Assembly: GCA_030068145.1 (NCBI GenBank)
Contig: JAPJBO010000126.1
Coordinates: 62,001-126,000 of the forward strand
DNA from: Diplonema papillatum
Lineage: Eukaryota; Euglenozoa; Diplonemea; Diplonemida; Diplonemidae
Length of the DNA: 64,000 nucleotides
Direction of reading: 5' to 3'
Positions 1 to 64,000 of the stretch are shown one piece after another. Every line of letters starts with the position of its first letter. The stretch's first letter is position 1. The translations under genes were made by a program, and so were the position numbers. A model generated the notes under the pieces. That model was given only the letters and a program-made list of their open reading frames with translations. It was not told the origin of the DNA and did no database searches.

Positions 1-352
1 TGTTACTTTCATGGGATGTTCACCGGGGAAGGGTCCGACCTAACCGTTAGTCAACAGCAACGTCGAAAAGGGGGAGGGGGAAAGAAGATAGAAAATCGGT
101 GGGGTTGACAAGCTCGTAAGTGGTTGTTTGTAGATCAGTACAACCTTAAACTACGCCTAGCACACGGCCAGGCGGTCTTTAACGAACCTCCAGTACATTA
201 AACGCAAGTCGGCAGGTCGTCATCAGACGCGGCACGAAAAGCAAACGTCGCCGACGCAGCACTTCAGCAATGCGTCCTCTTATTTACAGTGGGCACCGTA
301 CCTGAACTCAGCCCCGCTAGGCCGAGATTCCGGCTGTTCCGCAGGGCATACA
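1..352. other. 3' flank of the Penelope-like ORF, no gene seen
   Basis: No coding potential or repeat was recognised. It lies downstream of the minus-strand retroelement ORF and probably holds its 3' untranslated region. A reverse-strand CTGATGA at about 219-225 was checked as a hammerhead-ribozyme core, but no matching GAAA and stem followed. Confidence 0.4.
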
Positions 353-3300
353 TCACTCCCCGAAGTTGACGTACGTGCAGAGACGTTCGTGCACATGCAG
401 GCCTCTGAGGCCCCGGAACAATCGACCGTCCTTGGTGCGGTCGGTGAAGCAGCGCTTGCAGCGCAGTTCCGGGGGGTCCTTGGGCTGTTCAGGTGGCTGG
501 TCGTGTGCTGCCAAAGCAGCGTCGGAGGGCATGGGTTGGCAAGATGCCAGATTCGCGTCGGTACAGGGCGGACTAGAAGGTATCAGCGGGACCTGCGGTG
601 GGACTGTTGTTGCCATCATAGTAGGTGATGGCAAGCGTTCGACCACCTCGTGGGACGCATTGGGGATTCGTACGTATGCGGCGAGGTATATGTCAGTCCA
701 AGGAACGTTGTCGACGTGCAAGACTCGTTCGTCATCGAAAAGCGTCCATTGCATCCCTTGCAAGACGTATGTGACAAAATGGCCGCTTGTCGTATTTTGT
801 CCCGTGTGTACAACCACCGCGGAAAGGCGTAGTGTGCCGTCCGGCAGTCGCAGGAGGAGCGGTAGGGAAGCGTCATTCCGTAGTCTCGCACCATCGCTTG
901 CGTAAATGCCGAACTGCAACAGCAGGCACTCGGACGCCACATGCACGTTCATGGTCTCCACAACGGATCCAGCAGCTCCGCAGTCACACCTCCTCTCCGG
1001 ATTCATAATTCCACGAACACAGAATGCGTCCTCCACCGGCCTTCCACGAGGGACTTGAAGACACCGTACCAGTTGATGACGGGTGGATGTGGCGCCACAG
1101 GCGATACATCGTGTTGTTGTCGTCATCGTGTTTTCCAGGCACGTCTGGAAAAGCCGCCAATCCGGACAAGCCTCCGTCGTCTCGTCCGGCCCTAGGGAGC
1201 TGTCTGTCCTATCCAGAATTGCAACCAAAGCCTCGTGCGCGTCGTGCTGTCGCGCATCGCAGAACATTGGGAGCATGGCGAGGATTGTTTCAGCCCCTAT
1301 CCTTCGGCTGTCTTGGCTGAGCTGGCTCCTCCCCGAGCGCGAGCTTACCAGTAGGACGAAGTACGTCAAGAACTCCTTCAGGAACCCCCGGAAATTCAGA
1401 GGATTCTGCGCAAGACTGTAATACATGTTCTCGATCGGTTCCACACGCAACAAGAGCTGCAGTACCGCATTGAGAAAACAAGTATTCCCAAGGTTCGGGA
1501 GGCCGGCAGGTTCAAACGGTGACGGGTCGAACATGCGGGAGGGCCGTTGGATACAAATGACAGCTTGGCGGCCGACAGCGGGTGATGATTCCAGCATGTC
1601 AGGCACTGCATGGGACACGTCGCAGCGCCGTTTCGGTCCAGGCTGAGCAGCCTCATCGTCTCTGCGCTTGCGCTTTCCTTTAGTCGTCCCATCCTGGGGC
1701 ACAAGATCACGACGCTGCTTCGGAGCCGCAGTGGAAGGCCGATCGGGCGTATCTCGTTCCGTTCGTGTGCCAGGTCGAGGACGGTCCCTGTATCTCACGA
1801 AGGCCTTCTCAGCGAGCAGCCTCTCGACCGCTTGGTCGATGGACTCCAAGTCGGGCATCTGCAGAATGCGTTCCACTTCATGTACGAGCCACACGAAGTG
1901 CGCACGGATCTTCTCGCAGTGATCACCGAACTTCGCTTCTGGGTACGTGTCTAGTAACCATTTACGAAACCCACTTTTTAAGACACTCTTGCGGTACCCC
2001 CGTCTCATGAGCTTCAGCACCGTGTTGTTCATCTCGGTCTTAAAGTCATGGAGGTTGTTCGCAATCCTGCCGTTACGCACAAGCGCTCCGATGAGGATAC
2101 TCGACCCAAAGTTCGATGGAGCCGTGGAGAGCACGGATGTGTACGCCAAGGGCTGGTATCGGTATGCCTTCGCTTTGTCGAGGACTGACAGGCGCATGTA
2201 TCTCCTCCCGGACATCTCGGAGACTTCATGTCGAATCCGAATACCAAGGAAAGTGGCGTCCCCAACCTTGGCGTTTGTCTGTTTGTACCTCATGTTGTAC
2301 ACAGATTCCGGTGGGGGTTTTGTGCCGAAACACAACAGATCGTCAATGAAGCGGCGTGTCAGGCTAAGCAATGCCGCACGTTGCGTGTCCCCGTCTTCCA
2401 AGAGTCGCATCATGTATTTTCGCTCTTTCGCATAGCAAAAGAGGTTGGCGATGTCCGGGGAAGCGTTCGCACCCATTGGGATGCCTAGCGTCTGCCTCAT
2501 GAGAACCCTATTGACCAGAACATAGGTATTCACCAGGCAGAAAGACAAGAGGGTCTTGAGCTCCTGCGCCGAATACGCTGCTTCATGTGACCGTACCTCC
2601 GTGTTTACCTTAAAGGCGAAACAGCGCTTCTTACGAGTCGGCCCGTGTTGGCTCTTCGGACGTACTAATACGAGTCTTCCCGCGTCCACGTTCAAACGTG
2701 CAGCCTCCGCCGCGAAGGCCTCATTAATCGTGTCCGCAACCGCATTAAGAAGCTCCTCAAGCTCCAGCTGGTCATACATCGTTGTGAAGTCAAATGTACC
2801 AGCGTCCAGCTGCGCGAGTTCGTCCGCGTGTGTCTTCAGGAAGAAGGCCGTGTCGTCGCTCGACTCCGTGATCCAGAAGTACCGGTACCCAGTCGCGTTG
2901 AACCGAATGTCGTCTTCCCGCCGGAGGATGCTCATGATCGCCTTCAGCAAGCCGGTCAGGTCCAGTTGCGCGTCCGTCGTAGACGAGAACGTGGTCTTAG
3001 GGCGGGCGTCCCGTCCAGCATCGGCCGCCTCGGAGTCGGAGTCGACACAGTTCTTCCGCGAAACCCCAGCGATGTACCGCATGGACGTCACTTCCTTGTG
3101 CAGCTTCAGGGTGCCATATAGGTATGGGAGGACGTTCGATGAGTGTAATCCTTCCCGTCCGAGGTAGGCCTTGTGCCTCGCAATGACTTGTTGAGGCGTC
3201 TCTTCGCTCGGGGAGTAGTTCGTACTGTGATTGACCTTCGCGTGTAAGTCCTGGTTGTAAAATCTTTTACACACGAAGCCGAAATCATGCGAGCTCTTGT

Positions 3301-4810
3301 CCACGGGCAGGATCACGAGATGTTCCTGCAACTCCAACAGTTTTTTACGCGCTCCAGCCGTCAGCTCCGGATCGGCTCCCACCCGGGAGAGGTCAACCGT
3401 GGCTAGTATCTTCCTCCGTAGCATCCTTGCGAAGTGCGGAGGGGCGTCCTTGAATTGCTCCTCAACGAACTGGGTCACAGCTTTGTCGACCTCCCTGCAA
3501 ACGGCTTCTTCCCCACCGTCCGGTCGGAACTTGCGACCCTTGTCAAAAAGCGAAATTAGCTCGCTCGACGTTTTGAGGAGGTGTGCCTGCCCGCACGCAT
3601 GCCCTTGGATGTGGTATCCGTCTAGAAGGTAGCGTTGGCAAGGGCATTCACCAGGGGGAGGGGCCGGGGCAGCAGTTGTTTGTCGCGAAACATCCGTAAA
3701 GTTTGACAGAAGGACCCCGAGGGGAGGATTAAGCGACGTGGAAACCCTCGTGTTCACGAAGTCCGTTGAGTCCGCGAGCATTTCACGGAGTTCGGTATCG
3801 TGACGGAAAACGGCGGCTAGCTTCCTTTCATCCATCATCTTGCTCACCTGCCGTATGCAGAACCAAGGCGTTCGTGCTGCACTCTTTTTCTTCTTCGCAA
3901 GATGGTTGATCTCACTAAGCCTCGCCGTGAGCAGCTCGTCCAGGATTGCTACCTTCGGGTGCTGCAGGTGCTCAACCATGAACATTCGCACCCAGGTACG
4001 AACTCTGTAAACGCGGCTCTTCATCCACGGGTTCACGTCGTATGCCCGTAGGGTGTCCTCATCGAGTCCGAACATGTAATGCAGCTGCTTCCGGATGCCG
4101 AAGTATCGGCCTCGACTTTGGTCCACGTGGATCTGCCCATCCTTCACATGCACCCAGGCGTCTCCGCGCTCTCGAGGATATTCCGGGGTAGACTGCCCGC
4201 TGTCCGGTTTGCCCTTGAACGACGGAGCAGATCGCGGCTTCTTACCTCGCTTGTTAAAGCCGCTTGCAGTACTAACCATATTGAACTGCGGCTTTAGCCT
4301 CGCGATGAAAGCCATTTCTATCGGCTCGGCAACTTTGTCGAAGTTACCCCCAGCCGCATAGAACGCTTCTGGGACGTCGTAGAGGATGAACGCGTAAGGC
4401 GGCGAGGGGAGGTTCTGCAAGTGTCGCTTGAACCTGTCCTGCTTGGTGTTCCGGCCAGACCAATGCTTTGTAACCCGCTCCTGCATCGTCTTGCTCGTCT
4501 TGCCGATGTACAGCAGGTTGGCGTGGGCATCAACTAGTCCGTAGATGAGACCCGTAGCGCGGTAGTTGCTCGCGTCTGTCGGGCGCTGGAGTCTCATCGT
4601 CGCGTACGTGTGGTCTAGGAGCCTGCGATACCTCTTCTGGAACCGGGCCGTAAACAGCTCGCCCTGCTCTTTCCACTTCGGCCAATCTATCTGTGTCGTC
4701 TTCTCCGTTTTGCCACGTACACAGTCAGTTTGGAAGAATGGTGCGAGAAAGGGCTTTGCGAACTCCGGGCGTCGACGCATGTCCGCGTCAGCTGGTGGCA
4801 AACGTACCAT
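353..4810 (-). CDS. Penelope-like retroelement polyprotein: GIY-YIG, CxC linker, reverse transcriptase, USP deubiquitinase, zinc finger
   Basis: A single intact ORF of 1485 residues. Residues 87-178 are a GIY-YIG endonuclease (GLIY and YIG at 87-90 and 101-103, catalytic-type Glu165, Asn177). It lacks the Cys/His CCHH signature of most Penelope endonucleases. A CPC motif (389-391) and DKGRKFRP (423-430) match the CxC linker known from N-terminal-endonuclease Penelope-like elements (Chlamys/Naiad type). The reverse transcriptase has motif A FDFTTMYDQL (Asp674), motif B QTLGIPMGANASPDIANLF (from 773) and motif C FIDDL (Asp823-Asp824). After a basic stretch (KGKRKRR, 1044-1050), residues 1103-1383 form a USP (C19) domain. 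It has a Cys box NLGNTCFLNAVLQLL (Cys1111), QHDAHE (1188-1193), Cys pairs 1235/1238 and 1275/1277, a His box SGHF (His1344) and FDD (1358-1360). A CxxC...HxH...C finger ends the protein (1451-1478). All catalytic residues are present and there are no stops, so it may be active or recently active. Confidence 0.9.
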   Translation of the reverse strand: MVRLPPADADMRRRPEFAKPFLAPFFQTDCVRGKTEKTTQIDWPKWKEQGELFTARFQKRYRRLLDHTYATMRLQRPTDASNYRATGLIYGLVDAHANLLYIGKTSKTMQERVTKHWSGRNTKQDRFKRHLQNLPSPPYAFILYDVPEAFYAAGGNFDKVAEPIEMAFIARLKPQFNMVSTASGFNKRGKKPRSAPSFKGKPDSGQSTPEYPRERGDAWVHVKDGQIHVDQSRGRYFGIRKQLHYMFGLDEDTLRAYDVNPWMKSRVYRVRTWVRMFMVEHLQHPKVAILDELLTARLSEINHLAKKKKSAARTPWFCIRQVSKMMDERKLAAVFRHDTELREMLADSTDFVNTRVSTSLNPPLGVLLSNFTDVSRQTTAAPAPPPGECPCQRYLLDGYHIQGHACGQAHLLKTSSELISLFDKGRKFRPDGGEEAVCREVDKAVTQFVEEQFKDAPPHFARMLRRKILATVDLSRVGADPELTAGARKKLLELQEHLVILPVDKSSHDFGFVCKRFYNQDLHAKVNHSTNYSPSEETPQQVIARHKAYLGREGLHSSNVLPYLYGTLKLHKEVTSMRYIAGVSRKNCVDSDSEAADAGRDARPKTTFSSTTDAQLDLTGLLKAIMSILRREDDIRFNATGYRYFWITESSDDTAFFLKTHADELAQLDAGTFDFTTMYDQLELEELLNAVADTINEAFAAEAARLNVDAGRLVLVRPKSQHGPTRKKRCFAFKVNTEVRSHEAAYSAQELKTLLSFCLVNTYVLVNRVLMRQTLGIPMGANASPDIANLFCYAKERKYMMRLLEDGDTQRAALLSLTRRFIDDLLCFGTKPPPESVYNMRYKQTNAKVGDATFLGIRIRHEVSEMSGRRYMRLSVLDKAKAYRYQPLAYTSVLSTAPSNFGSSILIGALVRNGRIANNLHDFKTEMNNTVLKLMRRGYRKSVLKSGFRKWLLDTYPEAKFGDHCEKIRAHFVWLVHEVERILQMPDLESIDQAVERLLAEKAFVRYRDRPRPGTRTERDTPDRPSTAAPKQRRDLVPQDGTTKGKRKRRDDEAAQPGPKRRCDVSHAVPDMLESSPAVGRQAVICIQRPSRMFDPSPFEPAGLPNLGNTCFLNAVLQLLLRVEPIENMYYSLAQNPLNFRGFLKEFLTYFVLLVSSRSGRSQLSQDSRRIGAETILAMLPMFCDARQHDAHEALVAILDRTDSSLGPDETTEACPDWRLFQTCLENTMTTTTRCIACGATSTRHQLVRCLQVPRGRPVEDAFCVRGIMNPERRCDCGAAGSVVETMNVHVASECLLLQFGIYASDGARLRNDASLPLLLRLPDGTLRLSAVVVHTGQNTTSGHFVTYVLQGMQWTLFDDERVLHVDNVPWTDIYLAAYVRIPNASHEVVERLPSPTMMATTVPPQVPLIPSSPPCTDANLASCQPMPSDAALAAHDQPPEQPKDPPELRCKRCFTDRTKDGRLFRGLRGLHVHERLCTYVNFGE
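353..4810 (-). mobile_element. Penelope-like element (N-terminal GIY-YIG, Chlamys/Naiad-like), boundaries unresolved
   Basis: Only the ORF can be delimited. The domain order endonuclease-CxC-RT and the missing CCHH motif point to the permuted Penelope clade. I found no pseudo-LTR repeat between 1-352 and 4811-5577, no target-site duplication and no hammerhead ribozyme; lack of a canonical hammerhead is reported for this clade. The real element is probably somewhat longer than the ORF at both ends. Confidence 0.8.
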
Positions 4811-5577
4811 GTTGACCGCGAAGCTCTTGCGAGGATTGTGGGGCCGGGTCCGTATCGTAAAGGGTGGTGCTCTGTACAGGGATCGGGGTTGCCGGGGGTA
4901 GTAGAATGCGTCGGCTGAGGCGTTGACGGAACGTAACGGAACTGATTTGAATTGCTTGAGGGAGGCTGTGCACTGTACAAGGGGGTGGTAGTGGGATTGG
5001 GTGGTGAGCGGGTTGCTGTTCTGGATTATCGGCGGTACTCTTCACGCGACGTACACGGTGTTGTTGTTAGGGATGTCGGTTTGTTGCTAAGCTCAAGTCT
5101 TAGCGCGCTTTGTTCGGAGGGTGCGTTTTGTGATCTTGGTTGGGGGTTTTCCCGGTTTGTAGTAGCGAGGCCGCACGGGGGCAGGATGGCACCAAGCCTA
5201 GACTCTGCCCGGTCTCGTTGCCGATGTCTTGTGGTACAGCGGGGCGAAGTTAATACGATTTAACCGTCTCCCTACCTGTACCGGCTGCGTTTCTTCGTCG
5301 GTTGTGCCATGGGCAGTTGGTTTTCGACCTCTGTACACTGTGTCAGAGGCCTCAGATCGTAGGCGGGTTGTTTTTGCGAGAGGTCCCCCCGCGGCGTTTG
5401 AGGGGACTGGGTGGGTACGGCCGCCAATCCACCTAGACTCCGCCCCCTCATTCCGTCCTAGCATGAAGCATTGACCACGGACATCTCGGGATTGGGTCGG
5501 GGGGGTCCGGGGGGGGTGTCCCCCCCCGGGCACGAGCACCGACCTTGACTTCACCCGGACTTTACCACCCTGGCCGA
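4811..5577. other. Upstream flank of the retroelement, no gene
   Basis: No supported ORF. It contains a G-run/C-run stretch (about 5500-5530, GGGGGGGTCC then CCCCCCCC) that could fold back on itself. It may include the 5' UTR and promoter of the minus-strand retroelement, but no motif confirms that. Confidence 0.35.
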
Positions 5578-5727
5578 ACTTCGCTTCGTGCCCGAACTTT
5601 TTTTAGTACCAGCGCAGCCTGAGCGCTTAGCACCAGAACTTAGCAACGCCCGAACTTAGCATCACTCGAACTTAGCTTCACCAGAACTTAGCATTGCCCG
5701 AACTTAGCTTCGCCCCGAACTTTACCT
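5578..5727. repeat. Degenerate minisatellite around CGAACTTAGC
   Basis: About eight imperfect units of roughly 16-18 bp share the core CGAACTTAGC or AGAACTTAGC, separated by short variable GC-rich spacers (ATCACT, TTCACC, ATTGCC, TTCGCC). It sits between the retroelement flank and the first copy of the duplicated coiled-coil gene. Confidence 0.7.
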
Positions 5728-5774
5728 GCTGCCTCCAGTCTCGCCACGCGCCGGCCTTAGCCGAGCGCACGTAC

Positions 5775-6580
5775 TTTTCAAAATGCATGTGTCACTGCAA
5801 ATAGGAGACAGCCACGCACATTGCGCGCACGTGGCGGCCCTCTTCGAATTCGGTCCTGGCGGGGGAAGAGATGCTTATTGTAGTAAGTGCGTGTAACCCA
5901 GCGCGGAGGGGGAATGCGGGAAGTGCTCGGACGCGCACAGCGCCGTATAGTGCTTCCACTCATTCCACAACCTTTGACTTGTTGAGGTGTGCTCTCTCAC
6001 TCTCTCGGCCGCACCACGAAGAAAAGTAACACATACCACAGAGCACGATTGCGCCTGTCCGTCGCCGCTTGTAAACCGGCGCCAGCAGCCTTTTCCGCTC
6101 CAGCCAGCTCGGCCCAGAACCGGATCAACCCTTCGGTGCGGCAAAGACCGGCGACGACGGCGGCGCCGGAGGTCCGCGCGTCGTCGACGGCCACCGACAT
6201 TTCTCGTCCGGCCGCGTCGATCTCCGCTTGGTGCCTGCGGTAACCATCGCGGCACGTAGCGAGCTCTTGGCACCGGTCGCGCACGGTCGCGCGGGAGGCC
6301 CTGATGGCCTGTATTTCCACCCCCCGGCGCTGTATCGATTCCTTCCTCTGCTTCAGTTCTTCTTGAACGGCGGCGTCACACTCAAGCAGCTGCCTTCTGC
6401 GTTGCAGAAGCTTTTCATTCGCCACCTCCGCTTCGCGGCACGACTGCAGCAGCGCGTCCGCCGAGTCGTGCAAGCCATTCGATGCCATGCACGTGCCTCT
6501 CTCGTCGCCTCCTTTTGTGTTTGTGTGTGTATGTTGTTGTTTTTTCTTTCGAATGAGTACGCACCTGCTGTCCCGTAGGA
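5775..6580. repeat. Segmental duplication, copy A (partner 11073-11870)
   Basis: From about 5779 to 6488 the sequence is almost base-identical to 11077-11786 (constant offset of 5298 bp; one visible change near the left edge, CTGCAAATAG against CTGCAATTAG). Beyond the start codon the two copies stay alignable but diverge. The unit carries the whole two-exon gene described next. Confidence 0.92.
5875..6488 (-). CDS. Two-exon coiled-coil protein of unknown function, copy A
   Basis: Exon 1 runs 6488-6037 and exon 2 5971-5875, giving about 182 residues. The intron is 65 bp with donor GTATGT; the phases join (TG plus G makes a Trp codon). An alternative acceptor 9 nt further upstream also stays in frame, so the joint is uncertain by three residues. 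The protein is mostly charged helix with heptad-like spacing (residues about 5-130, rich in Arg, Gln and Glu), then a short aromatic tail (LWNEWKHYTAL) ending at a TAA stop. I see no signal peptide, membrane segment or known domain. A conserved CAG/GTGCGT-like donor upstream of the ATG in both copies suggests a 5' UTR intron. It is not recognised; helical complex subunits such as kinetochore or tethering proteins are possible but unsupported. Confidence 0.6.
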
Positions 6581-8142
6581 TAAAGCGGATAAATACGAGA
6601 GGAGAAAAATGTGTGCTCAGTAAGTGGTTTTGCGCCGGCCTTAATACTTCTTCGGATCCTTTGTGACATTGACTTTTCCAGCCAACGGCGTATCACGGAG
6701 AGTGTGTACCCGCGACAAGTGTTGTCGACGGCCGACCCAAGCTTGTGCAGTGCAGATGGTCGCTGCTTGGTCCGTGGCACGGCAGGTCTGGCACCACCCC
6801 CCCACTCGATTAACTCGCTTCTGAGGCCGTGGCCCGCCTTACGTGTCTCGGGAGTTACATTGCCGGATAAACTGAGCGCCGGTGGGTTATGCCGTTGTTT
6901 CCGCTGTATCGCTACGCAGAGACTGAACAAGAGAAGGGAAAGTCTTTGCAATATTTTCTCCAGATGAAATAACGTGAAGATGAGAGATTGTCACGGAAAC
7001 GTGAAGCAGTGCGAGTAGTTCCGCACAGTTGTGTCGACGGACTAGTACGCCGTGTACCTGGGCCAGTTAGTCCTCAGACACCCGGTGGTGACTGGCTGGC
7101 TACTTTGCAATTCCCCAACGACAGCACCACCACCCTGTTCCACGAGGAAGGTCTTGCCTGCGAGTTGCGGAGGTCTCAAAGCGACCAACGCTAGCACAAT
7201 CCACGTGCCGCTACTCAGCCAAATAAAGCCGTGAGGAGCGAAGACACAGCAGGCTCGGCAGTATTAGCCGGACATGAGAACTAACGTCTGCCAGCGAGTG
7301 CTGGTGAACAGCAGCACTATCAACTGGACAACAACAACTCTAAGAGCAATGCGTTGCACAACCGTAGCATACAAACATGGAGTTGGAGCTAGCACAGCTG
7401 GCCAAACTTCTCACACAGTAACTGTTGTAGCTTGCCAGACCAACCAAAACCAGCCAAGCTACCCAGAGAAAGTAAACGCAGCGGAAAGAACAGGCTCCTG
7501 TTCTTTCCGCTGTCGGACGGACTGCCAGTACGAAGCTTGTTCAGATTTGACTCTATTCCTCACAGGCTTGGGCTAGTCGGGCGACTGGTCTAGGTCTCGC
7601 CCAACCCCTCGGTCAGGTTGTGTAATGTACAGTACCTCGGTCAGCCAGGGCATTAGCTAAATTCCGTCGGCTGACGGAATTTGGAAATTGCAGGAGATTG
7701 CGGCCTGTCTTTCTTTGTCTTCCTATTTGGCGTCGTCCTCTCGGCTTCCGTTTCTGCTACAGCTAGCACGTCCCTTTGCGAGATCACTGCGTGCCGAAGT
7801 TGGAGCGCCTCCGGCGACGGCTTCGTTTTCTAACTGGAGTGTACATTCACCATCACTGCAAAACAAAACCGCTCATTCGCTTACCCTTATGTCTTAGTCG
7901 AACCCACATGTCCAAAGCACCCGACGACTGAGCAGACGGGCCAGGCAAGAGCTTGCAAGGTAGGGGAGGGTGCGAGTGGGGTGCGGGTAGGGGTCGGGTG
8001 CGGGGGGTGTATGCAAGTACTTTTGGGGAGGGGCGCGGATGCACGCAAAGCAAAGTTTGACTACTGTACTTACCTGACCAAGGTTTGGCCGAGGTTCAGC
8101 GCCAAATCGGAAAAGCAAGCTACACGCCTGATCTCGCCACTT
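6489..8142. other. Intergenic region, no supported gene
   Basis: Short ORFs occur on both strands but none shows domain character, splice-compatible neighbours or duplication-conserved frames. A self-complementary GGAAAGAACAGG...CCTGTTCTTTCC hairpin is visible at about 7480-7511. Confidence 0.4.
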
Positions 8143-8325
8143 CAAAAAAAGACAGGCGCTTCGTTTTGTTTGTGCGTGCCGGTTGATCGTTTTCCCACTT
8201 GTATTTATTTACCCTGAGTCATTTTCAGGTAAGGAATTCTGATCAACCCCAAAACACGCAGTCTGCGTCTTTTTAGCCTGCACAGTACATTGGAGGGCAA
8301 CCTGCAAGAATGTTCGTACTAAAAA
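8143..8325 (+). repeat. Dispersed repeat R1, copy 1
   Basis: It begins in an A-run followed by GACAGGCGCTTCG, continues through GTGCGTGCCGGTTGATCG and CTGATCAACC(CC)AAAACACGC, and ends near GTCTTTTTAGCCTGCACA. The same order of blocks recurs at 42891-43070 and 43503-43668 and partly at 60325-60430, always in this orientation. The inverted GTTGATC/GATCAAC pair makes a loose internal stem. No protein is recognisable. Confidence 0.75.
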
Positions 8326-8361
8326 GACTAAAACAAGAAGCAGGCAGTAGGTACAAGCCGC

Positions 8362-8525
8362 CTCTTTGCACGCGGCATGTCATGCTTTGGTTACTTCTTG
8401 CCGCGTACAGTTTGTACGTCCGCTGTGCAGTTTGACGAGCTCGAGGAGTCACCAGATGATTCGGCGCAGGCAATCCCGACTGTCCAATCACGGTCGCGAA
8501 AGGTTTGTGCCCTAAAGTGATGAGG
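8362..8525 (+). repeat. Dispersed repeat R5, copy 1 (carries a conserved short reading frame)
   Basis: It is homologous to 62375-62540. In one frame both copies encode a similar peptide beginning LFAR, then SCFG, FLPR, VQFD and EESPDD. This copy stops at about 8521-8523. Shared frame and acidic end suggest a decayed exon or retroelement ORF fragment rather than random sequence. The family is unknown. Confidence 0.5.
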
Positions 8526-9389
8526 TGGTTGACCAGGCCCCCACAAGACCTAATCCACAACACGGCTACAACACGAGGATGCAGCCCTGCTTGGGTGTGC
8601 ACTCAGCCATCACAGGGCCCCAGGCCTCGCCACTTGACCTGACACAGCTGCCACCCAGAAGGCCGCAGCGGCAGCCTTCGCATTGAAGGCGCGCGCAGCT
8701 GGAGTGTATGTAGGCAATTCCGTACAACAGCTGCATCAGGCGCAGCTTGACCCGAGAGCTCGCTAGGGGAGGTGGCGCTGCTCAACCTGTCAGTCTCACA
8801 ACTGACTGCTGCCCCAAATAATAATAAAACAAACATGTGAGACCTGTCTGACGGCCAATCACGCACGTCGAGGCAACTTTTCAGCCATCAAGGTTATTTA
8901 TAGCAAATGTGCAATGTTGACAAAGCTGGATGGATGAGAAGCTCGCCACTGCCAGCCACGGCGTTTGCATTTTCGTCCCTTATCTAGCTGACCCTAGCAG
9001 GAAATATTACGGATGCTCCCCATCGTCCCGGACGGCAGAAAGCGCTCGTAATCGAGGCAGTCCCACTTTTTAGACTTTGTGTTGCTAAAACCCCAATGAC
9101 CTGCTGTTTGGTCGTTACGCTGAAACATTCCCACTTTTGGCCAAAAACTTAGATTTGTGCACCGTTATTATGGGGCATCAGCCCTCTGGTGACCCGCTCC
9201 TTCACAAAACAGCGAAGAGGGTGGTTCTACCTGAACACCGCTGCCCGGTTCGCCGTCCGTGTTTCCGGACGGCCAGATGCCCCATGGCGAGCTCTCATTT
9301 CTTCCCATCTAGTCGTTTCTTTTGTTCCCCATCTAGGCGTCAAAACTAACTCAGGGAAGTGGAACATTATTCATCGAGCCTGTGCTGTG
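8526..9389. other. Intergenic region, nothing recognised
   Basis: No ORF here has supporting features. It forms the 3' flank of the minus-strand coiled-coil gene that ends at 9390. Confidence 0.4.
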
Positions 9390-11052
9390 TCAAAAGTCTT
9401 GGAAAAGAGCATCGAAGTGGTGCGAAGCCGACGAAGGAGCCGACTTCCTGGAAGGCCGCCGCGAGCGCTGCGCAGAAGGCAGCTCAGAGCTTCGGGGTCG
9501 TTGGTTGGAGCCAGGGTACATTCTGCGCTCGGTGAACAAGGAGCTGACATCGCTGGCTGCATCGGCGGACTTGCGGGGAGGCAGTGGCGAGGCGGCGTTG
9601 AACAGAAACTCCGCCAACGGGCCACTGGTTCTGCCGCGGGGCTTCTTTCCGGCTTCGACAGGCACCTGAAGTGCTCTCTTCTTGGGCCGTTCGCGGCTGG
9701 ATCTGTGCCTGCTGTGGTGCGAAGGATCCGAGCTCGGGTTCGACTTGTCTTTCGACTTCGACCGGACGCGGGGCTCTGACTCCCCGTTGCCTTCGTTCTT
9801 CCGATTAGCCCTTGAATCTTGACGGTCGTCTTCTGTGTACGAGTCTCTCGAGTTCTGGTCCACGAATACAGGAACTATGCCGCTTGGGACCGCGTTTGCT
9901 GTAATCCGCCTGACCGCCTCCACATGCTCGATGTCCAACCGTGCCCGTTCCGCGTCTCTTGCCTTCCCCAAGACGAGAACGCCGTTCTGGAACTCTGCCA
10001 GCATGCGCTTCTCGAGGACAGTCGTCAGTTTGTTGTGGAGCTCAGCGACTTCGCGGTCCGCGATCGCCTGCGAGGACTTGTTCATCTCGCGCTTCCGCAT
10101 CACGTCCGCGTCGACAACTCTCGCCTGGTGCTCCTTTTCCAAGGCCTCCTTCTCGTGCATTGCTTTGTAGGCGCGTGCTCTGTCGTTGACCTCCGTACCA
10201 TCCGCCAACGCCTGCTGTTCCTGCCCGAAGCGACTGTCAAGCTCGAGCAACACTTTCACATCAGCCGCATGCCGCTTCTCATGTTCAACCTGCTGCAACT
10301 CCTCGACCTCAGCCTGGGCCGCGGTTTGCTCAGCCAGCAAGGCTGCCACCTGCTCTTCCCTGCGTGCTTTTTCTTCGAGCACACTCGCCTCCTCCGCGGA
10401 AATCGCTCTTTCTTCATCCTCTTCGTCCAGCTCTGCTCCGTGCTCAGTGTCACGGTCCTTTTTGCATTCCACTCCCATCGTCTCCTTCTTCAGCATGGCC
10501 TCCTGAACAGCCGCAGCCCATTTCCTCTCACCGTCCGCTGCCGTATTCCCCTCCACCTCGTTCAAAGCGGCTGCGGCTACCACGCGTGTGCCTTCCAGAT
10601 CCTCTTGGTCGGACCTGCGGGGGGGAGAAAGTAGGTCAGTCAAGCCCACTACAGCACCAACCCCACCTATCAAAAAGCAACACCAGCACGACAGGGAGCG
10701 TGCAAAAACCTTTTTCGGATAAAGACGCATGTCGACTGAGTCCGATCGCAGAATTACCATTTAAGGTACTGTTCTTCCCTTTCGCTCCCTCGTGCGTGGC
10801 TTTCTGCCGAATAGCCGATAGCCGAATGAACAATTCACAACACAACACAGTAACACGGCTGCCATACTGTGTAACTGCGCGCTTCCACCGCTGACGATCG
10901 GCGGCTACCTGATTAGCCAATGCTTGCGAATACTTCTCAGCGGCAGCTACCCGCGGCGAATACTGTGTCGCTACCTTCTTCAGCTGTGCGTGATGGAGCG
11001 TCCTGTGAAATTGTTGCGAATCAGTGCCAGCATATTTTTCTATTGGGAACAT
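9390..11052 (-). CDS. Two-exon coiled-coil protein with basic Ser/Arg-rich tail, function unknown
   Basis: Exon 1 is 11052-10868 and exon 2 10614-9390, for about 469 residues. The intron (253 bp) has donor CA/GTATGG and a strong acceptor, a pyrimidine tract ending CCCCGCAG; phase 2 on both sides makes a Gln codon. Residues about 20-320 are charged helix (LKKVATQ..., then Glu/Ala-rich heptads with EEKARREEQVAALLAEQ), with an acidic DEEDEE patch. The tail (about 330-440) is basic and Ser/Arg-rich (SRHRSSRERPKKR), which suggests nuclear or RNA-associated location by inference only. No catalytic motif is seen. A longer open frame without the intron would start at 10760, but its N-terminus reads through the pyrimidine tract, so the spliced model is preferred. 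The start ATG lies about 120 bp from the end of the neighbouring copy-B gene, on the same strand. Confidence 0.6.
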
Positions 11053-11072
11053 GAACCTGCTGTCAGCATTAT

Positions 11073-11870
11073 TTTTCGAAATGCATGTGTCACTGCAATT
11101 AGGAGACAGCCACGCACATTGCGCGCACGTGGCGGCCCTCTTCGAATTCGGTCCTGGCGGGGGAAGAGATGCTTATTGTAGTAAGTGCGTGTAACCCAGC
11201 GCGGAGGGGGAATGCGGGAAGTGCTCGGACGCGCACAGCGCCGTATAGTGCTTCCACTCATTCCACAACCTTTGACTTGTTGAGGTGTGCTCTCTCACTC
11301 TCTCGGCCGCACCACGAAGAAAAGTAACACATACCACAGAGCACGATTGCGCCTGTCCGTCGCCGCTTGTAAACCGGCGCCAGCAGCCTTTTCCGCTCCA
11401 GCCAGCTCGGCCCAGAACCGGATCAACCCTTCGGTGCGGCAAAGACCGGCGACGACGGCGGCGCCGGAGGTCCGCGCGTCGTCGACGGCCACCGACATTT
11501 CTCGTCCGGCCGCGTCGATCTCCGCTTGGTGCCTGCGGTAACCATCGCGGCACGTAGCGAGCTCTTGGCACCGGTCGCGCACGGTCGCGCGGGAGGCCCT
11601 GATGGCCTGTATTTCCACCCCCCGGCGCTGTATCGATTCCTTCCTCTGCTTCAGTTCTTCTTGAACGGCGGCGTCACACTCAAGCAGCTGCCTTCTGCGT
11701 TGCAGAAGCTTTTCATTCGCCACCTCCGCTTCGCGGCACGACTGCAGCAGCGCGTCCGCCGAGTCGTGCAAGCCATTCGATGCCATGCTCTCGTATTTTT
11801 CTTCGCCTCCTTTTGTGTGTGTTGTGTGTATGTGTGCTTTCTCCTATCGGTTCAATGACGCACCTGCTTT
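11073..11870. repeat. Segmental duplication, copy B (partner 5775-6580)
   Basis: Same unit as copy A, offset by 5298 bp and almost identical from 11077 to 11786. Past the start codon it becomes alignable but diverged (shared GCCTCCTTTTGTGT and ACGCACCTGCT blocks). Identity is much higher in coding and intron sequence than just upstream, so either the duplication breakpoint or a gene-conversion boundary lies near the ATG. Confidence 0.92.
11173..11786 (-). CDS. Two-exon coiled-coil protein of unknown function, copy B
   Basis: Exons 11786-11335 and 11269-11173, with the same 65-bp intron and the same predicted 182-residue protein as the copy at 5875-6488. I see no difference between the two predicted proteins. 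The copy sits immediately downstream of the ATG of the 9390-11052 gene (about 120 bp away, same strand). Upstream it is followed by an (AGAG)n tract and then the macrosatellite. Two identical intron-containing genes mean a recent DNA duplication, not retroposition. Confidence 0.6.
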
Positions 11871-12111
11871 GCTGGAAACATAACTTAAAGAGAGAGAGGG
11901 AGAGAGAGACGAGTTGGAGTGCAGGGACCGTCTCTCCGAGGAGTTTCGGTCGCCTCACTACTACCGTGTACTTCTAAGGCGGGCGTAGGTCGTTCCGTCG
12001 GAGGCACGGTGCGGGCCGCTGCCCCGTTACCGAGGGTGACGGCGTCGACGTTGACACAGCGGGGGCCGTTCTGGCTGGCAGGCGAGCCCGTCTCGCGGGG
12101 GAGGACCGCCT
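11787..12111. other. Short spacer before the macrosatellite
   Basis: It contains a GA-rich microsatellite (about 11888-11912). A minus-strand open stretch (11885 to about 12115) reads into the first satellite unit and looks mildly protein-like (Pro/Thr-rich), but it has no domain and no defined start. Confidence 0.3.
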
Positions 12112-14966
12112 TGAAAGTCGCAGGCTCTTTTCTTCTTGGCAGTTGCACGGCCTACGGAGGCTAGCGCCTTGATGGGAAAATTCAGCTTCCATTGAAAGAA
12201 GGGCACGTCTTGCAGGGACTCAGGCACGGCATCGTTCCAACGGTCGCTGAGCACACCCGGTGCAGAGTGTCACTTGAAGGACACGAGCGGCACGGGTCAA
12301 CTTCACCAAACGCGCCCTCCAAAGGTTGAGGAAGAGGAGTTTGGTGCTCCGGGCGGCCTCCTTGACCTTTTCAGCAGCGCGCTGTGCTCCTTGTCGTTCG
12401 GGTACGCAAGTTCGCATATGCGTGCCCATGCAGACTTACCGTATTCGGAGTCGACGAGACGTTCCTTCAGCCGATGAGGAGATCCGTGAAAGATAGACCC
12501 GGGGACCAATAGTATGGGCCTGAACAAGATGCAGAGCACCAGGCTATCTGTAGTCCATCCGTGATCACAAACCCAAGGAAAAGCGAACCAAAACTCTGCG
12601 GAGCCAAAAAGGTCGAACCTACCGGCGCAATTATGTTCCCTCGTCGGATGTAAAAGGTTCTGCGGGCATTGTTGAAAGTCGCAGGCTCTTTTCTTCTTGG
12701 CAGTTGCACGGCCTACGGAGGCTAGCGCCTTGATGGGAAAATTCAGCTTCCATTGAAAGAAGGGCACGTCTTGCAGGGACTCAGGCACGGCATCGTTCCA
12801 ACGGTCGCTACGCCGCAGCTGCTGGCACACCCGGTGCAGAGTGTCACTTGAAGGACACGAGCGGCACGGGTCAACTTCACCAAACGCGCCCTCCAAAGGT
12901 TGAGGAAGAGGAGTTTGGTGCTCCGGGCGGCCTCCTTGACCTTTTCAGCAGCGCGCTGTGCTTCTTGTCGTTCGGGTACGCAAGTTCGCATATGCGTGCC
13001 CATGCAGACTCACCGTATTCGGAGTCGACTAGACGTTCCTTCAGCCGATGAGGAGATCCGTGAAAGATAGACCCGGGGACCAATAGTATGGGCCTGAACA
13101 AGATGCAGAGCACCAGGCTATCTGTAGTCCATCCGTGATCACAAACCCAAGGAAAAGCGAACCAAAACTCTGCGGAGCCAAAAAGGTCGAACCTACCGGC
13201 GCAATTATGTTCCCTCGTCGGATGTAAAAGGTTCTGCGGGCATTGTTGAAAGTCGCAGGCTCTTTTCTTCTTGGCAGTTGCACGGCCTACGGAGGCTAGC
13301 GCCTTGATGGGAAAATTCAGCTTCCATTGAAAGAAGGGCACGTCTTGCAGGGACTCAGGCACGGCATCGTTCCAACGGTCGCTACGCCGCAGCTGCTGGC
13401 ACACCCGGTGCAGAGTGTCACTTGAAGGACACGAGCGGCACGGGTCAACTTCACCAAACGCGCCCTCCAAAGGTTGAGGAAGAGGAGTTTGGTGCTCCGG
13501 GCGGCCTCCTTGACCTTTTCAGCAGCGCGCTGTGCTTCTTGTCGTTCGGGTACGCAAGTTCGCATATGCGTGCCCATGCAGACTCACCGTATTCGGAGTC
13601 GACTAGACGTTCCTTCAGCCGATGAGGAGATCCGTGAAAGATAGACCCGGGGACCAATAGTATGGGCCTGAACAAGATGCAGAGCACCAGGCTATCTGTA
13701 GTCCATCCGTGATCACAAACCCAAGGAAAAGCGAACCAAAACTCTGCGGAGCCAAAAAGGTCGAACCTACCGGCGCAATTATGTTCCCTCGTCGGATGTA
13801 AAAGGTTCTGCGGGCATTGTTGAAAGTCGCAGGCTCTTTTCTTCTTGGCAGTTGCACGGCCTACGGAGGCTAGCGCCTTGATGGGAAAATTCAGCTTCCA
13901 TTGAAAGAAGGGCACGTCTTGCAGGGACTCAGGCACGGCATCGTTCCAACGGTCGCTACGCCGCAGCTGCTGGCACACCCGGTGCAGAGTGTCACTTGAA
14001 GGACACGAGCGGCACGGGTCAACTTCACCAAACGCGCCCTCCAAAGGTTGAGGAAGAGGAGTTTGGTGCTCCGGGCGGCCTCCTTGACCTTTTCAGCAGC
14101 GCGCTGTGCTTCTTGTCGTTCGGGTACGCAAGTTCGCATATGCGTGCCCATGCAGACTCACCGTATTCGGAGTCGACTAGACGTTCCTTCAGCCGATGAG
14201 GAGATCCGTGAAAGATAGACCCGGGGACCAATAGTATGGGCCTGAACAAGATGCAGAGCACCAGGCTATCTGTAGTCCATCCGTGATCACAAACCCAAGG
14301 AAAAGCGAACCAAAACTCTGCGGAGCCAAAAAGGTCGAACCTACCGGCGCAATTATGTTCCCTCGTCGGATGTAAAAGGTTCTGCGGGCATTGTTGAAAG
14401 TCGCAGGCTCTTTTCTTCTTGGCAGTTGCACGGCCTACGGAGGCTAGCGCCTTGATGGGAAAATTCAGCTTCCATTGAAAGAAGGGCACGTCTTGCAGGG
14501 ACTCAGGCACGGCATCGTTCCAACGGTCGCTACGCCGCAGCTGCTGGCACACCCGGTGCAGAGTGTCACTTGAAGGACACGAGCGGCACGGGTCAACTTC
14601 ACCAAACGCGCCCTCCAAAGGTTGAGGAAGAGGAGTTTGGTGCTCCGGGCGGCCTCCTTGACCTTTTCAGCAGCGCGCTGTGCTTCTTGTCGTTCGGGTA
14701 CGCAAGTTCGCATATGCGTGCCCATGCAGACTCACCGTATTCGGAGTCGACTAGACGTTCCTTCAGCCGATGAGGAGATCCGTGAAAGATAGACCCGGGG
14801 ACCAATAGTATGGGCCTGAACAAGATGCAGAGCACCAGGCTATCTGTAGTCCATCCGTGATCACAAACCCAAGGAAAAGCGAACCAAAACTCTGCGGAGC
14901 CAAAAAGGTCGAACCTACCGGCGCAATTATGTTCCCTCGTCGGATGTAAAAGGTTCTGCGGGCATT
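12112..14966. repeat. 574-bp macrosatellite, five tandem units
   Basis: Units begin with TTGAAAGTCGCAGGCTC at about 12112, 12673, 13247, 13821 and 14395. Spacing is 561, 574, 574 and 574 bp; the last unit ends near 14966 with GGGCATTG. The first unit lacks about 13 bp at the CTACGCCGCAGCTGCTGG site and carries three other visible changes (CTCCTTGTCG, CTTACCG, CGACGAG). The remaining units look identical. Each unit holds an open minus-strand frame of 197 codons, but 574 is not a multiple of three, so the units do not join into one repeat protein. The helical frame inside the unit (EAQRAAEKVKEAARSTKLL) suggests it may derive from a gene fragment. Confidence 0.95.
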
Positions 14967-15796
14967 GACTCTGGAGAAAACTTCCGATTTTTTTTTCCGT
15001 TTCCACGATTTCCATTTCCACGTGTGTCCACGTCCCGAACACTGCCACGTTCAAACTTTTTCGTCTTTGGGTCCATTCTTCGCAGATCTTTCCATCGCAG
15101 CTGATCTCAAGCAAAAATTCGTCGAAAAAGGTCTGGTACTGTGGACCGGCTTCCAGGAGCCAGGATCAGGCCCACAGGCGTACTTGAGAAGCAACCAGAC
15201 TCCGTCGGGGAGCTGGGGTGGGGGGGCGTTCAACTCAAATTTCTGCTCAAAAAACCGAGATCGGAGCCAAGAATATGGTTTCAACACTTTTTTTTTCTTC
15301 GTTTTTTTGAGGCTTTTGAGTGGTGAAATCTGAAATCTTTTTTCCAGTCACTGGGAGCCACTGAGACACTGAGTGACTCAGCCACTGGTAGCCACCAGCC
15401 ACTATCCCCCACTGTTACAGGTGTCTCCTTGGTGGGGGACTCGAAACTATGAAATAAGAGTGTGAGAAGGTTCGTAGAGCTTCGCAGATTCCCTCGGAAA
15501 TCCATGAAGCTTGAGTTTTTTCACCGCACGAACTGTGTCGCTGTACCGAGCTATGGGACAGAGCCGACCGGCGAAGTCTCCCTGCGCGTGCGAGCCGTGG
15601 CCAACGGCGGCGGCTTGCGCGGCGGCAACAGCGTCGAAGAGTGCAACAGGCGTTTTACCTTCAGGAGGGCCAATACCTCGACAGGGCAGTACCGAACTGG
15701 CACGCCGTCGGGCCCAATCGGAGCAAAGGGGGCAACAGCTCGACCCGCTCAAAGGTGAGGTGTCTACTGCACGTTCCTTTTTGCCTTGGACGTAGT
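14967..15796. other. Region after the macrosatellite, no supported gene
   Basis: Rich in short direct repeats (GAGCCACTGAG, CAGCCACTGGTAGCCACCAGCCACT at about 15346-15402) and T-runs. Minus-strand frames at 15447-15752 are open but featureless. Confidence 0.3.
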
Positions 15797-16072
15797 CTAA
15801 TCTACCCTCACGCTGCCCTTGCCGACGCGGACATCCTCCGTGAAAATCGACTGCATGCCGAAGGTTCTCAGAAGAGTAAAATGCTCAACCAGAAACTGCA
15901 GAGCTGCGCCATACTCGCCAACAGTCTGCACGAAGCCGAAGATCTGACAACCGGGCGCCACCCAGGGGCTCGCCGTTTTCAGGGTCAGGTGAAGTTCTCT
16001 CCACCTGACCATCCTACGGAGGTGTCGCCAGCAGGATCCTCGCAACACAGCCGTCCGCCGTGTTCTCAGCAA
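15797..16072 (-). CDS. Possible exon of an unrecognised minus-strand gene
   Basis: An open frame of 91 codons with ordinary protein-like composition (segments such as APGCQIFGFVQTVGEYG and LQFLVEHFTLLRTFG) and little low complexity. No homologous family is recognised, the start may be an internal Met or a splice site, and no partner exon could be joined with confidence. The opposite strand is also open (to 16084), so coding status is uncertain. Confidence 0.2.
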   Translation of the reverse strand: MLRTRRTAVLRGSCWRHLRRMVRWRELHLTLKTASPWVAPGCQIFGFVQTVGEYGAALQFLVEHFTLLRTFGMQSIFTEDVRVGKGSVRVD

Positions 16073-16252
16073 TCATGGCGTTGATGATGTTGTGGGGTAT
16101 CCGCAGAAAGTTTCTAGCCTCCGAACCGTCGTCGAGAATGGTTGCACGCCTTCGCTCGCACACTGCTCTCTGTAAGTAGCTGTGTTCGAGTAGTAACCCC
16201 TTTTCGTGCTCAGGTTGTGTACAGGCTTCTCATGCGAGCGCGGGCGCCACAT

Positions 16253-16283
16253 CGGGAGATATGTCCACATCGGGAGATATGTC
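16253..16283. repeat. Short direct repeat CATCGGGAGATATGTCC
   Basis: Two adjacent 17-bp copies, the unit repeating without a spacer. No function is inferred. Confidence 0.6.
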
Positions 16284-16783
16284 CTCGAGGGCACGCTTTA
16301 GCGCCTGCTGCTGAGACGTTGACCTCTTCTCAACCGGTGGTACGGGGGTAATAATGCAACAACTTGTTTGGAGGTACGCGGAACCTGTGTCTTCTTCTTC
16401 AGACAGAACAGTCTGACTCTTCAGGTGCCTGCGTCATAGCCAAGACCACTTATTCTCACTACGCGAGATCCGTCTCCGGAAGTAGGGCCTCTACGACCGT
16501 GTCGTAGCACTCAGACAGAAACCGGCGGGGCGGGGCGGGAGGTTGGTTTCAGTTTGTGGTGCTTTATGCTCTGCTTTCGCAGAGGTTTTGCATTACCTTG
16601 TTTTCGCCAGGGATTGGATTTGGTTGGTTGCGTGAGGCGGCCGCACGACAGATGGCCGCAGAACCGGAGACGGCTCGCACGAGCTGTGGGGACTCGATTG
16701 ATGTTTCGTCTCATCGGAACAGCAGCATTTTGGTCAAACGTTGTAGACGATGCTTGACCAGCAGGACCCAGCCGGGACCTACT

Positions 16784-16938
16784 TACACGGTGAGGTCTAG
16801 CCAGCTGGAGTTAAAGAGGGTGTACCCAAGTCACACCCGAAACGCGGTTGTGCCACAACCCAAACGCGTGTAAATCCCCACCCGCTTTTGCTTTTACTCC
16901 AGCTTCTGAGGCCGGACCTCACCGTGTACACTGCGTTA
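16784..16938. mobile_element. MITE-like inverted-repeat element
   Basis: The left arm ACACGGTGAGGTC...CCAGCTGGAGTTAAAG (16784-16815) is the imperfect reverse complement of the right arm CTTTTACTCCAGCTTCTGAGG...CCTCACCGTGT (16893-16938), with about 75 bp between. The total of about 155 bp, the terminal placement of the complementarity and the absence of an ORF fit a miniature inverted-repeat element. A target-site duplication is not clear. Confidence 0.6.
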
Positions 16939-18315
16939 CCATGGGATACTAAGTGTAGTGTATCTCTATCTCGGAGGCACACTTTGGTATTTAGCAAATT
17001 TGAGCTTGTTGCCCCCCCACTCCCCTGAGCTGCCGGCGTATGTTGTGTGGCGAGCTCAGGGTCACTGTTGGCGAGGACGCGGTGCGCCGTCGCATACTCG
17101 CTTCAGTACCATTCTCCCCGACGAAACTGAACGCCGGGCATTATCACGCTGAGCGAGCCAATCTCAGCTGGATCAGCGTGGGTAAACTTCGCCCGAGTCC
17201 ATGTAAAGACCTCGTGACATGCTTCCTCGTTACGCACTTGCGTCAAGGAAAGAGCGAGGCAAATGGAACGAAAAGAGGGCAAAAGTGCCAAAAAAAAAAA
17301 AAAAAAAAGAAACAATGGCAGTCGAGCCAGAGAAATCCCTCCCTCCCTAGATTCCGAAGAAAATAGAGGGTCAAAATAATAACTCTGGGCCCGAACGGGG
17401 GGGAAAAAAGGGATAGGTAACCCAAGAAAGCCATACAGGCTGCCGGTTCGGCACCACGCGTCCCAGTTCGCTTTCGCCATTTTTGAATGCGCAGCAGCTT
17501 GTTCACGCTTGCCGAGCAAATCCTCCAACTTCGATCGTCGTGGGCGGACGAGGCAACCGACCCCATGGTGACCGCGAAAGCAGCCTGTACCGTACCAACG
17601 CTGTCGCGAGCAAGACCGTCCTTAAAAAAAAAAAAAAAAAAAAACGAAAAAAGGAACAAAAAAAAAAAAAAAAGAAAAAACAGAGGTAGAAACGTTGCGG
17701 GTTTCCTTTGGAGGGGGAGATGAAGCGGAGAGGGGGGGTATCCCTCAATTCCTTGTGAAACTGGCGGAAACCAGCAGAGTCCGAAGCCTCTTCACAAGAA
17801 ACACGTTGTGAACTCGCGCACGGTTGACAAGTACAACTACGCCTGCCAGTCGTTGGTTATGATAACGACCCGTTGGTGTCATGACCACATATGGCAAGTA
17901 CATACTTGCTATCGAATGTCACTCGTCACCCGCGCGGCGCACCATCATTAAAGGGGAGGGGCGTTGACAAAGAAGACATCATTGAGTACGATCGCTAGTA
18001 TCGGTGGGTGCTCCTGTTTTTTTTTTGGCACCCCTTCGCTTGGGGCTGGAGCGTGCGGTGGCACCCGCAGTAGCCACTCGCGCGACCCAGTGCTCGGGTC
18101 ACGGGAGCGTGGTCTCATTTGTGAGAGCCTTGCAATATGGCGAGCTGAGGAGAGAAAAAGGAAGATGGGCAATCGGGTCTTTGGCGGCCACCGCAGCCAA
18201 TCAAAAAACATGTGCTTGCTCGGCTGAGCACCTCCGGGCGGGACGGAGGGAGAGGTGAGGCTGTTGGAGGCAAAAAAAGGGGAGGTTACGCAAGCAGCTC
18301 TTAGTCGGAGCGACT
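16939..18315. other. A-rich and low-complexity intergenic region
   Basis: It holds two A-rich tracts: a run of about 19 A at 17289-17307, and a longer A-rich stretch with interspersed G and C at 17622-17681. No gene is supported; the Lys- and Phe-rich ORFs read from these tracts are artefacts. Confidence 0.4.
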
Positions 18316-20053
<1,738 letters not shown>

Positions 20054-20221
20054 TGTGGTGACACATTGACGATCCTGTTGACCATGTCCACAGGCCCCGG
20101 ATGATGCAGTCGTCTCTTTTTGAAGGAAGGGTTGGCCCTTGAAACGCTACACGCGGGGACAGGGTTAACTATCCTGGAAAGCTGCACTTTCTTCGTGGTA
20201 GGGTGTCTTGTGGATGTGCAT
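20054..20221 (+). repeat. Dispersed 168-bp repeat R6, copy 1 (partner 52165-52332)
   Basis: About 168 bp from GTGGTGACACATTGACGATC to CTTGTGGATGTGCAT, about 95% identical to 52165-52332, 32 kb away and in the same orientation. Both edges are abrupt. No ORF is shared. Size and sharp ends suggest a SINE- or MITE-like unit, but no A-box, B-box or terminal inverted repeat was recognised. Confidence 0.8.
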
Positions 20222-21076
20222 ACAGCGCTGGAACAAGAATTGTCTAACCCAGGGCATCGTGGCACTGCCAACCTTATTTAATGACACTGTGTCGTTGCTG
20301 CAGCACAAACCCTTTTTTTTGGAGGGAATACGACTACCGTATCTACAGGGGCAGAGCGCGACGCGTGCAAGGGCATGGACCGAAAGAGCCTTTATCTTTT
20401 GCTTGCAGAGGAAGCGAAGCAGACCGGGGTGAGAAAAATGTGCTTTCGCATCGCGTTTGCCCACGAGAAGCTCGGCGCTTTAGAGCACAATCAGTCGCGG
20501 CAAAGGGTGATGCGGGGGTGTGCTTGGACTCATTGATGAGTACCTTGCAACGGCGAGCTGGAGAGAGCAAGGACGATTGGGCATTCGGGTCTTTTGTGAC
20601 GAACGCGCCGAACAAGCTTGCAGAACAGGGGAGGAAGCAAGAGGAGAGAAAGCGTGGCTGCTGGAGGCAGGAGGGGCACCACAATGAGCCGCCCTTCTTC
20701 GGGGGTTTCGAACGTATGACTACAATTCTTCACTTCGCCGTGCAACCGGCAAGATGTTTGTTGTAGCCGGCTACGAAGCGGAGCTTACTGAGACAAACTT
20801 GTCAGCAAAGACGAGGAGCCTCTGTTTCGGCTGCTTCATTGCGAAGCAAAAAACGGCGGTGTTTGGAAGCTGGGGGGCGACAAAATTTCGGTCAAACGAG
20901 CGCGGGGAAAAAAACTCGCCATTTCGGGCGCGGATCGCCGTGTACTCTTTCACAGCATACGGAGTTCCACACGCGGAAAGCGGTCGTCGCACTCACTTTT
21001 CTTATTTATCGTCTTTCACGGTTCTCGTTCCTTCTTGTGTGGCAGAAGTTCATTGTGGCAGGTTTCTTGAGGCGGC
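20222..21076. other. Intergenic region between GAPDH and its partial copy
   Basis: No gene is recognised on either strand. Short ORFs here are mutually overlapping and featureless. Confidence 0.35.
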
Positions 21077-21230
21077 TGGTCCGATCGACGGAAAACGTCT
21101 GAGCTTGGACTTTGAAGGCGACCCTTGGAAGGAATAGATTCTACGACCATCGTTCACTCCATGTTCTGCGGCAGGAGTTCGTCGTGCAGGTGTTCATGAG
21201 CCGACAGGTCCGATCGACGGAAAACGTCTG
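21077..21230. repeat. Pair of 24-bp direct repeats 130 bp apart
   Basis: GGTCCGATCGACGGAAAACG with four further shared bases occurs at 21077-21100 and 21207-21230. The surrounding sequence is loosely similar (CAGGAGTTCGTCGTGCAGG against CAGAAGTTCATTGTGGCAGG), indicating an old tandem duplication of about 130 bp. Confidence 0.6.
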
Positions 21231-21439
21231 CGTCAGGACCAAGAAGGCGACCCATATTGCTGAAGCAAAAACCTTCTACGCCATTCCATCTTCTGCTGCT
21301 GGCATCGACCGTGCAAGTTTCATCGGTGAACCAGCCGCAGAAGATGGAGTGATCCCCGCCGGGCTGGCGTTCAATAGTCCCTAGCCCAGGACAGGTACTT
21401 GCAGCCGCGTCCGGTACCTCGGGATTGACTTTGTTTTCT

Positions 21440-21839
21440 TGACGCCCATGACGTACATCGGCTCATCCGCGGACGACGCGGTGATGACAACTCGCTTCGC
21501 ACCGCCCTTCAGGTGCAAGCACGCCATCTCCGGGGTGGCGAACTTTCCCGAGGATTCGATAACCACGTCCACGCCGGCCGTCCCCCACGGGATGTCGGCC
21601 GGCTCCCAGCAGTTGTAGACCTTGATTGTCCTATCGTCAACGACGAGGTTCCCGTCTTCGACTCTCGCGTTGACGTATCTTTGCCCGTGTACCGAGTCGT
21701 CGTGGAACTGGTCCACCATGTACCTTGCGTCGAAGAACGGGTCGTTGAGCGCCACGATTTCCACGTCGGGGTTCTTGCGGGCCGCTCTGAACACAAGCCT
21801 GCCGACGCGGCCGAACCCGTTGATTCCAACGCGGACCAT
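21440..21839 (-). pseudogene. Truncated GAPDH paralogue (N-terminal Rossmann half only)
   Basis: From ATG at 21839, about 133 residues align with the complete GAPDH nearby (GINGFGRVGR, LNDPFFD, DIPWG, VVIESSGKF, GGAKRVVIT, YVMGV). Homology then stops at about 21440 and the frame runs on without similarity to a stop at 21381. The catalytic Cys, His and the whole C-terminal domain are missing, and no remaining exon was found between 19.9 and 21.4 kb. The N-terminal half has many amino-acid differences from the intact copy but no stop codons, so the duplication is not recent or was under constraint for a while. It cannot be a working dehydrogenase alone. Confidence 0.8.
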
Positions 21840-22562
21840 TTTGCTTCCTTGCTTCGTTTTGTTGGTTTTTGTGTTTCCGACGATGAACATCGGTCCAGTT
21901 TCTTTCAGGAGCGGATGGAACCTTAAAATTGGTGCTGGAATCAGGGAATACTGCCAGTATCGCTCAGACGGCTGATGGCAGCCTTCTTAGGCTGCCTTCG
22001 CCGAATTGAACCCTCATTTTTGCGATTTATCGACAAGATTCCACTGGGCATGACTCAGGATTCCTTTGAGCTGGGGAAAAGGTTTTAGCAGCGTTCTCCT
22101 CATACAGGAAAGAGTAGCCGGCGGACATTTCCCCGTTTGCCAACAGTAGCGCCAGGACAACGTCCAGAGTTGATTGGTGGAGCAGAAGCTCGCGACTTGA
22201 AGTCGCGGGCTCTCACCCGATTGACCTGTGAATAGCAGGAAACCGTGCCACCGATGTTGTAGACAACTGCTAGCTGGGCGTGACTCCTCTTTGGACCCCA
22301 TGAACATCACCTGCCCCTGCTGCTGACTTTCTTGCCAAAGGCAAGAAAGTTCTGGCAATCTTGGAAGCGGCACGAGGCTTTTGAGCAACGTACTGAAGGA
22401 CAAGGCTTGGGGCTTGACCAGCGGCAAAAACTCTGAAGTGTTTCATCCGCAGACGTGGGGTCTGTTCTCGGTCAAGGCCGCGGGTCTAACCGAGCTGACA
22501 CCAAGAGCTTCTTCAGGCCAGGGGCACGGCGTAAAGGGGGGGAAAATCTTAGTTTCGTGTTC
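21840..22562. other. Intergenic region up to the DNA transposon
   Basis: It contains a near-perfect palindrome CGCGACTTGAAGTCGCG at about 22193-22209. A minus-strand open stretch (22014-22427) has no recognisable domain. Confidence 0.35.
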
Positions 22563-23291
22563 AGGGGGGGGGGGGGGGGGGGTCGAGTAATAATAACAGT
22601 ATTTGACACACGCCTGGTTGTCTAAAAACACTACCACTATCTGATCCTGCTCGCACATATCCCTAACCATCGTTGCATCGTTGCAGGAAATCATGGGGGG
22701 GTTTTTTTTTTTGCATCGTTGCTCACTATGGTAGGCATAGGGCAACTATGCAACGATGTAGTGCAACGATGTAGTTGTCGTCGCTTCATTGCTCGCGCAG
22801 GTGCCGTTATTCTGACCTTCACTCTCAATTCTGTTTCCCGCGCTTTTCTGCGCCTTCTGGTCTTTCCGGTAGCCAGCACCACGTTCTCGCGCTCACTCGG
22901 TGCAGCTCCGGAACGTCGACTCCGTCCCACCTGGCACGGGCGACCTCGAAGGCTGTAGCTTCGCAATGAAGCGACAACCTCAACGGCCCCAGAACCATGA
23001 GTCGAACCAAAAAGAGTTTCTTCGCCACCCTTCAACCATGTGAGCCAGTAACTACAGTAGTATTAATGTCGATTCACAATCTTCTTGTAGTGCAGCGATG
23101 TAGTGCAACGATAGGAGTAACAAACCATAGGTTTGAACTGCGTATGCAGCAGTAGTGCAACTAAAGGACACAAAGCAACGATGCAATGGTTGGTTGGTTC
23201 AGTATGTTGTTGCAACTACTTGCACTCAAAATCCTTCTACTCCCAGAAGAAATGTGAAACCGGAAAAAAAAAAGAAGAAGAATTGAGAAAA

Positions 23292-23878
23292 ATGTCTGCC
23301 TGCGGTCTTGTTCGTCCCGAGGGGCTCAACAGCTGCTTCCTCAATGTGGCGCTGCATCTTCTTTCGGCCGCCGTGCCGGACGTCAGTGGGCTACAGCCAC
23401 CGTATCCGTATGGAAAGGTGCACTGCTGTCTCCTCTCAGTGCTTTCGAGGATGAGAGAACGGGAGCCTTTTTGTCCAGAAGCAGTACACGCGCTCGCAAC
23501 GACCTGGAATTTGACCCGGCGGTGCAACACGATGCACACGAGTTCCTCACGGCCCTCCTTCGCGCTTTGGACAGGGAGCACCGGCATAGCGGAGGTGTTG
23601 GGGTGGCCCCGTTCATTCGCGACCTGTCACCAACGAAGTTGGACCGCTTCAAATGTTGCAAGTGCGATCGATCGACAAGGTCGTCGGTTGCGACGGTCAC
23701 CAGCGAGGCAACCCTGCAGGCCGCACTGGGTACTTTCGATCTCGACGAGCAGGTAGAAATGCAATGCCCACACAATGACCAAACCAGAATTGACCTCACA
23801 AAAGCGGAGCCACCAAACAACAGCATAACCTCCGTTCTTTTCAATGCGATGAAAAAGCTGCAAAGTCCAGGAAATTAG
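23292..23878 (+). pseudogene. USP-like (ubiquitin-specific protease) fragment inside the transposon, frame-broken
   Basis: From ATG at 23292 the frame reads GLNSCFLNVALHLL, a USP Cys box with its catalytic-type Cys. Around 23500-23530 the similarity moves to another frame, which carries DPAVQHDAHEFLTALLRAL, the second conserved USP box, then a Cys pair (CCKC) and ends at a TAG at 23876-23878. The family's His box is not visible, so the domain is either truncated or completed elsewhere. The shift may be a real frameshift, a sequence error or a missed tiny intron. The QHDAHE box is the same as in the retroelement protease at 353-4810, though the overall sequences differ. An active enzyme is unlikely as it stands. 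Confidence 0.6.
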
Positions 23879-23909
23879 GTGTCTGAGAAGTCACGCAGGC
23901 TTCGTTCGT

Positions 23910-25247
23910 ATGAGGAGGCCACTGACGAAACAACACCCAACGTGGAAATGCTTGGCGTGTTCCGCTTTCGTCGAGCTCAATCAGGAGGAACAGGCCGAGC
24001 TGTTTCAAAAACAAGGCGCAACACAACCCCAAGGGGTCATCAGCAACAAGTGGGCTCTTGGGAAAGCTAAACGCAACGACCAACAGCAATGGAGGATTTT
24101 GAAGACACGCCTGGACAACCATGAAAAGACCGACAGCCACCGCGTAGCCCGTGCCTTCGTCACCAATGAAATCAAACTAAACGAGACGCGGCCAACCGAT
24201 CCAAACATGACGACTGAGAGGGTGGTCAACCCTTTGGAGGACCGCTACATCTCACAGAAATACGCCGCAGAGCAAGTTCAGGCGATAAGGAAGCACATGA
24301 TTAACGCTGTGACTGCGATCCTCTCTGGTTCCAGTATTTCCTCGATAAAGAAACAGTTCCAGGCCGATCGCCATAAGCAACCTGCACCACTCATTCTCAA
24401 CACCCACCGATCGATAGCAAGTCTCGCCATTGCTGTCCACAAAGTGCTGTTTGACGAGCTTTGCGAAGAGGTACGCATGGCACAAGCGTGCAGCCTTGCT
24501 GTCGATGGGTCCTCCCTCATTCACCGCGAGCTCACCAGCATCTTCGTCAAATTTGCCAGGTTCGTCTCAAACACACCAAACAATTCCCCACGAATCGAGG
24601 TCGTGCAACGGTTTTTTGGCTTTGGCGTATCCAAGCGCTCTCAAGCGGTAGACTCTTTACTGCATGTGAGGAGCAGTTTGGCGCATCTGAGAGAGATTCT
24701 GGTGGGGTGCACTACAGATCAAGGGTCCAGCGCAGAGGCATTAAAACGCCGCCTCGATGAACAGATCCGAGGTGGGCTCGAAAAGGGGAACGACCCAAAC
24801 CACATGCACCAACTGGCCCAGGCCCCTGCAAAGAACACAAAACGGTGGAAGAAGTGGCACAAGGCAACCGCAGGTTATGCGAAGGCTCTCGCAGTACTTC
24901 GTGTGTGGTTGGAGGCTATGGAGAATGCCAATAGTCGACCTGCTCAGATCCTGAGCATCAACAGCACTGCTGCGCGCGCCTTTCAAAGCGCCAACATCAC
25001 CCACGACAATGTTCTGACGGTGGGCGAACAACTTCTTTCCTCGCCGGCACGCCTCAGCAAGAAGAGTGATGCGCACGAGATTGATGCTGCCGCTGTTGTG
25101 GGAGCAGAGCTTGCATGCAGCAAGGAGTGCATTCAGGAAGCTCGGCAAAGCTGCGAAATTCCGCAAATGATAGCGAAAGCATCATACAAGGACTTCAAGA
25201 AACGGGCAAGTGGAAGGATGCGTCTTACCGCCCTTCCATATTTTTAG
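23910..25247 (+). CDS. Zinc-finger, hAT/DUF4371-like transposon protein
   Basis: A 445-codon open frame. It starts with a finger of the type found before hAT transposases: WKCLACSAF near the N-terminus, then RLDNHEKTDSHR (HxxxxxH). A later segment, LAVDGSSLIHRELTSIFVKFA, resembles the first catalytic-Asp region of DUF4371/hAT proteins (Asp within a short hydrophobic strand, then a polar turn and another strand). I could not identify the other catalytic residues or the C-terminal dimerisation motif. The same frame is open for some 30 codons before the ATG and could have been continuous with the USP-like part if one frameshift is allowed. The family call is tentative; the zinc finger is clearer than the transposase core. 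Confidence 0.5.
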   Translation: MRRPLTKQHPTWKCLACSAFVELNQEEQAELFQKQGATQPQGVISNKWALGKAKRNDQQQWRILKTRLDNHEKTDSHRVARAFVTNEIKLNETRPTDPNMTTERVVNPLEDRYISQKYAAEQVQAIRKHMINAVTAILSGSSISSIKKQFQADRHKQPAPLILNTHRSIASLAIAVHKVLFDELCEEVRMAQACSLAVDGSSLIHRELTSIFVKFARFVSNTPNNSPRIEVVQRFFGFGVSKRSQAVDSLLHVRSSLAHLREILVGCTTDQGSSAEALKRRLDEQIRGGLEKGNDPNHMHQLAQAPAKNTKRWKKWHKATAGYAKALAVLRVWLEAMENANSRPAQILSINSTAARAFQSANITHDNVLTVGEQLLSSPARLSKKSDAHEIDAAAVVGAELACSKECIQEARQSCEIPQMIAKASYKDFKKRASGRMRLTALPYF

Positions 25248-25249
25248 TG

Positions 25250-26108
25250 AAAACTGGAATGGGCAGGAGCGTGACGCGAGCGATGCCGTGATTGCAGACT
25301 TGTGCAAGGAAAGGGGGCTGAAAGACTTTCAGGTCGAACGCGTTGTCAGTGCGAAGGACATGAAGGCTGACGTCCTGGATGAAGTCGATAGCATTACGGG
25401 TGATGCAACTGACCTTATCCTCGCGAAAGTGTCAGCACAACGTGAATCCGAGTCCGACCAGAACTGCGATAGCGACCTTGCTGCTTGCTTGGTCCGTGAG
25501 GCCGTTGCAACCCAGCATGCGAGGCATGCTTTTCGGTGGCGAACTACGTTCGAAGCAAGAGGCGCATGAGAATGGGTGTGCCGCTCCTCAACACCGAATG
25601 TATCATCCGGCACAATGCTCCGAAGATAGAGAGCCCCGAATTCTCCAGCATAATCGACAAGGCGGTTACACTGTGGCTGAAAAGGCGCCGCGGACGCTTC
25701 ACAGAAAGACTCAAGCGCGAGGATGTGGGATCCCTCACGTTGTCTCTCCTCGAGGCGTTCCGAGTGATGAACCAAGTGGATGATGCTGATGATGATGATG
25801 ATGAATAGGCTGGCGTGTCGGCTGATGAAGCCAGTGACAGCGACGTGAGCGACTCTTCGGTGGATGACACTTCTTCGGCGGAAGACGACGATTCATCTCT
25901 TGATGAGAAACCTCTTTCGCAATCGCGTGCTCCCGTGCAAGTCCGGCCTCGGGAGACAGCAGAAGTGACCCCTGCACCAGTGAATACAGAGCCAGAATCG
26001 TTGCTGACCCAGGCATCTGCACCAACCGCAAAGGCAGGAAAGTGCGAAAGGCCGCTGCTGCTGGTCTCTCGAGCTTTGGCTTCACGGTGTCGAAGAAGAG
26101 GAGGTGAA
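25250..26108 (+). pseudogene. 3' part of the transposon coding region, broken into several frames
   Basis: Protein-like sequence continues after 25247 in other frames: SENWNGQERDASDAVIADL (about 25244-25510), then NPACEACFSVANYVRSKRR and onward to a stop at 25806-25808 (preceded by an Asp-rich run), then an acidic Ser/Asp-rich stretch (25815-25920) and a basic end SFGFTVSKKRR with a TGA at about 26106-26108. Each switch is a frame break or a very short intron. No known domain beyond a CxxC pair. Confidence 0.45.
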
Positions 26109-26291
26109 CGCTATCCGCCAAGAAGACGCGTACTAGTAATTATTCGTCTTTGGGCAGTAAGCAGATTTTCTTTTTTTTGCATCGTTGCAAGAGGGTCCCG
26201 GCCTCCGAGAGTTAGGGATGTTCAGCTCGGAACTTTTTTAGTATTCGACACATCGAATAATAACACAGGTGGTATTTGACCCCCCCCCCCT

Positions 26292-26894
26292 TAGTTGCAA
26301 AGTGATGCACGTTCGGTCCGGTGAGTAATTGAGGTGTTGTTAATTTTCAAATGGCCGATGGGCCGACAACAGACTTATGCACAGGTACACCCAACGAGAG
26401 GGAGAACAAATGTTATCACGAATTGCGTACAGCGCGAGCAGTCAGTCGCCGGAGTCGACCGTGTAAACGGCGGTCAGACGACAGATAGAAAACAGGGCAC
26501 AGAAATCGCGAACAGCCGGCACGGCCGTGAGAGCCATGCGGAGGGCAGAAAATTGGAGGTCCGCGCATTATTGTTTTGACAGATGGTCGGCAAAAGGGTC
26601 AGCCGTCGGAGCCAACGAGTCGAGCCCCGCAATTCAGCGGGTGGTAATCAATGCGACGCGATTGCTCACCCTTAGCCATCACAGACATGACAGCGATGCG
26701 AGTTACGCAAGCCCCCACCTATCCGTCTTGTCATGGATATACGTCGAGGAACCCTTCGAATTGCTTGTCCTGCACTCGTTCTACCAGCTGCTTCCGCCAT
26801 CGTCTCGCGTAGAGTCGAGACGAGCACTGTCTTTTTCTTTGGCTTTTTGGCCGCCGGTGGCGTCCTGAGGACACCTGAGGCAAATCGCTTACTA
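26292..26894. other. Spacer between the transposon and the GC-rich gene
   Basis: No ORF or repeat is supported. It is the 3' flank of the minus-strand gene that ends at 26895. Confidence 0.35.
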
Positions 26895-29432
26895 TCAATC
26901 GTCAGCTGCCCTCGTCCTCCTGCCCAGCTCCATCTCGTAGAAGGCGACGTCGTCGCGAAGGGTCTGAAGCTCGTCTTGCAGCGCGCCTTGCTTCTGCACC
27001 GCAGCCTGCCACTTCTTCTCGAACCCGCTCGCGGCGTCGATGTGCTGCTGCAGGACGGCGTCGTTCTCCAGCAGAGCGCCGAGCAGGTCGGCGTTCGCGG
27101 CAGCGTCGAGCCGGTCGCGCAAGGCGGCCACCTCCGTCTCCTTGTCCTGCAGGCACTCGACGAACAGCCGCACCATCAGCTCGAGGTCCTGCACGCGGCG
27201 CGCCAGGGCGCCGGCGGTGCCCCGCCGCGGGCCGCAACCGGGCGTGTCCGGCTCGGACCCGGACGACGACGACGAGCTGTCCAGGCCGAGGTCCACCGGC
27301 AGCGACGGGTCCGCCCGGCAGCGCGCGCACACCCGCGCCGCCCGCTCCGCGCCCAGCCGGGCCCCCAGCAGCACCACCTCCTGCGACGGCAGCGGCATCG
27401 CGTCGCAGCCGGTGCTCGAACATGCGACGGCGGCAGGGACCGAGGGAAGAAGGTCGCCGCCGCCGCCACCGGTCTGCTGCCCCTCTTCCAGCGTTCCCGC
27501 GGTTGCCGATTCTCGAACTCTCGAACCCGTGTGTTTTTGCCGACAGCCATTTGAGGTCGGCACACAGTCTGGCGCCTGTCGAAAACCTTTCTTGTCGTTC
27601 TCCCTTTTTGCGCCTTCCAGCGTTCCCGCGGTTGCCGATTCTCGAACTCCCGAACCCGCGTGTTTTTGCCGACAGCTTTGATTTGAGGTCGGCGCACAGT
27701 CTGGCGCCTGTCGACAACCTCTCTTGTCGTCCTTCCTTCTTGCGCTTCCGACGGTCCCGTGGGACGACGTGCAGACTGGTGCCTTACGAGGGGACGCGGC
27801 GGGGACGTCCGCCCGGCTGCGGGGGTGCGACGGTGCCCGCGGGAAGGAGGCGGTCGCGGCCAGCAGGGACAGGTGCCGGTCGTACTCGTCGCCGATGGCC
27901 GCGAGCACGCGGCCGGACCGCTTCGGGAGCCGCCCGATGAGCCGCCGGAACAGCGTCCGGTGCGCCTCCAGCCGCGCGGCGCTGCCCTGCAGCAGCACGG
28001 CGCCCGCGCTGCCCCGCGCGGGGGCGGCCAGCCCTCCCTGGTCGCTGCCGTGGCCCGCAGCCCGCAGCAGCTGCTCCGCGCAGGCTCGCCCCGCCGACCG
28101 ATGCGGCCGTGCGCGCTTCGATCGACCGCCGTGGCCTCTCGGCACCGTGGACGTGGACACCGGAGAAAGTGACAGCACGGCGGGTGAGGTCGACGAGGCG
28201 ACCCCGAATGCCAAACCCGGTGGGTCGGGTACCGTGGACGTGGGTCCCAGAGAAAGTGACAAGACGCCGGCTGAGCTGGCCGAGGCGACGCCGAGGGTCA
28301 AACCCGATGCGTCAGGCAGTTGTCTCTCCACTCGCTCGCTGTGGTCCTTCGGCACCGGAAAAAGCGACCAAACGGCGGCAGAGTTCGACGAGGCGACCCC
28401 GAGGGTCAAACCCGGTGGGTCCTGCACCGTGGACATGGGTCCCGGAGAAAGTGATAAGACGCCGGCTGAGCTGGACGAGGCAACCCCGAGTGCCAAACCC
28501 GGTGGGTCTGGCACCGTGGACGTGGGTCCTGGGGAAAGTGACAAGACGGTCGAACCCAATGCGTCGGGCAGTTGTCTCTCCACACGCTCGCCGTGGTCCT
28601 TCGGCACCGTGGACGTGGGTCCCGGGGAAAGTGACAAGACGCCGGCTGAGCTGGACGAGGCGACCCCGAGGGCCAAACCCGGTGGGTCTGGCACCGTGGA
28701 CGTGGGTCCTGGGGAAAGTGACAAGACGGTCGAACCCAATGCGTCGGGCAGTTGTCTCTCCACACGCTCGCCGTGGTCCTTCGGCACCGTGGACGTGGGT
28801 CCCGGGGAAAGTGACAAGACGCCGGCTGAGCTGGACGAGGCGACCCCGAGGGCCAAACCCGGTGGGTCTGGCACCGTGGACGTGGGTCCCGGGGAAAGTG
28901 ACAAGACGCCGGCTGAGTCCGACGAAGCGACCCCGAGGGTCAAACCCGCCGGCCCGTGCAGTCGCCCCGCCGCCCGCTCGGCCTCGGCGACCGTCGGCGG
29001 CGCCGCAGTACCCGGGCCCCCCGGCGGCCGGCGGCCCGCCGACTCCGGCGGGAGCGGCCCGCCGCCTACGCGCAGGGCCGCGGCGCCAACCCGGCGCCGC
29101 GCCTTTTCGCGGCCGCCCCGCCGCGGCTGTCCGCCGCCGCCGCCGGCGGCGGCGGCGGTGGCGCTGTGGCCCGGCTCCGCCGCGCCGAGCCTGCGGACGA
29201 TGCCGACGGTCTCCGCGGCCGTCGGGCGGGCCGCGCGGCGCGCGGCCGCCGCCGGCAGCAGCGGCGCCAGCCGCTTCGGCGGCTGCTGGGCGGGGCCGGG
29301 CGCTTGCGGGTTCCGGCCCGCGTCGATCGCGACGAGCGCGGCTCCGAGCTTGCCGATCAGCGGGCGGTCGATGCGGATCTCGAGGGGAACCAGCCGCTTC
29401 CCGGCCGCCGGAGGGTTGCTGGGGGCCAGCAT
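26895..29432 (-). CDS. TSNAXIP1-like coiled-coil protein with two blocks of in-frame tandem repeats
   Basis: From ATG at 29432 (MLAPSNPPAAGKRL) the frame gives 845 residues. An upstream in-frame Met at 29615 would add repeat-derived sequence and is not preferred. The segment EAHRTLFRRLIGRLPKRSG followed by RVLAAIGDEYD recalls the N-terminal domain of translin-associated factor X-interacting protein 1 (F/I-rich helix then LxxIKxEYD). The C-terminal 140 residues are coiled coil (DLELMVRLFVECLQDKE to LRDDVAFYEMELGRR), also like that family, which is linked to cilia and sperm. Between them are a 60-residue repeat block and a 43-residue repeat block, and Ala/Gly/Pro/Arg-rich sequence from very GC-rich DNA. 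The repeat blocks could be introns that stay open by chance: the opposite strand is open for 701 codons here. Confidence 0.5.
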   Translation of the reverse strand: MLAPSNPPAAGKRLVPLEIRIDRPLIGKLGAALVAIDAGRNPQAPGPAQQPPKRLAPLLPAAAARRAARPTAAETVGIVRRLGAAEPGHSATAAAAGGGGGQPRRGGREKARRRVGAAALRVGGGPLPPESAGRRPPGGPGTAAPPTVAEAERAAGRLHGPAGLTLGVASSDSAGVLSLSPGPTSTVPDPPGLALGVASSSSAGVLSLSPGPTSTVPKDHGERVERQLPDALGSTVLSLSPGPTSTVPDPPGLALGVASSSSAGVLSLSPGPTSTVPKDHGERVERQLPDALGSTVLSLSPGPTSTVPDPPGLALGVASSSSAGVLSLSPGPMSTVQDPPGLTLGVASSNSAAVWSLFPVPKDHSERVERQLPDASGLTLGVASASSAGVLSLSLGPTSTVPDPPGLAFGVASSTSPAVLSLSPVSTSTVPRGHGGRSKRARPHRSAGRACAEQLLRAAGHGSDQGGLAAPARGSAGAVLLQGSAARLEAHRTLFRRLIGRLPKRSGRVLAAIGDEYDRHLSLLAATASFPRAPSHPRSRADVPAASPRKAPVCTSSHGTVGSARRKDDKRGCRQAPDCAPTSNQSCRQKHAGSGVRESATAGTLEGAKRENDKKGFRQAPDCVPTSNGCRQKHTGSRVRESATAGTLEEGQQTGGGGGDLLPSVPAAVACSSTGCDAMPLPSQEVVLLGARLGAERAARVCARCRADPSLPVDLGLDSSSSSSGSEPDTPGCGPRRGTAGALARRVQDLELMVRLFVECLQDKETEVAALRDRLDAAANADLLGALLENDAVLQQHIDAASGFEKKWQAAVQKQGALQDELQTLRDDVAFYEMELGRRTRAADD
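27488..27750. repeat. Two direct repeats of about 130 bp within the TSNAXIP1-like gene
   Basis: Units at about 27490-27617 and 27618-27750 share GCGTTCCCGCGGTTGCCGAT, GTTTTTGCCGACAGC and TCTGGCGCCTGTCGA blocks with a few substitutions and a 3-bp-class indel that keeps frame. They encode about 43 residues each on the minus strand. Confidence 0.8.
28188..28960. repeat. In-frame 180-bp tandem repeats with half-unit sub-repeats
   Basis: Two near-exact 180-bp units lie at 28500-28679 and 28680-28859, each with two related sub-blocks containing ACCGTGGACGTGGGTCC and GGAAAGTGACAAGACG. Partial units extend to about 28188 and 28960. 180 is a multiple of three, so both strands stay open; on the minus strand the unit encodes 60 residues containing VLSLSPGPTSTV twice. 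Confidence 0.9.
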
Positions 29433-29459
29433 CTTCCCTGCTGGCGCACCACAGGCCCG

Positions 29460-29880
29460 ATTCAACTTGCTGGTCGATACAGCGCAGTGTCTTTGGGCAC
29501 CTTGCTTCAACCAGTCCCCTCGTGTCAGAATATCCACGTTCCGAGCGAGAGCAACCAGTCCCCTCGTGCAGAATATCCACGTTCCGAGCTCTCGAACGGC
29601 GGCAGCTGTCGTCAAGTTGTCGTCTGCTCGAGCTCCTTCAAAGGCCCGGATACCAAAATGCTTTCTTCAACTTGTCGATACAGCGCAGTGGCTGGGCACC
29701 TTATTTCAACTAGTCCCTCGTGCCAAAAGATCCAGGTTCCGAGCAAACAAACGGCAGCCGTTCGAGCTGCTTCAACGGCCCGGATACCGAGGCGCTTCCT
29801 TCAACTTGTCGATACAACGCAGCTGCTGACACCTTGAAGACCCACGTTTCCGAGCTCTCAAACAGCGGCGGTTGTTTCTC
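29460..29880. repeat. Degenerate tandem repeat upstream of the TSNAXIP1-like gene
   Basis: Three imperfect units of about 145-205 bp begin with TTCAACTTG(CTG)GTCGATACA(G/A)CGCAG at about 29461, 29668 and 29802. They contain CACGTTCCGAGC and GGCCCGGATACC(A/G) blocks. Confidence 0.75.
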
Positions 29881-32234
29881 GACTCCACGTGCTCAATTCA
29901 CGTGCAGGTGTGAAGCACGGAGCTTGGAGCGCGCCCCGCATTCCCTTCCTCCTCCCCCCCGCCCGCGCGCACACCAGCCAGTCCACTATCGGATATTTCG
30001 AGTGTATTCAGAGTGGAAGTTCGCTTGAGGAATTTTGCGGGGTCGGCAAGAGAAATTTTTGCGGAATGCCATCATCATTGCATCAGGTCTCCTACTATCC
30101 CACGGCCAATCTGAGCCGGTCCGTCCCTATCTCTTGAAACTGCATCGAAGTGCCTGCCGCTGTTTGTCAATGACACACGGTCCACCACGGTCTATATTAG
30201 GTCCATCCCTAGTCTAGAGCTGCATCGAATTGCCCGGTGCTGGATTCTTCGGTCTATCACGGTCTATCAAGACGGGATGGACCGGCTCACAATCGTAGTA
30301 GCAACGACGGGCATGTGCACAAAATGGCAAGGGTCGACTCGCTAGTGCCTTTCCCCCATCCAAGGAGCACGATTACCTCGACCCTCACAACGGACACAGG
30401 TTCAAGGATCGCCCGTTCTTTTCAAAATCTGTAGCCGAAAAGCTCTCAAACTAGCAACAGGTATCAGCGCACTTACAGCCTGCGATACTCAGGAGGATCA
30501 CAGACCTGCCACTGTCTCGCACTTCTAAGCGCGGTAAGGTAGGAAAATGGAACAACGGCGAGCTAGATAATTGCTTGTTTCCTACAGGGAGAAAGGGAGT
30601 ACAATACAGCAGGACTCCACTACAGAGCCTGCACGTGCGAGCGAGACCGTTTTTCTTCCCAACACGACAGCAGGTGTCAGACGAGCCCTACCCGGAGGTG
30701 GCGGATTCTTGTACTTCCTACCGGCGGGAGTTGCTTGTCTTCGGGGAGTTTTATGTTTGCCTACAATCAACCGAGAGGTTGATGTGCAGTCTCTTGATGT
30801 CTTTCGACTTTTTTTTTTTTCCTTTTCCGTTGCTTGCGGGTTCGTGTAGCGACAAGCGCTCTCGTTTTAGATCAACGGCGACATGCTTGTCGACTGCGCT
30901 CGCAGAAGATGCCCTTCGCCCGTTCTGCCTCGATTTAGCAGAGTGGTGTGGTGTACACTGAGCACTGTCTAGTCTGAACGCACTGCAGCTGGACGCGCAT
31001 GGGCGGGGGCGGCTGCCACATCAGCTGTTTGTACACTGTGGTGCAGCGGGTGGACATGGGTACCATTTGCGGATTCAACCCTGCGAGCTCCCTCGACCAG
31101 GGCGACTGAGGCTCACAGCGCACAGGCACACACTGGTCCGCAGCACCGTATGCGGGCTGCCGGTATTGGGTCTGTTGAGGCGGACACTGCACCGGGGACC
31201 ATTGGCCAGGCGCACAGCATTGCTGCATAGTTCTCGCTTGCGTCCCCCTTTTTGCTTTTTTCCTTCGGACGAAGAGATCACCTGTGACAGCGGTTATCCT
31301 ATTGCGTTTTCTTGCGCGTCTTTCTTTTCCGGCAATCCTTTTAGCTGGGTTAGGCGATCCACATTGTTCGCAAGAAGGTTGACATCCACGGCTCGACAGC
31401 CTCTTAGGCACGAGCCCGGGACCTTGCCACTGTTGAGCCACTCCTCCGCACTTCCATTGAACACTTGGTCCGGCTGGCATATGCCCGCGGGAATGTGACA
31501 ATTCTACGTTCTCGGTGCTCAAGAGCTTCGGCCGTTACCCAGCATTGGCGACGGTGTTCCCCACCGTTTTTCGTTCATCAGTGCAAGACCCTGACACCAG
31601 AAATGCTCTCACGATGATGTGTACTGAAGATGCGTTTCTGTCTGCCGGCTTTGCGTTCCAAAGCGTTGTCGCCGGTGGTTCACTTGAACCTGAATACTCA
31701 CAGACGCGAAGTCTCGCGCACCCGCGGAAACCTTGGCGAAATGAGACAAGAAGACGCGGAGAAAAGCCTTATCCTTTTTCTTTCGGTTTCCCAACATTCC
31801 GTGGACACTAGGCGTTGCTTTCGTTCTGCGGACTTGATGGGAAATGCGTGGCGGAAAAGGGGGGCTAGCGGCGAGGAAGCTCGCATGACAAAACTACGCA
31901 ACGTTCCGACGACGAGAAAGACAGCAATTTTTTAGAAGACCGACATTGTAATGTCCTCAGCTGACCGAAGAAGCTTGGAGTGAAGCGTTTGTGTTGTGGG
32001 TGGCGACCAGTTTGGCCTTCACGCAGCGGGGGCACCCTCTGTGCCACAATTGGATGCATTCATCCGGCGCGAGGAGGATAGGGTCGTCGTTGGCTGGTAA
32101 CGCCAGTACCCGCTCCGCCTGTGCAGAAAGCACAGGGCATGTGCCTCGAACCGCCGCCAACGTTTCTTTTTGGCATTTGCAACAAGTGTGCGCTCCAAGG
32201 CGTCACCCGCACCCGCTGCCGCAAAGGGAGTCGG
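29881..32234. other. Intergenic region, no supported gene
   Basis: A minus-strand open stretch (30935-31522) is Cys/Gln/Pro-rich and could be a small Cys-rich protein (MQQCCAPGQWSPVQCPP near its middle), but nothing else supports it. The pairs GGTCTATATTAGGTCCATCCCTAGTC and CGGTCTATCACGGTCTATC (about 30190-30270) are short direct repeats. Otherwise nothing is recognised. Confidence 0.3.
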
Positions 32235-35200
32235 TCAGATGCCGCGCCGTCGGAAACCGGGAGTGCCCGGGGTGCGGGCGGGGGTGAGCCGGCGCGACGC
32301 GAAGGCGGCGGTGCCGGGCGTCGGCTTGCCGCCGATCTCGGCGATCGCCTGCTTCGGCTTCTTCTGCTTGCCCAGCACGGCTTCGATGGCGCGCTCGCTC
32401 GACATGGCAGACAGGTCCTCCTCGTCGCTGCCGGCGCCGCGGGCGCCCCTTTCGTCGTGCCTCCGCTTCGCTTCGTCCTCCGCCTTCTTCTTCGCCTTCG
32501 CGAACCTGTCCCGCCGCACCTCGAAGAAAGTAGGCGCGATCTCCTCGAGCCAGATTCCGTCCACTGCCGAGACCGTGCTCATGTACTCCTTCTGCGTGAA
32601 GATTAACTCGTGATACACGACATAGTCCGGCATCGTGCCTCCGTTGAACAACGCGCTGCTCGGATGCACGCAGCAGGGCACCCCTGTGAGCATCGTGTAG
32701 TACTCCTGCACCCCCCGCCGCTGCCCGCAGTGCGGGAAGTAGCCGGCGACGAGGCACTTCTTGACGGGGTCCCAGTCGTGTCCGCAGGAGTTGACGCGCT
32801 TGCGCTTCTTCTGCATGATCTCCCGGAGCTGGACGCGGACCTCCTCGACGCGCTTGATGGCTTTGAAGTTGAGGAAGTGGTCGTTGCACCAGCGCTGGGA
32901 GCGGCCGTTCATCTTGAACATCTGGTACGCGTTCAGCAGCGTCAGGTGGTCCGACTCGGCGACCACGAACTTCTCCCGCATCTGGTCCGCCACCTCCTCC
33001 TGCTGCCGGGGGCGGGAGAATATCTTCGACTGGCTCGACATGCACGAGATCACCGTCAGCATCTCCTCCGCGCAGTCCTCCTTCGAGCAGCTGTACAGCA
33101 AGCACTTCGCCATGGCCGGGTCCACCGGGAACTCGTTCATGTCGTGTCCGGTTGCAGTCAACTCGCCTTCGTCGCTCAGCGCCCCGAGCATCCACAGTTG
33201 GTACATCGCGTTCGCCATGTTCTCCTGCGGCGGCGGGTCCATGAACTCGAAGTGGAGCAAGTTCTTGACGCCGAGCGACTTCAGCAGGAGAATCACCGAA
33301 GCGAGCGACGTCCGCTGGATCTCGGGCACCGTCATCGCGAGCATCTCGTTGTGGAACTGGTACTCCGTGAACAACCTGAAGCACCTCCCGGGTCCTGTCC
33401 TTCCAGCGCGACCGGCCCGTTGCTTTGCTGCCGCTTGCGATTCCGGGAACACCTGCAGCGCATCCATGCCCGTCTTCGGGTTGAAGAGCTTCAGCTTGCA
33501 AAACCCGGTGTCAATGACGTAGAAGATCCCGTCGACCGTCAGCGACGTTTCCGCGATGTTCGTGGCGATGATGCACTTCCGGACGCCCGGCGGCGCGGTG
33601 TCGAAAATCTTCGCCTGCGTCTCGGACGGGAGCAGCGAGTAGATGGGGAGAACCATGATTGTCTCCGCGTACACGGGGTCCGCCTCTTCGAGCTTGCTGG
33701 TGATCCACTGCGCAGCGACTTCGATCTCCTCCTGCCCGGTCATGAAGATCAGGATGTCGCCTTTGCCGGCGGTCATGTGTATCTCGCACGCCTGCTTTAC
33801 CGCGCGGTCGACGTAGTCGGCCACGTTCGCCCCTTGGTAAAAGATCTCGACGGGGAACGTCCGGCCGGGGATCTTGAAGATGGGGCAGTTGCAGAAGAAG
33901 GACGAGAACTTGTCCGCGTCCATCGTCGCCGACGTCACGATGAGCTTCAGGTCCCTCCGCCGCCCGACGCACGTCTTCATGATCCCGAACAGCACGTCCG
34001 TGTTGAGTGACCGTTCGTGCGCTTCGTCCATGATCACAGCGCTGTAGTGGTGCACATCCGGGTCCCGCATGGTCTCCCGCAGGAGGACACCGTCCGTCAT
34101 GTACTTGATCAGCGTGTTTTCGGACGTGCAGTCTTCGAACCGGATTGAGTACCCGACCTTGTCGCCAAGCTCGGTCCCGACTTCTTCGGAGACTCGCTTC
34201 GCGACGGACATCGCGGCGACTCGACGGGGTTGGGTGCAGGCGATGACGCGGCGGGGCGCGTGTTCGGTGGCCGGTTTCGCGTACCCGTCTTCGTAGAGGT
34301 ACTGAGCGATTTGGGTGGTTTTGCCGGAGCCGGTCTCGCCGACCAGCACGACGACGTTGTTCTCACGGATCAGGCGCAGGAACTGGTCGCGGCTGCCGTA
34401 CACGGGCAGCGACTCGCGCTGCGCTTTGATCTTCGCCCGGAACTCGACCGTCGCGGCGCCCGCGTCGGACTTGACGTTGAACGACGCCGACTGCTGCGCC
34501 TCGCGCTTCTCCTCCTCCTGCAGCTCTTCCGCGCTCATCTTCATCCGCTCCCGCAGCACCCGCCGCCGCTCCTCCCGGTACTCGGCGGCCGTGTCGCCGG
34601 TCCCGCTGACGAGGTTGCCGACCATCGTTCCCGTGTTGTCGAGGGCGTCTCGGTCCGCTTTTTGCCGCTCCCGCTGCTCGCGGGCGAAGCGGAGGATCGC
34701 GGAGCCCTTCTTCGCGTTGTCGTACAGCTCACCGCCGGCGTCGCGGACCGGGAGGACGAGCTCACGGCGGGTTGAAAACGAGGCGCCGCCGGCGAGGAAG
34801 GCGGGCGACGGCTTCGTGACGATGAGCTTCACCATCGCCGCGTCGAGGACGTCGTCGTCACGCTCGATTTCGGCCGCCGACATCGCGCCCGCGGACATCA
34901 TCCGAGACTCTTCCCAGCGCTTCGACTCGGCGTTGCGCTGTTCGGCGCGGAGGGTGCGGACGGTCACTTTGCCGGCCATCGACTTGCGCATGTTTTCCTC
35001 GCGTTCTTCGAGCCTCTTCTTGCTGTACGCCGACTCGAGCGAGTGGCCCTCCAGCTCGCTTGCGTCGGCGGACCCGCCGAACTCGTCTCCGCCCTCGTAC
35101 CACATCCTGGCTTCGTCTTTGTCGACCCATTCTCCCGCCGAGTATCCCTTGTGCCTCCTCGCGTTGTCGTCCCTCTCCGGCGAGGGAGTGTACGCCCGGC

Positions 35201-35426
35201 CGTTGCCGCCGCTGCTGCCGCCGTCGCCGTCGCGCCGGCTGCCAGGGCGGTCGCCGCGCTCCTTCCGGACCGGCGTCGACAGCTTCCGCTTCTTCAAGAA
35301 CTCGCTCGCGAGGGCGTGCGCGGAGGGCCGCATGCCGGGCGGCGCCATCGACCGGTCCCCGCCTTCCTTCTGCGCGCGCTCTTCCCGTTTGCGCTTGGCC
35401 AGGGCATCCAGCCCGTACTGCGACAT
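32235..35426 (-). CDS. PRP16: Pre-mRNA-splicing ATP-dependent RNA helicase PRP16 (DHX38)
   Basis: A single-exon 1063-residue DEAH-box helicase. It remodels the spliceosome after the first transesterification step, in the nucleus. Visible motifs: P-loop GETGSGKTT (363-371), TQPRRVAA (398-405), DEAH (467-470), SAT (499-501), ATNIAETSLTVDG (621-633) and QRAGRAGRTGPG (669-680), then the winged-helix/ratchet region and an OB-fold with YHELIFTQKEYM. Assignment to PRP16 rather than PRP2, PRP22 or PRP43 rests on the spliceosomal N-terminal extension (MSQYGLDALAKRKREERAQ; WYEGGDEFGGSAD), the spacing NPKTGMDALQVFPESQAAAKQR, and the C-terminal Thr/Pro/Arg tail (RTPGTPGFRRRG), which resembles the DHX38 tail. 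Length fits the family. A decayed fragment of its 5' end lies just upstream. Confidence 0.9.
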   Translation of the reverse strand: MSQYGLDALAKRKREERAQKEGGDRSMAPPGMRPSAHALASEFLKKRKLSTPVRKERGDRPGSRRDGDGGSSGGNGRAYTPSPERDDNARRHKGYSAGEWVDKDEARMWYEGGDEFGGSADASELEGHSLESAYSKKRLEEREENMRKSMAGKVTVRTLRAEQRNAESKRWEESRMMSAGAMSAAEIERDDDVLDAAMVKLIVTKPSPAFLAGGASFSTRRELVLPVRDAGGELYDNAKKGSAILRFAREQRERQKADRDALDNTGTMVGNLVSGTGDTAAEYREERRRVLRERMKMSAEELQEEEKREAQQSASFNVKSDAGAATVEFRAKIKAQRESLPVYGSRDQFLRLIRENNVVVLVGETGSGKTTQIAQYLYEDGYAKPATEHAPRRVIACTQPRRVAAMSVAKRVSEEVGTELGDKVGYSIRFEDCTSENTLIKYMTDGVLLRETMRDPDVHHYSAVIMDEAHERSLNTDVLFGIMKTCVGRRRDLKLIVTSATMDADKFSSFFCNCPIFKIPGRTFPVEIFYQGANVADYVDRAVKQACEIHMTAGKGDILIFMTGQEEIEVAAQWITSKLEEADPVYAETIMVLPIYSLLPSETQAKIFDTAPPGVRKCIIATNIAETSLTVDGIFYVIDTGFCKLKLFNPKTGMDALQVFPESQAAAKQRAGRAGRTGPGRCFRLFTEYQFHNEMLAMTVPEIQRTSLASVILLLKSLGVKNLLHFEFMDPPPQENMANAMYQLWMLGALSDEGELTATGHDMNEFPVDPAMAKCLLYSCSKEDCAEEMLTVISCMSSQSKIFSRPRQQEEVADQMREKFVVAESDHLTLLNAYQMFKMNGRSQRWCNDHFLNFKAIKRVEEVRVQLREIMQKKRKRVNSCGHDWDPVKKCLVAGYFPHCGQRRGVQEYYTMLTGVPCCVHPSSALFNGGTMPDYVVYHELIFTQKEYMSTVSAVDGIWLEEIAPTFFEVRRDRFAKAKKKAEDEAKRRHDERGARGAGSDEEDLSAMSSERAIEAVLGKQKKPKQAIAEIGGKPTPGTAAFASRRLTPARTPGTPGFRRRGI

Positions 35427-35595
35427 GGTGCGCCCTGCTCACGGCTCCCGCCTGGATTTTTGTTCGAGTGTTATTAGAGTGAAAGGAAGTTCAGGAAGAC
35501 AGTTTTCGTGAGGTAAGCGAGAGTATTTCTGGGGTGAGATTGGCGTTTCTAAAGCCTCGGGTTGACCGGATGAGGCTTGAGTGGACTTGCGCATC

Positions 35596-35745
35596 CCGAC
35601 TCGTCTCCGCCTTCATACCACGTTCTGGCTTCGTTTTTTAGACCCCGTCTCCTGCCGAAAACCCCTTGTTCATTGAGCCCGTACTGCGGCATGGTGCGCC
35701 CTGCCCACGGACCTTTTTCGAGCGTTATTCGTGGTTCTCGGTTTG
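35596..35745 (-). pseudogene. Fragment copy of the PRP16 5' end
   Basis: 35668-35745 matches the region around the PRP16 start codon and its 5' flank (GCCCGTACTGCGGCATGGTGCGCCC, with MPQYGL in place of MSQYGL). 35596-35641 matches codons around WYEGGDEFGG, some 100 residues further in the parent. About 250 bp of the parent are missing between them. The copy includes upstream non-coding sequence, so it came from DNA duplication rather than reverse transcription. It is in the same orientation as the parent and about 250 bp upstream of it. Confidence 0.8.
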
Positions 35746-38159
35746 CTAAAGCCACCGGTTGGCCGGGGTGGGATGGGAGCTTGGATGCCAGCACACAGTT
35801 CGCAAGCAGGCTATTGCGGAGACACGTACAGCTATATGATCCCGAAAGCTGAAGAGTGAATGGAATGATTAATGCACCATTCTCAGTCCTGGCTTGACAA
35901 GATACAATCGCTGGTATCGGAGAATATCCGATTCGTCAGATTTTCCGTCACGAGATCTCGCACGGTATTTCCACACAGGCATCGGCGCTCTAAAGATCCT
36001 CGATCACAAATCGGGCACCCCTCCGGGCCATTACGCGAGAGTTCGATGACGAGCGGACGTCTTGGTCGCACAAGGAGCCGAGGGGAAGAGAACAAAAAAA
36101 CGCAAGAGGATTTTTTTCGTCACATCGAATGACACTTGAACTTGAGCGCAGCGCTCACCGAATCGTTTAGATAAACGCCAACATTGTAAAAGAGGAAAAA
36201 GACAGAGACCGGGGGGGAGGCGAGTGGAAAAGGAAAAGGGCCAATGCTTTTTGGAAAAACGACGGTGAAAAGGAACGAAATCCAGTTCAGAAGGAGGCCT
36301 CGCGCGATAGACGCGCGACGAGATGCGTAGAAGCGGCTGGGACGCCCAGCAGCAAATGGCGGTGGTCTAGCAGCAAATGGCGTTCCACCGCTGTTGCGGC
36401 CGCTTTTACGTATCCAATGATGGGAAGCCTTGCAGTTACTCCCTTGTGGGGCTAGGTTCTGCGGATGCGTAGTGCTTGTCCGTTTTCCAGCGACGGACGA
36501 GCTTCGGCTGGGGGGGGAGGACTGGCGATGCCGGTGATTCGCGTCGCGCACACATGGCCCAGTAGTACTTGCACTCTGCGCGCTTGGAATCATTTGAAGA
36601 ACAAACACGCTCCCCCCGAACGCTTTTCGAAGTGCTGCATTTGCGGGAGAAAACCAGCAAACTGCGGGCGGAAAGCCAATGATGCCAACGATGCTTCTTC
36701 ACAGCGTGACAAGTGACATGCGACTTCTGCTCAGGATGCTGGGCGGATGTCGACACGGAGAGACCAAACCAAGCGTGGGTAGATGGCGGGAGTAACCTTT
36801 GACTCTCTGCAGGTATCTTCTGCTTCAAGATATCCCGAAGGTACACATATACAGCAACTAATCATGCAGCACACAAGTCTCGAAGCCTATCGGATTTCTT
36901 TCGCTCTCGTAAGGTGCAGTGCGCGGCGCAAACGTTGGAGGAAGCAGACTTGCACAACACTCCGAGGGACCAACTTGCTTCTCATCCCGAGGGTCCTGGC
37001 TCACACGTGGACCGAAACACGGAGTAGATGGGACACAGAGTTGGGCGGGCGGTCTTCTCACATCGCGAGCACAACAACACTTTGCGACTGAAAGCAAAAA
37101 AGGTCCACAAAAAAAGAAGATGAGAAGAAAAAAAAAAGCAAAAACGCCCGCAAGAAACGGGGGACAAAAATTGATTTTCTTCTTCGTGCCACTGATCGAC
37201 CGGCCCCGGCCGCAAACCTGCAAACCCAGCGGGGCACTGCTTTTGTTGTTTTGTTCTTTTGTCTGCTTGCACAAAATTAATCATTCGGAAGCATGATGCT
37301 TCTGGAAGCGTTGGCTGAGTCGCGACAAGAACGATTGATTCGCAAATCATTCGCGCGCATCGAATCAACGCCCCCGGCGATTCTTTGTAGCTTGAGCAAC
37401 GTCAGCATCCATTGAGCAGGGCCGAACGTACATACTTCTGCCAGGTGACTTCGTAGCTGCTAAAGCATTGCGCGAGGTGATTCTTCTCATAGTTCCATCT
37501 TCTTACCAATGTCATCACTCATCCCGAGCACAGGGCCGCAGCGAATGCTACGTGCCGAATTCCGGACGAGTAAACGATTGCTGCAAGACCCCCGTCACGC
37601 ATTCGACTCTCTTGGACGTAATCAGTGCAGCCCTGCACTAGCCATCGATCACAGGGAGTGAAACAAGTGCATCCAACAGCAAGCATCCTACCCTCGCGAC
37701 AAGAAGGAAAGCGCACATGATTCTCAACAAGACTGCGAGTGCAGAGTGGAACCAGGAAGGGCAGCAATACACTACGCACAAGAAACGAGGACCGTAGTGG
37801 ACGGGAAGTACGAATGCCGGCTTCCATTGCCGCCGACCTGCTGTCGAGATGGACCGACCACCCGTTGGTGAATCTGATGAGCGACCACTCGGTCGAACGC
37901 ATTGCAGTGCGTTGCTTGTTCCCAGCCTGCCCACATCATGAAACTCGAAGTAAGAGTGAACAGTCACGTCAGCCGGAAAGACGATGCAGGCTTGACGCTT
38001 CGAGAGCAGATATCCGCATGCTTGCTGCAGCCAAATTGCCGTTCCGTGCTTCCACCGTGATGATGATGATGACGCACCGGGTTTGGAAATTCAAGCGTAT
38101 GAGATGGAAGAGGTCGTCGCTCTCTCCGCTTCCGCCACCAAATCTCTGCACGGACGTGC
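35746..38159. other. Intergenic region, no supported gene
   Basis: A plus-strand frame at 36465-36716 contains CTLRAWNHLKNKH, like the second half of a BED-type finger, but the rest is missing. Poly-A/G-rich sequence lies around 37090-37160. At 37014-37050 the string GGACCGAAACACGG with following bases weakly resembles the complement of repeat R4. Nothing else is recognised. Confidence 0.3.
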
Positions 38160-38590
38160 CCTTAAAAATGGACGAAGCTCAGGCGTTGCTTCACGAGCGG
38201 GTCGTAGAATTCGACGTAGGCGTCGCAAGACAGGCGGCCGTCCTCTGTTCTCCCGCTATGATTCGCTGCATTTTCACGCACAACGGATGAGTTGGCTGGC
38301 GAACGAGGGTCGGCCATCCTCTGAGCTCACGCACCGAATCGTATACATACGCGGATCCTCACGCAACGTGACGAATTGCTGTGCTTCACATTCCAAAAAT
38401 GGATGAAGCTCTAAGCGGAAGAGCTGGCTCGCGAAGCGGTTCACAGGAGGGTCGGCCTTCCTCACGCAACGAATCGCTGCGCTTTCACATCCCGGAAATG
38501 GATGAAGCTCAAGCGGAGGAGCTAGCTCGCGGAGTGATTCAGATGAGGCTCGGCCGTCCTCTGAACTCACGCACCGAATCGCTGCGCGTA
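38160..38590. repeat. Degenerate tandem repeat derived from the 3' end of the RBM39-like gene
   Basis: About four units of 100-120 bp share AAAATGGA(C/T)GAAGCTC(A), GAGCT(A/G)GCTCGCG, GGTCGGCC(A/T)TCCTC and CACGCA(C/A)CGAATCG(CTGCGC). The last unit overlaps the stop codon of the RBM39-like gene, so the array repeats that gene's terminal codons and 3' flank. Confidence 0.8.
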
Positions 38591-40894
38591 CACGGACGGC
38601 GGGACGAACGAGGCACGAATCTGCTTCTTCCCGAACCACCGCTTGTTCATCTTGTTCCGGACCGCGCGGGCGCCTGCGGTCGTCTCCATGCGGAGCCACA
38701 CGTCGCCCGTCGGCGCGTACTTGTCGACGAAAATATGCCGCAGCTTGCCCATGCTCCCGCACTCGTCTGCGACCTCCTCCTTGATGTCCTCGTCCCAGTC
38801 GTCGTTGTCCTCCGTGGACGGGTCGAACAGGTTGCAAAGGTGGATGCACGGCGTCTCTATCTCCGCGGTGTCCATCGGCCTGATTTCGGGAAGCGCGGGC
38901 AACCCAGGCAACGGAGGGAGACTGCCCCCGGGGGGGCCTCCCATGTTGTGAGGAGGAGGCGCGCCGTGCGGCGGCATGTGACCCATACTGCCCATGTTGG
39001 GCATGTGGCCCATGTTCATGTTGTTCGGCATGCCGGGCGGTGGAGGGAACCCGTGGGGAAAGCCGGGTGGAGGCGGCATGCCAGGCGGCATGACAGGTGG
39101 CATACCCATGCCAGGTGGCATACCTGGCATACCAGGCGGCATCCCTGGTGGCATACCGGGAGGGGGTCCGTGTGGCATGCCTGGCGGAGGTCCGGTGGGG
39201 AGAGGCGGGTTTCCAGGGGGAGGGCCACTGGGCGGTCGAGTCGGAGGTCCGCTGTCGGAAGGCGCCGAACGGGGAAGCACACCGGGCGGCGGTCCGAGTG
39301 CGAGAGGTGCGGTGGGTGCGGCGGGGGCGGGCGCTCCCTCGGAGCCGGCCGGCGGCGGCCCGCTCGGCAGCGGCGGGTACTGCGCCCCCGGCTGGTTCCC
39401 TGGGTGCGGGACGTTGGGCGACGGGGGAGGTACGGCCAGGGTGTTGGACCGGACCTCGAGGATGTCAAGCCCGCTCACGAGCCCGAGCTTGAGCCGCTTG
39501 TGCTTGATTTCAATGCCCATGAAATTCGCGAGCGCTTGCTTCGAATTCGCGGGGTTCTCGTACTTGATGTACGCCATGTTCGTGTCATCGGAGTTGGGCT
39601 CCTTCTGCATCTCGATGCCAGCGACTTCGCCGAGAGACCGGAAGAGGAAGTGTATGTGGTCCTCCCGCAGCGCCTGGTGCAGGTTGCCGACGAGCAGGCG
39701 CATGGTGGACGGTGCGGTGGGCTGCTGCTCTGCGGCCATCTGCGCTTGGAGATTCTTTTCGCTCTCGGAGAGCTTCACGGCCACGGGGTGGCCGCGGATG
39801 AGCGCTCCTTGCAAGTTCAGTGCGCCGGCGACGCTGGACGGGTCGTAGAATTCGACGTAGGCGACTCCCTTCGACTTCCCGGTTTTGTCGCGGATCATGC
39901 GGATGTCGCGCACTTTGCCGGCGGTGTTGAAGAACTCGAAGAGCTCTTCGTCTTCGACGCGGGGGTGGAGGTGGGACACGAACACGGTTCGCTTGTCTCG
40001 CTCGATGGCGCGTGCTCGCTTCTCTTCGAAGCTGGGTTCCGGGCGGCGGGCTTCGACGGGGGCTTGGTTGATCGATCTGTCCCCTCGGTCGTCTTCTTCA
40101 TCATCCCTTCGGCGCCTTCTCTGCCCTCTGCCTCTGTCGTCGTCACGGTCTCTTCGGTCCCGCTCGCCTCTGTCTCGATCACCCCTGTCACCCGCGTCGC
40201 CTCTCTCACGATCTCCACCCTTCTCCCCTCTCTCACCCTTCTCTCCTCTGTCACCCTTCTCAGCTCTGTCTCGGTCGCCTCTGTCACCCTTCTCAGCTCT
40301 GTCTCGGTCGCCTCTGTCACCCTTCTCAGCTCTGTCTCGGTCGCCTCTGTCACCCTTCTCTCCTCTGTCTCGGTCGCCTCTGTCTCTGTCACCTCTTTCA
40401 CCCTTCTCCCCTCTGTCTCTGCCACCCTTCTCTCCTCTGTCTCGGTCGCCTCTGTCTCTGTCACCTCTTTCACCCTTCTCCCCTCTGTCTCTATCACCTC
40501 TGTCACCCTTCTCACCTCTGTCTCTATCAGTTCTGTCCCGGTCGCTCCTTTCAACCCTGTCTCTCCCACCCCTTTCGCCTCTGTCTCGGTCCCCTCTGTC
40601 TCTGTCACCCTTCTCTCCTCTGTCTCGGTCCCCTCTGTCTCTCTCTCCTCTCTCACCTCGGTCCCGGTCGCCCCGGTCTCTGTCTCGATCCCGTCTGTCT
40701 CCCCTCTCACCCCTGTCCCTATCGCCTCCCCGCCGGTCACGCTCGCGGTCCCTTCGGTCTCGATCCCTCGGCCTCGCATCGCCGCCGTCCCTTTCTTCCT
40801 TCCCACCGTTTTCGTCGAAGTGATTGTTATTTGCGTCCTGCGCCGCTTCTTCCACCATCGCGTCCACCACGTCACTCATCTCGAACGTTTGCAT
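38567..40894 (-). CDS. RBM39/CAPER-like splicing factor (two RRMs plus C-terminal UHM)
   Basis: A 775-residue single-exon protein. Residues about 35-275 are almost pure Asp/Arg/Gly/Glu/Lys repeats of the form GDRDRGEKGDRGDRDR, replacing the usual RS domain. RRM1 (about 302-378) starts RDKRTVFVSHLHPRVEDEEL and contains RSKG-like KSKGVAYVEF; RRM2 (about 400-475) starts MRLLVGNLHQALREDHI; a Gly/Pro/Met-rich linker (PPGMPPGMPPGMPG) follows. The C-terminal UHM (about 665-770) has LCNLFDPSTEDNDDWDEDI and the helix GKKQIRASFVPP, as in RBM39. The family acts in 3' splice-site recognition and splicing regulation in the nucleus, binding ULM peptides of SF3b155/U2AF65. Two Met codons lie close together at the start (40894 and 40879); either could be used. 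The next Met-like context is absent, so the first is taken. Confidence 0.88.
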   Translation of the reverse strand: MQTFEMSDVVDAMVEEAAQDANNNHFDENGGKEERDGGDARPRDRDRRDRERDRRGGDRDRGERGDRRDRDRDRGDRDRGERGERDRGDRDRGEKGDRDRGDRDRGERGGRDRVERSDRDRTDRDRGEKGDRGDRDRGEKGERGDRDRGDRDRGEKGGRDRGEKGERGDRDRGDRDRGEKGDRGDRDRAEKGDRGDRDRAEKGDRGDRDRAEKGDRGEKGERGEKGGDRERGDAGDRGDRDRGERDRRDRDDDRGRGQRRRRRDDEEDDRGDRSINQAPVEARRPEPSFEEKRARAIERDKRTVFVSHLHPRVEDEELFEFFNTAGKVRDIRMIRDKTGKSKGVAYVEFYDPSSVAGALNLQGALIRGHPVAVKLSESEKNLQAQMAAEQQPTAPSTMRLLVGNLHQALREDHIHFLFRSLGEVAGIEMQKEPNSDDTNMAYIKYENPANSKQALANFMGIEIKHKRLKLGLVSGLDILEVRSNTLAVPPPSPNVPHPGNQPGAQYPPLPSGPPPAGSEGAPAPAAPTAPLALGPPPGVLPRSAPSDSGPPTRPPSGPPPGNPPLPTGPPPGMPHGPPPGMPPGMPPGMPGMPPGMGMPPVMPPGMPPPPGFPHGFPPPPGMPNNMNMGHMPNMGSMGHMPPHGAPPPHNMGGPPGGSLPPLPGLPALPEIRPMDTAEIETPCIHLCNLFDPSTEDNDDWDEDIKEEVADECGSMGKLRHIFVDKYAPTGDVWLRMETTAGARAVRNKMNKRWFGKKQIRASFVPPSVYAQRFGA
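40060..40790. repeat. Low-complexity CTCTGTCTCGGTC-type repeat coding the Arg/Asp/Gly tract
   Basis: An irregular array of short units of 12 and 15 bp (CTCTGTC(A/T)C, TCGGTCGC, CCCTTCTC) runs through the first third of the RBM39-like gene. It includes a nearly exact 36-bp unit repeated about four times at roughly 40245-40365. All units are multiples of three, so the frame is kept. Confidence 0.85.
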
Positions 40895-42210
40895 CTTGAA
40901 CTCCTCCTCCTCCTATGTGTGCGTGTGTGTTACCCGTTTTAACGTGGCGCCTCTCTTCACGAAAGTACGACCACGCTTTGTGCGTGTTTGTGTGTGAGTG
41001 TGTGTGTGCGAGTGTTCAAAAGGAGAGTACGAAAAACGGGCAAACCGGCGGAGCCTGCGTTTTGCCGGGGGTTTGCTTCCCCTCCAACCTCGCTTTGGGC
41101 GAAGCCGCACACGAGAGGCCGCGCGGCTTCTCCCGCTTGTCTGTTTTCCCTGTTGTGCATTTTTCTACGGTCACTCTGGTGGCACACCGTGGGTTTACGC
41201 GAAAAGGGGATATGCCAGAAACCCCTTTTCTCTCGAGAGTAAACAGCTGTTTCAGCCACACTTCGACGCCATCCCTTGTACAGCACGGTTTCGCATCGAA
41301 GATCCGCGTTGAAGATCTACGGCAGCAAGCCGCGATTTCCTGGCGACACGTGATTCTATCTCTGCCCCCCCCACAATCGCTGCACAGATAGCTCCCGACC
41401 TTGGAGCTGCAAGATGGCCGCTGCGAAACCTTCTGTCACGACTAGCGACTTGTCTTTGAGAGGTCGCAAAACTTGCAGGCAAAACATCAGGGACGCTCTT
41501 TGTCGCAGGCAGTGCAGACGCGAGAGAGAGAGAGAGAGAGAACAAACAAGACAAGAGAGTAAGGCTAGTTTTGAGAACCCCTGATTCGGCGGCTCGCGCG
41601 CTTCACTAAGCGCGCGAGCCGCGCATTGGGAAGAAGGATAGAGCATTGCTTCGCTTCTGGGAACACGGTTCGCAGACGTCCAGGCGCTTGATTGATGCCT
41701 TACTTACACCCTCCAGCAGAAGGTTGCCGAGAAGCTTCGTCTTCGTAGTAGAACTGCGCTCAGTGTGCCAATGGCAAGCTGGGCAGCATATGTGAAAGGC
41801 TGGTGCCACGCTTCAAGTGGAACTATTCATCGCTTGTGTCACCGAGCAACTATTTTTGTAGCACAAGCGGGGTAGGGCTCGCGCACTCAAATATCGACCC
41901 TCAGGGCGAGCGCGTGAGTGTGTATACGTGTGCCTGCTGCAGTTTCAACGTGTGCCTAACGTAAACCCAATGCAACTCATGTCAGGACATTCGCCGGCAC
42001 GAGCCGGCCCCAGGCCACGTGATCCTGGATGCGTGTTGAAAAATAACAAACATTGGCCTGAAGGATCCGGGGTGGGAAGTACGCGCTGATCTCGCACCTT
42101 CTTTCCGATACCAAATACGTGCCCTATTCTGACTATTCTCCTTGTTTGGGCGCCTTCGGTGCGTCCAGGTGGGAATCGCGCGAGGTATAGAGAGACAAGA
42201 GCGTTGCAGT
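40895..42210. other. Intergenic region upstream of the RBM39-like gene
   Basis: It contains GT-rich (about 40918-41010, GTGTGTGTG) and GA-rich (41520-41545) microsatellites and a perfect short inverted repeat GGCTCGCGCGCTT...AAGCGCGCGAGCC at about 41591-41622, which could form a hairpin. No gene is supported. Confidence 0.4.
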
Positions 42211-42503
42211 ATGGCTAAAGATACAGTGGTGGTGCAATTGGGTGACCAGCCCCGAGTGCTCCGAGTCCACTTGCCGCAGAAGCAAGGTTGGAAGGGGACG
42301 GCGTGTTCCCCGGTCACGAGAAGGCCAAGACAATGCGGTCTGCATCTTGCCTTCCTTTTTCCTCTCTTTTTAATCAGCCTCGGCAGAGTGCCGTTGTGTT
42401 CGCTGCACGGAAGCTACACCGGCGGCTGGTTGCGATCCTCGCCCAGCTGCTCGTCTGCTTCAACGACTGGGGGTCCTCTCGCAGCGTCGCCTACGGATGT
42501 TGA
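42211..42503 (+). CDS. Possible small two-exon gene, unrecognised
   Basis: ATG at 42211 opens a 25-codon protein-like N-terminus (MAKDTVVVQLGDQPRVLRVH) ending at a CAAG/GTTGGA donor-like site (42286). A pyrimidine tract (CTTCCTTTTTCCTCTCTTTTT) with AATCAG follows at about 42352-42378. The plausible continuation SAVVFAARKLHRRLVAILAQ ends with a TGA at 42501-42503. The phases of the best donor and acceptor do not match this last frame, so the model is weak. No family is recognised. Confidence 0.22.
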
Positions 42504-42544
42504 TTTCACTCGGTTGCGAGAAACGCTGCGTTCCTTCCCTACTG

Positions 42545-42890
42545 GTCAAAATACTCGAGGGACTGCCTTGTGCTTACTTCGAAGGAGACTACCCTCAATA
42601 CTCGAGGGGCTGCCTTGTGCTTACTTCGAAGGAGACTAGAGGGGGAGAAACAATACCATTCCAAAGTAGGTATTTTTTTTGTAAAAATGCATACGCCCAG
42701 TAAACCCAGATTTACCTGTGTTTCGTGTGAGCTACAGCACATTTACCTCCTTTGAGATTGGAATATTGTTGCGATAGCGGGGAGTCATCGGCATGCCGAT
42801 GAGTACCACACTATGCCTGCCTTTCGCTACGTTTGATATTTCGCAACTGGCAGCCTCCTCAAGTATTTCCTACAAGCAGGTGCTTACACA
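42545..42890 (+). repeat. Dispersed repeat R2, copy 1
   Basis: Blocks in order: ACTCGAGGGACTGCCTTGTG (itself duplicated here), GAGGGGGAGAAACAATAC, CCCAGATTTACCTGTGTTTC, GAGCTACAGCACATTTACCTCC, GCAACTGGCAGCCTCCTCAAG and ACAAGCAGGTGCTTACAC. About 80 bp (about 42755-42835) interrupt the order seen in other copies. Other copies are at 44520-44755, 50455-50612 and 59010-59232, all on this strand. Confidence 0.8.
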
Positions 42891-43070
42891 AAGAAAGACA
42901 GGCGCTTCGTTTGGCTTGTGCGTGCCGGTTGATCGTTTCCGCTTGGATTTATCCGTCTCGTTTTCAGATTAGGAATGCTGATCAACCACCAAAACACGCT
43001 GCCTACGTTTTTTTAGCCCTGCGCAATACATTGCAAATCAACCGCGCGAGATTGTGCAGTACTTAAAACA
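42891..43070 (+). repeat. Dispersed repeat R1, copy 2
   Basis: Same block order as 8143-8325, directly abutting the end of R2. Differences include GGCTTGTGCG for TTTGTGCG. Confidence 0.75.
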
Positions 43071-43147
43071 CTCGGACGGGAGGCAGGTACATCTACAGGT
43101 GGGTACGGTAGGTGTGGCCACCTGCGTGCTCGTTTCGGCGGAAGCTA

Positions 43148-43330
43148 GAGGGGGATTGCAAGAACGTGCTTGGAATGGGTGTGCTCAACACCGCACTGGT
43201 CCCGTCTGCGCCGTGTTTCGGTCCTTTAAGCCACGAACGCATAAGGCGGACCATATCAGCGCGGAACCTCAGTGTCGGCAGACAGGACAGCGGTGTGAGT
43301 CTGGTTTGTCAGGCGGCTGTTCGTAGCTCG
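43148..43330 (+). repeat. Dispersed repeat R4, copy 1
   Basis: It runs from GGGGGATTGCAAGAACGTGC through CTCAACACCGCACTGGTCCC, GTGTTTCGGTCCTTTAAGCC and CATAAGGCGGACCAT to GGCGGCTGTTCGTAG. It is highly similar to 53672-53860 and 58738-58925 on the same strand. No ORF is shared in full. Confidence 0.8.
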
Positions 43331-43502
43331 TCGCAGCCAGGACCACCCGTGCTACTAGAGCACAGGCGAATCTGCTGGAGGAGGGGGAGAGAAACAATGC
43401 AAATTCAGAATGGTTCTCTTCTTTTGTGCCTCAGCGCCCTTCACCGCGTCGTGGCGGGCAACCGGATTCTGACGGGGACTTCAGCGAATGGGGTTTGCCA
43501 GC

Positions 43503-43668
43503 AAAAAAAAGACAGGCGCTTCGTTTTGTTTGTGCGTGCCGGTTGATCGGTTTCCCACTTGTACTTCCCTTAAGGGATTCTGATCAACCACCAAAACACG
43601 CCGCTTACGTCTTTTTAGCCTGCACAATACATTGAAGGGCAACCCCGCAAGATCGTTAGTACTAAAGT
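43503..43668 (+). repeat. Dispersed repeat R1, copy 3
   Basis: Closest to the copy at 8143-8325 (identical through GACAGGCGCTTCGTTTTGTT), ending near GATCGTTAGTACTAAA just upstream of the 3' end of the minus-strand three-exon gene. Confidence 0.75.
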
Positions 43669-43825
43669 CGCAACCTCCTGGCTTCTTGTCCTCCTTATTG
43701 GTAGATCGTCGTGAATTTCTTGGGGGGGTGTTTTTTTTGCGTGCCGCCGTGGAAGCGTGTTTCGCTCGGATTCCGGACGCTCACGCACAGGTGTTCTCGC
43801 GGCCGAGGTAGACGAACAACCCTTC

Positions 43826-44191
43826 CTAGTTCGCGTGCAGCGGACCGGTGATCCGGGGAACCACGTGGTGCACCCGCTTTTCGGACAAGTTCCGGTGTTT
43901 CCGGGCCCTCGCACCCTTCAGCGCGTCGTGCCGGGCGACCGGGTTGATCGGAACCTTGACTTCGCCGAAGGGGTTGCTCGCTGGCACTTTGAACATCAAC
44001 GGCTCGGCGCGGGCAACGATGGGATCCTCGACAACCGGGGCGCCCTCGAGCCAGCGGATAACCCGCTCTTCCCTTTCTAAAGCTTGCGAACGAAGGCCAA
44101 GTACTTTACCGAGGTAGCTCGACATCATGTAGTTGATAGCCGTCGCCAGCACCGTGTCCTTCTCCGTCGCCCACATGTGTCGGAGGATGTC
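43826..44191 (-). CDS. Exon 3 (last) of the three-exon unknown gene
   Basis: It begins after an acceptor ACAACACAG/GAC in phase 0 and runs 122 codons to TAG at 43826-43828. It encodes DILRHMWATEKDTVLATAIN..., then a basic end (RARKHRNLSEKRVHHVVPR). Together with the end of exon 2 (HPSPAVRWGVAKSASLLGRH) this forms paired helices that look like a HEAT-type repeat. The preceding intron is 606 bp and contains an R2 copy. Confidence 0.6.
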   Translation of the reverse strand, partial: DILRHMWATEKDTVLATAINYMMSSYLGKVLGLRSQALEREERVIRWLEGAPVVEDPIVARAEPLMFKVPASNPFGEVKVPINPVARHDALKGARARKHRNLSEKRVHHVVPRITGPLHAN

Positions 44192-44519
44192 CTGTGTTGT
44201 GTGCATGCGGTTTTTGGGTCATATTATGTACGTCTCGTTCATGGACAACACAAGTAACTACAAGTGTACTACAGTTCCGGCGGTATGGCAGGGTACTGAC
44301 GCCGGTTCATTCCGATGGGGATTGACACAGGTCGTTCAGTAAAAGCCTCAACTCGAGCGGGATCTTGGGGCTTGGCGGGTTGTGAGCTCATCCAAAGCAA
44401 GAGCGTGAGCGGTTGTGAGGGGGAGAGACACCGTGTTAATCTTCCGGGCCAGCGCCCTTCCGCGACGAAACAAAACATGAGAAGGAAGCCGTCACAGGCA
44501 AATGACTGAGACGACCGCC

Positions 44520-44755
44520 GACTGGAAAAATACTCGAGGGACTGCCTTGTGCTCATTTCGAAGGAGGCTAGAGGGGGAGAAAACAATACAACTACAAAGT
44601 GGGTCTTTTTTGTCGAAACGCTTACGCCCGCCACTAAACCCAGATTTACCTGTGTTTCGTGTGGGTTACAGCACTTTTACCTCCTTTGATCTATCGCAAC
44701 TGGCAGCCTCCTCAAGCATTTCCCACAAAGCGGGTGCGTATACAACTAAATAAAC
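44520..44755 (+). repeat. Dispersed repeat R2, copy 2 (inside intron 2)
   Basis: It contains ACTCGAGGGACTGCCTTGTG, CCCAGATTTACCTGTGTTTC and CAACTGGCAGCCTCCTCAAG in the same order as the copy at 42545, without its 80-bp interruption. It lies within intron 2 of the minus-strand gene, antisense to it. Confidence 0.8.
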
Positions 44756-44797
44756 GCGCGGTTTCGTGTGAACAAGAACGGGGCGAAAGCTACACAC

Positions 44798-45344
44798 ATG
44801 TCGGCCCAGCAGAGACGCGCTTTTCGCGACCCCCCAGCGAACTGCCGGCGACGGGTGCTTCATGAGCAGCTGCCAGATGTCGGCGAGCTCGGGGTTCGAC
44901 CCGACGACGCCCAGCTTTGCGATGGCTTCCGCGTACAGGTTCCAAGGCGACGGGAGGTCGCAAATGAGCTCCATGTGGTTCATGACGGGGATGCCGCGGC
45001 ACGCGATGCCCTTCTGCTCGACGTCTTCGGACAGCAGGCGGGCGCCCTGGTTCCGCCAGAAGATCAGAGCGCACGCCACGTCGACGGGCACGTCTTCGGG
45101 CAGCTCGGCCCGCATCGCCTCGTTGTAGCGTTTGATCACCTGCCCCCCGTGCTGCAGCTTCGTGCCCGGGTAGTATATCGTCGCGAACTGCTGGTGCCGC
45201 GCGATGTCGGGGTGGGGCTGCCTCCGGTCGAACGAAGAGAACTGTATCGCGCGGTCGTGGTCCAGCACCCCGCGGTCGAGCGTCTTGCTTCGGTGGGCAC
45301 ACGCTTCCGCCCATTGCATTTGGTTGAAGAAGCTCAAGTCGTAC
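44798..45344 (-). CDS. Exon 2 of the three-exon unknown gene
   Basis: It begins after GCGCAG/GTAC, whose first base completes an Arg codon with AG from exon 1, and gives 182 further codons (YDLSFFNQMQWAEACAHRSK ... NPELADIWQLLMKHPSPAVR) ending CAT/GTGTGT in phase 0. An alternative donor TGGGGG/GTCGCG, 36 bp upstream on the coding strand, is also in phase. The content is globular with no known catalytic motif. Confidence 0.62.
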
Positions 45345-45487
45345 CTGCGCGTTCGTTTTGGTTCTTGGCAAATTGCATCTGTCACACTCAAAAAATACTC
45401 GACATAGCTGCTTTGACTTCGAATGGAAGGAAGGAAAGATCGAGGTAAAGGAGCAAATGCAATACAAGCACAATCTGAATTGTTCTT

Positions 45488-45665
45488 CGCTTACACCACC
45501 GTGTGTTGTTTTCTCACTCGGGACCTTGTGTGTCTTGCCGTGTAGGGGTCGACCCGCATGACCTCACGTCCGTTCAAGACGTGGTTAGCTACACTTGGGA
45601 CGCCTTCGGTTCTTTGTCTGGCAGCTTTGTCGAGCATTTCCTTCCAAGCGGGCGCTTATGTAAGG
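45488..45665 (+). repeat. Dispersed repeat R3, copy 1
   Basis: Blocks CTTACACCACCGTGTGTTG, GACCCGCATGACCTCACGTC and GTCGAGCATTTCCTT...AAGC match 59232-59430 in the same order. In the other location R3 follows R2 directly. Confidence 0.8.
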
Positions 45666-46189
45666 GACTAAGGAGGCTAGAGGGGGAGAAAAAAAAAACA
45701 AAAAAACACACTAGTAAGGCCAATCACTAGTCATTTTAAAGTGAACTTACTAGTAAGAAATCTTACTAGTAATATGACTAGTGCCACTAGTCATTCTTAC
45801 TAGTGCCACTAGTAAGAATGACTAGTGCACTAGTAAGAATGACTAGTGCACTAGTAAGAATGACTAGTGCACTAGTCATTTTTGCTAGTGTTTTACACAG
45901 TAAAGTCCATTTTTAGGCGGTGGATATGGCGTGGGTGTCCGACCCACGCTCGAATACTGTCCCGCAGGTTCGTCCTGCCGATGTTGTGCACGCAGAAACA
46001 TGAATGGTGAACACTACGTTGTCAAGCCACCTGCCGTAAGTGCGCACAACGTTTCCAGTCGCCTGGCAGAGGAGTTTCCCAAGAGCCTCTTGTGTTGTGA
46101 GGCAATGTTGCAGCGGAAGCCCTGCGCATATGTTGTGGAGGACAGCCCCGTGGTCGGGCCAAGCTCGCCATTCACTGCTGTAGAGAGCC

Positions 46190-46640
46190 AGCTGGGCACA
46201 CTGATGCATAGACATGCCGAATCGCATTATGTTCCCTGCAATGATGGCACCGATAGCGCGCGCTGTCGGTGCATGGTATGCATTCATTGTTGTTTTCCCC
46301 TGCGGTGTTTCGTGAGTGATAAGGCTGGCGATGCGGGACCGTACGAGAATCATACTACACAAAGTTACGTACGAACTATTGCAAAACAAAATGAGCATGT
46401 GTTGACGATGATGTCAGCCCTGATGGACAGGAGTCGGGGTCTCGGCCAGAGAGGAGGGCGCGTTGCAATAGTTCTTACGTAGTATGATTCTCGTACGGTC
46501 CCACATCGCCAGCCTGGAAACACCGCAGGGGGAAAACAACAATCGATGCATACCATGCACCGACAGCGCGCGCTATCGGTGGCATCATTGCAGAGAACAG
46601 AATGCGATTCGGCATGTCTATGCGTCAGTGAGCCCAGCTG
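46190..46640. repeat. Internal inverted duplication (hairpin) inside the long-TIR transposon
   Basis: 46190-46385 (CAGCTGGGCACACTGATGCAT ... AACTATTGC) is repeated in reverse complement at 46464-46640 (GCAATAGTT ... GCCCAGCTGGG), with a 78-bp spacer and small indels (for example an extra GTGAGTGATAAG in the left copy). RNA from this region would fold into a stem of about 180 bp. Confidence 0.85.
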
Positions 46641-46673
46641 GGCTCGCTAATTAATAGCGAACTTGGCCTGACC

Positions 46674-47317
46674 ATGCGGCTGTCCTACAACACCCTTGCT
46701 GCACGCGAAGCAGGGTTCAAGGCGATGGCCGACGAGTTGGTCGGGGATACCCCGAAGGCAATTTCGTTCCTGCTGTCCAAGTTTCCACTGGAGCAGGGTG
46801 GCTTTTTGCCCACCCGCAGTGGTTGTGACAATGGACGCGTACAAACCAGGCAACGCCTTCCATGGGGCAACAGGGAGGCAGCGTCTTGCTGTTGGACTGT
46901 CCGGGGACCTCAAGGCGACGCGGTTTCTTACTGTGTGCGATAAGCGGAAGCCTGCCTTCCACTCATGGTGGATTCAGCTGCCTGCCGCATCTGAGCGCTG
47001 TTCAGGAAAGTACGTTCCGCAAGAACAATGCAATCATTCCTCTGAGTCGATTTGTGTTTGGTGGTGACCACGCAGAATTGTGGTCGCTCTTTCGAGGCGT
47101 GGGCGGTGGCGGGCACCGAAGTGCCTTTTGTGCAACCTGCATTGAGACGCGGTTGGCACACCTGCACAGATGCAAACGGCTTAGCATCCAGGAAATGCAT
47201 GCGCAGGGCTTCCACTGCAACATTGCCGCCCGTATCACGGAACCAGCGCATGCCATCACACCAGCCTTGCACGATGTGAAGGGCATGTTACGGCTCGTGA
47301 TCCCTTCCGGATGCTAG
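46674..47317 (+). pseudogene. Transposon-encoded protein, first part, frame-broken
   Basis: Protein-like sequence switches frame at least twice: MRLSYNTLAAREAGFKAMAD (from 46674), then TMDAYKPGNAFHGATGRQRL (about 46830-46930), then SRFVFGGDHAELWSLFRG to LHDVKGMLRLVIPSGC with a TAG at 47315-47317. A Cys pair (FCATC) and Asp/Glu-bearing segments could belong to a transposase core, but I cannot name the family. Confidence 0.4.
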
Positions 47318-47330
47318 CGGGTAGAAGAGG

Positions 47331-48010
47331 ATGCAGATGAACGAAAGGTGGTCCGCCTACACGTCCCAGAAGACAATGGAACGCGACTTCCAGGCAATCG
47401 AGCTGCAGACAAAGCAACTCAAGAGCCTGGACACGAAGCGAAGCGCGCCTGACCTCGCGCCCGCGTGTCGCAATCCCCTCCCACACCTGTACCAGTACGA
47501 CACCATATTTCTTTGCAAGTGCATCACTGCACGAAGTACGGTGTGGAAGCAAGCCGCAGAAACCCTGGAGGCCCGCCTCCGAAGGGCTGGTTTGGATGCC
47601 CACGTATGCCGGAGAACTGAACGATGGGGACAGAAGTTTCGTAGCAGTCCTGCTCGTGAAGGTGTTCTTCTCAAGATTTGCATTTGCAACGAGAAGCCGT
47701 GGCACAACAATCCGACTTCCGATGAGGAGGAGGATCAGGACGAGGATGACGATGCGGACAGCAGCACAACCGACCCTGAAAACGAGAGCAGCGAGCACGG
47801 GTGTATTATCAGCCAGAAGAGCTACACGCGAATCCACGGCTTCTTCGCACACTACGACGCACACCACCGCCCTACAGTAACCTGCGAATGCACACGCAAT
47901 GTCCATCGTGCAAAAAGACAGTTCGCAAGGGCGGGCTGACCCAACACCTGCTGTACGTTCATGCTGAGAAGCTTGACAAGAAGACCTGCCCCCTGTGCAA
48001 AGGTTCGCCG
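47331..48010 (+). pseudogene. Transposon-encoded acidic protein with C2H2 finger, frame-broken
   Basis: A 202-codon frame from 47331 has a coding-like acidic run (SDEEEDQDEDDDADSS) and ends at 47939. Near 47870 the protein-like signal moves to another frame that encodes CPSCKKTVRKGGLTQHLLYVH, a C2H2-type finger, then CPLC. The reverse strand is open for 259 codons here but is only a shadow. Confidence 0.45.
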
Positions 48011-48579
48011 ATGCACGCAGAAGGGATGCCCACACGGGTGGAAGGTAGTCTTACCTCCTCTGAATTCAGCACTCTATGCCACATGGCCCTTTCTTCCGTT
48101 GTTCCCCCCTCCCCCACCCATCACACCCTGAGCATTCCAAACACGTTCAATTCCCCACCCATCACACCCCAGACTTCGGGCCATGCTTATCCCGTTCACT
48201 TGTTCTTCTCGGCAACCTGTTGTGTCCACCATTCATGTTGCTGCGTGCACAACAGCGGCAGGACGAACCTGCGGAACAGTATTCGAGCGTGGGTCGGACA
48301 CCCACACCATATCCGCCGCCTAAAAATGGACTTTACTGTGTAAAACACTAGCAAAAATGACAAGTGCACTAGTCATTCTTACTAGTGCACTAGTCATTCT
48401 TACTAGTGCCACTAGTAAGAATGACTAGTGGCACTAGTAAGAATGACGAGTGGCACTAGTAAGACATTTTCACTAGTAATTTTACTAGTAAGAACACTGA
48501 ATTCCTAATGACTAGTGCACCGTGCACCCCCCAGAAATCCCGAGAAATCTTTTTTGTACCTAACAATTTTCCCCCGCGA

Positions 48580-48640
48580 AGCGGGGAAAATTTTTTTGGG
48601 GCATTTTTTGTGGGGGATTTCTTGGCCCCGCGCAGCGGGA
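48580..48640. repeat. Two short GC hairpins CCCCGCG(A/C)AGCGGG
   Basis: CCCGCGAAGCGGG at about 48574-48588 and CCCGCGCAGCGGG at about 48629-48641 are each nearly palindromic and followed by T-runs. They look like a duplicated hairpin-plus-T unit of about 55 bp just right of the long-TIR element. Confidence 0.5.
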
Positions 48641-48692
48641 ATTTTTTTTTTTTGAGGTTTTTTTTTGGACCCGTGTTAAGATCATCCCAAAC

Positions 48693-49212
48693 CATTATGC
48701 GCAACTATGCGCAACGACCCGAAAGTATGCGGAACAGCCCAAACAACTATGCGCAACTATGCGGAACAACCTGAAACTATGCGGAAAAGCCCAAACAAAT
48801 ATGCGCAACTATGCGCAACAACCTGAAACTGTGCGGAAAAGCCCAAACAACTATGCGCAACGATGCGGAACATCCCAAACAACTATGCGCAACTATGCGG
48901 AACGACCCCAAAGTATGCGGAACAGCCCAAACAACTATGCGCAAACAACTATGCGCAACAACCTGAAACTATGCGGAAAAGCCCAAACAACTATGCGCAA
49001 CGATGCGGAACATCCCAAACAACTCTGCGCAACTATGCGGAACGACCCGAAAGTATGCGGAACAGCCCAAACAACTATGCGCAACTACGCGGAACAACCT
49101 GAAACTATGCGCAACTATGCGGAACAACCTGAAACTATGCGGAACAGCCCAAACAACTATTCGCAACTATGCGGAACAACCTGAAACTATGCGGAACAAC
49201 CCAAACAACTCC
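48693..49212. repeat. Minisatellite built from AACTATGCG(C/G)AACA units
   Basis: About 520 bp of higher-order units made of CAACTATGCGCAACTATGCG and GAACAACCTGAAACTATGCGG or GAACAGCCCAAA. In one plus-strand frame it spells repeated MRNYAEQPE and MRNSPNNYAQ peptides, which I treat as a by-product. Confidence 0.92.
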
Positions 49213-49879
49213 GGCAGGCTCACGGTGGGTGCGGCGCGGAATGGCGGGGCCTACTGCATCCTCGAACGTGCTGCGGACGTCCATCGATACCGCGAACGTG
49301 GTATACTCGGTGGTCGTCGTCTTTCAGAAGGGACTTGCTGTCATTTCTTTTGTTATTCCGATTCCTCTGGAAACCGGTGCCCAAAACCTCCCTTTGTGTT
49401 TCGCTGCGCGCTTAGCATTCTTGCAGTTTACCGAGGGAATAGGAGCAAGACGCACGGCTAGATGAGCACGACCACCTCGAATCGACAAACAACCCGAGAT
49501 TATGCAGAACAGCTGCGTCAGGGGAGTCGAAGGCCGGACAACCACACAAATGCAACAAATTGGGTGGTGACCTCTCCGAACAGCCTCCCTGGCCCTGGCC
49601 CACGCCTGATGCCGCAACCCCTTTACCCGGGCGGCGGCGCATAGTTGTGTCGATTCATCGTGGGAATGCTAAGCGCGTAACGAACCACTCTCTAGGAAGG
49701 TGTTGGGCACCGGATTCAAAGGAATCGGACAACAAAAGTTCCCACCCACCCACACCGGGTTGCTTGTCTTGTTTTTCGTGTCCGCGTTCAGCGCGAGGTC
49801 CGGGGGACCTGGGTTTCGTTTAATTTTCTTCCTTTCGCGTTCATTATCATTGAACTTATCACTGTCACCGAGTGAAGCG

Positions 49880-50050
49880 CACAAAGCATTCCGCATAGTT
49901 GTTTGGGCTTTTCCGCATAGTTGCGCGTGTTGCGCATAGTTGCGCATAGTTGTTTGGGCTGTTCCGCATACTTTGGGGTCGTTCCGCATAGTTGCGCATA
50001 GTTGCGCATAGTTGTTTGGGTTGTTCCGTACTTGCGCATAGTTTTCGGGG
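49880..50050. repeat. Inverted partner of the 48.7-kb minisatellite
   Basis: CCGCATAGTTGTTTGGGCT and TTGCGCATAGTTGCGCATAG are the reverse complement of units at 48693-49212. The two blocks flank a unique core of about 670 bp (49213-49879), making a large imperfect stem-loop arrangement. Confidence 0.9.
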
Positions 50051-50052
50051 AC

Positions 50053-50368
50053 CAAAATTGGACGAAAATTGGACCAAAATGGGACCAAAATTGGACCAAA
50101 ATTGGACCAAAATTGGACCAAAATTGGACGAAAATTGGACCAAAATTGGACCAAAATTGGACCAAAATTGGACCAAAATTGGACCAAAATTGGACCAAAA
50201 TTGGACCAAAATTGGACCAAAATTGGACCAAAATTGGACCAAAATTGGACCAAAATTGGACCAAAATTGGACCAAAATTGGACCAAAATTGGACCAAAAT
50301 TGGACCAAAATTGGACCAAAATTGGACCAAAATTGGACCAAAATTGGACCAAAATTGGACCAAAAATG
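50053..50368. repeat. 11-bp tandem array (ACCAAAATTGG), about 28 units
   Basis: Nearly perfect repetition, with variants at the left end (GACGAAAATTGG and one unit with ATGGG). Each unit contains CCAAAATTGG, which fits the CArG-box consensus CC(A/T)6GG bound by SRF-type MADS proteins. A G-run (50380-50390) follows. The long ORFs read through it on both strands are artefacts of the 11-bp period. Confidence 0.95.
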
Positions 50369-50454
50369 GACCAGTATTAGGGGGGGGGGGGTACCCACCC
50401 ACCCCGGCCACGGCCCCAGGGTGGGACATTGTCCGTCGGTATTCCAAAAACGTC

Positions 50455-50612
50455 GTCCCAAAGTGGGTCTTTTTTGTTGAACGCTTCCGCCGCCACTAAA
50501 CCCAGACTTACCTGTGTTTCGTGTGGGCTACAGCACTTTTACCTCCTTTGATCTATCGCAACTGGCAGTCTCCTCAAGCACTTCCTACAAAGCAGGTGCT
50601 TATACAAAAAAA
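50455..50612 (+). repeat. Dispersed repeat R2, copy 3
   Basis: It contains AAGTGGGTCTTTTTTGTTGAA, ACTTACCTGTGTTTCGTGTG and CAACTGGCAGTCTCCTCAAG, in the usual order. The CTCGAGGGACTGCC block at the start is missing. It lies in intron 1 of the unknown gene. Confidence 0.75.
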
Positions 50613-50971
50613 GGATGCCGAGACTCCGTAAGTAAGGAATGCAACCGGAGTGGGGCCCTTTTGTTTCGGATGGGGGGAGAATCTTAGTTCAATGTTTAGG
50701 GAGAGCCTGTCACTGCCTCTCACGCATGGCTAGTATGAACCTTGAGGGACTAGCCCCCTGTTATTTTTTCACCGCGGTGTTGTGCGCACCGTGTTCTTCG
50801 TCTCAGGTTTCGCTCTTGAACGCATACCAATCCAAAGTCAGAGCTCATCATCGTGGGTCCTTTGAATGGGGATTTCAGTCCTGTTCCGGGTGCGAGCACA
50901 ACTTGGGTTCACTGCGTTTCTCCTGCCTTCATTCGTTTTCGAAAAGGAAAAAAAAAGGAGGGATGCAATAC

Positions 50972-52083
50972 CTGTGGTGGAACACGATGACGGTTTTGCT
51001 GTACCGGGTGATCCAGATGCTGTGGTCGACCGTCGACGCCTCCTTGCCCATTTCGAACTTGCGCAGAACCGTTTCGGCCAGCAGCCCGCCGGGGGCGAAC
51101 GAGCGGTAAACGGGCCACGCGTGCAGGAACGGGTTGACGCTGTGCAGGTCTTCGAAGACGGTGTCGCCAGACGCCCAGGGGCCGAGGTAGAGCGTCACGG
51201 ACTTCTCGCCGGCGCCCGGGACGATCTCGCGCCCCTTCAGCCGCCGGTGCACCGCCGTGAGGTTCATCGCGCGCTCCCACTGCACCGGGTCCCGCAGCGC
51301 CGGCGCGCCGTCCTCGTGGAAGTCCGCGTTTTTGGTGATCAGCTCCTCGCCGCGCTGCATGCAGCGCTCCCAGAACTCGCGGCCCTCCTGCGCGTGCTCT
51401 ACCATCCGCTTCCGCATTTCGCGCACGAACCGCGCAACGGCGTGCGGCTTCGGCTGCACGGGGACCCAGAGCAACGGAGGGGTGTGCTCGTTGAGCTGGA
51501 TGTAGACCTTCGCGACGCCCCGGTCGTCTGGGTCGATCCACAGGTTGAGGCGGTCTCTCCCTTCCCAGGCGACGGGGGGCTGGTCGCAGAAGGGGACTTT
51601 GCCGACGGTCGCGACGAGGACGAACTTGCGCTCGGTGGTGCCTTCGTGGAGGATCCACAGGCGGTCGGGTGTCCAGTTCAGCTGCGATTTGAGGTCTTCG
51701 AACATCAGGTTCACGTCGCGCTTCGCGCCGCCGGTGCGCAGGGGGAGCAGCTGGGCCGGCTTCTGCGGCGTCCAGTCGCGCTCGGGGATGATGTCGATGT
51801 CGACGTTGTACAAGGGGTCCTCCTTCTCCAGCCCCCGCTGGACGTGCGCCGCGCGCACCGCCCGCTCCAGCTGCACCTCGGCCGCGAACTGGAACGCGAA
51901 GGACGGCATCCAGCTGGCCGCGGAGGTCCGCCCCACCGAAGCCTTGATCTCGCGCTTCATCTCGGCCACCTCCCGGTCGGTCAGCCCCGCGCACCACCGC
52001 CGCTGCCGCGCATGGCTGCGCGGCTGGTCGAACACTCCGGCCACATGACCCAGGGCTATCCTCCGCGCCCCCCCTCGCAACAT
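50972..52083 (-). CDS. Exon 1 of a three-exon gene of unknown function (674 residues in total)
   Basis: From ATG at 52083 exon 1 encodes 370 residues plus two bases; exons 2 (45344-44798) and 3 (44191-43826) complete 2025 coding bases. The splice phases agree (2, then 0), which supports the joining of three distant pieces. Exon 1 is globular: an Arg/Glu helical region (DREVAEMKREIKASVG), then beta-rich sequence (RLWILHEGTTERKFVLVATV, RLNLWIDPDDRGVAKVYIQL) and a long helix (FVREMRKRMVEHAQEGREFW). The C-terminal third looks like a HEAT-type helical pair. No catalytic motif, signal peptide or membrane segment is visible. I do not recognise the family. Three decayed copies of one exon-1 segment lie upstream at 52618-53030. 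The true start could be further 5' if another exon exists. Confidence 0.62.
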
Positions 52084-52164
52084 GTCGCGAGCCTAATTAC
52101 AGTTGTAGATGGAGGGTTCAATGTCTTGTTGGCTGACTCATAATCAGAGAGGGAGAGAGAGACA

Positions 52165-52332
52165 GTGGTGACACATTGACGATCCTGTTGACCATGTCCA
52201 CAGGCCCCGGATGATGCAGTCGTCTCTTTTTGAAGGAAGGGTTGACCCTTGAAACGCTTCACGCGGGGACAGGGTTAACTATCCTGGAAAGCTGCACTTT
52301 CTTCGTGTAGTAGGGTGTCTTGTGGATGTGCA
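52165..52332 (+). repeat. Dispersed 168-bp repeat R6, copy 2 (partner 20054-20221)
   Basis: About 95% identical to the copy near GAPDH, same strand, with GTGTAGTAGGG for GTGGTAGGG near its right end. A (GA)n microsatellite (52148-52162) touches its left edge. Confidence 0.8.
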
Positions 52333-52617
52333 TGGAAAAAACAGGGGAGATCTCATTCTCTTGCATCGGGCCGTACCGTTAACCGCAATAGGTCTCCTAG
52401 GCTAAAAGCCTCTGGCCGACAGAACAATGTAGGTAAGGGAAGTCGGCAAACTGGATCCGTAACTTCGGGAAAAGGATTGGCTCTGAGGACACGTGCGGGA
52501 TTGTCAGTGCGGGTCAGGTCTGGGCTCAGATTGAAGGTACTGTGAGTGGCGCTCTCGGGTAGAGTGCAGGGACTATCTCCCCGGGGAATTTCCACTGAGG
52601 AATCGTGGAGGGGTAGA

Positions 52618-53030
52618 CAGTCGCGATGAGGACGAACTTGCGCTCGGTGGAGCCTTCGTGGAGGATCCACGGGCGGTTGGGTGTGTGCAGGGACCATCTC
52701 CCCTGTGAGGGATCGTGTGGTGGCATGGCATTTTTGCGGCCTCCCACCTATTTGACACCTCTCGTGCCGTTGCCGGGACGACAGTCGCGATGAGGACGAA
52801 CTTGCGCTCGGTGGTGCCTTCGTGGAGGATCCACGGGCGGTTGGGTGTGCGCAGGGACCATCTCCCCGGGGTGTTTCCAGTGAGGGATCGTGTGGTGGCA
52901 TGGCATTGTTGCGGCCTCCCACCTATTTTACACCTCTCGTGCCATTGCCGGTACTTTTGCCGACAGTCGCGACGAGGGCGAACTTGCGCTGGTGCCTTCG
53001 TGCGTGCTGTTGGGTGTCCAGTTGAGTGCA
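52618..53030 (-). pseudogene. Three decayed tandem copies of an exon-1 segment of the unknown gene
   Basis: GTCGCGATGAGGACGAACTT plus the following 45 bases occurs at about 52620-52682 and 52786-52850 and, more eroded, at 52973-53025. It matches 51606-51676 in exon 1, which encodes RLWILHEGTTERKFVLVATV. The copies read PWILHEGSTERKFVLIATV and similar. The intervening GTGCAGGGACCATCTCCCC...GAGGGATCGTGTGGTGGCAT is itself repeated, so the tandem unit is about 165-185 bp. Each copy is only about 20 codons. Confidence 0.8.
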
Positions 53031-53671
53031 GGCCGGGATGTTTCCAGTGAGGGGCCTAGAAGAACGAACGCTAAAGAACACCGCAGAACGCGTAGCGGTG
53101 TTTCATTGTTGCGTATTCTACCTCTCGTGTCACTGCACACCCGGACAAGAGCCAAACTCAACAGGGGTTTTCTTTCCTCGCTGACCGTTTCAAGTCCGTT
53201 CCCTTGACCGCACACGGTGCTCGACCGTACAATACAGGAGTAAAAGGGAGATCATCAAGGCGTTTCTTCTTCGAGGCGTTGCGTACTCAACATTCCTTTT
53301 TCCTTTTTTTTCTTGTGTTTACTTCCGGAGGCGACGAGGAATTCTCTCCATGCCTTTTCATGCATGTTTGTCGACGGGGCCGGGGGACCGGGATGGCTCG
53401 TGGAGGAGATGTGAACTTCTTACCACGGGCTTATTCGAAGGCCGCGTTGCTGCCCTTAAATTTGCAGCACTAGCTGAGCTTGCTAGCGTACAAGGCTTGG
53501 TCCACTGGTCTGCGCTACTTTCTGCCGAAGAACAGACTATTCCCGGATAAATGCTCAAGTTGGGTTGGAACACGATTTTTGTTGGGGTCGGGGGGTGGGA
53601 GTGGCGAGGGACGGAAGCAACAAAGGGAGGAGGGGAGTCGGCCGTTCTCTCCCGGATGAGAGCTGCGGCGG
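53031..53671. other. Intergenic region, nothing recognised
   Basis: No supported ORF, RNA or repeat. Confidence 0.35.
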
Positions 53672-53860
53672 CCGGGGGATTGCAAGAACGTGCTTGGAAT
53701 GGATGTGTGCTCAACACCGCACTGGTCCCGTCTGCGCCGTGTTTCGGTCCTTTAAGCCACGGACACATACGGCGGACCATCATCAGCACAGAACCTGAGT
53801 GTCTGCAGACGGGACAGCGGTGTGATCAGGCGGCTGCTCGTAGCTCGTCACAGCCAGGAC
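53672..53860 (+). repeat. Dispersed repeat R4, copy 2
   Basis: It matches 43148-43330 and 58738-58925 from GGATTGCAAGAACGTGCTTG to GGACAGCGGTGTGA and CAGGCGGCTGCTCGTAG, with a short deletion before the last block. Confidence 0.8.
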
Positions 53861-54199
53861 CACCCGGCCTACATGTATCCAGCCACACTGATCGCTATCA
53901 ACGCAGTGCGTCTTCTTCCAGCGGCGCAAGGTTCCTTTTTGCAGTGCGGCTCAGGCAACGCGGACCGAATGCACTGTTTCCTGTCTCTCAAACAAGCCTG
54001 CTCCGAAGTGTGGGAGCATGGGCCAACTCGTGCTAGCAAGGACTTAACCACTATCACATTGGCTCGTCGAGGAGATACGGGACCTCTCTCACCCACTGTG
54101 GATATCCCATTCCAGGAGACGCCGGTTGTGTCCCCAAGCAGCTTGCGCCACAGTCCGAATATCCGTAGAGCCAGTTCAGCTTGATTGTGTGATGTCACA

Positions 54200-54439
54200 A
54201 CACACATGGACGGTTGCAATTCGACGAACCTTTTTCTCTCCGGGGATTACGCAAAGGATCGTTCTATCGTCCACTTCAAGAAGGAGAACTGGCTACCAAT
54301 CAAACGAGCCACAGCGCGAAGACTGCAAGAGGCTGATGCGTGTGAGGCTCAGCTTCCCGGCATGAAGTACCAGTCTGAACACTCGGAGTGGTTGCACGTG
54401 GGGGGATTCCAGTCACGGGGTGGCATGTCGGTATCATGA
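54200..54439 (+). CDS. Possible exon or element fragment, unrecognised
   Basis: An open frame with protein-like composition (SGDYAKDRSIVHFKKENW, then RRLQEADACEAQLPG) ending TGA at 54437-54439. The only start candidates are weak, no partner exon can be joined, and no family is recognised. Confidence 0.2.
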   Translation, partial: THMDGCNSTNLFLSGDYAKDRSIVHFKKENWLPIKRATARRLQEADACEAQLPGMKYQSEHSEWLHVGGFQSRGGMSVS

Positions 54440-55106
54440 AGCGACTCTTTGACGAAGGGTTGCTTGCGGATGCCAGCAAAGAGAAGTACAAAACGTAGAT
54501 GCAGAAACGTCAGTCGCAATTCCGACAGGAAAGTTTTTTTCTTACCTCGAGAACGTTGCGTTCTTGTACTCATGGTTTCCACGAGTGATGGGTGGCGGGG
54601 CTGGCAGACAACTGCTGCCTGAGGGGTAGAAAAGGGTTCTTCAGAAAACATGCCTTCCTTGGGCGACGGGAACGTCGCCAGCGCGGGAAGATGGAATTGA
54701 AGCGGGGGAAGGGGGGCGAGGGAATTGATTGTACTTACAATACGTCCGAGGACACCCGGTCCTCGGCGATACATCCGATCCACTTTGAAACCGTCGTGAT
54801 TCGTGGAATTCGTGTTTTAGGCTGCAGCTGACTTTCGTTGTTTTCTTTTGTTCTCTTCGATCGCTTTCCTGACAGGCGAACGTTGGACTCACATCCCACG
54901 CAGTGCCACGCATGCTCTTGACAGACGCTAGCGCCCGGCATTGTCCACATGCGTCACAACCGTGGGTACTGTGTTCTTCCAACACCACAGGCGCAGGAAA
55001 GCGTGGGGCCTGCAGGTTTCTGTTCCAACGACACATCCGGAGCTTGGGGAACGTACCAGAAACAAGAAAAAGTGGCTTGTGCGCCGTGGGAACGGCGAGA
55101 CCCCAC

Positions 55107-55470
55107 CAGCACCAATGAATCCCGGGTGCGTGTCGTTCGCTATGCCTCGCGGATTTCCCTCGACGAATCGCAAGACACACGGCGGATTGATGCAACTCTG
55201 CTGTCAGAGAACGCGCCGCAAGTCTCCTGCCTGGTCGTGGCGACATCGCGGCACCGGCTTTTGAAGGCGCGGCGCGTTTGTGCGAGAGCCGTGGGTGGAA
55301 CCGCGAGAGCAAAAGGATGCTCCCACAGCACCAACACAGAGGAACCCCAGGTGCGTGCTGTTCGTCATGCCTCGTGGAACTCCCCTCGACAAAATCGCAT
55401 AACGCACGGGCAGATCGATGCGAACCCTGCGCTAACCCTGCTGTCAGAGAACGCACCGCAAGCCCACTGC
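55107..55470. repeat. Direct repeat pair upstream of the PGY gene cluster
   Basis: About 120-140 bp at 55107-55225 recur at 55325-55470: AGCACCAA, CGTGCTGTTCG or CGTGTCGTTCG, ATGCCTCG(C/T)GGA, and CTGCTGTCAGAGAACGC(G/A)CCGCAAG, with indels. A third, weaker relative precedes it near 54890-54960. Confidence 0.65.
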
Positions 55471-55520
55471 AAAGCGCGGTGTAGTTGCTCGCCTTGCACT
55501 TGCACTTTACAGAACTCAAT

Positions 55521-56010
55521 GCAAAGCCCGCCGTGCGTTGGCGTCCAAAAGAATCGCGCGTCCCGCCCGAAGGTGCGGGTTCACTTCGTCCTCGGGACGG
55601 CCCTCTCAGCCGGCGGCCCCATCTTGAGCGAGCCCTCCATCGGGCGGAACTTGACGAAGTACTGCTCGGAGATCGAGTGGTCAGGCTGGCCGCCTCCCTG
55701 CGTGAAGAAGTGGCGGATGCCGCCCTTCTTCGCGAACTCCGAGTTGTTCGGCTTCCCGCCGGCCTCCTTCAGCGCCGACGCCAGCGCCGACCCGCTGGAC
55801 GTCAAGTCCACCGGCGGGCGGTTCGCCCGCCCCGTGTCGTTGACCAAGCTCCGCGGCTCGAACCCAGTGTAACCGGGGAGAGTCCGCTTCGACGTCGTCA
55901 TCAACCGGATGTCTTTGGTCCCGCCGGTCGTCTCGTGCAGCGTGTCCGCATCGCGCTTCTGGCTCGGAACATGACCCATGTACCCGGGGAGCTGCAGGCC
56001 CACTGCAAAG
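55521..56010 (-). pseudogene. Tandem copy of the 3' end of the PGY-motif gene
   Basis: 55575-55998 repeats 56069-56492 (offset about 494 bp) with only a handful of substitutions. It includes the last 140 codons and stop of the neighbouring gene and the 3' flank (CCGTGCGTTGGC(G/A)TCCAAAAG). It retains the LPGYMGHVPSQKR and LPGYTGFEPRS motifs in an open frame ending at 55581, but lacks the N-terminal two thirds. Its open frame upstream reads into non-homologous sequence, so it is a 3' fragment, not a full gene. Confidence 0.85.
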
Positions 56011-56074
56011 CCCGCCGTGCGTTGGCATCCAAAAGAATCGCGCGTCCCGCCCGAAGGTGCGGGAAGCAGCGCCT

Positions 56075-57316
56075 TCACTTCGTCCTCGGGACGGCCCTCT
56101 CAGCCGGCGGCCCCATCTTGAGCGAGCCCTCCATCGGGCGGAACTTGACGAAGTACTGCTCGGAGATCGAGTGGTCAGGCTGGCCGCCTCCCTGCGTGAA
56201 GAAGTGGCGGATGCCACCCTTCTTCGCGAACTCCGAGTTGTTCGGCTTCCCGCCGGCCTCCTTCAGCGCCGACGCCAGCGCCGACCCGCTGGACGTCAAG
56301 TCCACCGGCGGGCAGTTTGCCCGCCCCGTGTCGTTGACCAAGCTCCGCGGCTCGAACCCAGTGTAACCGGGGAGGGTCCGCTTCGACGTCGTCATCAACC
56401 GGATGTCTTTGGTCCCGCCGGTCGTCTCGTGCAGCGTGTCAGCATTGCGCTTCTGGCTCGGAACGTGGCCCATGTACCCGGGGAGCCGCAGGCCCAGGGC
56501 TGACTTAGCCGTCCCAGCGCCTAGATCACCGGTGGTAGCCGTCCTGCTGAGATCCATCGGGTTGGTGGAGGTGGGTATCACCTTCGTCGGCACGTGTCCC
56601 CTGTTCCCGTACTCGCGCTGGTAGCTGGACACCTGCTGGTGCGTGCCCAGGAAGGTGACGAGGTCCTTCGACGTGACGGGCTCGGCACCGAGCAGCGACC
56701 GCTTGACGGTGCCTTCGTACTGCGCCTCGCAGCAGCGCATGCCGCCGTCGACCTTGCGCTTCTGCAGCTTTTTTTCGGTCGGGACCGCCTGCTTCGCGCT
56801 CGACCGCGTATTGAGGGCCGGCGCCGCCATGTCGACGATGGCGTCCCTGTACTCCTCCTGCTGCACGCGGGAGTAGAAGGCGGCGTCCTTGTTCTTCTCG
56901 ACGGAGTTCGCTGCTGTGTACGACGTCTTCGCGGTGAACCTCTCGCCGGCGGCAGGGCTGCCGGCAGCGGTGGCGCCGGCTTCGTGCCTTTTCTTGGACT
57001 CGGTGAGCAGATTCGCCTTCGTGCGCGGCTGCGTCCAGTCCGCCGGGTCTGATCGGACGGCGCCGGCGGCTTGGTAGAGCGACGCCTCGGTGCCGCGCTT
57101 CGGGAGGAAGACGCGTGTCGTGTCCTTCAAGACTTCGTCGGCGGTGCACGCGGCGCCCCGGTCGAGCCCGATCTTCTGGCTCCGCCGGTTCCGTGCGTCT
57201 ACGGCCATCTTCTCGGTCACCAGCGTGTTCGAACAGATCAGCGGCTGCTGGCTGGACGGGACGTAGCCTGCGTATCCCGGCAGCCCGGCGACCGCGGTGC
57301 CCACGCTGCCGGCCAT
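56075..57316 (-). CDS. PGYxGxxP-motif protein, probable ciliary microtubule inner protein (FAM166/CIMIP2-like)
   Basis: A single-exon 413-residue protein from ATG at 57316 (MAGSVGTAVAGLPGYAGYVP). An in-frame Met 105 bp further upstream has no similar context. It contains LPGYAGYVPSS at 12-22, and later LPGYMGHVPSQK and LPGYTGFEPRS, the short motif repeated in FAM166/CIMIP2 (DUF2475) proteins, which line the inside of axonemal doublet microtubules. Other parts are polar, Lys/Arg/Thr-rich and probably extended (YREYGNRGHVPTK-like loops), as in such filamentous lumen proteins. Between the motifs is a helical stretch (DAAFYSRVQQEEYRDAIVDM). The assignment rests on motif number and style, not on overall homology that I can verify. 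Fragments of its 3' and 5' ends flank it as pseudogenes. Confidence 0.65.
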   Translation of the reverse strand: MAGSVGTAVAGLPGYAGYVPSSQQPLICSNTLVTEKMAVDARNRRSQKIGLDRGAACTADEVLKDTTRVFLPKRGTEASLYQAAGAVRSDPADWTQPRTKANLLTESKKRHEAGATAAGSPAAGERFTAKTSYTAANSVEKNKDAAFYSRVQQEEYRDAIVDMAAPALNTRSSAKQAVPTEKKLQKRKVDGGMRCCEAQYEGTVKRSLLGAEPVTSKDLVTFLGTHQQVSSYQREYGNRGHVPTKVIPTSTNPMDLSRTATTGDLGAGTAKSALGLRLPGYMGHVPSQKRNADTLHETTGGTKDIRLMTTSKRTLPGYTGFEPRSLVNDTGRANCPPVDLTSSGSALASALKEAGGKPNNSEFAKKGGIRHFFTQGGGQPDHSISEQYFVKFRPMEGSLKMGPPAERAVPRTK

Positions 57317-57475
57317 TTTCGGACTACAATCTGGGGATTTTGTATATCTCTTGGATTCGACTTCTTTTTTTTGTGGCGTCTGTTCGAGACCACTTTGTCC
57401 TGGTGTTGGTGGGGTGTGCATGCCAGGATAAACGCTGTGCTGTTGTGTAAGAAAATGTATTAGAGATCTTGATCA

Positions 57476-58003
57476 TCCGATCGGACGGCGCCGGAGGCTT
57501 GGTAGAGCGACGCCTCGGTGCCGCGCTTCGGGAGGAAGACGAACGTCGTGTCCTTCAAGACTTCGTCGCGGCGCCCGATCTTCTGGCTTCGCCGGTTCCA
57601 CGCGTCGACGGCCATCTTCTCGGTCACCAGCGTGTTCGAACAGATCAGCGGCTGCTGGCTGGACGGGACGCAACCCGCGTATCCACAATTTCACTGAGGG
57701 AGTTGATGCACCACGAAGGTCAATTCGAGCTTTGGGTTGGGAATGCAAAGACTCTGTAGCGATAATCTGCATCGGTTCAATTACAGAACTTCACACATTC
57801 AGGGTGCCTTCCGGGTGTGGTTGGTTCAACTAAACAGTCAAGTTCCCGCCCTCCCTAACCCCCCGGTGACCGTCGCCCAAGCTCGTTTCCCCGGGTTAAG
57901 GCAGCCACTCAACATTCTTCTAGGCAGTTCTCGTCAGACAATACGAAGAGCAGAAACTCCTCGGCAGTCCGGCGACCGCGGTAACCACGCTGCCGGCCAT
58001 TTT
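57476..58003 (-). pseudogene. 5' fragment copy of the PGY-motif gene, split by an insertion
   Basis: 57476-57685 matches 57056-57265 of the parent (over 90% identical, with small deletions, for example the GCGGTGCACGCGGCGCCCCG stretch shortened). The N-terminal codons reappear at 57960-58003 (matching 57283-57320, ending GCTGCCGGCCATTTTC). About 270 bp of unrelated sequence (57690-57958) separate them. That insert contains GAATGCAAAGACTCTGTAGC, which recurs as GAATGCAAACAATCTGTGGC at 60938, so it looks like a dispersed repeat that jumped into the pseudogene. Deletions break the frame. Confidence 0.85.
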
Positions 58004-58737
58004 CAGGCTGCTGCTCGCGTTTCTCTTGTGTTGCCGACGATGTTTGCCGAAGATCAAACCCAGGCAGAAGTGAGAAAACGACGAACCCGACAACCTTCGA
58101 GATGGTTGTGGTTATCCAGCCGTTAGTTTTGCGTCTTCTCGCCGCGGCGTTCGGAACCGGGCAACAACGTTGGCCGAGCGTTCAGGTGAAACCTGCTGCC
58201 AACAACATTCGTGTTTAGTACGCTCGAGACATATCCCCCTGCACTGGATGCGGTAGCAGTCAAGGAAGCAGTGCCACAGAACAACTCACGAGTTGACATA
58301 GCAGCCGTATCTGCACCAGTAGCACCTGCACCGGGTCCGACCAATTCTGAGTGCGCTGAGACAACAGAAAATAGTCAGTAGCCCATGTTTTTGAGCCCGC
58401 AAGGTGCATTATTTCATCGCATCTTCAAGCTGGACTTAATCTCATGCATTAGCCAACGCCATTCTGTCGTTGACAGTTCACTCCCGCGCGAGACGTAAGA
58501 AAAGACGAAAGGTCGGTCGTGTAGCAGCTTGTTTTGGATGCCTTGTTTACAGGTGAACACATAGTACGAAAAAAATGACACAGAGGGGTGGGCGACAAAG
58601 GGGTAAAAGGGGCGGTCCGGGGGGGAGGAAGAAAGGGTACACGTCGGGCGTGGGGTGAACGAGCTGCGAGGGAAAAAGGCGGCACACGAGCTCGCGTTTG
58701 GATGAGGCGCCGGTGGGTGCTTCTTTTTTCGACGGGC
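58004..58737. other. Intergenic region, nothing recognised
   Basis: No supported ORF or RNA. Purine-rich GGGGCGGTCCGGGGGGGAGG occurs at about 58609-58628. Confidence 0.35.
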
Positions 58738-58925
58738 TAAGGTGGTTTGCAAGAACGTGCTAGCAGTGGGTATGTGCTCAACACCGCACTGGTTCCGTCT
58801 GCGCCGTGTTTCGGTCCTTTAAGCCACGGACACATAAGGCGGACCATCATCAGCGCGGAACCTGAGTGTCTGCAGACAGGACAGCGGTGTGAGTCTGCTG
58901 TGTCAGGCGGCTGTTCGTAGAGAGC
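58738..58925 (+). repeat. Dispersed repeat R4, copy 3
   Basis: Nearly the same as 43148-43330 (CAAGAACGTGCTAGCAGTGG, then GTTTCGGTCCTTTAAGCCAC). Here it heads the longest composite, R4-R2-R3. Confidence 0.8.
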
Positions 58926-59009
58926 GCGCAGGCGAATCCGTCACGGGGAAAAGGCCCCTACAACCGTGTCTGAGCAATCAGTTAAAAGGCCTAGGGGGTG
59001 GTTGGAGAA

Positions 59010-59232
59010 CCAAAAATACTCGAGGGGCTGCCTTGTGCTTCCTCCGAAGGAGGCTAGAGGGGGGAGAAACAATACAACTACAAAATGGGTCTTTTTTGTT
59101 GAATGCGTACGCCCGCCACTAAACCCAGATTCACCTGTGTTTCGTGTGGGCTACAGCACATTTACCTCCTTTGATCTTTTGCAGCTGGCAGCCTCCTCAA
59201 GTATTTCCTACAAAGCAGGTGCTTGTTCTTCG
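59010..59232 (+). repeat. Dispersed repeat R2, copy 4
   Basis: A complete-looking copy from ACTCGAGGGGCTGCCTTGTG to ACAAAGCAGGTGCTTG, followed without a gap by R3. Confidence 0.8.
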
Positions 59233-59430
59233 CTTACACCACCGTGTGTTGTTTTCTCACTCAGGACTTTTGACCTGTTGTGTTTGTGTGATTTGTCGTG
59301 TAGGGGTAGACCCGCATGACCTCACGTCCGTTCAACACGTGGTTCGGTAGTTACAGCACTTTGGATCCCTTCTGTTCTTTGTCGGGCAGCATCGTCGAGC
59401 ATTTCCTTTCAAGCTGGCGCTTATGTAAAA
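59232..59430 (+). repeat. Dispersed repeat R3, copy 2
   Basis: It matches 45488-45665 with an extra TTTGTGTGATTTGTCG segment; it ends in CTGGCGCTTATGT followed by an A-run, which may mark a retroposed 3' end. Confidence 0.8.
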
Positions 59431-61093
59431 AAAATATGGTCCTCGAAACCCGCGGCACGAATCCCAATTTGAACAAGATTCGGCCGGTCTACCTCTGTTT
59501 CCTTGAGCTGCATACAAACACCTGCGGCCTTTTACGGCTTCTTCTTTGTTCGCGGTCCGGCGCCGGCCAGTGCTGAAGACGCGGCCACCACCTACGACGT
59601 GAGCAAGAACGCCGAAGGATGGTTGCCGCATGCAGTTTGTTTCAGCTTGGGTTTCATTCAAACAGCGAAGACCTCGCAATTCGATCCCCCAGAGCCCCAC
59701 TGGTTGTAACGCGCGGCGCCAGCCTAGCCCTCTTTTCATATTGTACTTTTCGCAACGGGTGTGGGGAACAAAAAGAAGGGGGAAACAAGGAACAACAAGA
59801 AATCGTGGGGCCTCTCCCCATTTTCTTTCCTTCCTCGTATTTATACGCACGTAGGTACCAGGGAAAGCCTGCTACACGGGAGCCAAGCTTCACGTGTTCG
59901 GCTGTACTGCAGAGCCACGGGCCTACGGGTCAAGTGGCTACCGATTTCCCAAACTAAAGCATCAAGGCGTGGCGCACCTTGGGGCTTGGCGCTCGCGCTG
60001 AACATAAGCTCGTCGAGACGGTCAGCCGCAGGGCAGAGCGGACGGGGTTATAGCACTGTGCTGCCTCCGACTCAAGCTTTGCAAACCCGCTGCTCACGTT
60101 CCTGGAACAGGAGCGGCCTTATTCTTTTTATTTTTTTCTTCTTCTTCTTCTTCCTCAAATTTATACTTTGTCCAGTGCTTGCGATAAGGTCTTATACAAA
60201 GAACAAACTCGGTCAGGTAGACCGAGATTACCCCCCCCAGCTTCACCCCTGGTGAGCGCAGATGTTGACGCAGTGGCAGCTTGTAGGTGGAACCAAATAA
60301 ATGCATGCGTTTTGTTGCTGCCGTGAGAAAAAAGACAGACGCTTCGTTTTGTTTCATGCGTGCCGGGCTGATCGATTTCCCACTTTGTTGTTTTAACCCG
60401 GTTCACAAAAAATGTGCAGGGCAACCGTACAATATTGTCAAATTGGAAAGAGAATCCTTGTTGTCCAACTCGTCCTGGCTTGTCAAGTACGGGGGTTGCC
60501 ATGAACTGTGGATATTGCGACGAACAACGTCAGCGATCGCCGGCTCTTGAGGCGGAAGTCACACCCGCGAAGGCAAGGCGTGTACTCCGTCGGTGCACAC
60601 TCCATCGACTGCTGGATCTCGTGTTCATAATGTATGACGTTTTCAGAATAGCAAAGGAGCGGTTGCGCAGCTCTCGACGGAAAGAAAGTTGAAGTATGGT
60701 TATAGGCCTCCGCTTTTTCTCATAACGAAGGGGAGAGGAAGATCGGTCCCGGCTCAGTGGCAGGTGAGGGATTCCGACTGCCACACGCACAAGCTCAAGA
60801 GGTCCACTCAACTGGGCGTGGCGGTCAACAGATCCAGAGATGGCGCCAAGCCACGTCTGGATATATTTTGCTTGGGAAATCGGCCAAGTCACCCCCTGCC
60901 CGATCGAACGTTGTCGAGCCTTGTGGTTGAGGGTTAGAATGCAAACAATCTGTGGCGATAATTTGCATCGGCATTGGCCTTGTAGAACGTGCGAGCACCG
61001 GGGGAAACCCTGGCAAGAAATGCGCTTGGACGCACAACACCGCGGCGCCCGGTCGGCAATTGGCGAAAATGAAACGCTAGGGAGCCCAGGGTC
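59431..61093. other. Intergenic region with a partial R1 copy, no supported gene
   Basis: R1 copy 4 (partial) lies at about 60325-60430 (AAAAAAGACAGACGCTTCGT, GCGTGCCGGGCTGATCG). A (TTC)n tract is at 60130-60155. GAATGCAAACAATCTGTGGC at 60938 is the relative of the insert in the 57.7-kb pseudogene, with a further echo at 62345 (GCAACAATCTGTGACGATA). No gene is supported. Confidence 0.4.
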
Positions 61094-62242
61094 TCACCAT
61101 ATGTCACCAACTGTGAATCCTTGTTGAAAGGGGTCTGTCGGATGAACGACGACAGTGGCGTACTGGTAAATCCACGCTGTCCCTGATATTGACGGGAAAA
61201 TAGACTGCTTCGCAGTTCCATCGGCACTCTTTACTGTACCGGTGGAGAGCACCGCTCCCTCGAACTCCGACAGAATAATAGACTTGTGCACGAAGGTGCT
61301 TCCGGCCGACAATTCACCCCTCGCGAACTTCGAAGCCATCACGGCACACGTCCCGGTGCCGCAGGGCGACCGGTCTATGATAGACGACCACGTCGAGTCG
61401 TCGTCCCATGAGAATGTCTGGTTGGACATTATCACCGCATTCTGATCGTGCCGTTTGTCGACGAAGGCGAGGATGTCGGGACCAGGGTAGTCGATGTGCG
61501 GATGGGTGACGGGGCTCGCCTCCTTTGCGCACTGCTTCAGGACTTCGCCTAGTTTACACAGGAGCTTCCCATTCGATGGGGACAGCTGCGCAGGGTTGAC
61601 CCCGCCGTCACCGCTGAACTGAGCGACGTCGACGATCACGTACCACATCCCGCCGTACGATATGTCGACTTCCACTGCGGTGACAGCGCCGCGCCCCCCT
61701 TCGCCGCCCCGCAGGAACGGGAGCTGCTGGTAAATTCGCGGCAGGTGCCGGGGCGGGAGCGGGACGCGGACGCTGCGCTTCTCGCACCACGACTCGACGT
61801 TGTGGATCGTGACCCTCTCCGCCTTGCCCGCAGCGGTCGCGGCGACGATCGTCACGAGCCCCGCGGGCGTGTCCAGCTTGAAGCTGCACTCAGCAGAAGA
61901 GCTGGCGGGGACCATGCCCGTTTCAATCAAGACCGTCGCCACGCATATTATGTTGTGGCCGGACATGGCTGGGTACACCTTCCCTTGCTCCGCTATGATG
62001 ACCCCAAAGACGGCTTCGTCACAGCAGGCAGGTACAATGTAGTCCGCATTCTGACAAGGAGAGCCCCGGGGTTCCTGAAGCAGCACCTTCCTGTAGTGAT
62101 CCAAGTGCTCCATGCAGTACGCACGCTTCTCCATCATCGTCTTCCCAGGGATAGTCGGGAGCCCACTCGTCACAATCCGAGCTGGCTCTCCGCCGCAGTG
62201 GGCGTCGACAGTGGTAATGTGCTTGGTCGCAGCGCCCCACAT
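61094..62242 (-). CDS. Proline racemase-superfamily enzyme (hydroxyproline epimerase/dehydratase type, Ser-Cys pair)
   Basis: A single-exon 382-residue protein from ATG at 62242 (MWGAATKHITTVDAHCGGEP), of normal family length. Motifs: TVDAHCGGEPARIVTSG (11-27), IPGKTMMEKR (31-40), PAMSGHNIICVATVLIETGM (91-110), VDISYGG (192-198) and DRSPCGTGTCA (290-300). In true proline racemases both catalytic positions are Cys; here the first is Ser94 (MSGHN) and the second is Cys294. Cys-Thr pairs mark trans-3-hydroxyproline dehydratases, and Ser-Cys pairs are known among 4-hydroxyproline 2-epimerase members, so epimerisation of hydroxyproline is the most likely activity, with low certainty. No signal peptide is evident. 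Longer frames upstream read through a (TAG/CTA)n microsatellite and are not part of the protein. Confidence 0.88.
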   Translation of the reverse strand: MWGAATKHITTVDAHCGGEPARIVTSGLPTIPGKTMMEKRAYCMEHLDHYRKVLLQEPRGSPCQNADYIVPACCDEAVFGVIIAEQGKVYPAMSGHNIICVATVLIETGMVPASSSAECSFKLDTPAGLVTIVAATAAGKAERVTIHNVESWCEKRSVRVPLPPRHLPRIYQQLPFLRGGEGGRGAVTAVEVDISYGGMWYVIVDVAQFSGDGGVNPAQLSPSNGKLLCKLGEVLKQCAKEASPVTHPHIDYPGPDILAFVDKRHDQNAVIMSNQTFSWDDDSTWSSIIDRSPCGTGTCAVMASKFARGELSAGSTFVHKSIILSEFEGAVLSTGTVKSADGTAKQSIFPSISGTAWIYQYATVVVHPTDPFQQGFTVGDIW

Positions 62243-62291
62243 TCTGAGCTGCACTATTCTCCCCTCCGGCCTTCCCCACCCCCAAGTATCG

Positions 62292-62293
62292 GT

Positions 62294-62324
<31 letters not shown>
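62292..62324. repeat. (TAG)n microsatellite
   Basis: Eleven perfect TAG units about 50 bp upstream of the proline racemase-like start codon. On the coding strand it is (CTA)n. Confidence 0.95.
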
Positions 62325-62374
62325 TTGAACTTGTATATGCAGCAACAATCTGTGACGATAGACGGCACAACTAC

Positions 62375-62626
62375 CTCTTTGCACGCGTCGTGTCATGCTT
62401 CGGTCGCTTCTTGCCCCGCGTACTGTTTGTCTCCGGTGCGCGCTTCACGTCCGATGTGCAGTTTGATGACGAGGAATCACCAGATGATCCGGTCATGAGC
62501 GTCGACGGCAAGCGAGTGTCGGCAAAGGGTTCGGTGCCCCTTCAAGTCTTGGCTAATAAAAAACGAACCGGCACTACTGTGCACAGCCGTGGGATTTGTG
62601 CGCGGTGCGTGCAATTGCCTACTTGA
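62375..62626 (+). repeat. Dispersed repeat R5, copy 2 (conserved short reading frame)
   Basis: The first about 165 bp match 8362-8525. The frame LFAR..SCFGRFLPRVLF..VQFDDEESPDD continues to a TGA at 62624-62626, past the point where the other copy stops. No family is recognised. Confidence 0.5.
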
Positions 62627-64000
62627 CAGCCAACCGTCACTTTCAGGTTGATAGAACGGACTTGTCACCACAAATAAAAGCTTGCCGCTCGCACCGTAGT
62701 TTCGGCGAGAGCAAGCGAGTAAGGCAACGGCGAGCACCCTACAGGGACCTCATAGTTTCACAAACTAATGAGTGACGTAACCTTAGCTTGGAGCTGGAGA
62801 TGCAATGGGTCAGTGCAGCTTCATGAGATCGCGGAAAATGACAGCAATCTCGTTGCAGCTGGACACGGGTGGCTCACGGTGAGAGATGTTTTTGAAAGGA
62901 ATGCAGACCCGAATGAGTTTCAGGTCCGCTCTATCGTTCCCGCTCAGACGGGACTGTTGCTTCAGCGAGTCTTCGCGCTCATTCCCACAATACCACCTTC
63001 AATGAGAGGATTTCGGTATTAAGAAGCCAGTGCTTTGAATGTCTCGACAATTCGGACTTGTCATTTATTCGCAACATTTTTTTTTTCCTTTTAGCTGGGT
63101 GGGATTCTTTCAACGGTATGTAAACTCGTTGGAGAATCTTTTGTTTTTGCCATTTGGAGGTAGCGTCAGTCGGACTTCGACGGACATTGTCCGGCATGGA
63201 GGAAATAATCTTAGTTCATTAGCAGGATCTCCGGCCTGTTGTGTATTTTTGATGCCAGCCTACGGGGAAGGCCTATTTCGCATGGTCTGCATGCCGTCAT
63301 CCGCACCGTGTTCCAGGCGGCCTCAATACTGTGACTATCGGTCAGACAAAGCTGTGGCCAGGCCTGGACTGAACCTGGCTGCATCACGCATTTAGCCGCC
63401 CTATCCCACGAGATAGGTTCAGCATCCACTTCAGCACCGTCTTCGGCAGCAAACAAGTTGCGAAGAAGAGAGCAAACGAACCATGGAACAGGGCAAAGAC
63501 ATCAACGCCTCTAGATGAGATGCAGGGCCCGCAGCTAAAGCAGATGGTTTCCGTCGCATTGCAGAGGGTAATGCATCCCTTCGTTGTGTATAAACGAGGG
63601 GTCTCCGTGATGCGGGCAAGTCCCCGCCAAAGTCCTGCTGACACGTTCTTCCCTTGGCAATCGGATATACTTTTTATTCGCAACAAACGGTTTTTTTTTT
63701 TAGCTCAGATTCTTTCGACGGTATTCAAACTCGTCGGGAGAGAATTCATAATTTCTTTCTTTTTGGCACCAGTAATCTAAAAAAAAAAAAAAAAAGGTAG
63801 AGTTGCGCAAAATCTGCTGGTTTGCATTGCATTTCCATGATAAAGGAGACAACGGGCGACCCCGCCCGCACCGCACGTACAGGAAATACCACTGTCTTCG
63901 GGAGGGTTTCCTGTACTTCGACGTTTTGGTCAATCGCCTAACTGTCTCACGTGCAGCTGTTGCCCCGGAAGTGTCAGAAATACTCGGTGCCCATTTCGAC
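62627..64000. other. Right end of window, no supported gene
   Basis: A plus-strand frame from ATG 62768 to 63022 is open (84 codons) but has no recognisable feature. Two similar blocks TTTATTCGCAACA(T/A)...TTTTTTTTTAGCT(G/C) with CTTTC(A/G)ACGGTAT occur at 63063-63120 and 63672-63725, a diverged direct repeat of about 60 bp. A-run at 63780-63796. Confidence 0.35.

Follow-up and report, generated by a model that had tools for sequence, protein, structure and literature searches.

The 64-kb stretch of the Diplonema papillatum genome analysed here (the window) contains one open reading frame (ORF) of 1485 amino acids on the reverse strand, in which a GIY-YIG endonuclease (EN), a CxC motif, a reverse transcriptase (RT), a ubiquitin-specific protease (USP) and a C-terminal zinc finger (ZnF) follow one another in a single frame. 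The initial annotation had described this ORF as a fusion of a retroelement RT with a USP, further carrying the GIY-YIG, CxC and zinc finger parts, and this layout is confirmed. The protein corresponds to a database entry named 'putative ubiquitin carboxyl-terminal hydrolase 16' (a cluster of 11 members). The features of the element copy are collected in Table 1.

Table 1. Features of the element copy, in window positions, with the evidence for each
Feature	Position	Strand	Basis or remark
Element copy, part within the window	1..5495	-	DNA search of own genome; L009 mapped to other copies
5' junction of the element copy	about 5495-5499	-	Comparison with other copies
3' end of the element	~295 bases past window position 1, near contig position 61706	-	Mapping to other copies
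ORF EN-CxC-RT-USP-ZnF	353..4810	-	Frame common to 29 copies; indel-free in 27/29
GIY-YIG nuclease, residues 80-185	4256..4573	-	GLIY 87-90, YIG 101-103, QERV 110-113, PIEMAF 163-168
CxC motif CPC, residues 389-391	3638..3646	-	Pattern
Telomerase-like RT region as folded, residues 395-1000	1811..3628	-	Predicted fold
USP (peptidase C19) domain, residues 1098-1388	647..1519	-	UCH profile, fold
Catalytic Cys1111	1478..1480	-	Invariant across 7 rows of alignment A4
Catalytic His1344	779..781	-	Invariant across 7 rows of alignment A4
Asp1359-Asp1360	731..736	-	Asp1360 is the invariant column in A4
C-terminal C2HC zinc finger, residues 1451-1478	377..460	-	Pattern; resembles the five fingers of P0016
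3' UTR, first 352 bases	1..352	-	Remainder outside the window; terminus ...AACAACG adjoins poly-C
C-rich host DNA adjoining the 5' junction (window copy)	5496..5530	-	ACCCCCCC (8 bases) also matches the 3' flank; indistinguishable from the C run

A stretch of 800 bases that contains an open frame occurs twice in the window, 97% alike (5772-6569 and 11070-11868). Its start at 5772 was considered as the 5' border of the element and rejected, since the other copies place this border at ~5495. Elsewhere, the window contains a tandem array at 12111-14967, with a 574-base unit, copies that are 97-100% alike and a repeated 213-codon open frame, as well as a minisatellite at 50049-50373, made of 29.5 copies of the 11-base unit GGACCAAAATT. 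Long inverted repeats are found at 46131-46692 and at 45725-46017 with 48219-48517 (77% and 88%, respectively), and these are possibly a DNA transposon. A piece of 28S rRNA is recognised by Rfam at 52152-52364, with a second stretch, 97.6% alike, at 20055-20221; about 3600 such pieces are mentioned for the D. papillatum genome in the available part of the genome paper (PMC10161547).

Class of the element and its genomic copies

The GIY-YIG profile matches N-terminal to the RT with 23.0 bits, against a cut-off of 22.6. No cysteine is present in the GIY-YIG stretch (residues 80-185), where the Arg of QERV and the Glu of PIEMAF are what we take to be the catalytic residues of the nuclease. The CxC motif sits between the nuclease and the RT, an arrangement that is part of the definition of permuted Penelope-like elements. 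The CxC pattern is also present in the related proteins P0002, P0003, P0008, P0015, P0016 and P0018, while the same pattern search gave no match in P0010, P0013, P0014, P0017 and P0019. By predicted fold, the RT is closest to telomerase RT; the search of profile A3 against solved sequences matched only USP8 and NOC3, with telomerase absent from the matches. With regard to structured RNAs, no hammerhead or other known RNA came up at E values as high as 1 in L010, L011 and L040, and the known-RNA search of window positions 1-12000 returned one match, at chance level. The best reading of these features is that of a permuted Penelope-like retroelement, with the nuclease first, followed by the CxC motif and a telomerase-like RT.

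The genome was searched at the DNA level with window positions 1-5771 as query and the best 29 of 2352 first-look candidates were scored, which favours long copies. This search gave 31 rows, corresponding to 29 near-identical copies that reach the window end, the window's own included, and 2 pieces that do not. The copies begin at graded positions, between query base 277 (10 copies) and 2533, which amounts to a graded 5' truncation, whereas the end of the frame is reached in 29/29 copies, 27 of them with no indel, and no stop variants were seen in the counted domains of the 29. The fusion recurs in further copies, and none of the 29 DNA-verified copies ends before residue 1080.

Penelope-like elements have an insertion bias towards simple repeats, and such a bias is seen here for poly-C. 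In 26 of 28 copies, at least 5 consecutive C follow the 3' end within 4 bases, compared with 0.56% of sampled window positions, and the remaining 2 junctions have a shorter C run; this count covers L009-L037 with the omission of L033, the 3' end of which was not recognised, and of the fragment L038. Furthermore, 15 of 17 readable 5' flanks contain at least 6 consecutive C, against 1.9% of window positions. Flank stretches of at least 15 letters are common to 6/17 own pairs and 41/272 mismatched pairs, and those with at least 6 non-C letters to 3/17 and 9/272, respectively. Plain target-site duplications, of 37 and 38 bases, are present in two copies, L031 and L010, and most of the others are inseparable from the C run because poly-C matches itself.

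Nine full-length copies (L011-L019) have further upstream sequence in common, extending past the 1500-base flank, with tandem repeats of about 224 bases in their 5' region (first 1372 bases), shifted by one unit in L016. The complete element thus exceeds 7 kb, and the copy in the window is truncated at its 5' end. At L029/L038 and at L026, partial copies lie in tandem against full ones, and none is seen within the 1500-base flanks of the other loci. The EN-RT-USP-ZnF unit has accordingly been inserted many times and recently, with copying at poly-C, and the element has been recently mobile.

The USP domain and its retention

The UCH profile matches the USP with an E value of 5.1e-23 and 82.4 bits, well above the cut-off of 23.9. 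The active-site residues are all in place, as proposed from the first reading of the sequence, which had named Cys1111, His1344 and Asp1359/1360; Asp1360 is the invariant one of the two aspartates. The domain takes the USP fold, and this fold, the catalytic residues and two finger Cys pairs match those of USP12/USP46, USP1 and USP36, at an identity of only about 17-24% to the listed solved USPs. Judged by its residues and predicted fold, the domain should cleave ubiquitin. The USP tree, with 16 rows and 8 host loci, settled neither the host source of the USP nor the number of captures.

The USP is kept in all 29 near-identical DNA-verified copies. A PF00443 profile scan of the genome, in which 149 of 935 candidates were scored and the rows counted by eye, gives counts that are lower bounds: at least 54 rows score like the window family (43 at E 4.9e-22 and 11 at 3.2e-22), at least 41 rows, at E 2.3e-19, score like a second family, and at least 17 lie between the families. 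No stops were found inside the USP in the rows scoring like either family or between them. The element identity of these rows is DNA-verified for the 29 copies and for L039, L040 and L041, and is assumed from equal or near scores for the others.

The second family, P0003 (10 members), is 67% identical to the window protein over the aligned length and has the identical layout, including the USP. Between the two families, the USP is 59% identical over 291 residues with zero gaps; the linkers have 39-40% identity before the USP, and 38% after it with 21 gap columns. By the NG86 method, the comparison of the window family (A) with the second family (B) gives a dN of 0.305, a dS of 2.23 and a dN/dS of 0.137 for the USP, and a dN of 0.565, a dS of 1.25 and a dN/dS of 0.45 for the linker before it, with a dN of 0.134 and a dS of 1.31 for the EN and a dN of 0.148 and a dS of 4.9 for the RT; the inter-family dS values (1.2 to 4.9) are saturated or nearly so, and the ratios are therefore rough. 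A third copy, C17 (L041), gives a USP dN/dS of 0.144 against family A and of 0.288 against family B (dS 0.07). In this closer pair, the linker ratios are 0.337 before the USP and 0.08 after it, on few changes, so that the pair does not set the USP apart. From copy to copy within family A, there are 3 variable USP sites (1 nonsynonymous and 2 synonymous), too few to judge.

When neutral evolution was simulated to an equal protein identity, with indels disregarded, 9 of 2000 runs left the USP without a stop. For the zinc finger this was the case in 781 of 2000 runs, and the test is uninformative there. Judged from these sequence comparisons, the USP is under purifying selection; the neutral drift that the initial annotation had named as a refutation is not seen between the families, with the dS partly saturated.

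Related proteins and alternative accounts of the USP

The search with P0008 retrieved three Diplonema proteins and five others. P0015, a transcript tagged 'Rhum', which probably stands for the diplonemid Rhynchopus humris, combines an RT with a UCH match (E 2.5e-21). P0016 carries an RT, five C2HC fingers of the window type and a UCH match (E 3.4e-15). P0010, retrieved when the USP served as query, combines an RT from a different lineage with a UCH match (E 2.1e-33), and may be a chimera, as it comes from one short contig. The RTs of the USP-bearing relatives are only about 33-36% identical to that of P0008 or of the window. P0008 itself contains a USP-like stretch, GHYYTVLRENDVW, recognised by eye, and P0014, a Diplonema protein of the P0008-type family, shows the start of a UCH match with an E value of 0.0013 on the piece, below the cut-off. 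In the RT tree, which takes in only proteins found in this analysis, the window families group with P0016 and P0015 (96/97), and the P0008-type proteins and P0018 join this group at a fork drawn open, several of the branches being long. No relatives were found in IMG/VR by the patterns used.

Other domains lie behind the RT in some relatives. In P0017 (18 members), a GIY-YIG match below the cut-off and an RT are present, and behind the RT there are a DnaJ domain and a stretch that resembles an OTU domain (residues 1050-1240 and 1459-1521). The OTU profile scores 17.7 bits on the piece, below its cut-off of 23.3; the PDB matches are led by OTU proteases (E 0.006), and the sequence contains DGNCLF and HYD, which we take to be the OTU Cys and His motifs. 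On this sequence evidence, P0017 probably carries an OTU domain behind the RT, in place of the USP. In P0018, the RT is accompanied by a C-terminal stretch (residues 820-960) with MCG, GNY and GQHW that, in our view, resembles a Josephin domain; this assignment is not supported, with no Pfam match and no Josephin among the 5 weak PDB matches. P0019 stops after the RT.

Gene capture by mobile elements is common, and the USP could be a passenger, that is, a host exon which was captured downstream of the RT, has stayed in frame and plays no role in transposition. This account would fit the faster divergence of the USP than of the RT (59% against 79% identity between the families) and the existence of annotated proteins without a USP. 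However, the inter-family constraint makes a neutral passenger unlikely, and the catalytic residues are kept in distant relatives, with the USP present alongside RTs as diverged as those described above. A passenger is therefore considered improbable, even though it is the strongest of the alternatives.

The USP could also be kept for binding ubiquitin or a partner rather than for catalysis, tethering the RT complex to ubiquitinated chromatin. Activity does not follow from a conserved fold alone, tethering could also be a task of the adjacent zinc finger, and the region of the third catalytic residue of P0016 aligns poorly in one alignment. On the other hand, the invariance of the Cys, His and Asp columns across the 7 rows of A4 would be needless for a pure binder, and this role appears slightly less probable than that of a passenger.

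A further account starts from the annotated proteins. P0004, P0005, P0006 and P0009 are annotated without a USP, and P0002 (7 cluster members) without most of it. Nevertheless, the loci of the first four (L011, L028, L023 and L030, respectively), which the DNA check covered with P0002 and P0007 outside it, hold a complete USP in 4/4 cases, of 291/291 residues and with no stop, between or behind the exons of the models. The USPs missing from these four proteins are thus due to model introns or spliced messages, and not to deletions. In the window DNA, the join of the model P0005 coincides with a GT that follows residue 1004 and an AG that precedes residue 1443, and the joins of both P0005 and P0009 fall on GT...AG pairs, skipping the USP and joining the zinc finger. 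Removal of the stretch from 1004 to 1443 would take out the post-RT linker and the USP, leaving EN-RT-ZnF, so that splicing could give two products, a shorter one that does the copying and a full-length one whose USP acts in trans on host proteins. Against this, most of the USP-skipping models also fuse host exons, and repeats produce spurious introns in D. papillatum gene models, according to the part of the genome paper at hand (PMC10161547). Two products of this kind appear less probable again than a binding role.

Pieces of the window element or of related ones are fused to other sequences in P0005, P0006, P0007, P0009, P0013 and P0014, and the names on such fusion proteins include RRP12, kinesin, Mg/H exchanger and STIP1. 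These database entries represent either elements that lie within introns or faulty gene models.

Although gene models across these repeats are frequently in error, an artefact of assembly or gene modelling as the origin of the RT-USP join is rejected as very improbable indeed, since the frame is read straight from the DNA and recurs in 29 insertions with different flanks, in the second family (L040) and, as a related fusion, in an independent transcript assembly from another source (P0015).

Proposed role of the USP and comparison with known systems

The explanation that we favour, and hold to be probable, is that of a recently mobile permuted Penelope-like retrotransposon, the USP of which was gained before the split of the two families, is selectively kept and is predicted to be active in cis. 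The USP would already have been part of the single protein when the two compared Diplonema families separated, and purifying selection would have kept it there. The GIY-YIG domain would nick the poly-C target, a role assigned to it because its family does so. The USP would be an active deubiquitinase working in cis, on the ribonucleoprotein around the element's own RNA. The proteins of retroelements usually work on the RNA that encodes them, and the likeliest substrates would therefore be the element's own complex and the proteins at the target. Ubiquitin may be stripped from the RT complex, which would then escape from the proteasome, and we lean towards this option with a little less than even confidence. 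It may instead be stripped from chromatin or repair proteins at the nicked poly-C, allowing target-primed synthesis to finish, an option that we rate somewhat lower; the balance is left to something else. Protection from the proteasome and action on ubiquitinated histones had been put forward as possible roles in the initial annotation.

The probable OTU of P0017, found where the window element has a USP, would argue that ubiquitin removal itself is selected. More tentatively, and with clear reservation, telomerase-related retroelements of the permuted type might include ubiquitin removal as a fixed stage of their life cycle, the activity rather than one domain being selected. Different lineages would then have taken different folds, namely the USP in diplonemids and perhaps separately in P0010, the OTU in P0017 and possibly a Josephin-like domain in P0018.

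Retroelements are believed to be restrained by the ubiquitin systems of their hosts, and the sequence suggests that this element interferes with the host ubiquitin system while copying itself. If this is true, the element would be a natural tool for showing how target-primed reverse transcription is held in check by the ubiquitin system, and a deubiquitinase in the RT's own chain would make host restraint directly testable via one residue, Cys1111. With this analysis, a permuted Penelope-like element is moreover placed in the genome of a diplonemid; its copies are fresh, its poly-C target is clear and its truncations form a clean series.

Penelope-like elements with an N-terminal GIY-YIG nuclease, Naiad and Chlamys, are reportedly described in Craig et al. 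2021. They resemble the window element in having the nuclease first, the CxC motif, a telomerase-related RT and insertion at simple repeats, with no hammerhead ribozyme found, and tandem partial copies, seen here at L029/L038 and L026, may be a further point in common; a nuclease without Cys is likewise common to Chlamys and the window element. They differ in that the RT of the window element is followed by a USP and a C2HC finger, its target is a single base (poly-C) and its host is a diplonemid. In turn, USP12/USP46, USP1 and USP36 are unlike the window USP, which lies within a retroelement protein and has the low identity to solved USPs given above.

The author of the initial annotation was not aware of a USP in a Penelope-like element. 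No such report was found in the literature searched, Craig et al. 2021 lying outside that scope, and none is present in the portions covered of PMC6431247, PMC2836005, PMC12910113, PMC11167929, PMC9033089 and PMC12477816; the words 'Penelope' and 'ubiquitin' are also absent from the main text of the D. papillatum genome paper, as far as it was available (PMC10161547). USPs as such are not new to transposons, since a DNA transposase that bears a peptidase C19 domain is on record: in the part of PMC2836005 available, a Trichomonas transposase protein is described with such a domain.

Among retroelements, the Burro giant LTR retrotransposons have motifs tied to ubiquitination, MATH/TRAF and BIR, and are similar to the window element in carrying extra ubiquitination-linked domains, but they belong to the LTR class and no USP is named for them in the portion of the source covered (PMC6431247). 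The same partial source that describes the Trichomonas protein reports Ginger1 transposases with OTU or Ulp1, some Mutator elements with Ulp1 and some Helitrons with OTU, and its authors put forward an involvement of the ubiquitin pathway in transposition (PMC2836005). These systems have in common with the window element a ubiquitin or SUMO protease within a transposition protein. Nonetheless, Ginger1, Helitron, Mutator and the Trichomonas element are, in the part of that source covered, DNA transposons without an RT (PMC2836005), whereas the window protease shares its chain with a telomerase-like RT.
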